The notes under the pieces were generated by a model. The model had not been told where the DNA came from. It worked only from the letters and a program-made list of their open reading frames with translations, and searched no databases. A program made the position numbers and the translations under genes. Shown here one piece after another: positions 1 through 64,000 of a DNA stretch of 64,000 nt; within the stretch, counting starts at the first letter, position 1, and every line of letters begins with the position of its first letter. The stretch comes from Perkinsus olseni (lineage: Eukaryota; Perkinsozoa; Perkinsida; Perkinsidae), in contig JABANP010000161.1 in the NCBI GenBank assembly GCA_013115135.1, positions 1 to 64,000 of the forward strand, given 5' to 3'.

Positions 1-206
1 GGGCCCATACTGGGCAGCTGTACGGCAGGCCTGATTCAGTTCGCCTACATACCCGCTCACGTGCCCCAAAGATCTAGAATGAAAGCGATTTGGCACTCTC
101 AACTTCCTTGGCATGGCAGAAAATCAACGTATACTCTACCTAATACGTGGACACTGGTCAATAGTCCTAGAAAGCACGTATAATGGTCGTACACCGAAGA
201 AAATAG

Positions 207-308
207 TTAGGGGCAAGCATGAGTAAATTAGGGGCGGTTTGAGTACTTTAGGGGCGGGTTGAGGAATTTAGGGGCGCAGCGAGAAATTTAGGGGCGGGCA
301 TGAGCAGG
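207..308. repeat. 20-21 bp tandem repeat, five units of TTAGGGGCGG type
   Basis: Five imperfect units begin at about 207, 228, 248, 268 and 288. Each has the core TTAGGGG followed by a C- or G-rich tetramer and then a TGAG-like A-rich spacer. The array ends about 100 bp before the likely start of the RRM gene, so it could be promoter-associated, but nothing in the sequence proves that. The core contains the plant/algal telomere-like heptamer only by chance, since the units are 20 bp long and not telomeric. Confidence 0.75.
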
Positions 309-405
309 CGCCAGAAATTCTTAAAGAATGTTTCATGCAAATTGCATGAAAATTCTCTCTATTCTCTTCTGCTGTTGTTGCTGCTGCTGTCTGTTGTTAT
401 TAGAC

Positions 406-2379
406 ATGGCACTTGCATCAGCGGCACCTGGTGGCAGCTCCGTGGACCAGATGGCTCGGACGGTCTACGTCGGAGGCCTGGAGGAGCAAGTCGACAAAAG
501 TGTCGTCATGGCGGCTTTTCAAAGTAGTAGTGTTGAGGATGCTGGCCGAACCTTCGTGGCTATTGGTGGTCGTCTCTCCGCGGTCGGAATCAACCCAAAG
601 CGCCTTCAACTACAGAGTGTCCCACTAGAAAGGGCGAAATTAGCATCCATTGGGGTTTGTGGTTTAGGGGAGGTTGCGTGAGGGGTTTTCCATGTCGGTG
701 ACTCGAATGACGTCGTCGTGGGGCGAGTGTCGCTCACTTCTGGAGATTTTTACTGTGGCCACGGCCCCCAACTTTTGGGAACAACGATACCACAATGACG
801 AGGCGATTCCAGTGAGCGTACAGGTATTGAGTGAGGGAAATTATCTGGCAAAACACGCCTGGCCAGCCGTGCCGTCTCGTTCAGCAGCGCCGAGAACGCT
901 CACGCAACCACCCTCGATCCTCAGATCGCAATGGATGCAAATTTGGTTTTTCCGAGTGGGGCACCCTGGCTTATTGCAAGAGTGGAAATAATCTCATCCA
1001 TAACCGTTTCACGGGACCCTATTTTGAGCACGCGGCTGTATCATCTGTGCCCTTGAAAGTGTTCAACTTTGTACGTCCTGATGTTCGTTATTTGTCTGGC
1101 GTGATACTAGGGTGTGCAAGCTGCCCTTGGGGGGATCCATTAACGAAATTCGATGGTGAATAAATTCCGGGTTCATCGCCCTTTTGGTGGAGAGAGCGTT
1201 CACCTCCTGGCACTCTGCGTTTTGTTGTTTTCAGCGTTTGGTGAGATCAAGAAGGTCGAGCTACCAGTTGAGCGGGGCACAAACAAGCATCGAGGGTAGT
1301 AAAGGAGGGTTGAGTGCCTTGTCGGCCAGGCTCAAGCCTATAACTATGTACCGCTCTGGGAACCACATGGCCAGCTTATCGTGAATTACGCTGTGCTCTT
1401 GCATGTGGAACACCTTACTACAGCAGGCGTGTTAACGTATCGGGGTATGGGGCTCATGGCTACATCAGCACGAACACCACACGGGAGCGGCAAAGCAATA
1501 TCACCGTCTTGGATTTCATGGATCATTCTGACGCCTTCGGAGGGTGTACTGTTGTCCCTATTTTTCGGGAATAAGGATTTCCTTCATGCCGCAAGATTCG
1601 CGCGGTGGTTGACCTCATCAACGCTTTCACGTAGAATCATTGGGCCATCGGTCGAATGATTCCGGATTGCCACCACCCAAGTGGTGATCACTCAGCCCAG
1701 CAATGTGTTTCTACGTTTACTTTACTCTTCGAGCCCCGGGAGTTCTTCTACGGGCTCGGTATTGTGCAGCAGCCCTCTTCACGAACCGTCTTTTCGCGCT
1801 TACGCGCTGTACCTTTTCTGTAGTCTGCTGCCCCTCTGAGTCGATGGTGTCTTCCACTCAGCCGTCGTACGCAGGTCATGCTTGCGCACCACGGATGGAT
1901 AAGATTCCTTTTTGAATCCGTAGCGCGTGGTCGTATTTCAGGTTTGCCTTCGTGGAGTTCTATGAGGAAGGGGATGCCAAAGATGCAGTGGACAATATGA
2001 ACGAAAGCGAGTTATACGGCCGCACACTGCGGTAGGCCTAAGATTCGCAATCACAAGGATATTATCCGCCTCTCCGACAGAGATTTCGTCAGCCATAGGA
2101 TTTCTTTCGGCGATCTGACAAAGTTGTATGTCGTCAAGAGGTTGAGTTGAGAATTACCGTATGATAGTGTACACTACGGGGCGTTCCTGCGTGTATGGTG
2201 AAGCAGCCTACACTCAGGAATGCCTTTATGTTCAGTTAGCCTGTCAGCATTGTTGCTCTCTCCGTCGTGGCGTCTGCCCGCAGTATGCTGTTCTTATCTT
2301 CAGAGTTAATATGGCTCGGCAGCCAGGAGCCAGTGGCCCTGATCCGTACAAACCTATCTGGGCTGATGAGTTCCTGTAG
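406..2379 (+). CDS. RRM RNA-binding protein resembling the RRM half of cyclophilin E (multi-exon)
   Basis: The first exon encodes an RRM beginning [15 protein letters not shown] (RNP2-like) from about 460. An exon at 1942-2031 encodes [16 protein letters not shown] (RNP1-like) and [13 protein letters not shown] last exon at 2304-2379 encodes [23 protein letters not shown] and a TAG stop. Joining 2031 to 2304 across a GT-AG intron gives LRVNMAR in frame, as in the RRM of PPIE/cyclophilin 33. I see no cyclophilin domain before the stop, so the product looks RRM-only. The ATG at 406 follows a T-rich tract ending in AG, which resembles a cis- or trans-splice acceptor; the ATG at 451 is an alternative. 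The middle of the RRM must lie in one or more unresolved exons between about 510 and 1941. A nuclear RNA-processing role is inferred from the family. Confidence 0.7.
520..1941 (+). other. Unresolved intronic region of the RRM gene
   Basis: About 1.4 kb separates the first and second recognisable RRM exons, far longer than the other introns seen here. No convincing coding segment or repeat was recognised in it. At least one small exon for the middle strand and helix of the RRM should be hidden here. An insertion is possible. Confidence 0.4.
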
Positions 2380-2912
2380 TACTTGCTCATTGCGCTCCTT
2401 GCTGCTTCGATCTCATCATCATACTCAGGTATCGGCAGAAGCTCGTTGAACGGAGTAACGCAGAGACATCTCACTAGAGTGTAACGTTTCCATCTGGACC
2501 GCACAAGTTGCGTTGTACTGTGTGAATGAAAACGAGCGTGAGACGCAGAACAGCATAAACGCCGCCACGGCGTCGACCACAGGCCCGACCCTTACTCTCG
2601 AGCAAGCCCCCAGACCTATTGGAAGGCTAATGTTTCCTGAGTTCGGAAGCTCCGTTCTTCTTTGGTTCCGCCTAACGCGAATGAGCCGAGAATGGGTCAC
2701 AGAACGCTACGACGTCGGACTCAGGTGCGAATTGAATTCGCACCGGAAATTATCCTTCGACAAGATTCTCTCTGTATCCGGGGCGTCGATGACGGCCGTG
2801 CTCGGCCTACGATACGGTATCGTCGATACCAACATCTGAAGCGAGGAATTTAGTTGATCAACTTCGTCGTATCAGACCTTGCTTTCCGTCTGTGACCCTT
2901 GTGGGGTTAATC
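2380..2912. other. Gap between RRM and kelch genes, no gene resolved
   Basis: Open frames of about 60-110 codons occur on both strands, for example plus 2662-2853, which encodes an Arg-rich C-terminus ending KRGI. None matches a family I recognise and none has clear splice support, so no gene is called. Confidence 0.3.
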
Positions 2913-5900
2913 ATGACCGGCCCTCTCCCCCTCAAGATCCTCTGCCTCCTGTTGGTGCAATCGATCTTCCCTGTTCACAGTGCTGAGTTGCCCTGTCCGA
3001 CCTCCCTTGCCGTTAATGTAACCGTTGGTGGCGTCCCGGCCTATATATCAGCGACTAACGAGCTCCTCCATGGTGAGCTGTGGCCACTGGCCAGCTTCAG
3101 CTCGGCGCGCCCTTGTCCACGAGCTCCGCTGCCTGTCACTCTATCGAGAGCCTCAGCCCAGCTGACTCATCGTGTTGTCTGAAATATACAAGAAAAGCGA
3201 CGCTCATCCATCTCCAGGCCAGTCACAAGGCCGTCAGTGCTCGAGTGTCAAAGAGGGCTGGACAGGGCTTGTGATGCTACGCTGTGCAAACGGCATCCTC
3301 AGCGCAGTGGTCAACTGCACCGGTGAGGCGCCAACGCTGTTCGCTACAGCATTAATGGCATCACTCCTCATTTGGCAGGCCAGCCTTGCGGAGTATACAG
3401 AACTACGTCCGTCACCCTTGGCCCCATCACCGGCACTATCACACCTCCGTTCGAGTTGGTCAGCTCTAGCCCTTGGGACGACACCTCGGCTACGCCACAA
3501 CTAGTTTATGGTACATAGTCCTCGCTCTGACCTGTCGCAAGCTGTTACAGTAACAGTGTTACTCATCCTCTACTGGGATATGTACATTTACGCGTTTTCG
3601 GGTATTTCAGAAATACCAAATTTTCTGTGACGTGTTGCAGAACTCGAAACTAGGCAAGAAGCAATATCGATGAACCCGTGAAGTGAGCGGAAAGTTCAAT
3701 GCGGAGTAGCCCGGCTCGTGTCGTTAGGCGAGAGACTCTGCGGGTCTGTGAATGAGAACTATCGTGGCATCATCAAGTTGAGATGTGTCGAAGGAGTTCT
3801 ACTCACTGACATTGATGCGTGCGAGCCTCAGTGGACGCAGGTGAACGTTGAGTGCCCCATCCTGTACGGCTTCGCCCTCTGGAAATCCCAGAAGTCTGTC
3901 GTCCTCTCGTGGTTGTCTCGAGCTTAGGAGAGATGTGGGAAGAGCGCAGCAGTTGAGTGCTTCATTTTATCATCACCACCCCAACTACCATCAAGTTGGG
4001 GTGCTTCCTCAGACCTCTACAGCCTTCCCGGCCACACCACGCTCCCAGTCACAAGCGGTCACTCTCGGTGACGGTGCGATACTTCTACTGGGTAACAACG
4101 GCTGCTGCTGCGAGCGTGGTTCACGGATAAGGATATCTTAGGCGGTTTTGATACAACTTCACGGACCAACGACAACTGGTTGTGGCGCCCGTCTCATAAC
4201 GACAGCCAATACTATGATGAGCGTGAGTGGGAGAACTCAACCCACTTCACGGATGAGCCCGCAACAGCTGAACATTCGTAATGGTCTTGGAAGAACCCGA
4301 ACGCAGCGTTCCCGATTACTCTCAGCCACAGTGCGATTTTTAGTGGCGACGCGGTCAGAGCAGCAGCGCTAGTTCCAATCTGAGTGAACACACGAGCTTG
4401 GTATCTTCTCCTGGCCTGCGCGAGCAATGCCGTTTGTCGGGTTCTCCTCCCTCTCACGTAGTTACCCGAGAGGTCGGTCCGCCCGACTCGTACGATCCCC
4501 ATGGAGGTAGCTGGAAGAAGCTAGTTTTGCCGTCGGGAGGAGTACCGTGGCAGCCGCGACTAGGTCACAGTGCAGTTCGGGTGTATACAGAGAGCATCGA
4601 AGATGATCGGGTATGTCGAGTCGAGGCGCCGGTTTTTGTCCTTATTAATAAGCGTGATCTCATCTTGTAGCAGCCCCTAAAGTCATTGTTCCATTACAAG
4701 CAGGTCATGCTTCTGGCTGGGTCCGCTGGTGAGATGATGAACGATGTGTGGATGTGGACGAGAAAGCCACTACGACGCCAGCTACCGGTGCGCCCCCTCC
4801 TTGAGAGTATCCATCAACCATTGCGGCATCTCAGTAGAAATTTGAACCCTGGCTGTGAGCCTCGCGACCAAAGTCTCAGTCGACTCTGTCGTATCCCCTA
4901 CTCTCATCTTCTTCAGATAGCCTCGCATCTCTCACGACTGGTGGGAGTGTCCCCCAGAGGGTGCAGCCTGGATGATGGGTTGATCGAGTGTGGGTGCTGC
5001 ATCTCCGTTGACCACAAGCTTTGCCGCTAGCTCAGGCGTAACAGACTTGGGCCCTGTAGGACGGCGCCTAGCGATCGATGAGGATTGGCGACGCTGCACA
5101 GCCTTCGAGACTGAGATTATGTACGAGGCTCTTGCCAACCATCATTATGAGACGATGATTCATCTGTGAATGAGGAGCGAGTCGCTCCGAGCAACTCGAA
5201 TACTGATATCGTTGGCGGCGGCGGCCATTGATGATCGTATGCTACGATTCTCATCGTTTCGTATCGACTCTCGGCTCCCTGCACGTGACGGTAATTTCCT
5301 AGCGGTTTCGTTTCGGTTGTCTTCTCCCCTTTCAAGAGTCCTAGACTCCTCCACCGTTCGCTCAGGGTATCGGGTGAGAGCATGGATGCGTTGCTGCTGC
5401 GGCTGGAGATATCCTCCCCTAACTGCACAGTGAGACGAGCCGTTTCCTGGTGTCTGCTATTACCCCTGTGGGGGAGTGGCCTCGGCCCGACACTCAAGGC
5501 CGTACCATGGGCTTAACCACGCTAGTGACGTTTTCCAGAATAGCGGACTGGATATAGTAGCACATGCCGTATATTGTAAAATATGGCATGTGCTTGTTAC
5601 ATTGATGGAATATTATATGTAAAGTTATTAACTATCAGTATCCAGTAAATGCTATCTGTTGCTACGTCGTTAGTCGTTCTACGCGTGGATGCAGTGTGAC
5701 TGCTGGGCAGCATTCAGTGGAATCCTAGTGGGGTCCCTTGTCGTGCCCTCATCCATTTCCCACGTGTAGGTTGAGCTTCGTTCATCACTGGATGGGAGTG
5801 TCAAAGTATCAGGCTGCCTTACCAGTAGGGGCTCTCTGATCCAGGCGCGAAAGGAATCCTTATTATCGTCACAAAGAAAGGGCCGGCTAAAGTTCCGGCT

Positions 5901-8369
5901 GGCTCGAACTATTCGTTCCCGCCTAGGGTCCGAGGCTTGACAGTGCAAACTAAAAACTTTGCTGTGGATGTCAAATTCCCTCTGTCGGTCATGCCTGAGC
6001 CCTATGTCCTGGATAACTTCTATCTGGTGTACGCCCAGCGTGCCAGGCACTTGGCAATCTTCCCCCGGCCTGCTCACGAATGACACATGGTTCGATATCG
6101 GCTTTGAGTTCGCTTGGAGTGAGCTGCGGGTGCAGTTGCGGCTGAACGGTAACAGTTAACCTCAGTAGGGAATGATGTGGTCCATTGTGAGCCATTAGGG
6201 GTTGCTCTCACGAACCTGACGCTCGATGCCGCCAGAGCTCCCATGCAGCAAGCCGTGGGACTCAATGCAGTGCACTGGGTGGCTTGGCAAGTAAACTCAG
6301 CTGGGAGGAGGATAACCACAACTACTCGTCGTCATGACTGACATACCCAGGCCTCGGCGTCATTCATGAATTGTGTCAGGAGCCGTGGAGCTCGTCCTCG
6401 GCGCGTGGTACGATAAGAGCAAGGAAACATACGATAACACTGCAGCCTGGGATGTGGACGCAACTCGTGGCCGAGGCCCCGTGGGTGGCGAGAACCCAAG
6501 CTGCGGTTACAGCTATGAGAGGTGAGCAGCCTCGAGATCGGAGATGCGGTCGAATCAACGCTAGGGCTGGTTAGTAGCGCGGGCTGTATTGCTCTTTCCT
6601 TCTGATCAGACGGCACGGTGATGCTATTCGGCGGCGAAGGTGATGAGCGTCTGAATGACGTATGGCGATGGATTCCATTCACCTGTGCTTACCCTCATTC
6701 GAACACCTCCGGTCTTGACCCCCATGCAAGCCCTGCAGTTGAAGATGCAGCCGAGATCGAGAACCAGTACGATGCTTCTGTTCCCGCCACTCGAGGTTTT
6801 GCAATATAACAGTGGTCTTGAATATGAGAAGTGATTGGATCACCGGGCTCAACCATACCATCCCCAGCGGAGATCTCCCATTGGATTCCAATCAGGACTG
6901 GCTTCGTCTCCCCTCGGCTTCACCTCTATAGTGCCGCTCTCTTCTCTACTCAGTAGCCGTGGCGTACCATCGGCAACCTTAGATACCTGGCGCAATTTGA
7001 GGTTGAGTGCAATGCAGTTATCAGTGCCAACGTACGACCTCTCCGTTTTGAACCATGGTGTTGGAAAGATACTCTGCCGAGCTCACCAACTCACGCCCAT
7101 CACGCTTGTTAGCTCCTCTCTTTGTCAGAGGACATGCAGACCCTCCATCCAAGGCCAATGGGTATCGGTCTCCGCAGCGGCGCCTTTCTCGGCGAGGAGC
7201 GGCGCCACGGCAGTTGAACTCAAGGATGGCTCGGTGAGGCCACCCTGATGCTCGCCACTCCGGCTTGAAACTCGTCTTCGAAGCGGCTCGATCGCCAGTT
7301 TCCCGAGCGAACGCTGGTCTGTGACTCAGGTGTTACTCCTTGGAGGCTTCGATGGTGCATTTACCAACGATATATGGAGGTGGTCAGCGGGGTCCTCTTC
7401 GCCACAGATCTGCACAACAGCATGGAAAGGTGGGGCTGGTGGGTTGAGCAGGTCTCACGGAGTCCTCTAGTGGGCCCGGGCTCCCTCTCTATCTCTCTGC
7501 AATGGCATTTTGCGCTCTTTGATGTTCACTCCATTCCGACCTGTTTTGACAATCTATGACCAGCCTGTCCCGCGCGATGAGCACGTAGTCTGTAAAGGTA
7601 GGTCGGTATATCTCAAGGCTGCGAGTGAATTGAGAGCCTGTCATCATCGATAAAGGATGCCGGTTGGATCTTCTTTGGTTTAACCGGCTTCTCCGCCCAA
7701 GTCGAGCGGCGAGTGCATCGAATGCCGTATGAATACCCTTGCTGGGGGCCCGTACTGCGATACAACATCCCATCTTTTCGCAGCTTGCCGACACGTTTCA
7801 GTTTTCCCCTCATCGCCTACTACCATCTGCCGCACTGTTAGGTTCATGGGAGCAAATCTCGGCCGCAGCTCCTTGGGACCCAAGATACGGCATGAGTTCT
7901 ATCAACTTGTACAGCCCTGGTCAATGGGACTCTGACGCTGTAATCACACGACGCATGTTCTTAAGAAAGTCCCTCAGACCGCAATGGGGATTCCCGGTCT
8001 ATCAAGCGTAGGTTGTGGTATTTGGCGGATTCGGTAAGGCGTCCAAGTCGAGCGAGACCCTGATCGTGGGTAGAGGTGTATCGGTGCAGCTGAGTGGCTC
8101 TAAGACGCTCTTCAATGATGTGTGGTGCTATGAAGGAGGCCAATGGTCGCGGATAACGCAGGAGGGCCCACTGACGAAACGGTGTGGGTGGGTGTGGGGA
8201 TGAAGAGAAGTCGTCATGCAGGTACCACGCAGCCTTCACGAGGTTCAGTAACGACTCCTTCGTGGTCCTCGGTGGCTATGATGAGAACACGAGGCCGACG
8301 GCTGACGTGTGGCGATGGAAAGCAGAACCCGCCAATGGGGAGTTGTGTTCTGTCGAGGTCCTCACATGA
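2913..8369 (+). CDS. Secreted or membrane-anchored kelch-repeat protein with Cys-rich N-terminal repeats (many small introns)
   Basis: The ATG at 2913 opens a typical signal peptide (basic-poor start, KILCLLLVQSIF core, then VHSAELP). Two related Cys-containing units follow: EGWTGLVMLRCANG near 3255-3300 and NYRGIIKLRCVEG near 3755-3800. A series of kelch blades comes next: WKKLV..PRLGHSAV (4512-4590), VMLLAGSAGEMMNDVWMW (4707-4760), VMLFGGEGDERLNDVWRW (6618-6672), WVSVSAAAPFSARSGATAVE (7150-7215), VLLLGGFDGAFTNDIWRW (7330-7383), VVVFGGFGKAS..FNDVW (8012-8125) and FVVLGGYDENTRP..DVWRW (8260-8325). GT-AG introns that restore the kelch frame include 4092-4141 (50 nt, giving ILLLGGFDTTSRTNDNWLW) and 7234-7329 (96 nt). 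The product is probably an extracellular or lumenal beta-propeller. Most other exon borders and the C-terminus are unresolved. Confidence 0.65.
4092..4141 (+). other. 50-nt GT-AG intron in the kelch gene
   Basis: Removal of this segment, which begins GTAACA and ends TCTTAG, joins ...ILLLG to GFDTTSRTNDNWLW and rebuilds a canonical kelch strand. Without removal the frame is lost. It shows that the fragmented frames of this region are exons, not pseudogene decay. Confidence 0.8.
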
Positions 8370-9190
8370 CCGCTTCTGCGCTGCCCGGTTGCGTTGTGAA
8401 GTTACGAGCGCTTCACAACTCCCCAACGGAGAATCGAAGATCGCAAGAATGGGCGCAAACAGACCCAATGCCGAAGCTAGCCTCGTCTACAGCACAGGAA
8501 TTTCCGTAGTTTTCCTTCCTGATCGACAAATTGACGAATTGAATAAGGCGGGAAAACAATAAAGCAAGAATCGTTGCGGGTTCACCCCGACCCATATCCC
8601 AGGTAGCTGCGGGTACCTCGCTGATGAGCGACCCCCTATTCAAGTTCTTGGAAACTAGTTCACTACTGTTCTGGAGTTCACCGTGCGGGTATAACACGCA
8701 TTTTGAGCTTCATTCGGGTATGACACCCTCTGGGTCTAGTTGTCCCTGGGAGGGGGGGACCCGTCCAGGCGGACACTTGAGTTCACGACCAAACCTGAAC
8801 CTCGCAGGCTCGGGCACTTCTTGTAGTTGCCACTATGAAAATGCCCGTAGCGACAAGCGAGCCGGAACCGGCAACCTGCGTCTACCGCCCTGGCATTCAT
8901 CAGGGTGAGCAGGCCCGCATCGGCCCCGTTTATCCATTCGCCGCCTTTACTCAGGGCAGCGAAGCTCATCACATCAGACTGACGCAAATATGGTGGACGT
9001 ATTGAAATCAGTAGACAAAACCATCTACCTTGGCAAATACGTTATCTTCAATTTAGTCTATGTTTGTCATTCTGAAAGTGTCATCATATACATCACTTTT
9101 GTTCCCGTCGTGTTACGGTTTCATAGCCGGTTAGCATTCGCCGGTGCGTAACCGCGCTGAGGGCCTTCAATACTCACAGGCCAGTGTGGA
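8370..9190. other. Region after the last kelch blade, no exon resolved
   Basis: Several frames stay open for 60-95 codons, but none shows a recognisable motif. The 3' end of the kelch gene probably lies here or in the exons at 9205-9489. Confidence 0.3.
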
Positions 9191-9204
9191 CTCGGGCGTT
9201 CTCC

Positions 9205-9489
9205 TCAGGTGCTCGAAGACCTCATGGGTAACTCGGCAGAGCTGGCTGAGCATCTCCTCACAAACTGCGTATCTCTTAACAAGAGTACTTCCACCACATG
9301 TGGGCTCCCTGTAGACTTCATAAGGTGCACCAACTCGGGAGTGCCGATGATGGCCAATTTGCGGCTAAGTTGACAGGTATACTCTAGAAGATGTATATAA
9401 CGACATCTTGCATCCCTCGAGGGGGGATATTGTAACCGATGCTTTCATGCGGCAGGCCGTGGAGGATCCGAAGAAGAAAAGCAAGTAGC
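9205..9489 (+). CDS. C-terminal exons of an unrecognised protein (possibly the end of the kelch gene)
   Basis: After an acceptor-like CTCCTCAG the plus strand reads VLEDLMGNSAELAEHLLTNC followed by a Cys-containing stretch ending near NSGVPMMANLR. A further segment from about 9379 reads YTLEDVYNDILHPSRGDIV and ends in a Lys-rich tail, DPKKKSK, before the TAG at 9487-9489. The composition looks coding and ends like a real C-terminus. I do not recognise the family. The exon join near 9350-9378 is not settled, and the exons may belong to the upstream kelch gene. Confidence 0.35.
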
Positions 9490-10273
9490 GATGCCGTCGC
9501 CAACGCCTTCATCTGGCCCTACTGTGGAGGCCTGAAGAATCGCACAGCCCTGCGCCTCCACAGGTACCACATTACTCTCGAGTTGTTGCACTACTCACTG
9601 GTCGGCCTTCGTGCGGCAGTTGACTTACTCTGGGAGATGTCCCGGCATAACTTGACGGGGAGCCCCACTAGAGAGTGCATCCTGTTGACTGACAACATGT
9701 GTGAGCATTCGACCTTTTCTCTAGGCCGTCTCCACTGCCGAGATACAAATCCTGCTAAATTGTTGCTTCTCAGGGTTATTATTGTCGCCAATAATAACCG
9801 CCCGGAGGTTTCTCTTACATCTTTATTCTCTTCACCCTGCCAGCCCCCTCTCGCCTTACCAAGTCTCTCTTATTCGTTTCAGCTCCTGTCCTCATCAACA
9901 TTCGTCGACATGCCGTTCATATTCGAGGAGCATATCGACTACTGCGCTCTGTGTGGCTGCAAGAGTCGGATCAGTCGACGAGCATCCCGCATGAAGAGGT
10001 TAGCTCTTCACGCTCGTGGTGATTCCCGTTTCGTGAATTTCCCATCGATTCCTGAACCTCCATGAACCGTTCCTGCCGGCAAGGCGGGCAGTGTCGCAGC
10101 GACCTGCGCCGTTATTTTCTGCTGTATCGGCTTTACCAGCGAAGGACCTAGAATGAGCCACAATGACCATAGTTTTTCCTCTTCAGTTGGGGCTCGAAGC
10201 GACGGAGACGACAGGCTCGGACTTTATCGGAGAACGCTCAGTGTGATGTTCACCGGTTAAACTTTCGGTCTGA
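9490..10273. other. Region with unresolved coding potential
   Basis: A 208-codon plus-strand frame covers 9439-10065 but overlaps the probable stop of the upstream exons and has a patchy composition. A segment near 9910 reads MPFIFEEHIDYCALCGCKSR, which could be a small exon with a Cys pair. No firm gene call is possible. Confidence 0.25.
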
Positions 10274-13200
10274 TCATTCCGCGCACAGGTTGACGCTCGT
10301 CAGTACTGGAGATTTGCGAGAATTCTGGCTAGCCAGCTTCGGCTCTGACGCCTTCGCCGTAGCTGCTCCCATCTTTATCAACGCGTTTCGAAAATGGTAG
10401 GCTAGCAGCGATTCTTCGGAGTGGCATTGTGACCGTGCAATCATGCGCAATGCCTTTCGCTGACTCAGCACGACGGTCTTGATATCTGCCTTCCTACAGT
10501 CCAGCCTCGTCTAACTCGCTCTTGCTGTGCTCCGAACGATCATCTAACACACACTCCCCGACGCAGGTATGAAGTGGACATCGATCGTACAGCAATCAGA
10601 GACTTCCTCACCCTTCTCTGCGGCGACTTAACCGTAGGAGGGGAGCATGTAAGGAAGATAGTCGCTTTTCCGTCACCCTCGCGCATCATAACGACTATAT
10701 TCAGGTTCTAGAAGAATGTTCAGTGAGCATCGCGGACCTGGTAAGCTATTTTGTTTAAAGTTAGCCGCCGTCGGCGATTAGTTGGTAACGTGCCAGTTCC
10801 CCGGCAACTTGAATGCAACGGCTGATGATTGCTTTTCTCGGAGAGGCCTAGCGGTGTCTCAGACCTACCGATGTGTTCCACACACCGGGGACCTTTCCGA
10901 GGAAGAATTCTCCTAGTATTGCCCTTTCGGGTCCTCTGCCACAATCTCTGCGCTTAACCACTCCTCAGCACTTCGTTTCAGGCTCCTCTATGCAGTACGT
11001 GTGGCCTTTGGCAGCTTTTCTCTCTGGTCAATCTTTGGTATGACCAGGCATGTGAGTATATTATTGAGGAAGCAAGCAGTATCCTGGCGGGGAGAGCAGA
11101 ACAGCCCATCGGCTTCGGACAGCTCAGAAGGTGAACTGCTGCTGATGGGGACTTTTTATGTTGAACCAAGGCGAATCTTTGGTCAGATACTCACTCAAGG
11201 ACTGCGCTTCTGCTGTCAAGGAGAAATCCTCCTGCATCGAACTCCGCGGGTGAGGTGGCGAGATTGAGTTATCCCAGGACATCGGGTTTTCGTGTTTTCC
11301 TTTGACTGGATCTATCCCAACATCGAGTCGGTGCCACCGACGATGCAACATTGTTTACGAAGCAAAAACGGGCATGCCGCTGATGCATTATTGGCATCGC
11401 TTCTCGTCCGGTACCCGCCTGATCCAGTACTAGCCAATCCCTCGATTCTAGCCGGCACAAAATGATCGCTGTTGCTCATATAGAGCCCACTGCGATCAGG
11501 CTGGGCTTTCGTCAAATGATAAGCGATAAGAGGCTCATGGTTACCCTTCTATCATGCGGTTTGAGGATGTGTGTGAGCTCCGCATCAGGTGGGTAGCCTC
11601 CTATGTGTTGACTTCTGAGCGGTAGCGAGCTCGCCGACTCATCGGCTAGAGCGTCCCTGGCCCTCGAGACACACTCGGCAGATACTCTGCTACTCATGTT
11701 CAACGACGCCTGCGCTGCCCGGATAACCAGCGGTTGGTCTCAGGGCACGGGTTATCTTCAGCGATTACTGCGCGACGCAAAGGGTGAGGCGGTGAACTCT
11801 CAACTCTGCTGCCTTCTGTCTCGATTGTGTCGAAACAATAGACAAGGAGTCTTCGTTTCGCGTGTCAGGTACGCGACTGAGGTCCCCACCCCTTCAGCCC
11901 GACACCTCAACTCACGATGAGGCTAGCCCGGATCATGATGATCATTCTTCCACGACCGAGGTGAACTAGAGTAACTACGTCGCCAGTGACGGTCGGTTCG
12001 CCGTGCCAGGTGGTATACCCGAGTCGTAGCGCCATGGCTGAGATCGTGAAGTCCAAGGTGTTCCTCCCAAAAGCAGAAGGCAACCACTTGCACTGCGCCT
12101 ACGAAGTGATATCGGCGATGCGAGAACGAAAGTAGACAGGATCTGTGTCGCCACTGGTTTGTCTCGCGAGCCACCCCCCCCCTGCCATCATTCGATATTC
12201 TTAGGCGACTCGAGGCTGCGGACTGCTTGCGACATCTGATCACCCTCGACCGAGAAGTAGTTTCCTAGAGCTCCGCACTGGCTTGCCTGAATGGTGTAGG
12301 ATACATCTTGCTCTCAGCACATGGACGTCGTCAAGGCAAGGCTTGAACATGAGCGTACCGAAACGCACTCCAGCTCCTGGTAGGACTACCTAAACTTGAG
12401 GTCCTCAAGTCTCGATTGGGCTCCTCTCTCGTCCGGAACCGTCGTGAAAGAGGCGAGACTTCTTCGAGATCGATTTCGGAATCATATGATTTGATGGTTG
12501 GACGGTTTATCAAAGGCGAGATCATTCGATTACCGCTTCAATCAGCTGAAGTAGCTGTACAAGGCTGGCACTCCTGCCGCCTTGGTCCTATCTCGTCTGA
12601 CTAAGCTTCCGGCGTCGGCTTTGAACTACTATCACCACCACTGCAATGACTTTTGAAGAATCGGATCCCCTGCATCAGGGAAGAAGAGCAGGAGCACCGC
12701 CGCCTGCTACGAGAGGCGGAGAGGTCTTTGGCGATCCTCAAGGGCCGACTTGATGACGCCGAAGAGGCGCTCTGCCATGATAACGAGGCCACACAAGTAG
12801 GAGAGCGCCTGTATCAGGAGGGTGGGAGTAGGAGCGTCCTACGGCAGATTGAACTCATCAGTTGGCTGCTGCACGAGAAGGAACTCTTGGATGGGGCAAT
12901 GACTCGCCTACTCCGAGAGCACGATGAGATGAGGAAGTCGTGGGCAGCTGAGGAAGCAGCACACCAGCTGGAGAGATGCGCCAAGGATAAGGTATGCAGA
13001 GCCGAGGACAAAGTGATTGTCCTAGTGGTGATGTGCAGGCCTTCGCAGAAGAGTGCATGGTCCTGGTGATCGAACATAGCTGGCTATCGGAGGTCGAAGG
13101 CCTCTCGAGGATACGCTTCGACTCCTCCAAACTCGAGTAGGGGTCCCGCGACCAATCAAGAACGCCCAGTGCCGGCCACCGTTCCTTATCCGTTCACACC

Positions 13201-13895
13201 CATTGACTGAATCCCGATCGGCTCTATGCCTATCATATACACTCCGATGGAGCGACTTCGTCCTTGACCTCGGAGAGCGACGTAGAGCTACTTTTCATCA
13301 TCAGTAACTTCAAACAGTTGGCACCTCGCTGAAAATTCTCAGTCGCCGCTACGCTGATGGCGTGTCTCTATCTTTTCGGGTGATAGAACTTTTTGATGAG
13401 GCCAACTCCTCCGAGTGTTGTAATCCCGAAGATTCATCCTGATGAAGATCGAAGAGAAGCTCGTCGAGAAAAGGAAGGCCCAGCGGGCTGCTGACGCTCT
13501 CCTTGCCGAGCAGATCAACACAAAAGAGAGACTATTAGCTAAGCTCACAAGTGAGCACTCGCCGCGTCCCGCGAGAAAACCGTTGCCGGGGTTGCGCAGT
13601 GCTGGTTTGAATGCCTAGCTTGGACGGAGCGCCTCGATTAGGTACGCTCGCGTATCGTACGCAAGAACTGTTGAACGTGAAATCGGAATGCGTGAGCGTC
13701 CAGTCCGTGCTTGCCGACATCAGAGAAGTCGGAGAGCTCGCCGATGCGAAGAACTCTCTCAGGGAGCAGGTGAGGGAGGAGGCGTCTGGATGGGCTATGG
13801 AGTGAGCTCAGATTCGTCGCGCTGAAAACAGACTGGCTTCACTACAAGAGCGACACCGACAGGAGAAGTTACGGAAATGGGCGCCTTCGCGCTGA
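10274..13895 (+). CDS. Coiled-coil protein, many small introns, function unknown
   Basis: Plus-strand exon-like segments include STGDLREFWLASFGSDAFAV (about 10300-10365), YEVDIDRTAIRDFLTLLCGD (about 10570-10630), CEYIIEEASSILAGRAEQPI (about 11050-11110), AEIVKSKVFLPKAEGNHLHC (about 12037-12095), a long heptad-rich exon at about 12653-12991 (EEEQEHRRLLREAERSLAIL onward), KIEEKLVEKRKAQRAADALL (about 13446-13505), and a last exon reading IRRAENRLASLQERHRQEKL with a TGA at 13893-13895. Introns 12992-13038 (47 nt) and 13770-13811 (42 nt) are canonical GT-AG; removing the second bypasses an in-frame TGA. The C-terminal half is strongly coiled coil, suggesting a structural or axonemal role, but that is a guess. 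The 5' end and several joins are unresolved, and two genes could be merged here. Confidence 0.45.
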
Positions 13896-14353
13896 GAGAA
13901 GCTGTTGTTCCTGCATTATACAATCAGCCAAGATGGCATGATTTCCATGATGCCCCCTGTATTGGTCTGCTGTGAGTTTCGTTATCAGCTACTTCGGGCA
14001 GAGCAGCACGCGACAGATTAATGATCCTCAACCGTCGGTGTCCCACGGCATTCGTCTGGAGAGCTTCTTGCCTGCAAGGCTGAGCTTCGTAGATGCTTCT
14101 CCACTGCCTTCTACTTGATTCGCATACGGTAGCCGGGGTATTTAGTGTAGCACATCCCCTGTCATCGTCGTTACTCGGGCAGCAAACTACTACACAACAC
14201 TGCAGTACAATACAGTCAACGTGAAGGAATACGATTGCTGGTAATATCACTTTCGTCCTCAACGAGGAAGTCTTCGCATCGACACAACTAGCCTGAGAAA
14301 CCACAAGGACCACTAATTACCACCTCGAGCATCGGCTGCGCAGTGTGGGGATC
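13896..14353. other. Convergent intergenic region
   Basis: This is the 3'-to-3' gap between the plus-strand coiled-coil gene and the minus-strand TRM11 gene. A minus-strand open frame of about 129 codons (13924-14313) has no recognisable motif. I see no other feature. Confidence 0.4.
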
Positions 14354-17300
14354 TTACCTTCCCAGACCGGCACTCAAGATCTGGAGGCTGACACTGACGA
14401 CCTCAAGCTCCTTCGGACACGGCGGCAAGAGCCGCAAGTAGTTGCTCTCGGTGAGGAAGGGTAGATCTCGGGCGGTTTCTGGAGCATAGACGTCGCGATA
14501 CTGTACACATTGCGCGTCGCCCTCTGACGATGCCTCCCCCTTGGGGCCCTGGCCAGCTCCTGCCACCAAACCCCACGATTCGGCGTCACTTCTCAGCTTC
14601 CACCACCAGGCTTACTCGACATCATAACAGTTTCATCCCGCAGGATAACTCTGGTCGAGGCTGCAACTTTGCCTCGAGCAGCCGCCTCCTGCTTCCTCTT
14701 TCTCTTCCTCGTTCTTTCCGCTGGGTTATCACCGGCCATCTCCTGGCTCTTCTCCATCACGTCCAACTCCTCAGGAGTAAACAGTTGCGATAACTCAATC
14801 GGCAGAAGGTACCTGAGAACGGATCGTTCTCTCTACCCAGCCGCGAGTGTTCGACAGCTCACACTAGCATCCCATTGTCAACAAGGATGTGCACTGCCCT
14901 CTGCAGCAGATCATCCATCACTTCGTTCGTCTCGTATCGCACCTTCTGGGGTACGTAGGTCGTGCGGTCGGCTATCTGGAGGGCGAGTTCGGACGCTCGA
15001 GAACGCAGGCCCGAGGGAAGCTCCTACCACGTGTTCTGTCTTGGCGCCCACCCGCTTCGTACCCGCCCGAATACCGTAGGGAGGATCGGTGAGAATGACG
15101 TCAACGAAACCATCTGAGATTCAAGAATGATCTCTTCGGCCACTGCGAGGCTGCCGCCTTCACGAGCAGCATGCAGCGTGAGGAGAAGTCATCACTCACC
15201 AGCCTTGGCATCTTTCCGCCAGAACGGAGCCGCCATGTCAGCGTGGATTATCTCCGGGCGAGCGAGGCCATAACAGAGGAAGTTGCGGAATATCGAGATG
15301 TCCTTCGGGCCGCTGTCTCCGGGGACTGCATCCAGCAGCGGTGACTTCCCCTCATTAGCGTACGCTACACGATGCCCCTACAAGATAAGCATAGTACGCA
15401 TAGGGACTCATGGCGGGATGAGTGGCGTGGAGAGGCGACCCTCCTCTAACCAGAGCCGTCCGGGCCAACCACCACGTATAAATGCCCGACTAGAAAAAAA
15501 TGGTTATGAGGAAAATTTCATGACAACCCGGGGAAAGAAAAGAAAGACTACTTACCCTCAGGACTCGGATATCGATATCGGAGCCCATGACGAAGGCTCC
15601 GAAGTGAGATGCAGTGAGAGCCAGCCCGCCAGTACCAACGAAGCAGTCGTACCTAGCGAATGGACAATAACAGCAGAGCTCGACCTCACGGAGCGGTAAT
15701 GCGTCGAAATATATGACCAGATTGCGGTGGCGGCATTCAGCAAGGAAAATCTGGATGCCAATCGGGCGCAAGCCGAGTACTCACACAATCTTTCCCCTCT
15801 CTATCTTGGCTAGGTTGGCCATGATGAAGGCAAGCTCATTGTCCAAACTCGTTGGGCCCAGCACGGGCCTGCAGGTGAGCTCATATCGGGCGAAGTAGGG
15901 TTCCTGCTTGTCTTCGTACCGACCAGCGGCTACCTAAGATAAACTTCCCATTGTACCAACGAAAATCCAAATCCTGCGCATTTCCTGGGCGCGCCGACTC
16001 GTTACGCTGGCTAGTGTGCATCTCGAAGCTCAGAACGTATCCCCAGAAAACAGAGCCACTGTCGACTGATTTCGGCGCTCTACACCCAACGATGGTGGAT
16101 TGCTAGGGCCTTCGGCTCCGCGAATCCGACAAATTCGACGCGCTACTCTTCCTGATGGTTGGGCGACGGACTCGAGCCCGCCCATCTCAAGACTCGACTT
16201 CGGTCCGAGGTATCCACAAAAGGCATTGACAGAGGAGCCGCCGACCGGGCCTACTTCTCGAGCACAGAAGTGCCTCTTAATCTTGCTGGCCTTCTTGTTG
16301 CCGGCCCCACCGGGTCCCGATGTGTGCTCATATTCTGATATGAGCCATAATACCTGAGACGTAGAAGCGTTCATGATGGACGGTGAAGGCCACCGACTGG
16401 TACACGTGACAGGAGCGCGTGACGAAGAAAGTGAATGGTCGCGTCATGGGCGGACTTCCGTTACTACAGTTTTAGCATTCTCAATATCAACCTTCTCATC
16501 TCCATCCCACAGGCAACCAAAGGAGTCCATCAACTCCTGGCGTTCTCGGCTGGTGAACTTCCGCCCGAACGCGAAAAGCTTGTACTTGAAGGACAGCTCA
16601 TCAGTGATGATCTGCCGGCGCTTCTCTCGAGGCATGTGCTTATTCACGTCCTCGATGGTCTCCGGGATCGTCTTCCCAGTGCCCCACACTGATAGAATGG
16701 CCTAAGAGAATGCGTCGGAAAGAGCTTAGTCACTGCAGGCGTTCCGTCAGAGGCCGGGGACTTCGCTCGAGTATGCGGCACTGCGAGACGGTCACCATGC
16801 CACTGAAGAGGATCGGGAGCTCCATGTTACATCGCCTCCCGTCCGAAAATTCTTACGCCCAACGCGAGCCAATAAGAGAGCACACCAATCCACAGGGTAT
16901 TAGAAGGCAAGGCGTAATGAATATATATCACATCCCACCTTCACAAGCACGGCCCTCTCCGCGATAGCCTTGGCAACCTCATCGTTTGGAAGCCTGACGT
17001 AAACCCATGGGGACTCCACAAGGGCTGTCGGAGGATGAGTTGGGGTCGCCTGGCATCGAGCGAACACATACGGGCTTGCCACTCTTAAAAAAGGCGGCCA
17101 AAAACGGATTTCATACTTTCACGTACGAGGCGTACGGCGCTCAGCGACGATGTCGTACCAGCTCCATCGGTGGTACAAAAACGATTGACAACTCACAGCC
17201 CGCGAGGGGCCGTGATCGAGTGTGCAGAACATAGCTAGTCCGTGCAATCGAGATCAGCGAACTCGTTCGAAGCCGAGTTGCCACGGCCAACCATGTGCGG

Positions 17301-17624
17301 ACTTCCCTAGGGAGTGACAGCGTTCTTTCAGGGTTAAAAAAGCTTGCAACGAGGATATCAACGCTTTCCCACCATACTGACTCTGTTCATTCCGCGACAG
17401 CCAGAGGGTCACACGGCCCTGTGCCCAGCATCACTCGGACGGCATAGTACCTTCATATCCTCCTCTACTGCATACAGGCTCTCTTTGCTGACGTTCCCAC
17501 AGAGATCCGCCAGTGCCTCCAACTCGTGGAAGCGGAGATTGTAGTAAGAGTTGTGATGGATGAACCATACAAGATACACCGGCCAGGACTCCACGGCTTC
17601 GACAACGCCCGAGGACGAGGACAT
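14354..17624 (-). CDS. TRM11: TRM11-type tRNA guanosine-10 N2-methyltransferase (multi-exon)
   Basis: Reading down the minus strand, exon 1 (17624-17451) gives YLVWFIHHNSYYNLRFHELE, the conserved TRM11 N-terminus. The next exon gives VESPWVYVRLPNDEVAKAIA. The exon near 16700-16444 gives AILSVWGTGKTIPETIEDV and continues through the THUMP-like region. Exons near 15900-15790 give RPVLGPTSLDNELAFIMANL. The SAM-binding motif FVGTGGLALTASHFGAFVMG with SDIDIRV follows at about 15660-15560, then IFRNFLCYGLARPEI, then the catalytic LTDPPYGIRAGTKRVG at about 15085-15040. A C-terminal exon ends LQILSAGLGR with the stop at 14354. The family methylates G10 of tRNAs in the cytosol with the activator TRM112. 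Order and spacing fit the family throughout, so the gene looks intact, but not every small intron has been placed. Confidence 0.85.
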
Positions 17625-17893
17625 TGGGGGAGAGGAGAAACAGTCCTAAAATCCACAGCGTCCAGAATTCCAAGCCCTAAGTCCGTCCCACCGGTGGGGC
17701 GTCTAAACGGTCTCTCATTCAAAACCTCTCAGGAGGGGTACCTTCTGCATGATAGTCTCACTCACAAATGCTCGGCCTCGCCGCTCTACTGTTGCTTAGT
17801 CAGCCTTGGACTTCCAACCTACTCCTACTCGAACGCAATGGGCATGGAACGACTGGAAACAAACTGGTAGTTCACAAACGTCGCAGTTAAAAA

Positions 17894-20485
17894 ATCATGT
17901 CTCGGATGCAATTCGCGCAGCTTCGAACAGAACGCTGACGATCTGTTCACAGCCGAGAATCTCCTCCACAGCGCGCGGGCTGCCCGGCAGAGTGACCACG
18001 ACACAGGCCGGGCTTCCCTTGAGCACCCCAGCAACTGGACGGGACAAGTATGTGAAAAGGCCGCTCTTCGACCGCTCTGCAGAAGACCATGTGGGTTGAG
18101 GAAGGATGCTCCGTCGCGCGCCACGAAATTACCTTGGCCATAGCGCAGCAGCATGTGCTCGATCCCCGTGGCCCTCTTCTCCAACATTGGCAGTACAGCC
18201 TCCGGCGTGACATCTCTCTTTGAGAACCCTGTGCCACCAGTGGTGATGACCAAACCACACCCGTGGCGATCGCGGAGGTCCGTTATAGCCCTCTGGATCG
18301 ATGATACGTCGTCCGGGACGACGACGACCTGAGAGAATGTCTAGCTGATGAGTGAAGGCGTTCTGACATTGAGTTCTGGTCAGCGCCATGCAGAATCTTA
18401 TCGCCCGCATGGTGTGCTTAGCTAGTCTGGATCTCATGGAAGGACGCTGCTCGATGCAAGATGATTGAAGACTAGTTGTTGTTCGACTTCGAGCCCGACG
18501 AATGATTGGGTGGAGGATGCCCTCTCACCGAAGCGTCGGCTTTTCCGCATAATCTCGCCACCAATGGTCCAGCCTTATCGTCATACACTCCCTGAGATGC
18601 TCGGTCGCTGCACGTCACAACACCCAGAGCGATTTCCGTGGAAGCGCTAGGAGGGGAGGTGTGGTGATGGATAGAGGGGCCTGAGAGAAGAAGAACTGAT
18701 ACCACAGCCCCGCCTCGAGAATGGCTGGAAGGTTATGACGACTCAGCATACCACTTTGATAGGCAGTTACGGCAGAATCCAGCGAGGTTCATCAGATCAA
18801 TATTCTGCACATCAGTTCTCTCCTGCAGCCAGGCTACTAGTCTCCGGAAAGCGAACGCCTCGGCTTCAACGTCATCCATAATAGTATCATCGCCATCTCT
18901 GACAGGCTCTACGCGATCGGTCAAGAGACACGGCATTCGGGCCCCCTTCGGGATCGTCCCCGCCCCAGCGGGCAGCCTTACTAAGGCATTCACACCCACA
19001 CAGCTGAGCAGCCTACTACTGCGTTGGGAGCAGCCACCTGTGACACCCCTGGCTACCAGGCGACCATCCGGAGTGGCAGCCACGGTGGCCCTCACAAACT
19101 CGGGGCGCACGGGATCGGTCTGCCGCATAGCCTCCGCAAGAGTTACATAAACCTCCTCAGGCCCACGCATCTCATTGTTGTGCAACAGAGCCTTCAAAAA
19201 CGGCTCGACGAAGACGAAGAAGGCAACGTATGCACTCGCAGGGTTACCGGGAAGCCCGAAGAACGGCGTTCCACGTAGGGTCGCGAAGGTGGTGGGCTTC
19301 CCTGGCTTCAAGCACACTTCACCGGAGAGCACCTCCCCTTCCTCCTCGAGAACTCTCTTGATGAAGTCCTTCGAGCCTTTGCTCACTGCTCCTGTAGTGA
19401 TAACGATGTCGTTCGAGGCAGCCAGATCCAGAAGCGCCTGCCTTGTCTGATCATAGTCATCCACCAGCGGGGGCACACGGTGAACCTCTACGGCTGAGCC
19501 AAAACGCTCAACTAGGAGGGCATGGAGCATGGGGCCATTGGTGTCGGCCTGCTCATTGATGAGTTCATCTCCGCTGGAGACAACAGCCACCTTGACTACG
19601 GGCATTACATCGCATACTGCGGATGTACCCTTGAGCAAGGCAAGCAAGGCCGGCGTGAGCGTCGCACCACCTGGCGCTACGCGCCCGCCTTTATCAATAT
19701 CAGAACCAACCGAGCGTAGATTCAGGCCGGCCACCACGCCGACGACCGGAACCAGAACAATGTCACCGGATATTTCGCAATCCTCGATTTTGACTACCGC
19801 GAGGTCGGCGCTTTCAACCAGCGTCCCGGTGGTCACATACGCCGCCTCTTCGGGCTCACTTATAGAGGCTAGACCGTGGCCGGCTGTGACGTTGGAGACA
19901 ACTCGCAGCTCTCTATAGGGGATTCCGCTGAAAAGACGAACACGCTGATGGAACGTCAGACTCCTATAACGAAGGGTTCTATAACGAAGTCCCGAGAATT
20001 TCAACGCTACTACACAGTGACTCCCCTCGTCGATAGCAGACCGTCCTGAAGTTGCTCCATTCCCATATCAATGCTGTCACTAAGCCACGGAGCGCCTCGA
20101 GTACGGGCATGCAATTGGATACAGCTTTCTGAGTTTCTCGTTAGACCCTCCCGAGGTACTACTTTCTGCTCTTGACGCTTGAGTGCGACTCCGCGACCGG
20201 CCATACCAAGAAGCCGTCCATGATGGAAGTCGGCCACTGGGGGAAGGGGTCTTTGGCGTAAACATCGGCAGCCAGAACTCGCCCCAGGGCATCAGGCACT
20301 GGTAGTTGCTCAGGTTCTAAAGTAGACTTCCGCGCTCGGAAGGTCGTCTGATAACCCAGCAGCACTTGACGGATTTTCTCCCTGCATTCCTCGACGGAGA
20401 GCATCGGGTACTCCTTGGGAGGCACTAATGATGATCGAGCCGCTTCAGGAGCAGCAGAAGGGGGAAGATGAGCAGCGGCGGACAT
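17894..20485 (-). CDS. CNX1: Molybdenum insertase fusion: MoeA (E domain) - DUF1244 core - MogA (G domain), Cnx1-like
   Basis: The N-terminal part is MoeA. It has LPVPDALGRVLAADVY and a MDGF motif near 20215, then GHGLASISEPEEAAYV, SSGDELI, TTGAVSKGSKDFIKR (usual motif TTGG, here Ala) and KPGKPTTFA..FGLPGNPASA. Near 18790-18740 the same frame enters FRRLVAWLQERTDVQNIDL and NLAGFCRNCLSKW, the core of the bacterial DUF1244 family. After a possible 27-nt intron comes MogA: VVTCSDRASQGVYDDKAGP (about 18630-18575), LVITTGGTGFSKRDVTPEAV (about 18260-18200) and VVVTLPGSPRAVEEILG, with a TGA at 17894-17896. In the family the G domain adenylylates molybdopterin and the E domain inserts molybdate. The E-then-G order matches plant Cnx1, not gephyrin. 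An exon between 20200 and 19950 is unresolved. The ATG at 20485 is the simplest start, with upstream in-frame Met codons possible. Confidence 0.85.
18725..18751 (-). other. Candidate 27-nt intron in the MoeA-DUF1244-MogA gene
   Basis: On the minus strand this segment starts GTATGC and ends CTTCCAG. It contains the only stop (TAA) between the DUF1244 core and the MogA linker, which are otherwise in the same frame. Removing it gives an uninterrupted reading frame. Confidence 0.5.
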
Positions 20486-20905
20486 GTGATGTAAGCCCAG
20501 CACCCTCGCGGGACTGAGCCAACTGCGGAGAAAAGGCAACTTCTTGATCATGAAGCACCGAATATCATAGCTCATAGCGACGAGGGATGGAGACATGTGC
20601 TCTAGACAGTACATCGGCCGCGGTCGTGACCAAGCACCACCCCAATAAAGGCATTGTGGTCGATCGCTGCGACCACTGGTGAGATCGTGAGTCGCGGTTC
20701 GTTGCTCACGGGGTAGGGGACTCAACCCAACAGAGTCAACAAAGACAGCAGAGGATATTCAGCCGGCGAGCGAGTCGCTCCCGTCGAGTGTACAAAACCA
20801 GCAGCATTATTCAATGGTACAATGAAAGGCTGGAAACTCATCGTGCTTTTATTACAGGATAATAACAAATCTTACGGTAATCGCGGTAGTAGCTAATTCT
20901 ACAGA

Positions 20906-22786
20906 TCAAACAAGTCTATTCTCGTTGTTGAGATACGCATACAGAGGGAAAGATAGGAACAATATTCCGACAACCCAGGCCATGACAGAACCCCAGGTCT
21001 GCACTGTAAGATTGTACTTGTACGGAACGTCTTCGCTGGATCGAACAATACGGTGAAGACCCTCCCGCATGTGATAAAAGCAGGCGGCAGTTCCAATAGC
21101 ATAGAACAGTACCCAGAACGGGCTTTTGAACAAATCAAATACTCCCTTGTAGAGATCTCGGACTCGAACCATTTCACAGCTTGCGTCATCTCGAGAGCAG
21201 TGGAAGGGAGGTAACCACCGTGACCGAAAGTCAAACGGGGCGAAAACCGCGTCCGAGGCCAGCCGGAACTGCGATAGGTGCACCAGCAAGAAAACCAGGA
21301 GGATCGCGCCAGTGATTGCCATTTCCATATCCTTTAACGAAAGCCGTTCTTTCTTGAACTTGAAGGTGCGGTCTACGGCAACGATAACATGCATGAGACC
21401 AGCGAGCAGGAGGTAGATCTCAATAGGGCGTGCTAGAGTGCCGATCACAGGGACGGGGTGGTTGAGGAAGTGGGCGTATCCGTTGAAGTGCTCAGCGCCG
21501 AAGAAAAGGTGTATATTGCCCAAAGCATGTATCGTAACGAAGGCCATGAGGAAGATAGCCGACCGGGTTAGCCCTGAACGGTCCGACAATACTTTAAAGT
21601 TCTCCACCGTGAAAATGGACCTCAAAGCCTCTTTGACGAATAGTAGTACAAGATAGTAGAAAGACACGGAGTACCGCTGAGCGACCTCCGAGAACCCCAA
21701 TAACAAGGTCTCCTCGGGCGAGCTCCGAGCGACCTCTTGCACATCGTGGGAAAGATCCCCCAGGACGAGGTTGGGCACATATTTCTCGACGAAGTCTTTG
21801 GGGTGAACTAAATTATATTTCTCCGAAGCGTCCCCTCCAGCCACACTTAATATGGGCTTCTTGCCCCCCGGATGCTCCGACAGGAAGCTCGTGACGTCGA
21901 GGACTTCGCCGTTAATCACGATCCAGCAGTCGTCCTCAGAACAATGCTTGGCCACCTCCGTCATAGGTATACAACGCCGGCCAGCCTGAGGAGCAGGCTC
22001 CTCACTTTCGGACAGGACAGGGAGGAAGTCCACCGGGGACACCGTGCTGCCATCACCTAGCTGCACCGCAGTGTCCGAGTTTGATGGACATGCTCCCTCA
22101 GCCAAGTGCATTCCCCCAAAGGCAAGAATGGACTCATCCGTTCCGTCCAGCAGATCAGGTAGCACTGACGTCACGTCGTGAACTTGGCCGCCTAATACCA
22201 ACCAGTATTCAGCCGGCTCCGTGTGGGCCTCGCCGGCTTCCTCCCTGTCCACAGCAGAGCCCCCTTCAGACTCATCGACGTGATGAACACTCGTCGTAGT
22301 ATCCGACTCCGAGTTCCGACAGCATCGCGGCACTACAAACGTGTCTTCCCGCTTTTCATGGTCCTCCTCACTGTGAACATCTACTTCATCCACTTTGCTA
22401 CCGGCAGGCTCCTCTTCAGCAACAGGGCCCAGTATCTTATCTTTCGGTAGGAACTTCTCAATGACATCGGGGGAGTGTATCATGTTGAACATCCGTGAGG
22501 CATCCCTCCCGGCGAAATTAAGGATCGTTTTCTCGCCACCGGGGTGGTCACCAAGGAATCCTGTGACGTCCAAGACTCGGCCGTTGACTATAATCCAACA
22601 GTCATCCCGGCTATTGTGCTTTGCTACCTCCGAGGGCGCTAAACGGCGGTCGCACGGGACCAAATGTTCCGAGTCACCCATATCACCTCCGCTGTCCACA
22701 GCGTGTTCACCGATGCTTCCAGAAACCTCATCTATTCGGCCAGGGCCATTGTCTCCACGCACCGTATCGGACTGTGAGTGGAGCAT
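20906..22786 (-). CDS. Cytochrome b5 / SQR-type cytochrome b membrane fusion protein, no flavin domain
   Basis: This is a single 626-aa frame with a clean ATG. Residues about 48-120 form a cytochrome b5 domain (DDCWIIVNGRVLDVTGFLGD then HPGG and a second His in MIHS). Residues about 190-235 are b5-like but degenerate (WLVLGGQVHDVTSVL, no HPGG), so probably heme-free. Residues about 270-345 form another intact b5 domain (EHPGG, LVHP). The C-terminal 250 residues contain about six hydrophobic segments with four histidines in the positions expected of heme ligands in the type B succinate/fumarate reductase cytochrome b family: TIHALGNIHLF, LLAGLMHVIVAVDR, LLVFLLVHLSQF and ACFYHMREGLHR. Acidic linkers join the domains. 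It is a diverged relative of the C-terminal half of the giant genes at 27240-45392. It probably passes electrons between quinone and b5 hemes in a membrane; partner unknown. Confidence 0.8.
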   Translation of the reverse strand: MLHSQSDTVRGDNGPGRIDEVSGSIGEHAVDSGGDMGDSEHLVPCDRRLAPSEVAKHNSRDDCWIIVNGRVLDVTGFLGDHPGGEKTILNFAGRDASRMFNMIHSPDVIEKFLPKDKILGPVAEEEPAGSKVDEVDVHSEEDHEKREDTFVVPRCCRNSESDTTTSVHHVDESEGGSAVDREEAGEAHTEPAEYWLVLGGQVHDVTSVLPDLLDGTDESILAFGGMHLAEGACPSNSDTAVQLGDGSTVSPVDFLPVLSESEEPAPQAGRRCIPMTEVAKHCSEDDCWIVINGEVLDVTSFLSEHPGGKKPILSVAGGDASEKYNLVHPKDFVEKYVPNLVLGDLSHDVQEVARSSPEETLLLGFSEVAQRYSVSFYYLVLLFVKEALRSIFTVENFKVLSDRSGLTRSAIFLMAFVTIHALGNIHLFFGAEHFNGYAHFLNHPVPVIGTLARPIEIYLLLAGLMHVIVAVDRTFKFKKERLSLKDMEMAITGAILLVFLLVHLSQFRLASDAVFAPFDFRSRWLPPFHCSRDDASCEMVRVRDLYKGVFDLFKSPFWVLFYAIGTAACFYHMREGLHRIVRSSEDVPYKYNLTVQTWGSVMAWVVGILFLSFPLYAYLNNENRLV

Positions 22787-22940
22787 TCAATTGTCAGACA
22801 TAAAGTGTTTCAATCGAGCAACTGAGTGACATCATTGGAACGATTATGACGATGATCTGCGAATATGTGTGAAGCCCGGCTCAACACAAGGCCAACCTTC
22901 TTAACTCAAAACGACAGAAAATCGGCGAATCGTCTAGTGA

Positions 22941-24359
22941 TCAGACCTTGGGAAGTCCTGCAGGCCGCGACGGCTTCCCAACATCCGGCAGGCACGACTT
23001 GGCCATACATTCGAAAAAACGTTGACGACCATCCCGATATCCCACCATAGACGAGCCAATCTCGCCAACTTCTCCTGTCCACACCTCGTACCCAAAGTCA
23101 GTGTCGTCGTCCAAAGACTCAACTCCATCACCAGAGTCGGCACTGACGTAAGAGCCGGAGGGCGATACCGGCTCAGAGTCCGAAGCACCAAGCTCATCGT
23201 CTGAGCTCTCCTCGGCATACCAATCATCCTCTTCGTCGTCGTCATCACCATCGGAACAACCAGTATTAATTTCATTCCCGCGAGAAGCTTGCTGCCTCTT
23301 CGCAACCCCACCGACTGCCGTGGTGCTGCCCGGCTTGGCTTTCGAGACGAGGAAGTCGAGCCTCACGAAGCAGGGTACGGTACAGCCGACCGCAGTATTA
23401 ATCCACAGCATCCACTGCTCCGCGAGCTCCCTAATCCTGTCCTCGATCACAAGACGGGTCTTGTGATCCCCGTTGAAATACCTGTAGGTAGCGTCCCGAC
23501 TGCTGAAAGTTCGGAACTGCCTGAAGCGCCCAGATCCAGTCTCCTCATTGACATACTCGGTATACCGTATGTGCTCCACTTTCCCGTTGAAAATGAACAC
23601 CCTAGGCTCCGTAACTATGTCCTCAATTCTGTGCTGCACCATCAACGTCGACTCGTTGTTTGGCAGCGACTCCCACAGCGCCCTCGTCTTCACCTCCAAG
23701 TCGGTGATGCCGTAGAAGGCTTTCACACCCTCTGCCATCCACGAGTACCCAATCTTGACCACCCCTCGTTCCGAGTACACCGAAAGTGAGCGCGTGTTGT
23801 TCCATAATACGTTGGCCTGTATTTGAAGGGCTCGAAGGGCCTTACGGCACGTCCCCGTGGGGTCCTGCATAAAATCGGCCCGTTGTATCGTCGTCGTGGG
23901 CGGTATCCTCAGAGACGTGTTAGTCGCCAAAGAGGCTTGCCAGGACTTGCTGCTGAGCACTCGGTAGAGAGATACGGGGTTAGGCCACCGCGTCGGTATA
24001 CCCACACACTCGATCCTCTGCATGAGATCGAACAGAGCAGAGTACTCGACATAGCCGGGCTTATGGTCGCCATGTACCGCTCCCCACAGGAAGTACATCG
24101 CCGCGAGATTGCTGCATCCGGATCTCGTCAAAGCCGCTCGCGCCCAAGCCTCTGAGATTCTCGGTAGGTCAGAGGTATGGCGTACAAACGCACACCAGCA
24201 TTCGTAATCGGTTCCGTATCTACAGAGCAAGTCCACATTCTCTTCTCGACGACGCTGGGGCGACTCCACGGGGGACAGGAGTATGATGACCCATGAATGG
24301 GTGCGCTCGTGGGCTGATTGCCAGCTGTTGGGCTTTGTACTGTGGGTGGCTCGTAGCAT
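22941..24359 (-). CDS. Hypothetical protein with possible ATP-grasp-like core and acidic tail
   Basis: One 472-aa frame starts at an ATG at 24359, only 42 bp after the upstream gene's stop. The middle contains PRVFIFNGKVEHIRYTEY and PCFVRLDFLVSK, which resemble the late strands of ATP-grasp enzymes, but I cannot confirm a nucleotide site. A strongly acidic stretch (GDDDDEEDDWYAEESSDDE) and a Ser/Asp-rich region follow, then a basic-hydrophobic C-terminus ending AGLPKV. No introns are needed. Function is unknown, and the ATP-grasp suggestion rests on motif shape only. Confidence 0.6.
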   Translation of the reverse strand: MLRATHSTKPNSWQSAHERTHSWVIILLSPVESPQRRREENVDLLCRYGTDYECWCAFVRHTSDLPRISEAWARAALTRSGCSNLAAMYFLWGAVHGDHKPGYVEYSALFDLMQRIECVGIPTRWPNPVSLYRVLSSKSWQASLATNTSLRIPPTTTIQRADFMQDPTGTCRKALRALQIQANVLWNNTRSLSVYSERGVVKIGYSWMAEGVKAFYGITDLEVKTRALWESLPNNESTLMVQHRIEDIVTEPRVFIFNGKVEHIRYTEYVNEETGSGRFRQFRTFSSRDATYRYFNGDHKTRLVIEDRIRELAEQWMLWINTAVGCTVPCFVRLDFLVSKAKPGSTTAVGGVAKRQQASRGNEINTGCSDGDDDDEEDDWYAEESSDDELGASDSEPVSPSGSYVSADSGDGVESLDDDTDFGYEVWTGEVGEIGSSMVGYRDGRQRFFECMAKSCLPDVGKPSRPAGLPKV

Positions 24360-24401
24360 GATCGTTAGCGACTCTCTTTGAGGTGTGGACCCTTCTCTGT
24401 A

Positions 24402-25282
24402 TTACGTAGCGTAGATACCATCTCTCATGAGATCAGTTATAAGCTCGTCGGTGACAGCCATGTCGAATCTGGTATCAACTCTTCGGGTACCATCTCCATA
24501 ACGAACGATGAGTAGACTGAGGCTTGGGGGACGGCGCTCCTGAAGGACGAATTCAATGTTCGGCCGCAAGAGCTATGCATGCCTAACAACTCTCAGTAGT
24601 CTCAACATTCACTCTGACCGAGGGTGAGTAGCCACGCGGGGCACCACTGTCGTAAACGGAGATCTTCTAGCCGCGAACCAACCCGGTATCTCGGAGATCG
24701 GATAGAGCAGCAACCTACCGGCGTCGGAAGTCTGATATGCTCCATCTTGATGGATTGACGAAGGTTGTAGACCTTGCTTCCGTCTAACATAGCCCCTCGG
24801 CCGTCCGCCCAGAGAGTGTGGGAGTATTCCACCACCGGCCAGGTCTCTCTCAAGTCCGAGCGATACCTATCAGAATAATCACCTATGTGCATACGCTGCG
24901 TACCGCTTCCGACTTGCTCCTATCGAAATCGGCAACAATAGTTGCGTCGACCCAGCCATCGGTCATCCCTAGCCGCGGAGAGACCTGCCCTTCGACACGG
25001 CTGCCGACCATCATCCAACCCATGTCGGGGTCATAGTCGCTCTCCGGCACTTGACAAATGAAGGCTTGAACCTGACGAGTGAGCTGCAAGAGGAAAAAAC
25101 GAAGGACTGACCTGCTGCCCTTCTTGGTATATCAACCCCCTGTTGGCAGCGTGTTGCTCTTTATGGTGGGCCGGTAATTCTGGTGGAGCCTTGCGGGGAG
25201 GAGCGGGTCGGGTAGGTTCAGGGACCGCTGTTCTGCTCCTAGGCGCCCGGTTAGGGGCTCGGGAAGAGTCGGAGGAGTCCAT
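24402..25282 (-). CDS. Unrecognised protein with Pro/Arg-rich N-terminus, 2-3 introns
   Basis: The ATG at 25282 starts MDSSDSSRAPNRAPRSR, followed by a Pro-rich stretch. An intron at 25084-25111 (28 nt, GTCAGT..TTGCAG) joins this to LTRQVQAFICQVPESDYDPD and a well-behaved exon with MGWMMVGSRVEGQVSPRLG. A donor GTAGGT after MEHIRLPTP and a last exon ending RFDMAVTDELITDLMRDG plus IYAT and TAA (24402-24404) complete the likely gene. I do not recognise the family. An upstream in-frame Met at 25300 is an alternative start. Confidence 0.5.
25084..25111 (-). other. Candidate 28-nt intron
   Basis: On the minus strand it reads GTCAGT, then a T-rich tract, ending CTCTTGCAG. Its length is not a multiple of three, so splicing is needed to join the Pro-rich N-terminus to the conserved-looking exon at LTRQVQAF. 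Confidence 0.5.
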
Positions 25283-25394
25283 TGGATGGAAGAACCCCAA
25301 ATTCTACGAGGTTTCGAGACTGCACCGGGGAACGCCGTTTTATGTGTCACTCGTCTTGACCTATTTCGAATCTTGCACGGATCAACCTCCGTGG

Positions 25395-25442
25395 AATCTT
25401 AGAGTATCTTCTGGAATCTTAGGGTATCTTTTAGAATCTTAG
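25395..25442. repeat. Short tandem repeat around GGAATCTTAG
   Basis: The sequence GGAATCTTAGAGTATCTTCT is followed by a second, slightly changed unit and a third partial unit ending AGAATCTTAGG, with a period of about 21-22 bp. It lies between the minus-strand gene block and the MITE-like element. Confidence 0.6.
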
Positions 25443-25557
25443 GTTGAACCATGAGATAGACGCACCGAGCCAATTCACCGATCATTCAAGTTCCAATATT
25501 GCAATTATCCTTGCGAGTTAATCGGGCTGTTCAATAGACAAGCGCGAGTTCGTTCCC

Positions 25558-25595
25558 AGGAACGTTCTTGAAGAACGTTCTTCAAGAACGTTCCT
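25558..25595. repeat. 38-bp perfect palindrome of GAACGTTC units
   Basis: The segment begins AGGAACGTTCTTGAAG, has AACGTT at its centre and returns as the exact reverse complement. It lies just inside the left end of the MITE-like element and could form a cruciform or hairpin. Confidence 0.85.
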
Positions 25596-25784
25596 GACAT
25601 TGTGTTCAATAAATACGTTCCTGGAAAGTTTCGGGAACGTGCCTGGGCATGAACTTCAGGCATGTTCATCAAACACGTTCTTGAAGAACGTGCCTCAGGA
25701 ACGTTCCTAGGGCGGGAATCGCGCTCCGCTCCGCTACGACAGGCAAGTCCAAAGAGGAGTTTGAACTTCGCGAGGACCCGGCAA

Positions 25785-25842
25785 ATTTAGTTCAGTACGT
25801 AGAGCGGCTGACTATCACCCTGGTGACCCGGGTTCGACCCCT
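25785..25842 (+). repeat. Degenerate tRNA-like segment inside the MITE-like element
   Basis: The segment TTTAGTTCAGTACGTAGAGC resembles a D-arm with a box A, and CGGGTTCGACCCC 40 nt later is a good T-arm/box B. The acceptor and anticodon stems do not pair well, so this is probably a tRNA-derived SINE fragment or remnant, not a working tRNA gene. Confidence 0.4.
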
Positions 25843-26198
25843 GACAATAGACAAGCCCTCAGAAATGTTAAGAATGGTGAGGGCAGTACTAGCAGCAGAG
25901 GGCAGCAGTCGGTGGTGAGTCTCGCTGGCACCATCCCGGGGGCCGAACCACTCTGTGAGGACGAAATCCGAGAGAGTGTCACGCGCCACAAAATTCTCAG
26001 GCACGGTTAGACTGTTCCTGAAGTTTACGTTCCTGGGAACGCGTTCAGGAACGTGCTCAACGTCTTATGAACATTCCTGGGCACGTTCCTGGGAATGTTC
26101 CTAGGAACGTTCCTAGCATGCGTTTTTTGAACAAGATTTGTGCATTCTCGTTCCTGGGAACGTTCCTGAAACTCAGGAACGGTTTATTGAACAGCCCG

Positions 26199-27239
26199 AA
26201 TGTCTTGCGTACACCCGACCTCGGATTGTCTCTTGATCTTCTTTCACCCTCTTGCGATTTCTTAAGGCCTAAGACAATCGTCATCTTGTGAGCTTCTGGC
26301 GAGTCTCTACACTGGTCGACAGGCTACACAATCGGCGGGCTCTTGCCCTCGTCGAGAGACATCGCAAGCCTTCTCGGTTGCATGACGATTTAGTAGTCAC
26401 TACCGCCGACTGCTCTCAGCAGGATGCCACCAGGGTTGCTCTCCCTTAGTAGTCTCGCTGCCGGTACTGCCCTTGCTCTTAGTTCCCTGATGGGCTCTGC
26501 TTGGAGCCACTTCCGACCGACCTGAACGGAGCGAACGTGAAGCTCTCACTGGAGGCTTGAGAAGGCATATGCAAGCTGCATGGGCATGTGTAGCGTGACT
26601 GGTGCTTGTGATGTTTGGATCCGTGCATGAATGGATGATCACTAGACGACTTTGAAATTAGCGAGCAGAGCATGGCTTCAATGGCCGACGCTGTGAATTA
26701 GCAAAACGGCGACACGCAGTTTTGTGTTGAAGTTGTAGTGCCGGGGCTGCCACTGTAGCAGGTGTATTCCACGAGCCTAACGGGCCTCACTGTTGAACCT
26801 CTCCGATGAGTTCTATCGCACTTCTAGTGAATCTCCTACCTTCTATCTCGAAGCTGCCGTACGAGAATCCTTAAACATCCACCAATAATCGAGTAGATAC
26901 ACAGCAATACGATGACGCAAAGTCGGTTCGGTTCTTGTACCGCACTGCTTGACCGGTAGACGACACAGCGTATTGAGACTGTCGATTTGGTAGGGCTTGC
27001 CGACGATGCCGTGAACGATCCGCGGCTAAACAGCAGCGGGGCGATTCGGAGGTGATATCTTATCTCCTGCAGGGGACAACTTGTGTCAAAGCTTCCATCG
27101 AGCTAAATATGTGGGCAGCTTATGTAAGCCCTCGGACGTAAAATGTGAACGTCAGTCTCATATTGACTTGTCAGGCTATTGCTGTGGTTGTTCAGATCGA
27201 GTCACACGTCGTTTGCTCAGTTTTTTTCCCCTGCAACTT
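26199..27239. other. Upstream region of the first giant reductase gene
   Basis: No gene was recognised. Just before the ATG at 27240 lies a T-rich tract following TGCTCAG (CAGTTTTTTTCCCC). The second copy has a very similar CAGTTTTTTTC tract before its own ATG, so this short element is conserved between the copies and may be a splice acceptor or core promoter feature. Confidence 0.4.
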
Positions 27240-30200
27240 ATGTCCTCGACGGAAACCCCGGCCAATCAAGTTATCGTGGTTGGTGGCGGCCTCGCAGGGT
27301 TCTCTGCTGCTAATAGTATTTTAGAACATGGTGGAAGCGTACTGCTTATTGATAAATCAGCGTTTTGCGGTGGGAACTCCTCCAAGGCCACTTCTGGTAT
27401 CAACGGTTCGTGCACCAGAACCCAAAAGAGACTCGGCGTTAAGGATTCCAACGAGGTGTTCGAGTTCGATTGCATGAAGGGTGGCTCCAAGAGTCCTGAG
27501 CTCATCAAGACTATGGTTGAGCATTCCGGCCCCTCTGTCAACTGGCTCATGGACAACTTCGATCTCGATCTTTCCCTTCTTGCTCGTATGGGTGGCCACT
27601 CTGTTGAGCGTACCCATCGTGGTAAGGAGCGTTTCCCTGGTATGACCATCACCTATGCCGAGATGCAGATGGCCGAGTCCATTTCCAAGGCCCTGCCTGA
27701 TAGGTGTAAGATTATCAACAAGGCTCGTGCAACCGAGCTGATCACCAACAAGGCTGGTGATGTTATTGGTGTTACGTACACCACTCACGATGGTGAATCA
27801 CATAAGGTTTATGGTCCTGTAGTCCTCGCCACCGGTGGTTACGGTGCTGATTTCACTAAGGATGGCCTTCTTGCCAAATATCGTCCCGACTTGCTCAAGT
27901 TGTCAACTACCAACGGTGAGCATTGCACTGGTGATGGCATCAAGATGGGTGTTAACGCTGGAGCTGATGTCGTCGATCTTGAGTGGGTACAGGTCCATCC
28001 TACTGGTCTCGTGAACCCCAAGGACCCCGACAGCAAGGTTAAGTTCTTGGCTGCTGAGGCTCTTCGTGGTGTTGGTGGTCTCTTGCTCGATGCTGATGGC
28101 CATCGGTTCTCCAATGAGCTCGGTCGTCGTGATTACGTCTCCGACAAGATGTTCCACAACAAGGGTCCCTTCCGTCTCGTGTTGAACACTGCTTCCTCTA
28201 ACGAGATGAAGTGGCATGTTGAGCACTACAAGGGCCGTGGTGTCATGAAGGAGTTCAACAGTGCTTACGATCTCGCTAAGGAGATGGGTATTCCTGCTTC
28301 TACCTTGGAGCAGACCTTCAAGGACTACAAGGAGGTTGCCAGTAAGCAGGAGGCGAATCCCGATGGTGGTGAGTATGATGCTTATCCTACCGGCAAGACC
28401 TTCGATAAGTTCGGCAAGAAGTTCTTCAAGAACTACGACTTCCAGATGGACGACCACTACAACGTCGCTATTGTCACTCCCCTTGTTCACTACTGTATGG
28501 GTGGCCTCAAGATTGATACTACTGGTCGCGTCATCAGCAAGGAGACGAAGAAGCCAATCCGCGGCCTTTATGCTGCTGGTGAGGTTATGGGAGGTGTCCA
28601 TGGCAACAACCGTTTGGGTGGCAACTCTCTTCTCGATTGCGTTGTCTACGGTCGCATAACGGGTAAGGACGCTTGCAAGACCTTCCTTCCCGCCAGAGCA
28701 AACGTTCCTCTTAAGGAACTGGCTCTCGGTCGTACTGAACCCAACAGGCGCGCTATTGTTGTTGGCGGTGGTTTGGCTGGCTTCAGTGCCTGCAATACGA
28801 TCCTCGAGAACGGCGGTAGTGTGCTGTTACTCGATAAGTCTGCTTTCTGCGGTGGTAATTCCTCCAAGGCCACTTCTGGAATCAACGGCTCCTGCACTAA
28901 GACTCAGAAGAGGCTCGGCATTAAGGACTCCAACGAGCTTTTCGAGTTCGATTGCATGAAGGGTGGCTCCAAGAACCCTCAACTCATCAAGACTATGGTT
29001 GAGGCTTCCGGTCCTTCTGTCAACTGGTTAATGGACAACTTCGATCTCGATCTTTCCCTTCTTGCTCGTATGGGTGGTCACTCTGTTGAGCGTACCCATC
29101 GTGGTAAGGAGCGTTTCCCTGGTATGACCATCACCTACGCCGAGATGCAGATGGCCGAGTCCATTTCCAAGGCTTTGCCTGAGAGGTGCCAAATTATGAA
29201 CAAGGCTAGAGTGACTAGTCTGATGACGGATGATGAGGGTGAAGTCATTGGTGTCCGTTATACTAAGGACGGCAAGGAACGAACAGAGTTCGGTCCTGTC
29301 ATTCTTGCAACTGGTGGCTTCGGTGCAGACTTCTCCAAGGATGGTCTGCTTGCTAAGTATCGTCCCGACTTGCTCAAGTTGTCAACTACCAACGGTGAGC
29401 ATTGCACTGGTGATGGCATTAAGATGGGTGTTGATATTGGTGCCCAAGCTATTGATCTTGAGTGGGTACAGGTCCATCCTACCGGTCTTGTGAACCCCAA
29501 GGACCCCGACAGCAAGGTTAAGTTCTTGGCTGCTGAGGCTCTTCGTGGTGTTGGTGGTCTCTTGCTCGATGCTGATGGCCACCGGTTCTCCAATGAGCTC
29601 GGTCGTCGTGATTACGTCTCCGACAAGATGTTCCACAACAAGGGTCCCTTCCGTCTCGTGTTGAACACTGCTTCCTCTAACGAGATGAAGTGGCATGTTG
29701 AGCACTACAAGGGCCGTGGTGTCATGAAGGAGTTCAACAGTGCTTACGATCTCGCTAAGGAGATGGGTATTCCTGCTTCTACCTTGGAGCAGACCTTCAA
29801 GGACTACAAGGAGGTTGCCAGTAAGCAGGAGGCGAATCCCGATGGTGGTGAGTATGATGCTTATCCTACCGGCAAGACCTTCGATAAGTTCGGCAAGAAG
29901 TTCTTCAAGAACTACGACTTCCAGATGGACGACCACTACAACGTCGCTATTGTCACTCCCCTTGTTCACTACTGTATGGGTGGCCTCAAGATTGATACCT
30001 CCGCTCACGTTATCGGCAAAGACGATCAGCCCATTCGTGGTCTCTACGCCGCTGGTGAAGTAATGGGAGGCGTCCACGGTAACAACCGTTTGGGTGGCAA
30101 TTCTCTTCTGGATTGTGTTGCTTATGGCCGTATCTCTGGTAAGGACTTGATCAACACTTTCTACCCCTCTGCCCAGCCTGTACCGCTGAAGGATTTGGCC

Positions 30201-33200
30201 ACTGGGAGGACTGAGCCTCGTAAACCAGCGATAGTCGTGGGAGGTGGTCTCGCCGGATTCTCCGCTGCCAACACTATCTTGGAGCGCGGGGGCGAGGTTA
30301 TCCTTATCGATAAGTCTGCTTTCTGTGGTGGTAATTCCTCCAAGGCTACTTCCGGCATCAATGGCTCTTGCACTAAGACCCAGAAGAGGCTCGGCGTCAA
30401 GGACTCCAACGAGCTTTTCGAGTTCGATTGCATGAAGGGTGGCTCCAAGAACCCTCAACTCATCAAGACTATGGTTGAGGCTTCCGGTCCTTCTGTCGAG
30501 TGGTTGATGGACAACTTCGATCTCGATCTTTCCCTTCTTGCTCGTATGGGTGGTCACTCTGTTGAGCGTACCCATCGTGGTAAGGAGCGTTTCCCTGGTA
30601 TGACCATCACCTACGCCGAGATGCAGATGGCCGAGGCTATCTCGAAGGCCTTGCCTGAGAGGTGCCAGATTATGAACAAGGCCCGTGCTACGGAGCTGGT
30701 TCAGAATGACGAGGGTGATGTTACTGGAGTTAAGTACGTCAAGGATGGCCAAACTCATACTTTGGAAGGCCCTGTTATCTTGGCTACCGGCGGTTACGGT
30801 GCTGATTTCACTAAGGATGGTCTCCTCGCCAAGTATCGTCCCGACTTGCTCAAGTTGTCAACTACCAACGGTGAGCATTGCACTGGTGATGGCATCAAGA
30901 TGGGTGTTAACGCTGGCGCTGATGTCGTCGATCTTGAGTGGGTACAGGTCCATCCTACCGGTCTCGTGAACCCCAAGGACCCCGACAGCAAGGTTAAGTT
31001 CTTGGCTGCTGAGGCTCTTCGTGGTGTTGGTGGTCTCTTGCTCGATGCTGATGGCCATCGGTTCTCCAATGAGCTCGGTCGTCGTGATTACGTCTCCGAC
31101 AAGATGTTCCACAACAAGGGTCCCTTCCGTCTCGTGTTGAACACTGCTTCCTCAAACGAGATGAAGTGGCATGTTGAGCACTACAAGGGCCGTGGTGTCA
31201 TGAAGGAGTTCGACAGTGCTTACGATCTCGCTAAGGAGATGGGTATTCCTGCTTCTACCTTGGAGCAGACCTTCAAGGACTACAAGGAGGTTGCCAGTAA
31301 GCAGGAGGCGAATCCCGATGGTGGTGAGTATGATGCTTATCCTACCGGCAAGACCTTCGATAAGTTCGGCAAGAAGTTCTTCAAGAACTACGACTTCCAG
31401 ATGAACGACCACTACAACGTCGCTATTGTCACTCCCCTTGTTCACTACTGTATGGGTGGTCTCAAGATTGATGAGCACGCTCATGTTATCAACAAGAGCG
31501 GTAAGCCTATCCGTGGTCTGTACGCTGCTGGTGAGCTCATGGGAGGTGTTCACGGAAACAATAGGTTGGGTGGTAACTCTCTATTGGATTGCGTCGCCTA
31601 TGGTCGCATCTCTGGTAACAATCTTATCGACACCTTCTACCCTCAGTGCCATCGTGTGCCTCTGAAGGACCTTGAGGATGGTCGTACTGAGGCTCGTAAG
31701 CGTGTTATTGTTGTTGGTGGTGGTCTTGCTGGCTTCTCTGCTGCCAATACCGTTCTCGAGCACGGCGGGGAAGTCCTTCTCGTCGATAAGTCGGCCTTCT
31801 GTGGTGGCAATTCATCGAAGGCTACTTCCGGTATCAACGGTTCGGGTACCAAGACTCAAGCGCGACTTGGCGTTAAGGACTCCAACGAGCAGTTCGAGTT
31901 CGATTGCATGAAGGGTGGCTCCAAGAGCCCTGAGCTCATCAAGACTATGGTTGAGCATTCCGCTCCTTCGGTCGACTGGCTCATGGACACTTTCGGATTG
32001 GATCTTTCCCTTCTTGCTCGTATGGGTGGTCACTCTGTTGAGCGTACCCATCGTGGTAAGGAGCGTTTCCCTGGTATGACCATCACCTATGCCGAGATGC
32101 AGATGGCCGAGGCTATCTCTAAGGCTCATCCTGACAAGTGTCAGATCATTAACAAGGCGAGAGCAACTGAGCTTGAGACTGATAACGACGGCAACGTCAT
32201 CGGTGTCAAGTACGAGAAGGACGGCAAGTCTTACGTCGTTGATGGACCTGTCATCCTCGCCACCGGTGGTTACGGTGCCGATTTCACTAAGGACGGCCTT
32301 CTTGCCAAATATCGTCCCGATTTGCTCAAGTTGTCAACTACCAACGGTGAGCATTGCACCGGTGATGGCATCAAGATGGGTGTTAACGCTGGCGCTGATG
32401 TCGTCGATCTTGAGTGGGTACAGGTCCATCCTACTGGTCTCGTGAACCCCAAGGACCCCGACAGCAAGGTTAAGTTCTTGGCTGCTGAGGCTCTTCGTGG
32501 TGTCGGTGGTCTCTTGCTCGATGCTGATGGCCATCGGTTCTCCAATGAGCTCGGTCGTCGTGATTACGTCTCCGACAAGATGTTCCACAACAAGGGTCCC
32601 TTCCGTCTCGTGTTGAACACTGCTTCCTCTAACGAGATGAAGTGGCATGTTGAGCACTACAAGGGCCGTGGTGTCATGAAGGAGTTCAACAGTGCTTACG
32701 ATCTCGCTAAGGAGATGGGTATTCCTGCTTCTACCTTGGAGCAAACCTTCAAGGACTACAAGGAGGTTGCCAGTAAGCAGGAGGCGAATCCCGATGGTGG
32801 TGAGTATGATGCCTATCCTACCGGCAAGACCTTCGATAAGTTCGGCAAGAAGTTCTTCAAGAACTACGACTTCCAGATGAACGACCACTACAACGTCGCT
32901 ATTGTCACTCCCCTTGTTCACTACTGTATGGGTGGCCTCAAGATTGATACCGCTGGTCGCGTCATCAGCAAGGAGACGAAGAAGCCAATCCGCGGCCTTT
33001 ATGCTGCTGGTGAGGTTATGGGAGGTGTCCATGGCAACAACCGTTTGGGTGGCAATTCTCTCCTCGACTGCGTCGTCTTCGGTCGGTTGACTGCTGATAA
33101 TGCTTGTGAGGATCTTCTCGGTCTTAAGAAGAGTATGTCCTTGCCTGCTCTTGCTAAGGCACCTGCTAGTGCACCCAAGAAGTCTGCACCGGCCAAGGTC

Positions 33201-35396
33201 GCTGCTGCTGCTGCTCCTGCCCCTGCTGCACACGGTTACACGAAGGAGGAAGTGTCGAAGCATCATACTGAGAATGATTGCTGGGTCATCATCAACGGTG
33301 AAGTGTTGAATGTCACGCATTTCCTTCCCGAGCATCCTGGTGGAAAGCTCGCTATCATGACCTTCGCGGGTAAGGACGCGAGCAAGGAGTTCAACATGAT
33401 TCATCCTTCGGACGTTGTCGAGAAGTACGCCCCTGATGCCATGATTGGTCCAGTAGTTGACAAGGCTACTGCTGCTGCCGCTGCTGCCGCCGCTCCCGCT
33501 GCACCTGCCGTAGCGGCGTCTGCTCCGGCCACCTCTGCTGCTCCTGCTGGTCAGTCGTACACCATGGACGAGATCTCGAAGCACAACTCTCGCGATTCGT
33601 GCTGGGTTGTCATCGACGGTGAGGTCTTGGATGTAACAGGTTTCTTGCCCGATCATCCTGGTGGAGATATCTCTATTCTCAACTATGGTGGTAAGGACGC
33701 TACTGCGCCGTTCCACGATATCCATCCTGCTGGCATCATCCAGAAGTACTGTCCTGATGCTGTCATCGGTGTGGTCGGAAACGGCTCTGCTCCTGCCGCT
33801 GCCCCAGCTTCGGCTCCTGCAGCTGCTACTGTTCCTGCTCCTGCTACGCCTGGTTACACTATGGACGAGGTCGCCAAGCACAACACCGAGAGTGATTGCT
33901 GGGTTGCCCTCAACGGTCAGGTGTTGAACGTCACTAACTTCCTCCCTGAGCATCCTGGTGGAAAGCTCGCTATCATGACCTTCGCGGGTAAGGACGCTTC
34001 TAAGGAGTTCAACATGATTCATCCTCCGGATGTTGTTGAGAAGTACGCTTCCGACTGTATTCTCGGACCCGTTGTTGAGGGTAAGGCTGCACCGGCTCCG
34101 GCTGCTCCGGCCGCTTCGAAGCCCGCGCCTGCGCCTGCTGCTTCCACGCCTGCGCCTGCTCCCACTACTGCTGCTTCCACGCCTGCGCCTACTCCTGCAG
34201 CTGCTCCTGCTGCTTCCGCTCCCGCTAATGGTATCACCATGGAGGAAGTGGCGAAGCATACGACCGAGGATGATTGCTGGGTTGTTATCAATGGTGAGGT
34301 GCTCGATGTTACCGACTTCCTCCCCAAGCATCCTGGTGGAAAGATGGCTATTCTTACTTTCGCGGGTAAGGATGCCTCTAAGGAGTTCAACATGATTCAT
34401 CCCGCTGGTGTCATTGAGAAGTACGCTCCTGATGCTACTCTTGGCCCACTTGTCGAGAAGGCTGCTGGCCCTGCTGCCGCTGGTGGTGACTTGGCTCAAC
34501 CTCTCCTGGCTGATCAGTTCGAGTCCAAGGCTCTCACTGAACAGTGGTGGGGTGAGGACCGCAACAAGGCTGATATGTTCGGACCATTGGGACCTTCTGT
34601 TACCTCCTATGTCATCTCTCTCTGTTACATGATCTGGATGTTCGTCATTGATACTCTCAAGACTATCTTCAGCATCAAGAATTACAAGGTCCTGTCTGAT
34701 AAGTCTGGATTGGAGCGTTCTGCCATCTTCATCATGGTCTTCGTCACCATTCATGCTCTTGGTAACATCAACCTGTTGATCAGTGATAGGAGCTTCGAAG
34801 GTTATGCCTACCTCCTGAATCATCCTTGTCCGTGGAGCACACTATTCCTCCCTGTCGAGATTTATCTCTTGCTCGCTGGACTGTTGCATGTTGTTGTCGC
34901 CACCGATCGTACATTCAAGTTCAAGACTATGAACTCGTCTGTCCGTGACTTGGAGATGGCTATATCTGGTGGCATTCTTCTTGTCTTCCTTATTGTCCAT
35001 CTTCTTCAATTCCGTCTCATCTCTGAAGCTAATTGCCCTCAGTACTGGATGCGTGATAACTGGTTCCCTTGCGCCGATGACGACACGAGCTGCCCCATCA
35101 TCCACTTCAAGGATCTCTACAAGATGGCCTTCAAGATCTTCGAGAGTTTCGGTTGGGTATGCTTCTATCTCGTCGGTGTCATATGTTTCTTCATTCATAT
35201 GAAGAGTGGTCTCAGCCGTGTCATCATGACAAACAATAACATCCCGAGGAAGTACAAGGGCACTACCCAATTCTGGGGATCTGTTATGGCTTGGGTGCTC
35301 TTCATCCTTTACCTTATTTATCCTCTCTTCGCTTACTTCAACCCCGTCAAGGACTGGGCTGCGTATGATGCGAAGCAGATTCGTCCAGAGCTTTGA
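27240..35396 (+). CDS. Giant fumarate reductase fusion, copy 1: four flavoprotein modules, four cytochrome b5 domains, SQR-type cytochrome b
   Basis: One intronless frame of 2,718 codons begins MSSTETPANQ; the frame is open further upstream but the ATG at 27240 fits. Four FAD_binding_2 fumarate reductase modules start near 27270, 28752, 30228 and 31704. Each has the dinucleotide fold VVGGGLAGFSA, GGNSSKATSGING, the substrate residues in VQVHPTG, the acid/base Arg in EALRGVGG, HYCMGGLKID and NNRLGGNSLLDC, so all four look catalytically complete. Ala/Pro linkers then separate four b5 domains (near 33234, 33557, 33851 and 34230), each with HPGG and a second axial His (MIHP or DIHP). The C-terminus (34530 onward) has about six membrane segments with four candidate heme His: TIHALGN, LLAGLLHVVVA, FLIVHLLQF and CFFIHMKSG. 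The modules resemble yeast soluble fumarate reductase (OSM1/FRDS1). A quinol-to-fumarate electron path in one chain is inferred. No targeting peptide is obvious. Confidence 0.9.
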   Translation: MSSTETPANQVIVVGGGLAGFSAANSILEHGGSVLLIDKSAFCGGNSSKATSGINGSCTRTQKRLGVKDSNEVFEFDCMKGGSKSPELIKTMVEHSGPSVNWLMDNFDLDLSLLARMGGHSVERTHRGKERFPGMTITYAEMQMAESISKALPDRCKIINKARATELITNKAGDVIGVTYTTHDGESHKVYGPVVLATGGYGADFTKDGLLAKYRPDLLKLSTTNGEHCTGDGIKMGVNAGADVVDLEWVQVHPTGLVNPKDPDSKVKFLAAEALRGVGGLLLDADGHRFSNELGRRDYVSDKMFHNKGPFRLVLNTASSNEMKWHVEHYKGRGVMKEFNSAYDLAKEMGIPASTLEQTFKDYKEVASKQEANPDGGEYDAYPTGKTFDKFGKKFFKNYDFQMDDHYNVAIVTPLVHYCMGGLKIDTTGRVISKETKKPIRGLYAAGEVMGGVHGNNRLGGNSLLDCVVYGRITGKDACKTFLPARANVPLKELALGRTEPNRRAIVVGGGLAGFSACNTILENGGSVLLLDKSAFCGGNSSKATSGINGSCTKTQKRLGIKDSNELFEFDCMKGGSKNPQLIKTMVEASGPSVNWLMDNFDLDLSLLARMGGHSVERTHRGKERFPGMTITYAEMQMAESISKALPERCQIMNKARVTSLMTDDEGEVIGVRYTKDGKERTEFGPVILATGGFGADFSKDGLLAKYRPDLLKLSTTNGEHCTGDGIKMGVDIGAQAIDLEWVQVHPTGLVNPKDPDSKVKFLAAEALRGVGGLLLDADGHRFSNELGRRDYVSDKMFHNKGPFRLVLNTASSNEMKWHVEHYKGRGVMKEFNSAYDLAKEMGIPASTLEQTFKDYKEVASKQEANPDGGEYDAYPTGKTFDKFGKKFFKNYDFQMDDHYNVAIVTPLVHYCMGGLKIDTSAHVIGKDDQPIRGLYAAGEVMGGVHGNNRLGGNSLLDCVAYGRISGKDLINTFYPSAQPVPLKDLATGRTEPRKPAIVVGGGLAGFSAANTILERGGEVILIDKSAFCGGNSSKATSGINGSCTKTQKRLGVKDSNELFEFDCMKGGSKNPQLIKTMVEASGPSVEWLMDNFDLDLSLLARMGGHSVERTHRGKERFPGMTITYAEMQMAEAISKALPERCQIMNKARATELVQNDEGDVTGVKYVKDGQTHTLEGPVILATGGYGADFTKDGLLAKYRPDLLKLSTTNGEHCTGDGIKMGVNAGADVVDLEWVQVHPTGLVNPKDPDSKVKFLAAEALRGVGGLLLDADGHRFSNELGRRDYVSDKMFHNKGPFRLVLNTASSNEMKWHVEHYKGRGVMKEFDSAYDLAKEMGIPASTLEQTFKDYKEVASKQEANPDGGEYDAYPTGKTFDKFGKKFFKNYDFQMNDHYNVAIVTPLVHYCMGGLKIDEHAHVINKSGKPIRGLYAAGELMGGVHGNNRLGGNSLLDCVAYGRISGNNLIDTFYPQCHRVPLKDLEDGRTEARKRVIVVGGGLAGFSAANTVLEHGGEVLLVDKSAFCGGNSSKATSGINGSGTKTQARLGVKDSNEQFEFDCMKGGSKSPELIKTMVEHSAPSVDWLMDTFGLDLSLLARMGGHSVERTHRGKERFPGMTITYAEMQMAEAISKAHPDKCQIINKARATELETDNDGNVIGVKYEKDGKSYVVDGPVILATGGYGADFTKDGLLAKYRPDLLKLSTTNGEHCTGDGIKMGVNAGADVVDLEWVQVHPTGLVNPKDPDSKVKFLAAEALRGVGGLLLDADGHRFSNELGRRDYVSDKMFHNKGPFRLVLNTASSNEMKWHVEHYKGRGVMKEFNSAYDLAKEMGIPASTLEQTFKDYKEVASKQEANPDGGEYDAYPTGKTFDKFGKKFFKNYDFQMNDHYNVAIVTPLVHYCMGGLKIDTAGRVISKETKKPIRGLYAAGEVMGGVHGNNRLGGNSLLDCVVFGRLTADNACEDLLGLKKSMSLPALAKAPASAPKKSAPAKVAAAAAPAPAAHGYTKEEVSKHHTENDCWVIINGEVLNVTHFLPEHPGGKLAIMTFAGKDASKEFNMIHPSDVVEKYAPDAMIGPVVDKATAAAAAAAAPAAPAVAASAPATSAAPAGQSYTMDEISKHNSRDSCWVVIDGEVLDVTGFLPDHPGGDISILNYGGKDATAPFHDIHPAGIIQKYCPDAVIGVVGNGSAPAAAPASAPAAATVPAPATPGYTMDEVAKHNTESDCWVALNGQVLNVTNFLPEHPGGKLAIMTFAGKDASKEFNMIHPPDVVEKYASDCILGPVVEGKAAPAPAAPAASKPAPAPAASTPAPAPTTAASTPAPTPAAAPAASAPANGITMEEVAKHTTEDDCWVVINGEVLDVTDFLPKHPGGKMAILTFAGKDASKEFNMIHPAGVIEKYAPDATLGPLVEKAAGPAAAGGDLAQPLLADQFESKALTEQWWGEDRNKADMFGPLGPSVTSYVISLCYMIWMFVIDTLKTIFSIKNYKVLSDKSGLERSAIFIMVFVTIHALGNINLLISDRSFEGYAYLLNHPCPWSTLFLPVEIYLLLAGLLHVVVATDRTFKFKTMNSSVRDLEMAISGGILLVFLIVHLLQFRLISEANCPQYWMRDNWFPCADDDTSCPIIHFKDLYKMAFKIFESFGWVCFYLVGVICFFIHMKSGLSRVIMTNNNIPRKYKGTTQFWGSVMAWVLFILYLIYPLFAYFNPVKDWAAYDAKQIRPEL

Positions 35397-36646
35397 ACGA
35401 TATACTAAGTTCCACAGCTTATCCTACCTTTTTCTACACTTAAGTTTTGCCCGTTTATGAGGACTATCTAGGTCCGGGTTCACTGGGAACTTTTTACGAC
35501 ATTTATTCAGCTGAAAGAAACGAATTGTAGTGTTGCAAGTTTTCAAACGGGCCTAGCGATGTTCCGATTAGTTGGGACAAACAGGCTTGAACCTTCCTGA
35601 ATAGTCTTGGGATTATCCTCGCACGCTATGCGATGGACAATGGTTGAACTGAAGGTTCGGGTCTGAATGAGTTCTTCGGTGTCGGAACTCCGAGCTCAAG
35701 CTCGGAGTTTCCGTAGATCCCAGGGCCCGCAAATGGCGACCGGGGGTCGGAGTCGTGTCAGAGCAATAACTGCGAAGTATGTGCTTCCAAGTGCAGTCGA
35801 TGCGCTGGGTGAAGCTGATACATCTGTGCATCGCATGTTCAGCGGGGCAGAGGCTCACGGTGAAGCTGTCTGGAGCTTTCGCGTGGTGCAGAGTCAGTTG
35901 AACCACCTCGGTTTTCTTGCAACTCTGTTCTGTCCCACCTACGCCTTTGCGCTTGTTCGACACGTGGGGCTTAATCCGAGGTGTTGGAACAAGGTAGACG
36001 GTGCAGAGGTATGTAGGCATTGTTGCAGCATAGGTCTTGAGGCTGTTCAGGGTGATTCATAATCATCTTCTCAGCTCGGTTTCTGAGAAAGCGCCAATCA
36101 TTAGTCTTACCGCCAAGGCGTTAGTAATGCAACCGGCGAAGCAGTGATCTCCTCGATAATTCATTGCTATCAGCTGTAGTTCAAGAGTTGCCGTACCCTG
36201 ATCCGAATGGATATCACGATGCACGCAGGGCTACCCACCTTCTCGATATAAACTGCTCCGTATACACAGTTTACAGATGCGTCCTCACGAGACGCATACC
36301 TGAGCCTCTGAGGCTCGCCCATACGCCCATACGACCTAGCATTCACGCTTCAATGCACTAAAGACTCAAGTCCACCACGGTTATAGACGAGCGGTTACAT
36401 CATCTTTTTGGGTGCTTGTCACGTTCGATATCGAAATAGTTTGCTCCATAAAACACGAATGATGCCACAGCACTATCACAATTCACGCTAAGATTCTCCG
36501 TTAGCTTAGGATTCTCCCTAGCTCAGGACACTCAGGAGCTGTGTGCTCATACAAGTTCAAATTGTCCCCGAGTCTCACCTCCTGTCTCAATCTCCCGTGT
36601 TGTCGAGACCTATTCTACATCATTGCAGTTTTTTTCTTTACGAGTG
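35397..36646. other. Spacer between the two giant reductase genes
   Basis: No gene is recognised. A 131-codon plus-strand frame (35667-36062) and an overlapping minus-strand frame (35613-36020) lack recognisable motifs. Near 36488-36530 the sequence AGATTCTCCGTTAGCTTAGG is repeated once with changes. The spacer should hold the terminator of copy 1 and the promoter of copy 2. Confidence 0.4.
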
Positions 36647-39600
36647 ATGTCCGAGACGTCCTGCAATCAAGTTATCGTGGTTGGTGGCGGCCTTGCAGGG
36701 TTCTCTGCTGCTAATAGTATTTTAGAACATGGTGGAAGCGTACTGCTTATTGATAAATCAGCATTTTGCGGTGGGAACTCCTCCAAGGCCACTTCTGGTA
36801 TCAACGGTTCGTGCACCAGAACCCAAAAGAGACTCGGCGTTAAGGACTCCAACGAGGTGTTCGAGTTCGATTGCATGAAGGGTGGCTCCAAGAGTCCTGA
36901 GCTCATCAAGACTATGGTTGAGCATTCCGGCCCCTCTGTCAACTGGCTCATGGACAGCTTCGATCTCGATCTTTCCCTTCTTGCTCGTATGGGTGGCCAC
37001 TCTGTTGAGCGTACCCATCGTGGTAAGGAGCGTTTCCCTGGTATGACCATCACCTATGCCGAGATGCAGATGGCCGAGTCCATTTCCAAGGCCCTGCCTG
37101 ATAGGTGTAAGATTATCAACAAGGCTCGTGCAACCGAGCTGATCACCAACAAGGCTGGTGATGTTATTGGTGTTACGTACACCACTCACGATGGTGAATC
37201 ACATAAGGTTTATGGTCCTGTAGTCCTCGCCACCGGTGGTTACGGTGCTGATTTCACTAAGGATGGCCTTCTTGCCAAATATCGTCCCGACTTGCTCAAG
37301 TTGTCAACTACCAACGGTGAGCATTGCACTGGTGATGGAATCAAGATGGGTGTTAACGCTGGCGCTGATGTCGTCGATCTTGAGTGGGTACAGGTCCATC
37401 CTACTGGTCTCGTGAACCCCAAGGACCCCGACAGCAAGGTCAAGTTCTTGGCTGCTGAGGCTCTTCGTGGTGTTGGTGGTCTCTTGCTCGATGCTGATGG
37501 CCATCGGTTCTCCAATGAGCTCGGTCGTCGTGATTACGTCTCCGACAAGATGTTCCACAACAAGGGTCCCTTCCGTCTCGTGTTGAACACTGCTTCCTCT
37601 AACGAGATGAAGTGGCATGTTGAGCACTACAAGGGCCGTGGTGTCATGAAGGAGTTCAACAGTGCTTACGATCTCGCTAAGGAGATGGGTATTCCTGCTT
37701 CTACCTTGGAGCAGACCTTCAAGGACTACAAGGAGATTGCTAGTAAGCAGGAGGCGAATCCCGATGGTGGTGAGTATGATGCTTATCCTACCGGCAAGAC
37801 TTTCGATAAGTTCGGCAAGAAGTTCTTCAAGAACTACGACTTCCAGATGAACGACCACTACAACGTCGCTATTGTCACTCCCCTTGTTCACTACTGTATG
37901 GGTGGCCTCAAGATTGATACTACTGGCCGCGTCATCAGCAAGGAGACGAAGAAGCCAATCCGCGGCCTTTATGCTGCTGGTGAGGTTATGGGAGGTGTCC
38001 ATGGCAACAACCGTTTGGGTGGCAACTCCCTTCTCGATTGCGTTGTCTACGGTCGCATAACGGGTAAGGACGCTTGCAAGACCTTCCTTCCCGCCAGAGC
38101 AAACGTTCCTCTTAAGGAACTGGCTCTCGGTCGTACTGAACCCAACAGGCGCGCTATTGTTGTTGGCGGTGGTTTGGCTGGCTTCAGTGCCTGCAATACG
38201 ATCCTCGAGAACGGCGGTAGTGTGCTGTTGCTCGATAAGTCTGCTTTCTGCGGTGGTAATTCCTCCAAGGCCACTTCAGGAATCAACGGCTCCTGCACTA
38301 AGACTCAGAAGAGGCTCGGCATTAAGGACTCCAACGAGCTTTTCGAGTTCGATTGCATGAAGGGTGGCTCCAAGAACCCTCAACTCATCAAGACTATGGT
38401 TGAGGCTTCCGGTCCTTCTGTCAACTGGTTAATGGACAACTTCGATCTCGATCTTTCCCTTCTTGCTCGTATGGGTGGTCACTCTGTTGAGCGTACCCAT
38501 CGTGGTAAGGAGCGTTTCCCTGGTATGACCATCACCTACGCCGAGATGCAGATGGCCGAGTCCATTTCCAAGGCTTTGCCTGAGAGGTGCCAAATTATGA
38601 ACAAGGCTAGAGTGACTAGTCTGATGACGGATGATGAGGGTGAAGTCATTGGTGTCCGTTATACTAAGGACGGCAAGGAACGAACAGAGTTCGGTCCTGT
38701 CATTCTTGCAACTGGTGGCTTCGGTGCAGACTTCTCCAAGGATGGTCTGCTTGCTAAGTATCGTCCCGACTTGCTCAAGTTGTCAACTACCAACGGTGAG
38801 CATTGCACTGGTGATGGCATTAAGATGGGTGTTGATATTGGTGCCCAAGCTATTGATCTTGAGTGGGTACAGGTCCATCCTACCGGTCTTGTGAACCCCA
38901 AGGACCCCGACAGCAAGGTTAAGTTCTTGGCTGCTGAGGCTCTTCGTGGTGTTGGTGGTCTCTTGCTCGATGCTGATGGCCACCGGTTCTCCAATGAGCT
39001 CGGTCGTCGTGATTACGTCTCCGACAAGATGTTCCACAACAAGGGTCCCTTCCGTCTCGTGTTGAACACTGCTTCCTCTAACGAGATGAAGTGGCATGTT
39101 GAGCACTACAAGGGCCGTGGTGTCATGAAGGAGTTCAACAGTGCTTACGATCTCGCTAAGGAGATGGGTATTCCTGCGTCTACCTTGGAGCAGACCTTCA
39201 AGGACTACAAGGAGGTTGCCAGTAAGCAGGAGGCGAATCCCGATGGTGGCGAGTATGATGCTTATCCTACCGGCAAGACCTTCGATAAGTTCGGCAAGAA
39301 GTTCTTCAAGAACTACGACTTCCAGATGGACGACCACTACAACGTCGCTATTGTCACTCCCCTTGTTCACTACTGTATGGGTGGCCTCAAGATTGATACC
39401 TCCGCTCACGTCATCGGCAAAGACGATCAGCCCATTCGTGGTCTCTACGCCGCTGGTGAAGTAATGGGAGGCGTCCACGGTAACAACCGTTTGGGTGGCA
39501 ATTCTCTTCTGGATTGTGTTGCTTATGGCCGTATCTCTGGTAAGGACTTGATCAGCACTTTCTACCCCTCTGCCCAGCCTGTACCGCTGAAGGATTTGGC

Positions 39601-42600
39601 CACTGGGAGGACTGAGCCTCGTAAACCAGCGATAGTCGTGGGAGGTGGTCTCGCCGGATTCTCCGCTGCCAACACTATCTTGGAGCGCGGGGGCGAGGTT
39701 ATCCTTATCGATAAGTCTGCTTTCTGTGGTGGTAATTCCTCCAAGGCTACTTCCGGCATCAATGGCTCTTGCACTAAGACTCCAGAAGAGGCTCGGCGTC
39801 AAGGACTCCAACGAGCTTTTCGAGTTCGATTGCATGAAGGGTGGCTCCAAGAACCCTCAACTCATCAAGACTATGGTTGAGGCTTCCGGTCCTTCTGTCG
39901 AGTGGTTGATGGACAACTTCGATCTCGATCTTTCCCTTCTTGCTCGTATGGGTGGTCACTCTGTTGAGCGTACCCATCGTGGTAAGGAGCGTTTCCCTGG
40001 TATGACCATCACCTACGCCGAGATGCAGATGGCCGAGGCTATCTCGAAGGCCTTGCCTGAGAGGTGCCAGATTATGAACAAGGCCCGTGCTACGGAGCTG
40101 GTTCAGAATGACGAGGGTGATGTTACTGGAGTTAAGTACGTCAAGGATGGCCAAACTCATACTTTGGAAGGCCCTGTTATCTTGGCTACCGGCGGTTACG
40201 GTGCTGATTTCACTAAGGATGGTCTCCTCGCCAAGTATCGTCCCGACTTGCTCAAGTTGTCAACTACCAACGGTGAGCATTGCACTGGTGATGGCATCAA
40301 GATGGGTGTTAACGCTGGCGCTGATGTCGTCGATCTTGAGTGGGTACAGGTCCATCCTACTGGCCTCGTGAACCCCAAGGACCCCGACAGCAAGGTTAAG
40401 TTCTTGGCTGCTGAGGCTCTTCGTGGTGTTGGTGGTCTCTTGCTCGATGCTGACGGCCACCGGTTCTCCAATGAGCTCGGTCGTCGTGATTACGTCTCCG
40501 ACAAGATGTTCCACAACAAGGGTCCCTTCCGTCTCGTGTTGAACACTGCTTCCTCTAACGAGATGAAGTGGCATGTTGAGCACTACAAGGGCCGTGGCGT
40601 CATGAAGGAGTTCAACAGTGCTTACGATCTCGCTAAGGAGATGGGTATTCCTGCTTCTACCTTGGAGCAGACCTTCAAGGACTACAAGGAGGTTGCCAGT
40701 AAGCAGGAGGCGAATCCCGATGGTGGTGAGTATGATGCTTATCCTACCGGCAAGACCTTCGATAAGTTCGGCAAGAAGTTCTTCAAGAACTACGACTTCC
40801 AGATGAACGACCACTACAACGTCGCTATTGTCACTCCCCTTGTTCACTACTGTATGGGTGGTCTCAAGATTGATGAGCACGCTCATGTTATCAACAAGAG
40901 CGGTAAGCCTATCCGTGGTCTGTACGCTGCTGGTGAGCTCATGGGAGGTGTTCACGGAAACAATAGGTTGGGTGGTAACTCTCTATTGGATTGCGTCGCC
41001 TATGGTCGCATCTCTGGTAACAATCTCATCGACACCTTCTACCCTCAGTGCCATCGCGTGCCTCTGAAGGACCTTGAGGATGGTCGTACTGAGGCTCGTA
41101 AGCGTGTTATTGTTGTTGGTGGTGGTCTTGCTGGCTTCTCTGCTGCCAATACCGTTCTCGAGCACGGCGGGGAAGTCCTTCTCGTCGATAAGTCGGCCTT
41201 CTGTGGTGGCAATTCATCGAAGGCTACTTCCGGTATCAACGGTTCGGGTACCAAGACTCAAGCGAGACTTGGCGTTAAGGACTCCAACGAGCAGTTCGAG
41301 TTCGATTGCATGAAGGGTGGCTCCAAGAGCCCTGAGCTCATCAAGACAATGGTTGAGCATTCCGCTCCTTCGGTCGACTGGCTCATGGACACTTTCGGAT
41401 TGGATCTTTCCCTTCTTGCTCGTATGGGTGGTCACTCTGTTGAGCGTACCCATCGTGGTAAGGAGCGTTTCCCTGGTATGACCATTACCTATGCCGAGAT
41501 GCAGATGGCCGAGGCTATCTCTAAGGCTCATCCTGACAAGTGTCAGATCATTAACAAGGCGAGAGCAACTGAACTTGAGACTGATAACGACGGCAACGTC
41601 ATCGGTGTCAAGTACGAGAAGGACGGCAAGTCTTTCGTCGTTGATGGACCTGTCATCCTCGCCACCGGTGGTTACGGTGCTGATTTCACTAAGGACGGCC
41701 TCCTTGCCAAATATCGTCCCGACTTGCTTAAGTTGTCAACTACCAACGGTGAGCATTGCACTGGTGATGGCATCAAGATGGGTGTTAACGCTGGCGCTGA
41801 TGTCGTCGATCTTGAGTGGGTACAGGTCCATCCTACTGGTCTCGTGAACCCCAAGGACCCCGACAGCAAGGTTAAGTTCTTGGCTGCTGAGGCTCTTCGT
41901 GGTGTTGGTGGTCTCTTGCTCGATGCTGATGGCCATCGGTTCTCCAATGAGCTCGGTCGTCGTGATTACGTCTCCGACAAGATGTTCCACAACAAGGGTC
42001 CCTTCCGTCTCGTGTTGAACACTGCATCCTCTAACGAGATGAAGTGGCATGTTGAGCACTACAAGGGCCGTGGCGTCATGAAGGAGTTCAACAGTGCTTA
42101 CGATCTCGCTAAGGAGATGGGTATTCCTGCTTCTACCTTGGAGCAGACCTTCAAGGACTACAAGGAGGTTGCCAGTAAGCAGGAGGCGAATCCCGATGGT
42201 GGTGAGTATGATGCTTATCCTACCGGTAAGACCTTCGATAAGTTCGGCAAGAAGTTCTTCAAGAAGTACGACTTCCAGATGGACGACCACTACAACGTCG
42301 CTATTGTCACTCCCCTTGTTCACTACTGTATGGGTGGCCTCAAGATTGATACCGCTGGTCGCGTCATCAGCAAGGAGACGAAGAAGCCAATCCGCGGCCT
42401 CTATGCTGCTGGTGAGGTCATGGGAGGTGTCCACGGTAACAACCGTTTGGGTGGCAACTCTCTTCTCGACTGCGTCGTCTTTGGTCGGTTGACTGCTGAT
42501 AATGCTTGTGAGGATCTTCTCGGTCTTAAGAAGAGTATGTCCTTGCCTGCTCTTGCTAAGGCACCTGCTAGTGCACCCAAGAAGTCTGCCCCGGCCAAGG

Positions 42601-45392
42601 TCGCTGCTGCTGCTGCTCCTGCCCCTGCTGCACACGGTTACACGAAGGAGGAAGTGGCGAAGCATCATACTGAGAATGATTGCTGGGTCATCATCAACGG
42701 TGAAGTGTTGAATGTCACGCATTTCCTTCCTGAGCATCCTGGTGGCAAGCTCGCTATCATGACCTTCGCGGGTAAGGACGCTTCCAAGGAGTTCAACATG
42801 ATTCATCCTTCGGACGTTGTTGAGAAGTACGCCCCTGATGCCATGATTGGTCCAGTAGTTGACAAGGCTACTGCTGCCGCTGCTGCCGCCGCTCCCGCTG
42901 CACCTGCTGTAGCGACGTCTGCTCCGGCCGCTTCTGCTGCTCCTGCTGGAAAGTCGTACACCATGGAGGAAATCTCCAAGCACAACTCTCGCGAGTCGTG
43001 CTGGGTTGTCATCGACGGTGAGGTCTTGGATGTAACAGGTTTCTTGCCTGACCACCCTGGTGGAGATATCTCTATTCTCAACTATGGTGGTAAGGACGCT
43101 ACTGCGCCGTTCCACGATATCCATCCGGCTGGTATCATCCAGAAGTACTGTCCTGATGCTGTCATTGGCGTGGTCGGAAACGGCTCTGCTCCTGCCACTG
43201 CCGCCGCAGCTTCGGCTCCTGCAGCTGCTCCCGCTATGCCTGGGTACACTATTGACGAGGTCGCCGAGCACCACACCGAGGGTGATTGCTGGGTTGTTGT
43301 CAACGGTAAGGTCCTGGATGTCACGCATTTCCTTCCTGAGCATCCTGGTGGAAAGCTCGCCATCATGACCTTCGCTGGTAAGGATGCCACAAAGGAGTTC
43401 AACATGATTCATCCTCCGGATGTTGTCGAGAAATATGCTCCTGATGCCATCCTTGGTCCACTGGTTGACAAGGCAACCGCTGCCGCTGCACCTGCACCTA
43501 CTGCTGCCGCCGCTCCGAGTGTAACAGCCCCTTCTACTGATGGTCGCAAGTCTTACACTATGGAGGAAATCTCCAAGCACAACTCTCGCGAGTCGTGCTG
43601 GGTTGTCATCGACGGTGAGGTCTTGGATGTAACAGGTTTCTTGCCCGATCATCCTGGTGGAGATATCTCTATTCTCAACTATGGTGGTAAGGACGCTACT
43701 GCGCCGTTCCACGATATCCATCCTGCTGGAATCATCCAGAAGTACTGTCCTGATGCTGTCATCGGTGTGGTCGGAAACGGCTCTGCTCCTGCCGCTGCCC
43801 CAGCTTCGGCTCCTGCAGCTGCTACTGCTCCTGCTCCTGCTACGCCTGGTTACACTATGGACGAGGTCGCCAAGCACAACACCGAGAGTGATTGCTGGGT
43901 TGCCCTCAACGGTCAGGTGTTGAACGTCACCAACTTCCTTCCTGAGCATCCTGGTGGAAAGCTCGCCATCATGACCTTTGCGGGTAAGGACGCTTCCAAG
44001 GAGTTCAACATGATTCATCCTCCGGATGTTGTTGAGAAGTACGCTTCCGACTGTATTCTCGGACCCGTTGTTGAGGGTAAGGCTGCACCGGCTCCGGCTG
44101 CTCCGGCCGCTTCGAAGCCCGCGCCTGCGCCTGCTGCTTCCACGCCTGCGCCTGCTCCCACTACTGCTGCTTCCACGCCTGCGCCTACTCCTGCAGCTGC
44201 TCCTGCTGCTTCCGCTCCCGCTAATGGTATCACCATGGAGGAAGTGGCGAAGCATACGACCGAGGATGATTGCTGGGTTGTTATCAATGGTGAGGTGCTC
44301 GATGTTACCGACTTCCTCCCCAAGCATCCTGGTGGAAAGATGGCTATTCTTACTTTCGCGGGTAAGGATGCCTCTAAGGAGTTCAACATGATTCATCCCG
44401 CTGGTGTCATTGAGAAGTACGCTCCTGATGCTACTCTTGGCCCACTTGTCAAGAAGGCTGCGGGCCCTGCTGCCGCTGGTAGTGACTTGGCTCAACCTCT
44501 CCTGGCTGATCAGTTCGAGTCCAAGGCTCTCACTGAACAGTGGTGGGGTGAGGACCGCAACAAGGCTGATATGTTCGGACCATTGGGACCTTCTGTTACC
44601 TCCTATGTCATCTCTCTCTGTTACATGATCTGGATGTTCGTCATTGATACTCTCAAGACTATCTTCAGCATCAAGAATTACAAGGTCTTGTCCGATAAGT
44701 CTGGATTGGAGCGTTCTGCCATCTTCATCATGGTCTTCGTCACCATTCATGCTCTTGGTAACATCAACCTGTTGATCAGTGATAGGAGCTTCGAAGGTTA
44801 TGCCTACCTCCTGAACCATCCTTGTCCGTGGAGCACACTATTCCTCCCTGTCGAGATTTATCTCTTGCTCGCTGGACTGTTGCATGTTGTTGTCGCCACC
44901 GATCGTACATTCAAGTTCAAGACTATGAACTCGTCTGTCCGTGACTTGGAGATGGCTATATCTGGTGGCATTCTTCTTGTCTTCCTTATTGTCCATCTTC
45001 TTCAATTCCGTCTCATCTCTGAAGCTAATTGCCCTCAGTACTGGATGCGTGATAACTGGTTCCCTTGCGCCGATGACGACACGAGCTGCCCCATCATCCA
45101 CTTCAAGGATCTCTACAAGATGGCCTTCAAGATCTTCGAGAGTTTCGGTTGGGTATGCTTCTATCTCGTCGGTGTCATATGTTTCTTCATTCATATGAAG
45201 AGTGGTCTCAGCCGTGTCATCATGACTAACAATAACATCCCGAGGAAGTATAAGGGCACTACCCAATTCTGGGGATCTGTTATGGCTTGGGTGCTCTTCA
45301 TCCTTTACCTTATTTATCCTCTCTTCGCTTACTTCAACCCCGTCAAGGACTGGGCTGCGTATGATGCGAAGCAGATTCGTCCAGAGGCCTAA
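36647..45392 (+). CDS. Giant fumarate reductase fusion, copy 2: four flavoprotein modules, six cytochrome b5 domains, cytochrome b; one-base frameshift
   Basis: The start MSETSCNQVIVVGGG replaces the first residues of copy 1. Flavin modules begin near 36671, 38153, 39630 and 41105 with the same active-site motifs. In module 3 one extra T at about 39781 (ACTAAGACTCCAGAAG where copy 1 has ACTAAGACCCAGAAG) shifts the frame. The first frame stops at 39880, and the correct frame resumes and runs to 45392. Allowing for that base, the length is 2,914 codons, exactly two b5 domains longer than copy 1. b5 domains start near 42636, 42955, 43243, 43550, 43848 and 44227, and the fourth is almost a copy of the second. 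The membrane domain matches copy 1. The shift may be a sequencing or assembly error or a genuine pseudogenising mutation. The otherwise intact remaining 5.6 kb argues for an error or a very recent event. Confidence 0.85.
39781..39781 (+). other. Single-base insertion (frameshift) in copy 2
   Basis: Compared with copy 1 at about 30380, copy 2 has an additional T within CTAAGACTCCAGAAG. It breaks module 3 shortly after the GGNSSKATSGING motif. Confidence 0.85.
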
Positions 45393-45664
45393 GAAGGCTG
45401 TATTTATTCATCCCGGCTCTCAAGTCGGTAGTTTATATCTTTAGTGTTCAAGTGTTGTCTACGCAATCCTGATGCATTGTGTTGCAGCAGAGTCGGGAAA
45501 GGGGGCTTGACGATGTAACTGTGCGATGTCGACCATTGTAAATTATAAAATGCGAGTGGCAGATACAGTGACGCTCGACGAGGGTTAGCGACTCACAACT
45601 TGTAACACAGAACTGCTGGACACAACATGATGCAGTCTATCAAATCTTTCGCACCATGCGGAGC

Positions 45665-46123
45665 TCATTCACCTTCTGACGGCTTCAAAGCTTCTAGTTG
45701 CGCCACAAGGTCGTCGACCTGATGTGAGGAAGAGAGGGATCGTCTGATGCCTGCCTCTGTCCTCACCTGCTGCTGGAGGTCGGCGTTTCTTCTCTTAAGA
45801 TCCTCATTTTCTGCTTTTAGCTCGTCAACGTCGATCCCAGCAGGAGCGCCCAAATACTTCTTAATGTAGTCTATACCGTCAGATGGTCTGAGCCATGACA
45901 GGTAACGTAACACGGGAAGCCGAGCCTGCCGGTTTGGCAGCTAGCGGAGACGGAACAAGACCTCACGATAGCTGATCGTGCAGCCTACGATGAGGTGTTG
46001 GAGTTACCTATCGGGTTCCTCGTAGAGGCCCACCAAAACGCGAGTGAGCTGACTGACGACCCCGGTCTTCTCCAAGTATTTGCGGAACTCGTCCTTCTGG
46101 GCGTCAACGGTGCCGAGGCTCAT
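45665..46123 (-). CDS. MYCBP (AMY-1)-like protein, two exons
   Basis: Exon 1 (46123-46008) encodes MSLGTVDAQKDEFRKYLEKT then GVVSQLTRVLVGLYEEPDR. A 120-nt GT-AG intron (46007-45888) follows. Exon 2 (45887-45665) encodes PSDGIDYIKKYLGAPAG and a C-terminal leucine-zipper-like helix (ELKAENEDLKRRNADLQQQV). The two exons sum to 339 nt, giving 112 aa, close to the roughly 100 aa of the family. The family is a small c-Myc/AKAP-binding protein in animals and a ciliary or axonemal component in many protists. In an organism without Myc the ciliary role is the more likely inference. Confidence 0.85.
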
Positions 46124-46206
46124 TGAATATCGATAGTGCTGCTAAGATCGCACCGGCCACATCCGGCATGCATTGACAAACTCAACATCGAAGCCGTGAA
46201 TATGGC

Positions 46207-47192
46207 TCACGTTACTGATTTTCCCCGACTTCTCAGTCGGCATCGATCTCTGGCAGCTTCCAGTCGGGCTTCGCTCTCTCGTGTCATCCTCCTCGCTTGC
46301 ATCTGTCGATCGTACATTGATATCGGTGCTGGGCACTCACGCGCCACATGAGGCGGAAGATACTTCTGAACATTGAAATGGCTGCGTTCGCTTGAACTAC
46401 GCAAATAGACCATTACCTGAGCTGCAGCATGGAGCGAATCCGCTCGGGCCTGCGCCTCTCCTCTTCGAGGAAGCTTCTTCGGCGGTACAGCCCACCCAGG
46501 TGCGGCTTCCGGCTCTTCTCGCGGAGTTCGTCGGAAAAGCTCCAGCAGTTCGGGCCAATCCACCTGACACACAATTGTTCACACTCCTCACGCCAGTTCC
46601 GCCTACGAAGTTGGCACTGAGGTCCTCGAGCTGCTTGTCTGAAAGTTTGCGTAACATGTCTCGGGCTCGATCGTATTCGGCCGTGTAAATCTTCCTAGCC
46701 GCAGCAGGCCCACTCTGTGACGCCTCCTAAGCAAGAGGGTTGGTGCTATGCCAACACATACGGCGATCTCACTCTCGATGGCGTTGCCGCCGCTGCGACA
46801 GGCTCAGTCTTGGGAGTGCTGCTCGCAGCGGTGAATGGACTCGGAGAGCCCTGCGCTGTTTCCGAGTCTGGGGTATAGGCCATGTCCATAGACTCGGGCT
46901 CAGCAGGGATATCGCAGCTGTTATACCTCGGGTTGGGATTCAAGGAACAGAACCTTAAGGCACATCTCGAGCGCGCTTGCCGCTAGCTGCTTTCTCACCA
47001 TCTCTGCGGAAGATGTTCTGCGCTAGAGATTCTCCTCCACTTCTTGCACTTATCGCACTGGACCCAGGTGAGGATCTCACGGGCGACAGCTGCGCTACCC
47101 TCCGGCGAGGAGAGGCTAGTAGAAGGCCCATCGGGCGTTTGGGCTGACCGCCGTCCCGACCGGGTTGACCGAGATTCCGACGGTACAGACAT
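46207..47192 (-). CDS. CW-type zinc finger protein
   Basis: The ATG at 47192 starts MSVPSESRSTRSGRR. The CW domain begins TWVQCDKCKKWRRI. A GT-AG intron (GTGAGA..CTTAAG, about 46999-46956) then joins QRW to FCSLNPNPRYNSC, which completes the four zinc Cys and the conserved Trp. Later exons read RKLSDKQLEDLSANFVGG. A candidate 28-nt intron (46564-46591) leads to VDWPELLELFRR and an Arg/Glu-rich helical C-terminus ending RSRGKSVT. CW domains bind methylated histone H3K4 in other eukaryotes, so a chromatin role is inferred. The stop lies 84 bp upstream of the MYCBP-like start. Confidence 0.75.
46564..46591 (-). other. Candidate 28-nt intron in the CW gene
   Basis: On the minus strand it starts GTGAGG and ends GTGTGTCAG. 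Its length is not a multiple of three. Splicing joins NFVGG to VDWPELLELFRR, whereas read-through leads to a low-complexity frame and a stop. Confidence 0.5.
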
Positions 47193-47213
47193 GGGACACG
47201 AACTACAACGAAC

Positions 47214-48374
47214 TCACCGCTGGAGCCTCCCGAACCGGTCTGATTGAAGCACTGTAAAGCAACCTTGGCGTAATGAACAGCAGTGTATAGTCATGTTGAC
47301 ACGTCCAGCGAGTGGACTACCGATAGTGCTACGAATACTAAACTGTACATGATCAACAGCGCTATGCCGGCACCGCGAGTAAGCGCTCCGGTTTACACGC
47401 CATGAGATCACGAACGTGGCCAAGAAGGCTAATAAAGACCATTGAAGAGCCGCCAGAGCTGCCTGCAGAAAGAGAGGATGGCCCTGGAATAACGGTGGTT
47501 GTATCGTCCACACGAGGCCGAGTCCGAGACCGATGTTGGCTACTTGCGCGCCCAAAGCGTTGCTCATTGCCATTGAAGATTCTGACATACTTGCCAGGCG
47601 GAGAGCATTGGATATGTCTGGGAGCTCAGCTGTGAGGGAGACCACGAACATCGCCACGAAGCCAGGGTGACCGGTCACCCAACCGTCAACCACTCGGGTG
47701 AGGATGAATGCACTAGTGCTCATCCAAACGACTGAGACGATGCAGCCAAGCCATTGATGGGCAGAGTTGTCCATGGGAGATATCGAGTTCAGCGACGCCT
47801 CCACCGGCCAAGCAACGAATGACGCTACCGCCATCACGGTGCCATTATCGTCTCCTGGCAAATCTGACAAACCACTGATAGTCACGTGCGAAACAGCAGT
47901 GCACCCTGAGCAGGTCGACCCGGCTGAATCGTCCAAGTGACGACCATCGGGAAGTAACAGTAGCGGATCTTCCTCATCACTACAGGAAGCCTCCTTGGTT
48001 AACGTTGAGGCATAGATCGCATAGACGGCGACCATGGCCGCGGCTGCAAGCCTCAGCCAGAGCACGCTCTGCAGGATAGTAGTGCCAGACAGTATTACTA
48101 TTAGAACGAAGTAATAACGAACCTCTCGAAACAACGGCTCCACTTGGAGGACGATAGGTTGGGTTGATCGCAGACTCATTAGGCCAGGGATGAGCAGGCA
48201 GGCAATGACTCCAGAACCGAGCATAACGCAGACAGCGAGGACGGTGCCGCGCTGAGTGCCTGCCATTGATGCTACAACGCTGACGGTGATCTCGGGGCCG
48301 GCAGTTGCGATTGATAAGAACGAGGCACCGGCGACGTCCTTCGGGATCTTCCACTTCTCGCACAGGCTCACCAC
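47214..48374 (-). CDS. Cation/Ca2+ exchanger of the NCKX/CCX type (5' exon unresolved)
   Basis: The frame encodes about ten hydrophobic segments. The alpha-1 repeat is KDVAGASFLSIATAGPEITV and the alpha-2 repeat includes SLTAELPDISNALRLA and SNALGAQVANIGLGLGL, between which lies an acidic/Ser-rich cytosolic loop (EASCSDEEDPLLLL). The signature Gly-Ala-Ser/Pro-Glu pattern of the Na/Ca exchanger superfamily is present but diverged. The family exports Ca2+ against Na+ (with K+ in NCKX). The frame has no good Met near its start. Upstream minus-strand sequence to about 48540 includes SYLTGIIYLQRSAQ and probably holds an earlier exon after an intron ending CGTTTTGCAG. The end lies 21 bp before the CW gene start, so the genes are closely packed. 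Confidence 0.7.
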   Translation of the reverse strand: MVSLCEKWKIPKDVAGASFLSIATAGPEITVSVVASMAGTQRGTVLAVCVMLGSGVIACLLIPGLMSLRSTQPIVLQVEPLFREVRYYFVLIVILSGTTILQSVLWLRLAAAAMVAVYAIYASTLTKEASCSDEEDPLLLLPDGRHLDDSAGSTCSGCTAVSHVTISGLSDLPGDDNGTVMAVASFVAWPVEASLNSISPMDNSAHQWLGCIVSVVWMSTSAFILTRVVDGWVTGHPGFVAMFVVSLTAELPDISNALRLASMSESSMAMSNALGAQVANIGLGLGLVWTIQPPLFQGHPLFLQAALAALQWSLLAFLATFVISWRVNRSAYSRCRHSAVDHVQFSIRSTIGSPLAGRVNMTIHCCSLRQGCFTVLQSDRFGRLQR

Positions 48375-48878
48375 GCTGCAAAAACGATCGTGAGAAAAGA
48401 TGATAGAGACTCAGCCGACCCCGCCACACTACTTTCGGCAAAGATGTTTGGAAGACACTGCAAGGCCACACGTCGCGGCAACGGCTGCGCAGATCTCTGC
48501 AGGTAGATGATACCGGTAAGGTAGGACATTGCTAAACATAGTTCTGAACTTCACCTCCTTTGCGATGATTCCTTCACTTGCCCATCTTGCTGTGCTTGAA
48601 CTTCCTCAACGGCACTTCTCTACCGTGGCTGACCATCGCGTTCAGCATTGCTCGGTGGTTTCTCTGAAACACTGGGCTCCAGTGGCTGGAGAGGTGTAAT
48701 GGTCCTTCAATGGTTCAATATTCGACGGCAATAATCGATCCCATGATCGGTCTGTACATGTTGTTAAAGTCTATCCTAGTGAGCTGAGTGGGCCCCAGTT
48801 CTTGTTCTTGCTGGGTCATGCTGCGTGCACACAAGAATCTTCAAAGTACGTTACTCGCCTTTTAGTTGCTCTCCCAGG
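48375..48878. other. Divergent promoter region with probable 5' exon of the exchanger
   Basis: The minus-strand part (about 48540-48400) probably contains an N-terminal exon of the exchanger. The rest separates it from the plus-strand RMC1 gene. No other feature is seen. Confidence 0.35.
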
Positions 48879-51098
48879 ATGGATGACTCGGTGACGACAA
48901 GCGACGAGGAGAGAGTCCCGCCTCCGGAGCCTCCAGCAGACCTGCCGATCGATCTGCCACTTGCGTTCAACTAATCCGCCGAGTACGTGGCCTGTCGAGA
49001 GGAGATTGAAAGTTTTTATTTGGACCACGGAGGTGATAGGGTCGTACACGTGCCCAAAGGCAGGGAGGGCTTCTCGGTCGTCGAACTGGGGCAAGGCAAC
49101 TCTGGGCCGAGGTACGTCTCGGTTCCTGATGGAGCATCTCTCGCTGAACGTGTACCGGTGAGAGTATCGCCTTGTGGTAATTTCTTTGCCTACGCCACCG
49201 ACGGTCCAACGCCGCAGCTGCTGATCGCTAGAATCGGCAACCCGTCGGTCAGGATGATCGAGGTACCGCTGGCGCCTGGTGTCAGAATTGACACTATCGT
49301 TGATGTCCTGTGGGTGCAGCATGGAGAGGCTGCTGCTGGTGTGCCGTCAGAACCCAACACTACTCTGCCTATCGTGCTGGACTCGTACATGCTTGTAGTG
49401 GTGTCTCATACCTCACTCGATGTCCTGCGGCTCTCTTCTGCATTGAAGTTTGCAAAGCCGCTTCGACGCTTCCCTCTCTCTGGCACTAGTAGTCGCAGTG
49501 GCAGCAGTAGCGGCTCTAGGGCTCACTCGTCAAGTACTGTCCGTCACGTTTGGTATGAGCCTGATAGTGGCATTTGCGTCCTTTGTATCAATCAGAGGAC
49601 CCTACAGCCGTTCGACCTCAAGCCACACCTCAGGAACCCGCAACTGCCGGCGGTGTCTCCAAAATCGACTAAGGCCACCATCGCTGTGAAAATGCCCAAA
49701 TTTGATCTTTACCCGGCGGATGTGCACAACCCTCGTGATTGCGTTGATGAGGTGTCTCTTCTTCGGATAGACTCGGTTGCAAGTTCGACCTCTCGCAAGC
49801 TAGTTGCCGGTACCTACATCTGCCATGTTGATAGTGCGGCCGGCCGGCTCTCGTTGAGGAATCTGTCGGTCAGTGGGCTAGCAAGTCCCGAACATGACGC
49901 GGTGATTCAACTCCCGGCCCTTGCCAGATCCACGGCAGGCAAGACGCCAGCGGTAGCGGTGCATGTCGTTGATGGTCTTGTATGCGTCTCGCGGTCTCCG
50001 GGAACCTCAAAGGCTGTATTGCCCACCTGGTATATCTATGACATCTATGCTCGAGGCGGCGGGCGGTCGTTGCCTTTGGTCCCGCCGTTCAGGCTAGAGT
50101 ATCCTGGTGGGATGCAGTCCACAGCGATGCTGCGGTCCTCCCAGAACAATTATGTCGTCTTGGGTGACGAGAAGCACATTATGGTCTATGGCTTAGAGCT
50201 CAGGCCTCGTCCATTCGCTGCGGATTTGATGAACATGTCTATGTTGGAAATTACCACAGTTTTGCTCAGACGCCAGGGGTGCCGCGAGGAGCTATGCCAA
50301 ACCTTGAAGTACTTCCTGAGCGTTAGAGACCCATCTCCAACACTCGAGGAGCTTGCGTATATTTTTGATGCGGCCAATGCATCCTATCGGGAGTGTATCG
50401 AGCGGACTCCTCTCCTTGGTGGCGAAAGCGGGGCCATGGTGAGCTTAGCCAGGCTACTGGAGTCTGCTGGCAGCCGCACGATACTTACCGAGGTGGACGC
50501 TGTCGATTGTGTTTTTCATCCTGTTTTATGTTCGTTGTTGCCCGACTGCCCCCAGCCTCCTCTGGCACCGGGGTCTTCGGAGCTTCTTCGGTATGGACTC
50601 GATCACAGCCGTGAATCATGCCGCCTGACGGAAGTGCAGAGATTGGTGTCGCAAGTGTTGATCTTTTGCCGGTCGCTGTTGGCTCTTTCGGTTTACCCTC
50701 ATAGAAGGGTACAACTCTTCCTTTTCGATCTTTGCGTTGTGGCGCATCAGCAGCATTTGTTGCAGCAGCTACTGCACTATCACGTTCTCCTGGACTCAGT
50801 GGAGATTGTTGAACGCCTCGACATCATGTGGAGGTACGAGAACGCAGAGTCTGGTACGCGGAAAGTCCGGTGGAGTCAACAATGCATGATGGATATGGCC
50901 TGGAGATTACTCAACACGCGTTCGGCCACTCCGAGGCTGACGGAGCTGCTTACTGAGGCTCTTCTGGATGGCGGAGATCCGGCTGATGCCATTTCGTTTT
51001 TGAGACAACACACAGAGCAAGGAGGGTCCAATGTTCCCTTGGTGGATGTCCTGGAGAAGGCAGAGCAACTTGTCGCGGAAGGGAAGGTAGTATTTTAG
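48879..51098 (+). CDS. RMC1: RMC1/Mic1-like regulator of the MON1-CCZ1 Rab7 GEF complex
   Basis: A long frame from about 48984 to the stop at 51098 matches the RMC1 (C18orf8, Mic1) layout. An N-terminal beta-propeller-like half includes ESFYLDHGGDRVVHV, RVPVRVSPCGNFFAYATDG and a segment with LQPFDLKPHLRN. The Mic1 helical domain follows, with LEITTVLLRRQGCREELCQ, RRVQLFLFDLCVVAHQQHLL and QLLHYHVLLDSVEIVERL. Length, about 700 aa, is near the family's 650. In animals RMC1 is a subunit of the MON1-CCZ1 complex that activates Rab7 on late endosomes. The likely ATG at 48879 (MDDSVTTSDEERVPPP) is in frame but a TAA at 48972 intervenes. A small intron ending at the AG at 48983, with a donor at 48891 or nearby, would remove it. 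That 5' join is unproven. Confidence 0.8.
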
Positions 51099-52121
51099 GT
51101 GGATAGAGTTTTGGCGTGCTGATGGCGGCAGGGGCTAGCCAATGTAAGCTCTGCTATATAATGATACCACACCTTGATGAGATCTCATCCGTGTCTCTGC
51201 TAGACTTTATCGTGCCTTGATACACTGTTTCAAGCGAATTCAGAGTCTGTCTATCTGAGAGCATACCACCACACATACGGTGTCTCCTACGTGGAAGCTC
51301 TCCTGATGCTTCGACACTGCTCTAGTCTTCTCCCGCGTATAACCGACCGACACGCCTTCGGCCGTATCACAGACTCTGTCGTTGCCGGAGCTAGCCCTTG
51401 CCTCGTTGTAGATCCTCGTTGTATCCCCTCACTCCCTTTCAGTACGATGCACGCCTGGTTCATTCCCTCGCCGGAGACGCCCGTCAGTGGCGGACAGACG
51501 CTCGCCTGGCGACACGGATGTCACGGTTGCGCTTGCAAACAACATCGACTGCTCCCAGCGCTGCCTCTGTCCTGGTAGGCCCGTGGTTATCGAGAGATCG
51601 GGAACATCGAGAACACATCGAGAACACATGTTATTAGGAGATTATCGACTGGGTTCCGCTCTTCGTAGTTGCTAATAGTAGTCGTCCACTGAGTTGAGTG
51701 TCGCTCGTTGGTGGGGGTCAGTAGTACCAACGTTTCGTCAGATCGTATCACCGGAGGCGCACTTTACCTAAAGAGCTCATCATTCCTGCTGTCTCAGGCC
51801 TCTTTGATGCCCAACGATGGTGGATGCGAGAAGTGGCTCCCAGAGTTGCGCGAAGGCGATCCTCTTAGCGCCGACAGTGCCTGAGTTCACATGCTTCGTT
51901 TGCTTCCATTGCGTTGTACCATTCCCGACTGTATAAGAATCATTGTTTCTTCGCGTGCGCCAACTGCTGCATTTTGTTCGGCAGTTCCACTGCTCGAAAG
52001 ATTCGCGATCGTCGGATATTCGATTATTTTGGCGGCCTCTTATTACAAGTATTTTTGTTGCAGAATCATTTCCGCCCTGGAACTTCCACCTTATCGATGC
52101 AGTACTCCTTTCTCCATCCCA
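51099..52121. other. Intergenic region between RMC1 and the secreted protein gene
   Basis: Several 60-95 codon frames occur without recognisable motifs. A plus-strand segment near 51708-51883 reads VGVSSTNVSSDRITGGALYL and ends at a TGA after ...EGDPLSADSA; it could be part of an exon but has no supported neighbours. Confidence 0.3.
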
Positions 52122-52887
52122 ATGTTAACCTTCACCCGCTTCTCTCTCTCAGTGGGACTCGTCGCAGGAGCTTCTCCCGAAACGGGCAACTTCCGCCTCT
52201 TCAGTCCTGTATCTGAGGTGAACTCTCGAGTTGTACCTGAAGGATGTACTCTGTTCATGGTGATATTTTCTTAGCCTCCGCCGCCGATCGCCACGGCGAA
52301 GGACCCTCAGGGGGATGCAGTGGATGTGAGTCGTCGGGATGCTGCTGTAGTATTAACTTTCTGTTACAGATCAGACTGGACGATGACACGTGCTACTTCG
52401 ATTACGGCAAAGGAAATCTAACGCTCTCCTTCTCGATTCAATTCGATGATTATGGAGTTGGGGCAAATTACTATGACGACGGTTACAGCTTCAGCATGAA
52501 GTGAGACTTTCTATCGTTGGCAGATAGTAGCGTATGTCGAAGGGACTCGGTAGTTTCTCCCGCAAATGTGGCGTCTTCAGGGAATCTTTCCATGATCGAT
52601 CGTTTGTCTTCTATCATACTCCAGAAGATTTCCATTCTGCCAGTGGTCCTACCAAAGAGATTGAGGCTGAGTTCAAATCCGTAAACCCCTTCCATCATCT
52701 GAAAAAGACCGCTCTATCCTATCTTAAGCCCGAACCACACTGCGAAGGCTTGTTCTATAAAATTATGTCCATGCCCCCGAAGAGCTACAAGAAAGGCGCA
52801 GAAGGGTTCCTCAAATTTCTGAGGGCCACGGACAGTAAGCGACTCAAGAAAATCGCGAAGTGGAACGAGAAAAAGGCTAAGAAATGA
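52122..52887 (+). CDS. Small putative secreted protein, four exons, 203 aa
   Basis: Exons 52122-52217, 52275-52325, 52370-52500 and 52554-52887 are separated by GT-AG introns of 57, 44 and 53 nt. They sum to 612 nt, exactly 203 codons plus stop. The N-terminus MLTFTRFSLSVGLVAGA looks like a signal peptide. The body reads LDDDTCYFDYGKGNLTLSFS and QFDDYGVGANYYDDGYSFSM, then FSRKCGVFRESFHD, and ends in a Lys-rich helix (KKIAKWNEKKAKK). The alternation of polar and hydrophobic residues in the middle suggests a beta-sandwich. I do not recognise the family; it may be a lineage-specific secreted protein. Confidence 0.7.
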
Positions 52888-54455
52888 GCCATCTTTCGTG
52901 TGATTCATTGTTGTTGATGTGATGTTGAAGGCCTTATCTTGTGCTCCAAGTCTATCAATAACGCGCGTCCTCTGGGCCTGATCCTTCTGCTAGCCGGACT
53001 GGCCTACATACAACTTTGAGGTACCTGGGCGTGGACCCCACAGTGGAATTCCCGCTAGCTCTAGGTCGTAGTTGTATATTATATTGGCTCCGATCGTGAC
53101 TAAGATAATCTTTGCTGCATCTCTTGCATTCTTTTTTTTAATACTCAACCTCTTTGAATCAGACGTACGCGGTGATCCGATTAGTACTGGAACCGCCGTC
53201 GTTGGTCTATTCTGCCTCAGAGCTTCTGAGTCCGCTGCACTGTAGAGTCTGCGGGAATTTCGCCGTTCAACTCACCGGTGTTTGACGAGCTTATCTATAT
53301 AGCGGATACAGCGAGGACCCCGACCTAGCTTACACTCACTAGAAGTCTCGATGGCGCATCGTGATCCATGCGCCAGTATGCTCGAACTGAATGTACTGTG
53401 GCAGTGCAACTTCCCAGGAGAACGCGACCGGTCCAACGTGTCTAGGGAGGATCGCGAAGAAAATCAGCCACATCAACATCGACGGACTTTAGCTGTTTTA
53501 CTTCCGTAGCGAGTGAGCTTACAAGCTGATATAAGAGATGCCGGATGGGGCACAGAATCTAGTGGTCTATACGAGAAATTCTCCGGTTGAAAGATCGCAT
53601 TCCTTGTAGCTTACGTTGGGGGAAAGTACATCCTATCTGCGTCAGGATCTCCTTCCGGACGGTCGGCCGCTCCAGGTTGAGAAGATCATGAGTATGCCCC
53701 GTTGATGTTAGACTCGCGGTTCAAATGGAAGCCACTGAACCCATAGTATTGGGACATCGCCCAGCCGCCAAACGTTTGCGGTGGAGAGGGATGCTTGGTC
53801 ACTTGTTCAGGCCAGGTAGTTCAGTTCTACCTCGTGTCCGGTATGATAGCAGTACGCAGGCTTGAAACATAAGCTAATCTCTTTCGTAGTTCCAGCTTTG
53901 TGTGAGTCACTGTTGCCCCACGCTGGGATATAGCTGCTTTGAAACTGTCATTGACGGCAGGAATCTAAGGAATCGCTCCTTACTATTGGACTGCCACAGT
54001 GGGAGTCAGTGGATAATCACATTTCTCTCCCCAGACGACGAGTACGGTTAGCAGTCATGGCAAACAAGGCAGGCTTTTTTGGTTGATCCTTTTAGGCCGA
54101 GCTATCCTTATTGTGTCGCTTTGCTCGCGGAATTGTTAGTCATTTGACCATTAAGAACGCTACTCTGGTTTTACTAGGACACATAATGCGCTAACATACA
54201 GCTTACACACGGAACTTCAATTCTTCGCGTAGATGTCACCTAGCCTCGAACCTATTCGTATAGGGTCGACTCAGCAGAATAACGCTGAAGGGATAGCACA
54301 GCCGGTGATACGGCACGTGGAGCGATGCTCAATATCGCGGCTCGTCCGAAGTGAGTTATATCCGATGGTGAATACTTGTAATCGCCGCGCCACGCTTTTC
54401 GTCGGGAATTTCCTCGTTATATGCTTCTCGTATGGGAATAAAATTTATGCATTAT
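52888..54455. other. Gene-poor region
   Basis: No coding, RNA or repeat signal was recognised over about 1.5 kb. There is a short T-run near 53130-53140. A plus-strand frame at 54233-54598 runs into the 498-bp duplication and is not considered a gene. Confidence 0.4.
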
Positions 54456-55453
54456 TACAATCCCGCTTTGCTACGCACTCGTGTAAACTCAAGACCGCAG
54501 AACTCATGGGCGGAGAAGGCAGAATTGCTACTTGGGTAGCTGCCGAGCACGACGTGCTACCAGAAACCTTGTACGACGCAAGGGCTAACCGGAAGTAGGT
54601 GTTGATGGTTAACGGAGGTGGTAATCCGCATCTGCTAAACGCCCTCCGGAACCAGACACCAAACCAGTAGCCCTCTGTACACGAAGATAGTGTGAGACAG
54701 CTACCCACACCGATCACTCAGCCCTCGGGAGGCAGCGGGTGGGTTAAATCGCGAGACACGGAGAGACCAACTGAAAAAGAGTACTACTCACACGACAACA
54801 AAACCGAGATGGTACCGCTTCTAATAACGATGCAGATCAGGAGACCAAATGCCTGAAGCGCTAGCTTCCACACAGTACAGACACGACACACAAAAACGCA
54901 CAAGGGCGTAGCTGTCTCGGTATTGTACTTCCCAGCACCAAGGTGCCTTCCAATACAATCCCGCTTTGCTACGCACTCGTGTAAACTCAAGACCGCAGAA
55001 CTCATGGGCGGAGAAGGCAGAATTGCTACTTGGGTAGCTGCCGAGCACGACGTGCTACCAGAAACCTTGTACGACGCAAGGGCTAACCGGAAGTAGGTGT
55101 TGATGGTTAACGGAGGTGGTAATCCGCATCTGCTAAACGCCCTCCGGAACCAGACACCAAACCAGTAGCCCTCTGTACACGAAGATAGTGTGAGACAGCT
55201 ACCCACACCGATCACTCAGCCCTCGGGAGGCAGCGGGTGGGTTAAATCGCGAGACACGGAGAGACCAACTGAAAATAGTACTACTCACACGACAACAAAA
55301 CCGAGATGGTACCGCTTCTAATAACGATGCAGATCAGGAGACCAAATGCCTGAAGCGCTAGCTTCCACACAGTACAGACACGACACACAAAAACGCACAA
55401 GGGCGTAGCTGTCTCGGTATTGTACTTCCCAGCACCAAGGTGCCTTCCAATAC
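54456..55453. repeat. Tandem duplication of a 498-bp unit (two copies)
   Basis: The unit starting TACAATCCCGCTTTGC at 54456 recurs at 54954 and ends near 55453 with ...GCACCAAGGTGCCTTCCAATAC. The copies differ by very few bases (for example AAAAGAGTACT against AAAATAGTACT). Minus-strand frames of 90-143 codons in it are repeated with it, and no product is recognised. Confidence 0.85.
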
Positions 55454-55626
55454 TGATTGTCGTTGTAATGCTGTAGGTGGTACTCACTGCTGCTAGTCGA
55501 ATGAGCATCGCCGCTTTTCTCCGTCGCGCTAGATCCTTGAGATTTGCTCCAATCAAGGGAGAGTCGGCCTCCCGGTCCCGTCGGTTAGAAAGTCCACCAC
55601 AATGAGAACATTCATCCGAAACGAAT

Positions 55627-56230
55627 TTTGACTTTGTCTGTCACCAGTGGTAAGGCGAGTAACGCTATATTCAGCTGTAACTCTCCTACGCGTTTACTAA
55701 CCGCACGTTTCGCGCCACGGGGTGGCGCAGCGCGATTCGAGGCCTATTGGTACTAGATATTCTACTCGGCATATAACGGAAAATTTTTCATGCACCCCCT
55801 CCCCCTTCCAATGTTGAACCACTTTCGATGACATCTCGTGGGGGGCTGGCTGCGATAACATTCAACATTGTATGTGGGGACGGGGGGCGAGCTAGCACCA
55901 GGAGACAAGTATAAGAATACTGCCGCTTCCGGCCCTCCCGGAGCTCTAAAGTATTGTCAGGTTGGTCGTTTAGCTCAGTCGGTTAGAGCATCGTGCTAAT
56001 AACGCGAGGGTCGCAGGTTCGAGCCCTGCATCGACCATTGACGTCTTGCTCTGACTGAGGCGACCTTCGAAGCGTCACGCAGTCGTATTCGTTGTGCACC
56101 GGAAGCCTCTCATGCCTTCAGTTCTAACGTTGAGCCGCTATTGTCGAGTTAGCTCGGCGCTTGATGACAAGATGCTGCCGATGCAGCGTTCACCAGCTAA
56201 CGGCTATCCCGTTACCACCAGATCCCCAAT
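55627..56230. repeat. Duplicated tRNA block, copy A
   Basis: About 604 bp here match 56802-57411. The match covers the flanks, a tRNA-Ile gene and about 190 bp after it, ending at the shared CCACCAGATCCCCAAT. Small substitutions and indels separate the copies. Confidence 0.85.
55964..56037 (+). tRNA. tRNA-Ile (anticodon AAU)
   Basis: The acceptor GGTCGTT pairs with ATCGACC apart from one mismatch. The D arm is AGCTCAGTCGGTTAGAGC, the anticodon loop is CTAATAA with anticodon AAT, and the T arm is GCAGGTTCGAGCCCTGC. The discriminator is A. Boxes A and B are both good. Confidence 0.9.
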
Positions 56231-56270
56231 TATTGGGACAATCGGTAGCGAGTTCCTTCCATCGTGATGC

Positions 56271-56343
56271 GCGGCTTTGGCGCAGTAGGTAGCGCGTAGG
56301 TCTCATAATTCAAAGGTGGCGAGTTCGATCCTCGCAGGCCGCA
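56271..56343 (+). tRNA. tRNA-Met (anticodon CAU), elongator-like
   Basis: GCGGCTT pairs with AGGCCGC (one G-T pair). The D arm GGCGCAGTAGGTAGCGC and T arm GCGAGTTCGATCCTCGC are intact. The loop CTCATAA gives anticodon CAT and the overall sequence resembles elongator tRNA-Met. The anticodon stem (TAGGT with TTCAA) has weak pairs, so reduced function or a pseudogene is possible. Confidence 0.75.
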
Positions 56344-56463
56344 GTGTACGGCCACAGTGAATGAGCTGATCAATTGATCAACTCCTTTAGTAAGAGTATT
56401 CAAGTATTCTTTACCATATTTTGTGATCACTTGTTCAGTTTTCCCTGAATTTCACGCCTGGCT

Positions 56464-56552
56464 GTGGTCGTACTGGGATGAGACATCTAGAGTCACGGGC
56501 GCGCGACGTACTCCCCTCCACAGGACCCGTAATCTCCGTAAACCAGCCCAGA
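56464..56552. repeat. Duplicated 5' flank of tRNA-Phe (also at 58777-58865)
   Basis: GTGGTCGTACTGGGATGAGA through AACCAGCCCAGA is found again at 58777-58865 with a few changes. The shared part stops seven bases into the tRNA-Phe gene. Confidence 0.85.
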
Positions 56553-56618
56553 TAGCTCAGTTGGGAGAGCGCCAGACTGAAGATCTGGGGGTCCTCAGTT
56601 CGATCCTGGGTCTGGGCA
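56546..56618 (+). tRNA. tRNA-Phe (anticodon GAA)
   Basis: GCCCAGA pairs perfectly with TCTGGGC and the discriminator is A. The D arm is AGCTCAGTTGGGAGAGC, the anticodon arm is CCAGACTGAAGATCTGG and the T-loop is TTCGATC. All stems pair well. Confidence 0.93.
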
Positions 56619-56801
56619 TACTTCGTGATGCTTTTGGCATCCCCGTGGAACCGTGAAACCGCTCCGTGCTAGTTCTGGGCGGGATCCAGTTTGACCGCGG
56701 GCGTGAGGCTCCAATCGAGCGAGGAATCGGACCCCAGGTGCTCTCGATTTCACATTGAGAAACTCCGCCAAAATATGAACATTGGCGACTCGCCATCCAA
56801 G

Positions 56802-57411
56802 TTTGACTGTGTCTGTCACCAGTGGTAGGGCGAGCAACGCTATATTCAGCTGTAACTCTCCTACGCGTTTACTTCGCACGTTTCGCGCCACGGGGTGGCG
56901 CAGCGCGATTCGAGGCCTATTGGCGTCAGATATTCTACTCGGCGTATAACGGAAAATTTTTTATGCACCCCCCTCCCCCCTTCCAATGTTGAACCACTTT
57001 CGACGACATCTCGTGAAAGGTTGGCTGCGATAACATTCAACATTGTATGGGGGGACGGGGGCGAGCTAGCACCAGGAGACAAGTATAAGAATACTGCCGC
57101 TTCCGGCCCTCCCGGAGCTTTAAAATATTGTCAGGTTGGTCGTTTAGCTCAGTCGGTTAATCGTGCCGGGTTCGTGCTAATAACGCGAGGGTCGCAGGTT
57201 CGAGCCCTGCATCGACCATTGACGTCTTGCTCTGACTGAGGCGACCTTCGAAGCGTCACGCAGTCGTATTCGTTGTGCACCGGAAGCCTCTCATGCCTTC
57301 AGTTCTAACGTTGAGCCGCTATTGTCCAGTTAGCTCGGCGCTTGATGGCAAGATGCTGCCGATGAAGCGTTCACCAGCTAACGGCTATCCCGTTACCACC
57401 AGATCCCCAAT
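56802..57411. repeat. Duplicated tRNA block, copy B
   Basis: This is the partner of 55627-56230. It contains the altered tRNA-Ile copy and the same downstream sequence up to CCACCAGATCCCCAAT. Confidence 0.85.
57138..57218 (+). pseudogene. tRNA-Ile pseudogene with altered D arm
   Basis: This copy is identical to the tRNA-Ile at 55964 in the acceptor, anticodon loop and T arm, but the segment after GTCGGTTA reads ATCGTGCCGGGTTCGTGC instead of GAGCATCGTGC. The 3' half of the D stem is lost and 7 nt are gained, so the D arm cannot fold normally. Confidence 0.8.
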
Positions 57412-57550
57412 GAACGACATGAACGGCGCCATTCTAGGTGCCGGGTTCAAAGTGGGCGGCTGTCCGTACGAAGGTGGGGATACAACAGGTCCGGTCGGAG
57501 GAGGAAGGTCGATATAGGTCCCCGTTAGTCGAGGTGTAGGCTGGACACCT

Positions 57551-57971
57551 GTTACTCATTATGCGCCGATCGTCTTGTGCATGCGTGCTTAGCTAATACT
57601 CCCGCCCCCCGAATAGATCCAGATAGAAGACTTTACACTCCTTCTCGCCTTGCGTTGACCAAGAGCAACAACCGAGCACCAACAACTGGTGCCCAGACCC
57701 CCAGTGAACCTCCTGAGACCTCTACAACCTCACCCACGTCCCTCGAGGAGCTCATCAAATATCTGGAACTCCTCCTCACCTTAAATTCCATTCATCATCA
57801 TCCCATTTCTCTACTCGGAGGGGAAAGTGTTACTCATTATGCGCCGATCGTCTTGTGCATGCGTGCATAGCTTATTCCCCTCGAGAGACTAAGCTTAGAA
57901 GCAGAAGATAGAAGACTTTATACTCCTTCTCGCCTTGCGTTGACTATGAGCAACAACCGAGCACCAACAAC
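57551..57971. repeat. 278-bp spaced direct duplication, retroelement-like
   Basis: Two segments recur at a distance of about 278 bp. GTTACTCATTATGCGCCGAT and following (57551 and 57829) is one, and ACTCCTTCTCGCCTTGCGTT followed by GAGCAACAACCGAGCACCAA (57638 and 57921) is the other. The second copy has an ATG before SNNRAPTT where the first has AAG. The first copy continues as a Pro/Ser/Thr-rich frame (PSEPPETSTTSPTSLEEL). The arrangement looks like a fragmented leader plus gag-like start of a retroelement, but this is not proven. Confidence 0.55.
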
Positions 57972-58385
57972 ACCGGACATCCGGACACCGGACATCATAA
58001 CCGGTCCGGAAGGCGGTGTCCCCAACGGTCCCGGGTGCACCAAAGGGTCCCGCTCCAGCGTCAGAACAGGTGGAAGGGGTTGATGATCCGCTGCACCCGA
58101 TGTGGGTAGCTCTTGATCCGGATTCACCACTGCCGGCGGCACTCGGCTCGCTTGCAGTTCAGTCAACTGCGATGTCATCGACGTGAGGGCATCAGTCGTG
58201 CGTGACAGTTCTCGGATGATAATGTTGTTGTGGGTCCGATCTCCCCGACGCAAGAGGAGATAGAGTGCGTGCCCGTTTCGCCCGAGTTCGACTGGCAACA
58301 CTAGACATAGGGGAAAGAGATAAGTATGTACTGACAGCATAGCCAATAAGAGAGTAAGCAATGAGAGCTCGAGAAGGCCGAGCAT
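57918..58385 (-). CDS. Hypothetical minus-strand frame, possibly retroelement gag-like
   Basis: A 155-codon frame contains a hydrophobic start and then HNNIIIRELSRTTDALTSMT, SQLTELQ and a Pro-rich middle. Helix-then-Pro composition is seen in gag-like proteins, but no zinc knuckle or protease motif is present. It overlaps the duplicated leader segment on the other strand. Not recognised. Confidence 0.2.
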   Translation of the reverse strand: MLGLLELSLLTLLLAMLSVHTYLFPLCLVLPVELGRNGHALYLLLRRGDRTHNNIIIRELSRTTDALTSMTSQLTELQASRVPPAVVNPDQELPTSGAADHQPLPPVLTLERDPLVHPGPLGTPPSGPVMMSGVRMSGVVGARLLLIVNARREGV

Positions 58386-58776
58386 TGACAGGACAGAGAA
58401 ATACAGAGAACAGATAATAGTGCACGTACTATCATAACTAATAATTGTTATGAGCCTCAGTTGACTCTAACACAAGAGTGAAGGGAGGCGCCAAGAAAGC
58501 CTTGAGTATGCGTGCAACTGTGTAGGCAGCATAGCTAATGGCAAAGCAGCGCAACTGTGGAGACAACACTGAGGATGCCATTCTCAGCCCTCAGCATTAT
58601 CATACATAAGAAACATCAAAGCAGCAATACTCAGTTGCTTGATCACTTATGCTCAGCCTATAACGGCTCCATATAACATAATAAGACTGGCGCGCATGCG
58701 TGCTACCATTAACAGCCAGGCTGATGCGCATGCGTGCACAGACGAAGAGACAGCGGAGTGGCATAGCATCAGCATT

Positions 58777-58865
58777 GTGGTCGTACTGGGATGAGACATC
58801 TAGAGTCACGGGCGCGCGACGTATTCCCCTCCACAGGGCTCGTAAACTTCGTGAACCAGCCCAGA
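58777..58865. repeat. Second copy of the tRNA-Phe 5' flank
   Basis: It matches 56464-56552 and ends at GCCCAGA, the first seven bases of tRNA-Phe, after which the sequences diverge. Confidence 0.85.
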
Positions 58866-58965
58866 AACCACAGCCCGTCGCAGCGCAGAAAGCGCGCTAC
58901 GCGCGCGCCCTGCGCTGCGACGTCTGGTTGCCTTAACCCTTTCTAATCCTCGTGCTCTTTCCGTG

Positions 58966-59562
58966 ATGCCTGAAATCCTGAGAGGTTCTTTTGCCATGCC
59001 TTCCCACCACTTCGCCGGCCTTTCTGCGTACAGGGAGCAACTGTTTGCTCTTGCGAAAGGAAATGACCCGTTCAAAGGCCGCGGGCGGATGCCGTCGAAT
59101 AAGCTTGTCAAAGCGGAGATTGCGAAGATTGTCAAATGCAACGGCGAGAAAGCGAAAGCAAGGTTCTTTGGGAAAAGCCTTGGCCAATGGGTTTGCACGT
59201 GTGGGTGGCATGAGGTGCCGAATGTAAGGCGTTGCTTGGCAACCTGGTTTCACTCTCTTCTTCCGGGCAGGTCTCTGAGTCGTTGCGCCGACCGGAGCAG
59301 GTTCGCCGCCTACTCTCCGCGCGTCACTTTTTTCTTGTCCGGCCACTTTTTTCTCCGCGCGCCACTTTTTTCTCTCGCGCGCCACCTCTGCTTTCCCTTT
59401 CGCTACGACTTCTCTCCGCTCCCGTCCCGTCCTCACGAGACCTCAGACCGCCTACCACGATGCCCTAGGTTGACCTACACCCGAGAATATACCCTTCTAG
59501 ACTTCTATCCACGTTACGGGGACCCGACGAGAGTCTGTGCCCTTGTAGACTTGGGTAAGTGA
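58966..59562 (+). CDS. Hypothetical protein fragment with CTCGWH motif
   Basis: The frame starts MPEILRGSFAMPSHHFAGLS. It has a basic middle (NKLVKAEIAKIVKCNGEKAK), reaches WVCTCGWHEV, and then enters a low-complexity, Arg/Phe-rich stretch created by a short ACTTTTTTCTC..CGCGCGCC repeat before the stop next to the satellite. The first 95 residues look coding and the remainder does not. It could be a truncated gene or part of a mobile element. Confidence 0.3.
   Translation: MPEILRGSFAMPSHHFAGLSAYREQLFALAKGNDPFKGRGRMPSNKLVKAEIAKIVKCNGEKAKARFFGKSLGQWVCTCGWHEVPNVRRCLATWFHSLLPGRSLSRCADRSRFAAYSPRVTFFLSGHFFLRAPLFSLARHLCFPFRYDFSPLPSRPHETSDRLPRCPRLTYTREYTLLDFYPRYGDPTRVCALVDLGK
59320..59390. repeat. 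Short CACTTTTTTCT/CGCGCGC tandem repeat
   Basis: Three units of about 20 bp, each CACTTTTTTCT followed by a CG-rich spacer, occur just upstream of the satellite array. Confidence 0.6.
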
Positions 59563-61615
59563 GGAGGTTGGACGTTATGGGGACCCGACGAGAGTTGGCC
59601 CGTACCTCACTATCAACAGGGACTCCTCTGTGGCTCGTGTAGCTAGAGGTGTCAGTGACAGCTATGTGACCCGGCTCTAGGGCTCTAAGTGATTGAGTCA
59701 TGGGGTTCCGGCTCCAAATCGAGCTCGACTATGCCCTTGTAGACTTGGGTAAGTGAGGAGGTTGGACGTTATGGGGACCCGACGAGAGTTGGCCCCTACC
59801 TCACTATCAACAGGGACTCCTCTGTGGCTGGTGTAGCTAGAGGTGTCAGTGACAGCTATGTGCCCCGGCTCTAGGGCTCTAAGTGATTGAGTCATGGGGT
59901 TCCGGCTCCCAAATCGAGCTCGACTATGCCCTTGTAGACTTGGGTAAGTGAGGAGGTTGGACGTTATGGGGACCCGACGAGAGTTGCCCCGTACCTCACT
60001 ATCAACAGGGACTCCTCTGTGGCTCGTGTAGCTAGAGGTGTCAGTGACAGCTATGTGACCCGGCTCTAGGGCTCTAAGTGATTGAGTCATGGGGTTCCGG
60101 CTCCAAATCGAGCTCGTCTGTGCCCTTGTAGACTTAAGTAAGTGAGGAGGTTGGACGTTATGGGGACCCGACGAGAGTTGCCCCCTACCTCACTATCAAC
60201 AGGGACTCCTCTGTGGCTGGCGTAGCTAGAGGTGTCAGTGACAGCTATGTGACCCGGCTCTAGGGCTCTAAGTGATTGAGTCATGGGGTTCCGGCTCCAA
60301 ATCGAGCTCGACTATGCCCTTGTAGACTTGGGTAAGTGAGGAGGTTGGACGTTATGGGGACCCGACGAGAGGTGGCCCCTACCTCACTATCAACAGGGAC
60401 TCCTCTGTGGCTGGTGTAGCTAGAGGTGTCAGTGACAGCTATGTGCCCCGGCTCTAGGGCTCTAAGTGATTGAGTCATGGGGTTCCGGCTCCAAATCGAG
60501 CTCGTCTGTGCCCTTGTAGACTTGGGTAAGTGAGGAGGTTGGACGTTATGGGGACCCGACGAGAGTCGGCCCGTACCTCACTATCAACAGGGACTCCTAT
60601 GTGGCTGGTGTAGCTAGAGGTGTCAGTGACAGCTATGTGACCCGGCTCTAGGGCTCTAAGTGATTGAGTCATGGGGTTCCGGCTCCAAATCGAGCTCGAC
60701 TATGCCCTTGTAGACTTGGGTAAGTGAGGAGGTTGGACGTTATGGGGACCCGACGAGAGTTGGCCCCTACCTCACTATCAACAGGGACTCCTCTGTGGCT
60801 GGTGTAGCTAGAGGTGTCAGTGACAGCTATGTGCCCCGGCTCTAGGGCTCTAAGTGATTGAGTCATGGGGTTCCGGCTCCAAATCGAGCTCGTCTGTGCC
60901 CTTGTAGACTTAAGTAAGTGAGGAGGTTGGACGTTATGGGGACCCGACGAGAGTTGGCCCGTACCTCACTATCAACAGGGACTCCTCTGTGGCTGGTGTA
61001 GCTAGAGGTGTCAGTGACAGCTATGTGACCCGGCTCTAGGGCTCTAAGTGATTGAGTCATGGGGTTCCGGCCCCAAATCGAGCTCGACTATGCCCTTGTA
61101 GACTTGGGTAAGTGAGGAGGTTGGACGTTATGGGGACCCGACGAGAGTTGGCCCGTACCTCACTATCAACAGGGACTCCTCTGTGGCTCGTGTAGCTAGA
61201 GGTGTCAGTGACAGCTATGTGACCCGGCTCTAGGGCTCTAAGTGATTGAGTCATGGGGTTCCGGCTCCAAATCGAGCTCGACTATGCCCTTGTAGACTTG
61301 GGTAAGTGAGGAGGTTGGACGTTATGGGGACCCGACGAGAGTTGGCCCCTACCTCACTATCAACAGGGACTCCTCTGTGGCTGGTGTAGCTAGAGGTGTC
61401 AGTGACAGCTATGTGCCCCGGCTCTAGGGCTCTAAGTGATTGAGTCATGGGGTTCCGGCTCCAAATCGAGCTCGACTATGCCCTTGTAGACTTGGGTAAG
61501 TGAGGAGGTTGGACGTTATGGGGACCCGACGAGAGTTGGCCCGTACCTCACTATCAACAGGGACTCCTCTGTGGCTCGTGTAGCTAGAGGTGTCAGTGAC
61601 AGCTATGTGACCCGG
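59538..61615. repeat. 194-bp satellite array, about 10.7 copies
   Basis: Units begin TGCCCTTGTAGACTTGGG at 59538, 59732, 59927 and so on, at a period of 194 bp (one unit 195). They share TTGGACGTTATGGGGACCC, CCTCACTATCAACAGGGACT and TGAGTCATGGGGTTCCGG. Copies vary at a few fixed sites, such as GACTATGCC against GTCTGTGCC and GTGACCC against GTGCCCC. The array ends abruptly at GTGACCCGG at 61615. Each unit has a 65-codon minus-strand frame, which is a by-product of the period. Confidence 0.95.
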
Positions 61616-62275
61616 TGATGACTGTTCTAAGTCATATAAAAAGACTATTGATCACTCTAACACGGATAGCCATGCGCTCCGAGACCACGAATTGAACATG
61701 CATGCACACGGCGCTTGAGCTCTTATGAGAATTCAGCAATCATTGCTTGCCACGGCTGTGCAAGGCACGATAGTCAACCCTCTCTCTTCTGCGAAGTCTC
61801 ATAGGGTGGCCGGCATTGCTCCTAGTCTGCATCTGCTTGCTGCGGGACGTCGAGTCGTTCGAGTAGAAGTCCTGAAAATGAGTGAGAGTCTTTGCTCGCC
61901 GTGTCATACCGGTGCTTGCAATGATGTTGCTGAGAGGGGTTTATTTACCCCTCTGGCATCATATGATACGATGCGTGATACGATCCGTATCACGTAGATC
62001 CTACGTCGTAGAAAAGAGAGGCTTTCCCAGCTCACCTCTGGAGGCGACCTGGGAGGGCTCACTTGTGCCAGAGTAAGCGGGGACCAAACAGGAGAGTGAG
62101 CCTGCAGGACAGCGAATGACATAGAATCTGTGCCGAAATAGCAGGCAGGTATCGCCGAGTCCTATCCAGTTCGATGGGGGCTTACGGACCGAGTCCGGCC
62201 CCTCCAACTTTTGGCCTATACTAGGCACCCCCTACGCTCACCCGCGAAACGAGGTTGAACGGATTGACACTGTCC
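61616..62275. other. Gap between satellite and SWIM gene
   Basis: No gene is recognised. A short inverted repeat, CGTGATACG with CGTATCACG, lies near 61974-61996. Confidence 0.4.
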
Positions 62276-63785
62276 TCAGAGTTCCAGAAAGTTGGCGAGC
62301 CGCCACTTCCGACGCGCTCGATGGGAGATATATCGAAACCTAGACCACGGATTGGGAATCATTGGGAGCTTGCCTCCATTAAGCGCACCACCTGCTCCAG
62401 CCGATAATCCTCCTTGAGACTGCTCGCTCTCGTCCTGACGTGACTTGCCGGCGTCATCCGACTCGCGGGCGTCATCCGACTCGCTGGCGTCATCCGACTC
62501 GCTGGCGTCATCCGACTCGCTGGCGTCATCCGACTCGCTGGCGTCATCCGACTCGCTGGCGTCATCCGACTCGCTGGCGTCATCCAACTCGCTGGCGTCA
62601 TCCGACTCGCTGGCGTCATCCGACTCGTTGGCGCCTGACTCATCCGATTGAGATCAATCATTGATCCATGCATTCCATCGGAGACTGACTCAGATTCTCA
62701 GTCCTTCGCGAGGCCTCCAGACGAAGATCCTCTTCCACTTGACTTTCAGCTTCTACGATCATGCTCTCATACTCTTTTCGCAAGGGATCTGCGCAGGCTC
62801 ATTGAGAGAAGTCACACAATTTTCAAATTAGCACCTGATTCAGAACCACTGGACTCGTCGTCGTTGGGGTCATCGCCTATGTCGCTCAACACAGACGTTT
62901 CGTCGCATCCAGGGGGTAACTCGGGAAGCCGGGATGCTTTCCCGGGCAGGATGGGCCTCATGTTACGTTCATTAGCCCCGCATAACTCTCGTAAGAGATG
63001 CGAGTGTCGCTTCTTGGCTTTCTGATCGATGGTGAGCCCTCCAGAGGCTGGGTAACTACATGTCATGAGCACAGGGATCCTCTCTGAGAGAGGACTCCTC
63101 TCTCAGAGGAGGGAAAGTCCCCGAGATCTTACTTCGAGGCTCCTTGAGATACCCCGGGCGCCCAGAATTTGGGCTCCTGGATTGACCCTTCTCACATCAT
63201 CAAGCCTAGTGCATGCCGACAGAACCAGAACTTCATCGAGTCAGAGCAGCTGCAAGTAAAATAAGGAGTTTTCCGATTGATGACCCTCGCTAGTTTAGTT
63301 CCCCGGCAGAAGTCGTCGAAGTCCAGCCAGCTGTGATGGTCATAAGCACTCACGAATTTGGCTAGGGCGTAACCCAGTGCCTCGCCTTTACCGGTCATCT
63401 TTAGGAGGGCGCTGCAGGGTACGACGTATCGATCGTGCTCAGTATCGAGATAGACGATGCGCGGGCCATGAGCTCTCACCCAGGCAGCCCATCGGTATGC
63501 ACGGAGGAGTTGGTCTTCTGTTGGGGTGTACTTTTGAAATTCCGGCCCACTGAAATCCGCCTTCACTGCATACTCCTTCACCCACGAGAAGAGTTCACCC
63601 AATAGAGCCGACAGCGTAAAAGAGTCGCAGCAGCCACCTGAAAGCACCGTGCGATCGGTGCTAAATTCCGATGGAAAAGCCTGCGCAGAATGGAAACGTA
63701 ACACCCTGCCAAAGCTGAAGCTCAGCACAAACTCGGATGAAGAGTTCAATCGACTCAAGCAGTCGCTGAGGTCTGATATCTTCAC
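62276..63785 (-). CDS. SWIM zinc-finger protein with Asp/Ser-rich repeat tail (5' end unresolved)
   Basis: The upstream exon reads SDLSDCLSRLNSSSEFVLSF and RWAAWVRAHGPRIVYLD, and ends with the SWIM finger YFTCSCSDSMKFWFCRHALG (CxC, then CxH). An intron at 63056-63195 (140 nt, GTGAGA..TGTAG) joins this to MIYPASGGLTIDQKAKKRHS and a Cys-poor, basic exon ending ESGANLKI. After a further intron of about 170 nt a tail of DDASES hexapeptides (62640-62445) leads to SAGAGGALNGGKLPMIPNPW and a basic end, with the stop at 62276. SWIM fingers occur in MULE-type transposases and in MEKK1- or ZSWIM-type proteins. A domesticated or fragmentary Mutator-like origin is possible, but I see no transposase catalytic core. 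The true start lies near or beyond 63785; the frame opens there with GTG. Confidence 0.55.
62445..62640. repeat. 18-bp minisatellite coding for DDASES on the minus strand
   Basis: About ten units of GACTCGCTGGCGTCATCC are in tandem. The unit length is a multiple of three, so the array keeps frame in the SWIM gene. Single-base variants give RES, SEL and NES units. Confidence 0.85.
63082..63108. repeat. Hairpin with 13-bp arms inside the SWIM-gene intron
   Basis: CTCTGAGAGAGGA (63082-63094) and TCCTCTCTCAGAG (63096-63108) are exact reverse complements around a single C. The hairpin lies within the 140-nt intron at 63056-63195. Confidence 0.8.
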
Positions 63786-64000
63786 GCTGGCAGCGTCGCC
63801 TACAATGGAGCATTTCGCCGGGGCGTTCCTTGAGGGAAATTCCCTCCGTTACACGGTACACGCTTCATGGCCCGCTCTCGAATATATCGATTAGTTGGGC
63901 GCGCGCCAAACCTCTGACGTATCAACTCCCACTCGTTTGCGTTGCGTTAAAGAATCTGAATCGGATTATCCGATCATTGCCTTTCCCGTCAGTGCCTCGT
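63786..64000. other. Window edge, probable 5' region of the SWIM gene
   Basis: The minus strand should hold the first exon or promoter of the SWIM gene. Several short frames are open (for example KRVPCNGGNFPQGTPRRN), but no start is certain. A plus-strand frame ending at 63894 is probably a shadow. Confidence 0.3.

What the first reader, a model, noticed from the sequence alone, without database searches (positions are those of the whole stretch)
27240..35396. Single-chain electron-transfer giant: 4x fumarate reductase + 4x cytochrome b5 + SQR-type membrane cytochrome b
One intronless 2,718-codon frame holds four flavin modules, each with the HPTG, EALRGVGG, HYCMGG and NRLGGN active-site motifs. 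It also has four b5 domains with both axial His, and a membrane domain with four His placed as in the two-heme type B succinate/fumarate reductase cytochromes. Known soluble fumarate reductases have one flavin module, and QFR complexes use separate subunits with iron-sulfur centres. Here no FrdB-like Fe-S domain is present, and b5 hemes could replace it as the wire between quinol and FAD. The four-fold repeat of a complete catalytic module is highly unusual.
Basis: partly seen in the sequence, partly recalled or inferred. Interest (0 to 1): 0.88.

Follow-up and report, generated by a model that had tools for sequence, protein, structure and literature searches.

The report
Four-module fumarate reductase fused to cytochromes
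A genome that is almost surely that of the shellfish parasite Perkinsus olseni carries one very long gene for a membrane protein that strings together four fumarate-reductase-like enzyme units, four small haem domains and a two-haem type of membrane cytochrome, which looks like a respiratory enzyme built without the usual iron-sulphur wiring.

The parts
27240..35396 (+). Gene A: single 2,718-codon frame, 4 FRD - 4 b5 - 1 di-haem-type cytochrome
27264..28745 (+). FRD module 1 (flavocytochrome c type, 6 active-site residues kept)
   Evidence: nearest solved chain 'Fumarate reductase 2' (5glg), E 2.1e-85
28746..30221 (+). FRD module 2
30222..31697 (+). FRD module 3
31698..33179 (+). FRD module 4
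33225..33452 (+). cytochrome b5 domain 1, both axial His
33546..33773 (+). cytochrome b5 domain 2, both axial His
33843..34070 (+). cytochrome b5 domain 3, both axial His
34221..34448 (+). cytochrome b5 domain 4, both axial His; linkers of 23-51 residues, 78-88% Ala/Pro/Ser/Thr, separate the four b5 domains
34566..35393 (+). Membrane domain, b558-like SQR/QFR cytochrome fold with an extra N-terminal hydrophobic helix (about 34599-34673)
34752..34754 (+). invariant His 63 of the membrane domain (putative haem ligand)
34887..34889 (+). invariant His 108 (putative haem ligand)
34998..35000 (+). invariant His 145 (putative haem ligand)
35196..35198 (+). invariant His 211 (putative haem ligand)
36647..45392 (+). 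Gene B: tandem paralogue, 4 FRD - 6 b5 - cytochrome; the frame changes once within module 3 (pseudogene or sequencing error, not resolved). Start ATG read by eye
20906..22786 (-). Related gene without FRD: two good b5 domains, one degenerate b5, cytochrome domain; groups with gene A's cytochrome in the tree (long branch)

Best explanation
Gene A encodes an integral-membrane, multi-haem flavoprotein that works like a quinol:fumarate reductase built without iron-sulphur clusters. The C-terminal b558-like domain sits in the membrane and exchanges electrons with a quinone pool through two b haems. Four b5 haem domains on flexible Ala/Pro-rich tethers act as swinging carriers and bring electrons one at a time to the FADs of four FRD modules, which reduce fumarate to succinate. 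Several modules on one anchor would raise catalytic capacity per membrane cytochrome, as repeated lipoyl domains do in 2-oxoacid dehydrogenases (analogy recalled). The predicted chain starts 14 residues before its Rossmann motif, too few for a cleavable presequence, so the FRD side probably faces the cytosol. Shown: frame, domains, active-site and haem-ligand residues, predicted fold of the membrane domain, selection, gene family. Inferred: haem and FAD binding, electron donor, direction, membrane, and mobility of the b5 domains.
Against: No biochemistry or localisation. With ubiquinol as donor, fumarate reduction would be uphill, so a low-potential quinone or another donor is needed (general knowledge); no such quinone pathway was looked for. 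The extra N-terminal hydrophobic helix (mean maximal hydropathy 1.71 in 34 rows) could put the b5/FRD part on the other side of the membrane core than in bacterial QFR. FRD-less relatives keep the cytochrome, so it may serve other partners. The TIGR02046 score is below the curated cut-off. Plain sequence search of the domain against the PDB found nothing up to E 10, and Foldseek had only one match at E <= 0.001 (9lay_C 1.2e-06; Wolinella chains 0.01-0.03). The AF2 model of the single-FRD relative P0007 was too poor to place the domains (pLDDT 51.6). A 5' exon with a targeting signal cannot be ruled out without transcripts.
Confidence: 0.5

Rival explanations
1. Electrons enter from cytosolic NADH through a separate cytochrome b5 reductase onto the b5 domains and go to FAD and fumarate; the membrane cytochrome is an anchor or an outlet. 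It then works like the NADH-dependent fumarate reductases of kinetoplastids, with the reductase as a separate protein.
For: b5 domains are classical acceptors of b5 reductase (general knowledge); T. brucei FRDg fuses FRD to a Cytb5R domain (PMC8065229, passages seen). One short FAD_binding_6 match exists in the genome (C246, E 5.3e-6, over the cut-off). No room for a presequence, so cytosolic NADH is reachable.
Against: All four putative haem-ligand His of the membrane domain are kept in all 54 aligned sequences; a mere anchor would not need them. No reductase domain matched in the chain.
Confidence: 0.25
2. A transmembrane electron exporter or ferric/ascorbate-type reductase: the FRD flavins and b5 domains feed, or are fed by, haems that pass electrons across the membrane, with fumarate not the main substrate.
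Confidence: 0.1
3. The FRD modules reduce another enoate (urocanate, methacrylate or the like) rather than fumarate.
For: The flavocytochrome c family includes urocanate reductase, which also matches (6t85, E 8.6e-54).
Against: The nearest solved relative is a fumarate reductase (E 2.1e-85), and the His/Arg positions used for fumarate (recalled) are kept in all modules.
Confidence: 0.1
4. Artefact: the four-fold repeat is a mis-assembly or the modules are expressed as separate proteins.
For: Modules are up to 100% identical in stretches; frame changes occur in three of the five loci (B, D, E); no protein of gene A's length was among the two hits; no transcript data here.
Against: Gene A is one unbroken frame whose module ends have diverged (56-74% DNA identity in the first and last windows). 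Paralogue E (C745) has three modules with pairwise dS 1.1-1.7 and dN/dS 0.09-0.15 and corresponds to a database protein of 2,056 aa of Perkinsus olseni (P0003). Module n of gene A pairs with module n of the tandem copy.
Confidence: 0.05

Closest known systems
Yeast fumarate reductase (Frd1/Osm1; solved as 'Fumarate reductase 2', organism recalled) and Shewanella flavocytochrome c3 (TIGR01813)
   Same: Each module has this family's sequence and active-site residues
   Different: Those have one FAD module and are soluble; Fcc3 uses c-type haems (recalled); no b5 and no b558 membrane domain
Quinol:fumarate reductase / succinate dehydrogenase with a type-B two-haem cytochrome (Wolinella, Desulfovibrio gigas, Chloroflexus)
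   Same: Predicted fold of the membrane domain and, for Chloroflexus, the four aligned His; flavin-to-haem-to-quinone logic
   Different: Separate subunits with a Fe-S subunit and SdhA-type flavoprotein; here one chain, b5 instead of Fe-S, FRD of the soluble type, extra N-terminal helix
Kinetoplastid glycosomal NADH-dependent fumarate reductase FRDg (PMC8065229, passages seen)
   Same: Eukaryotic multidomain FRD with b5-related electron entry; tandem genes that recombine through an identical FRD core
   Different: ApbE - FRD - Cytb5R, one FRD, no b5 haem domain, no membrane cytochrome
Unnamed FRD-b5-b5-cytochrome proteins (P0007, P0011, P0013, P0014) and the P. olseni three-FRD protein FOZ60_015371 (P0003)
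   Same: Same domain order, direct relatives
   Different: One or three FRD modules instead of four; called 'hypothetical protein' or 'flavocytochrome c', or without a name

Membership tests
Flavocytochrome c / soluble fumarate reductase (TIGR01813) | Score over the curated cut-off | tested here: met
   1542.8 against 285.45 bits for the whole chain, four stretches
Flavocytochrome c / soluble fumarate reductase (TIGR01813) | Catalytic His/Glu/Arg/Arg/His/Arg set (recalled) | tested here: met
   18 of 18 module sequences in the genome, 4 of 4 in gene A
Flavocytochrome c / soluble fumarate reductase (TIGR01813) | Fumarate reductase activity | not testable with these tools
   no assay
Cytochrome b5 (PF00173) | Score over cut-off and two axial His | tested here: met
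   312.4 against 23.7 bits, four stretches; both His in 4 of 4
b558 family SQR/QFR cytochrome (TIGR02046) | Score over the curated cut-off | tested here: not met
   50.2 against 96 bits, E 2.4e-13: a diverged relative, not filed as a member
b558 family SQR/QFR cytochrome (TIGR02046) | Four haem-ligand His and the helical fold of the two-haem cytochrome | tested here: met
b558 family SQR/QFR cytochrome (TIGR02046) | Binding of two b haems and of quinone | not testable with these tools
   no assay
Complex II (SQR/QFR) | SdhA/FrdA-type flavoprotein with a Fe-S subunit and cytochrome | tested here: not met
   no Fe-S domain among the Pfam matches; module fits flavocytochrome c best; SdhA and SdhB pieces lie elsewhere in the genome
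Kinetoplastid NADH-dependent fumarate reductase | ApbE and Cytb5R domains flanking one FRD | tested here: not met
   neither domain among the 21 Pfam families matched

The most novel reading that the evidence does not exclude
An independently built kind of membrane fumarate reductase: a single polypeptide in which b5 domains took the place of the Fe-S subunit and a bacterial-type two-haem cytochrome was fused to a soluble-type FRD, present in several unnamed (probably marine eukaryotic) lineages and, in Perkinsus, amplified into a chain of two to four enzymes and three to seven b5 domains on one quinone-reacting anchor.
Probability: 0.45. Interest if true: 0.88.

Novelty: new variant of a known kind. 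Interest (0 to 1): 0.76.

Why it matters
Quinone-linked fumarate reduction or succinate oxidation is normally done by complex II with Fe-S clusters. A chain that links a soluble-type fumarate reductase to a two-haem quinone-type cytochrome through tethered b5 domains would be a different solution to the same problem, free of oxygen-sensitive Fe-S centres. The repeated catalytic modules, diverged at synonymous sites in one paralogue yet all conserved, make the question 'why several active sites per anchor?' directly testable.

Tried and rejected
The membrane domain alone by phmmer against the PDB gave nothing up to E 10; the profile and the fold searches placed it. (long proteins only, about 1,495-4,756 aa) scored only the 7,985 candidates sharing most words and returned two, both Perkinsus olseni; so 'no other giant FRD chain' holds for that search alone. 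A degenerate array without function: rejected, since dN/dS is 0.04-0.25 in all 32 module comparisons made (the comparisons share modules and are not independent). Mis-assembly: judged unlikely (rival 4). Spliced-leader remnants upstream of the genes: looked at by eye only, no conclusion. A rhodoquinone pathway was not searched. Foldseek and VIA matches to GPCRs and channels are common helical-bundle matches and were ignored.

Literature: ten searches. I saw the listings (titles and starts of abstracts) of all, and opened passages of two papers only: PMC3942190 and PMC8065229. The listed titles and abstracts name no such architecture; 'fumarate reductase' + 'cytochrome b5 domain' + 'fusion' gave no paper. 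Papers listed but not opened, and subscription papers not held, may describe it.

Full report
What is there. The frame 27240-35396 is real and unbroken: 2,718 codons from the first in-frame ATG after the stop that ends at 27029. It encodes four FAD_binding_2/flavocytochrome-c modules of about 492 residues, 84-90% identical to each other as proteins, four cytochrome b5 domains and a 276-residue membrane domain. The inter-FRD linkers are short and alike; the b5 domains are separated by 23-51 residues that are 78-88% Ala/Pro/Ser/Thr.

FRD modules. The nearest solved chains are 'Fumarate reductase 2' (5glg, E 2.1e-85; yeast, recalled) and flavocytochrome c3 (1qo8, E 1.2e-68). In the alignment the module's HPTG His, EALRG Glu and Arg, GRRDY Arg, HYCMGG His and NRLGG Arg fall on the corresponding residues; that these are the substrate-binding and proton-donor residues is recalled. 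They are kept in 18 of 18 module sequences found in the genome, one of them (module 3 of gene B) read only in part.

Whose genome. The window lies on contig C70 of an unnamed 61.5-Mb assembly. Contig C745 of the same assembly is 165,236 bases long, the same as the contig given for the protein FOZ60_015371 of Perkinsus olseni (P0003), whose architecture (3 FRD-3 b5-cytochrome) is the one found on C745. So the organism is almost certainly P. olseni, an alveolate (lineage).

The family in this genome. FRD class: gene A (4 FRD-4 b5), gene B directly downstream (4 FRD-6 b5, one frame change), C67 gene C (2 FRD-3 b5, unbroken), C67 gene D (3 FRD-3 b5, one frame change), C745 gene E (3 FRD-3 b5, frame changes), and C825, where two FRD modules 98.2% and 99.4% identical at DNA level to modules 1 and 2 of E were found and no b5 or cytochrome. 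FRD-less class: window 20906-22786 (-) with two good b5 domains and one degenerate, C67 (-) with 5, two genes on C75 with 5 and 8, and C765 with 5 up to the contig end. Of 46 b5 hits 42 keep both axial His; the four others are three hits cut by frame changes and the degenerate one. Two further FRD genes have no cytochrome in the stretches looked at: C177 (FRD and b5 in several pieces) and C113 (FRD only). SdhA pieces (C101, best E 7.6e-139) and alternative oxidase (C38, C122) are present, and SdhB is seen as four pieces at C445 (E 2.6e-10 to 2.3e-4, below the family cut-off, two pieces with a stop inside, as an intron-bearing gene would give). So this protein probably does not simply replace complex II.

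Evolution. In the five gene-A module pairs scanned in 30-codon windows, codons 240-390 are 98-100% identical at DNA level, the windows on either side 86-99% and 91-97%, while the first and last windows are 56-74% and one window at codon 150 is 60-70%; between module 4 of A and module 2 of C codons 210-420 are 68-88% identical. The core holds much of the active site. That is the pattern of gene conversion inside the gene. In gene E the modules are not homogenised to that degree: dS 1.1-1.7, dN/dS 0.09-0.15. All 32 comparisons give dN/dS 0.04-0.25. Modules cluster by gene lineage (A+B; C+D+P0002; E+F) in the tree, which fits either conversion or separate expansions. The cytochrome tree (49 rows) separates 37 rows of the b5-linked kind from 12 stand-alone rows with full support, but long branches call for caution, and holds the ten Perkinsus rows together (100/99). 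The window's FRD-less gene groups with gene A's cytochrome (99/95) on a long branch, so it probably lost its FRD part.

Outside this genome. The cytochrome searches found 14 long relatives among 1,004 candidates and 144 shorter ones among 6,103, of which 120 were listed. Of the 135 proteins held (query included), 13 have an FRD match; nine of these are not named as Perkinsus and have FRD-b5-cytochrome or FRD-b5-b5-cytochrome order (P0007, P0011, P0012, P0013, P0014, P0027, P0093, P0094, P0104). P0012 looks like a shorter form of P0013, and P0027, P0093, P0094 and P0104 hold only the last 40-77 residues of the FRD. Most carry no organism; the source 'merc' I recall as a catalogue of marine eukaryotes, so 'marine eukaryotes' is a recalled label, not a result. 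More than one FRD was seen only in the Perkinsus olseni set (P0001, P0002, P0003). Partial P. olseni records with other locus prefixes carry six and seven b5 domains before the same cytochrome (P0004, P0005), so the count varies. The P. marinus relative P0010 (5 b5-cytochrome) is called 'succinate dehydrogenase, putative'.

Mechanism. Flavocytochrome-c type FRDs can take single electrons from haems and reduce fumarate at FAD; type-B cytochromes carry two haems and a quinone site; b5 domains carry one electron each (general knowledge of these families). The chain has these three parts in that order, and no Fe-S or b5-reductase module was matched, so the simplest path is quinol - two membrane haems - b5 - FAD - fumarate. 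The tethers would allow each b5 to visit several flavins. I give this 0.5. The main rival is entry of electrons from NADH by a separate b5 reductase (0.25).

Known work. T. brucei FRDg joins ApbE, FRD and a b5 reductase domain, and its tandem genes recombine through an identical FRD core (PMC8065229, passages seen). An Oxyrrhis EST paper lists transcripts whose best hits are P. marinus 'succinate dehydrogenase, putative' (10 clusters, 27 ESTs) and 'osmotic growth protein / fumarate reductase' (4 clusters, 27 ESTs) (PMC3942190, passages seen); whether these are the present family I could not test. The ten searches, judged from listings apart from these two papers, show no description of this architecture.

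Noticed in passing
36647-45392 (+): Tandem paralogue with six b5 domains and one frame change in FRD module 3; dS to gene A 0.015-0.07 by module.
   Followed up: partly
20906-22786 (-): FRD-less relative: two b5, one degenerate b5 and the cytochrome domain; groups with gene A's cytochrome in the tree, so probably derived by loss of FRD.
   Followed up: partly
L018/L019 (C75:19573-25457): Two FRD-less relatives with five and eight b5 domains before the cytochrome; no catalytic partner was looked for beyond the three domain profiles.
   Followed up: no
34491-34565: A motif of the type LxxPLL...WWGExRN just before the membrane domain is alike, by eye, in FRD and FRD-less classes and in unnamed relatives; meaning unknown.
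   Followed up: no
34566-35393: Two Cys (169 and 176 of the membrane domain) are invariant in the nine sequences and lie in one inter-helix loop; possible disulphide.
   Followed up: no
L022 (C177), L023 (C113): FRD plus b5 in several pieces (introns likely) and an FRD gene without b5 or cytochrome nearby in the same genome.
   Followed up: partly
22941-24359 (-): 472-aa frame without any Pfam match next to the b5-cytochrome gene.
   Followed up: no
18733-20004 (-): MoeA-like molybdopterin protein that also matches DUF1244 at its end.
   Followed up: no
55963-57218 (+): Cluster of tRNA genes (Ile, Met, Phe by ARAGORN; a fourth by Rfam).
   Followed up: no
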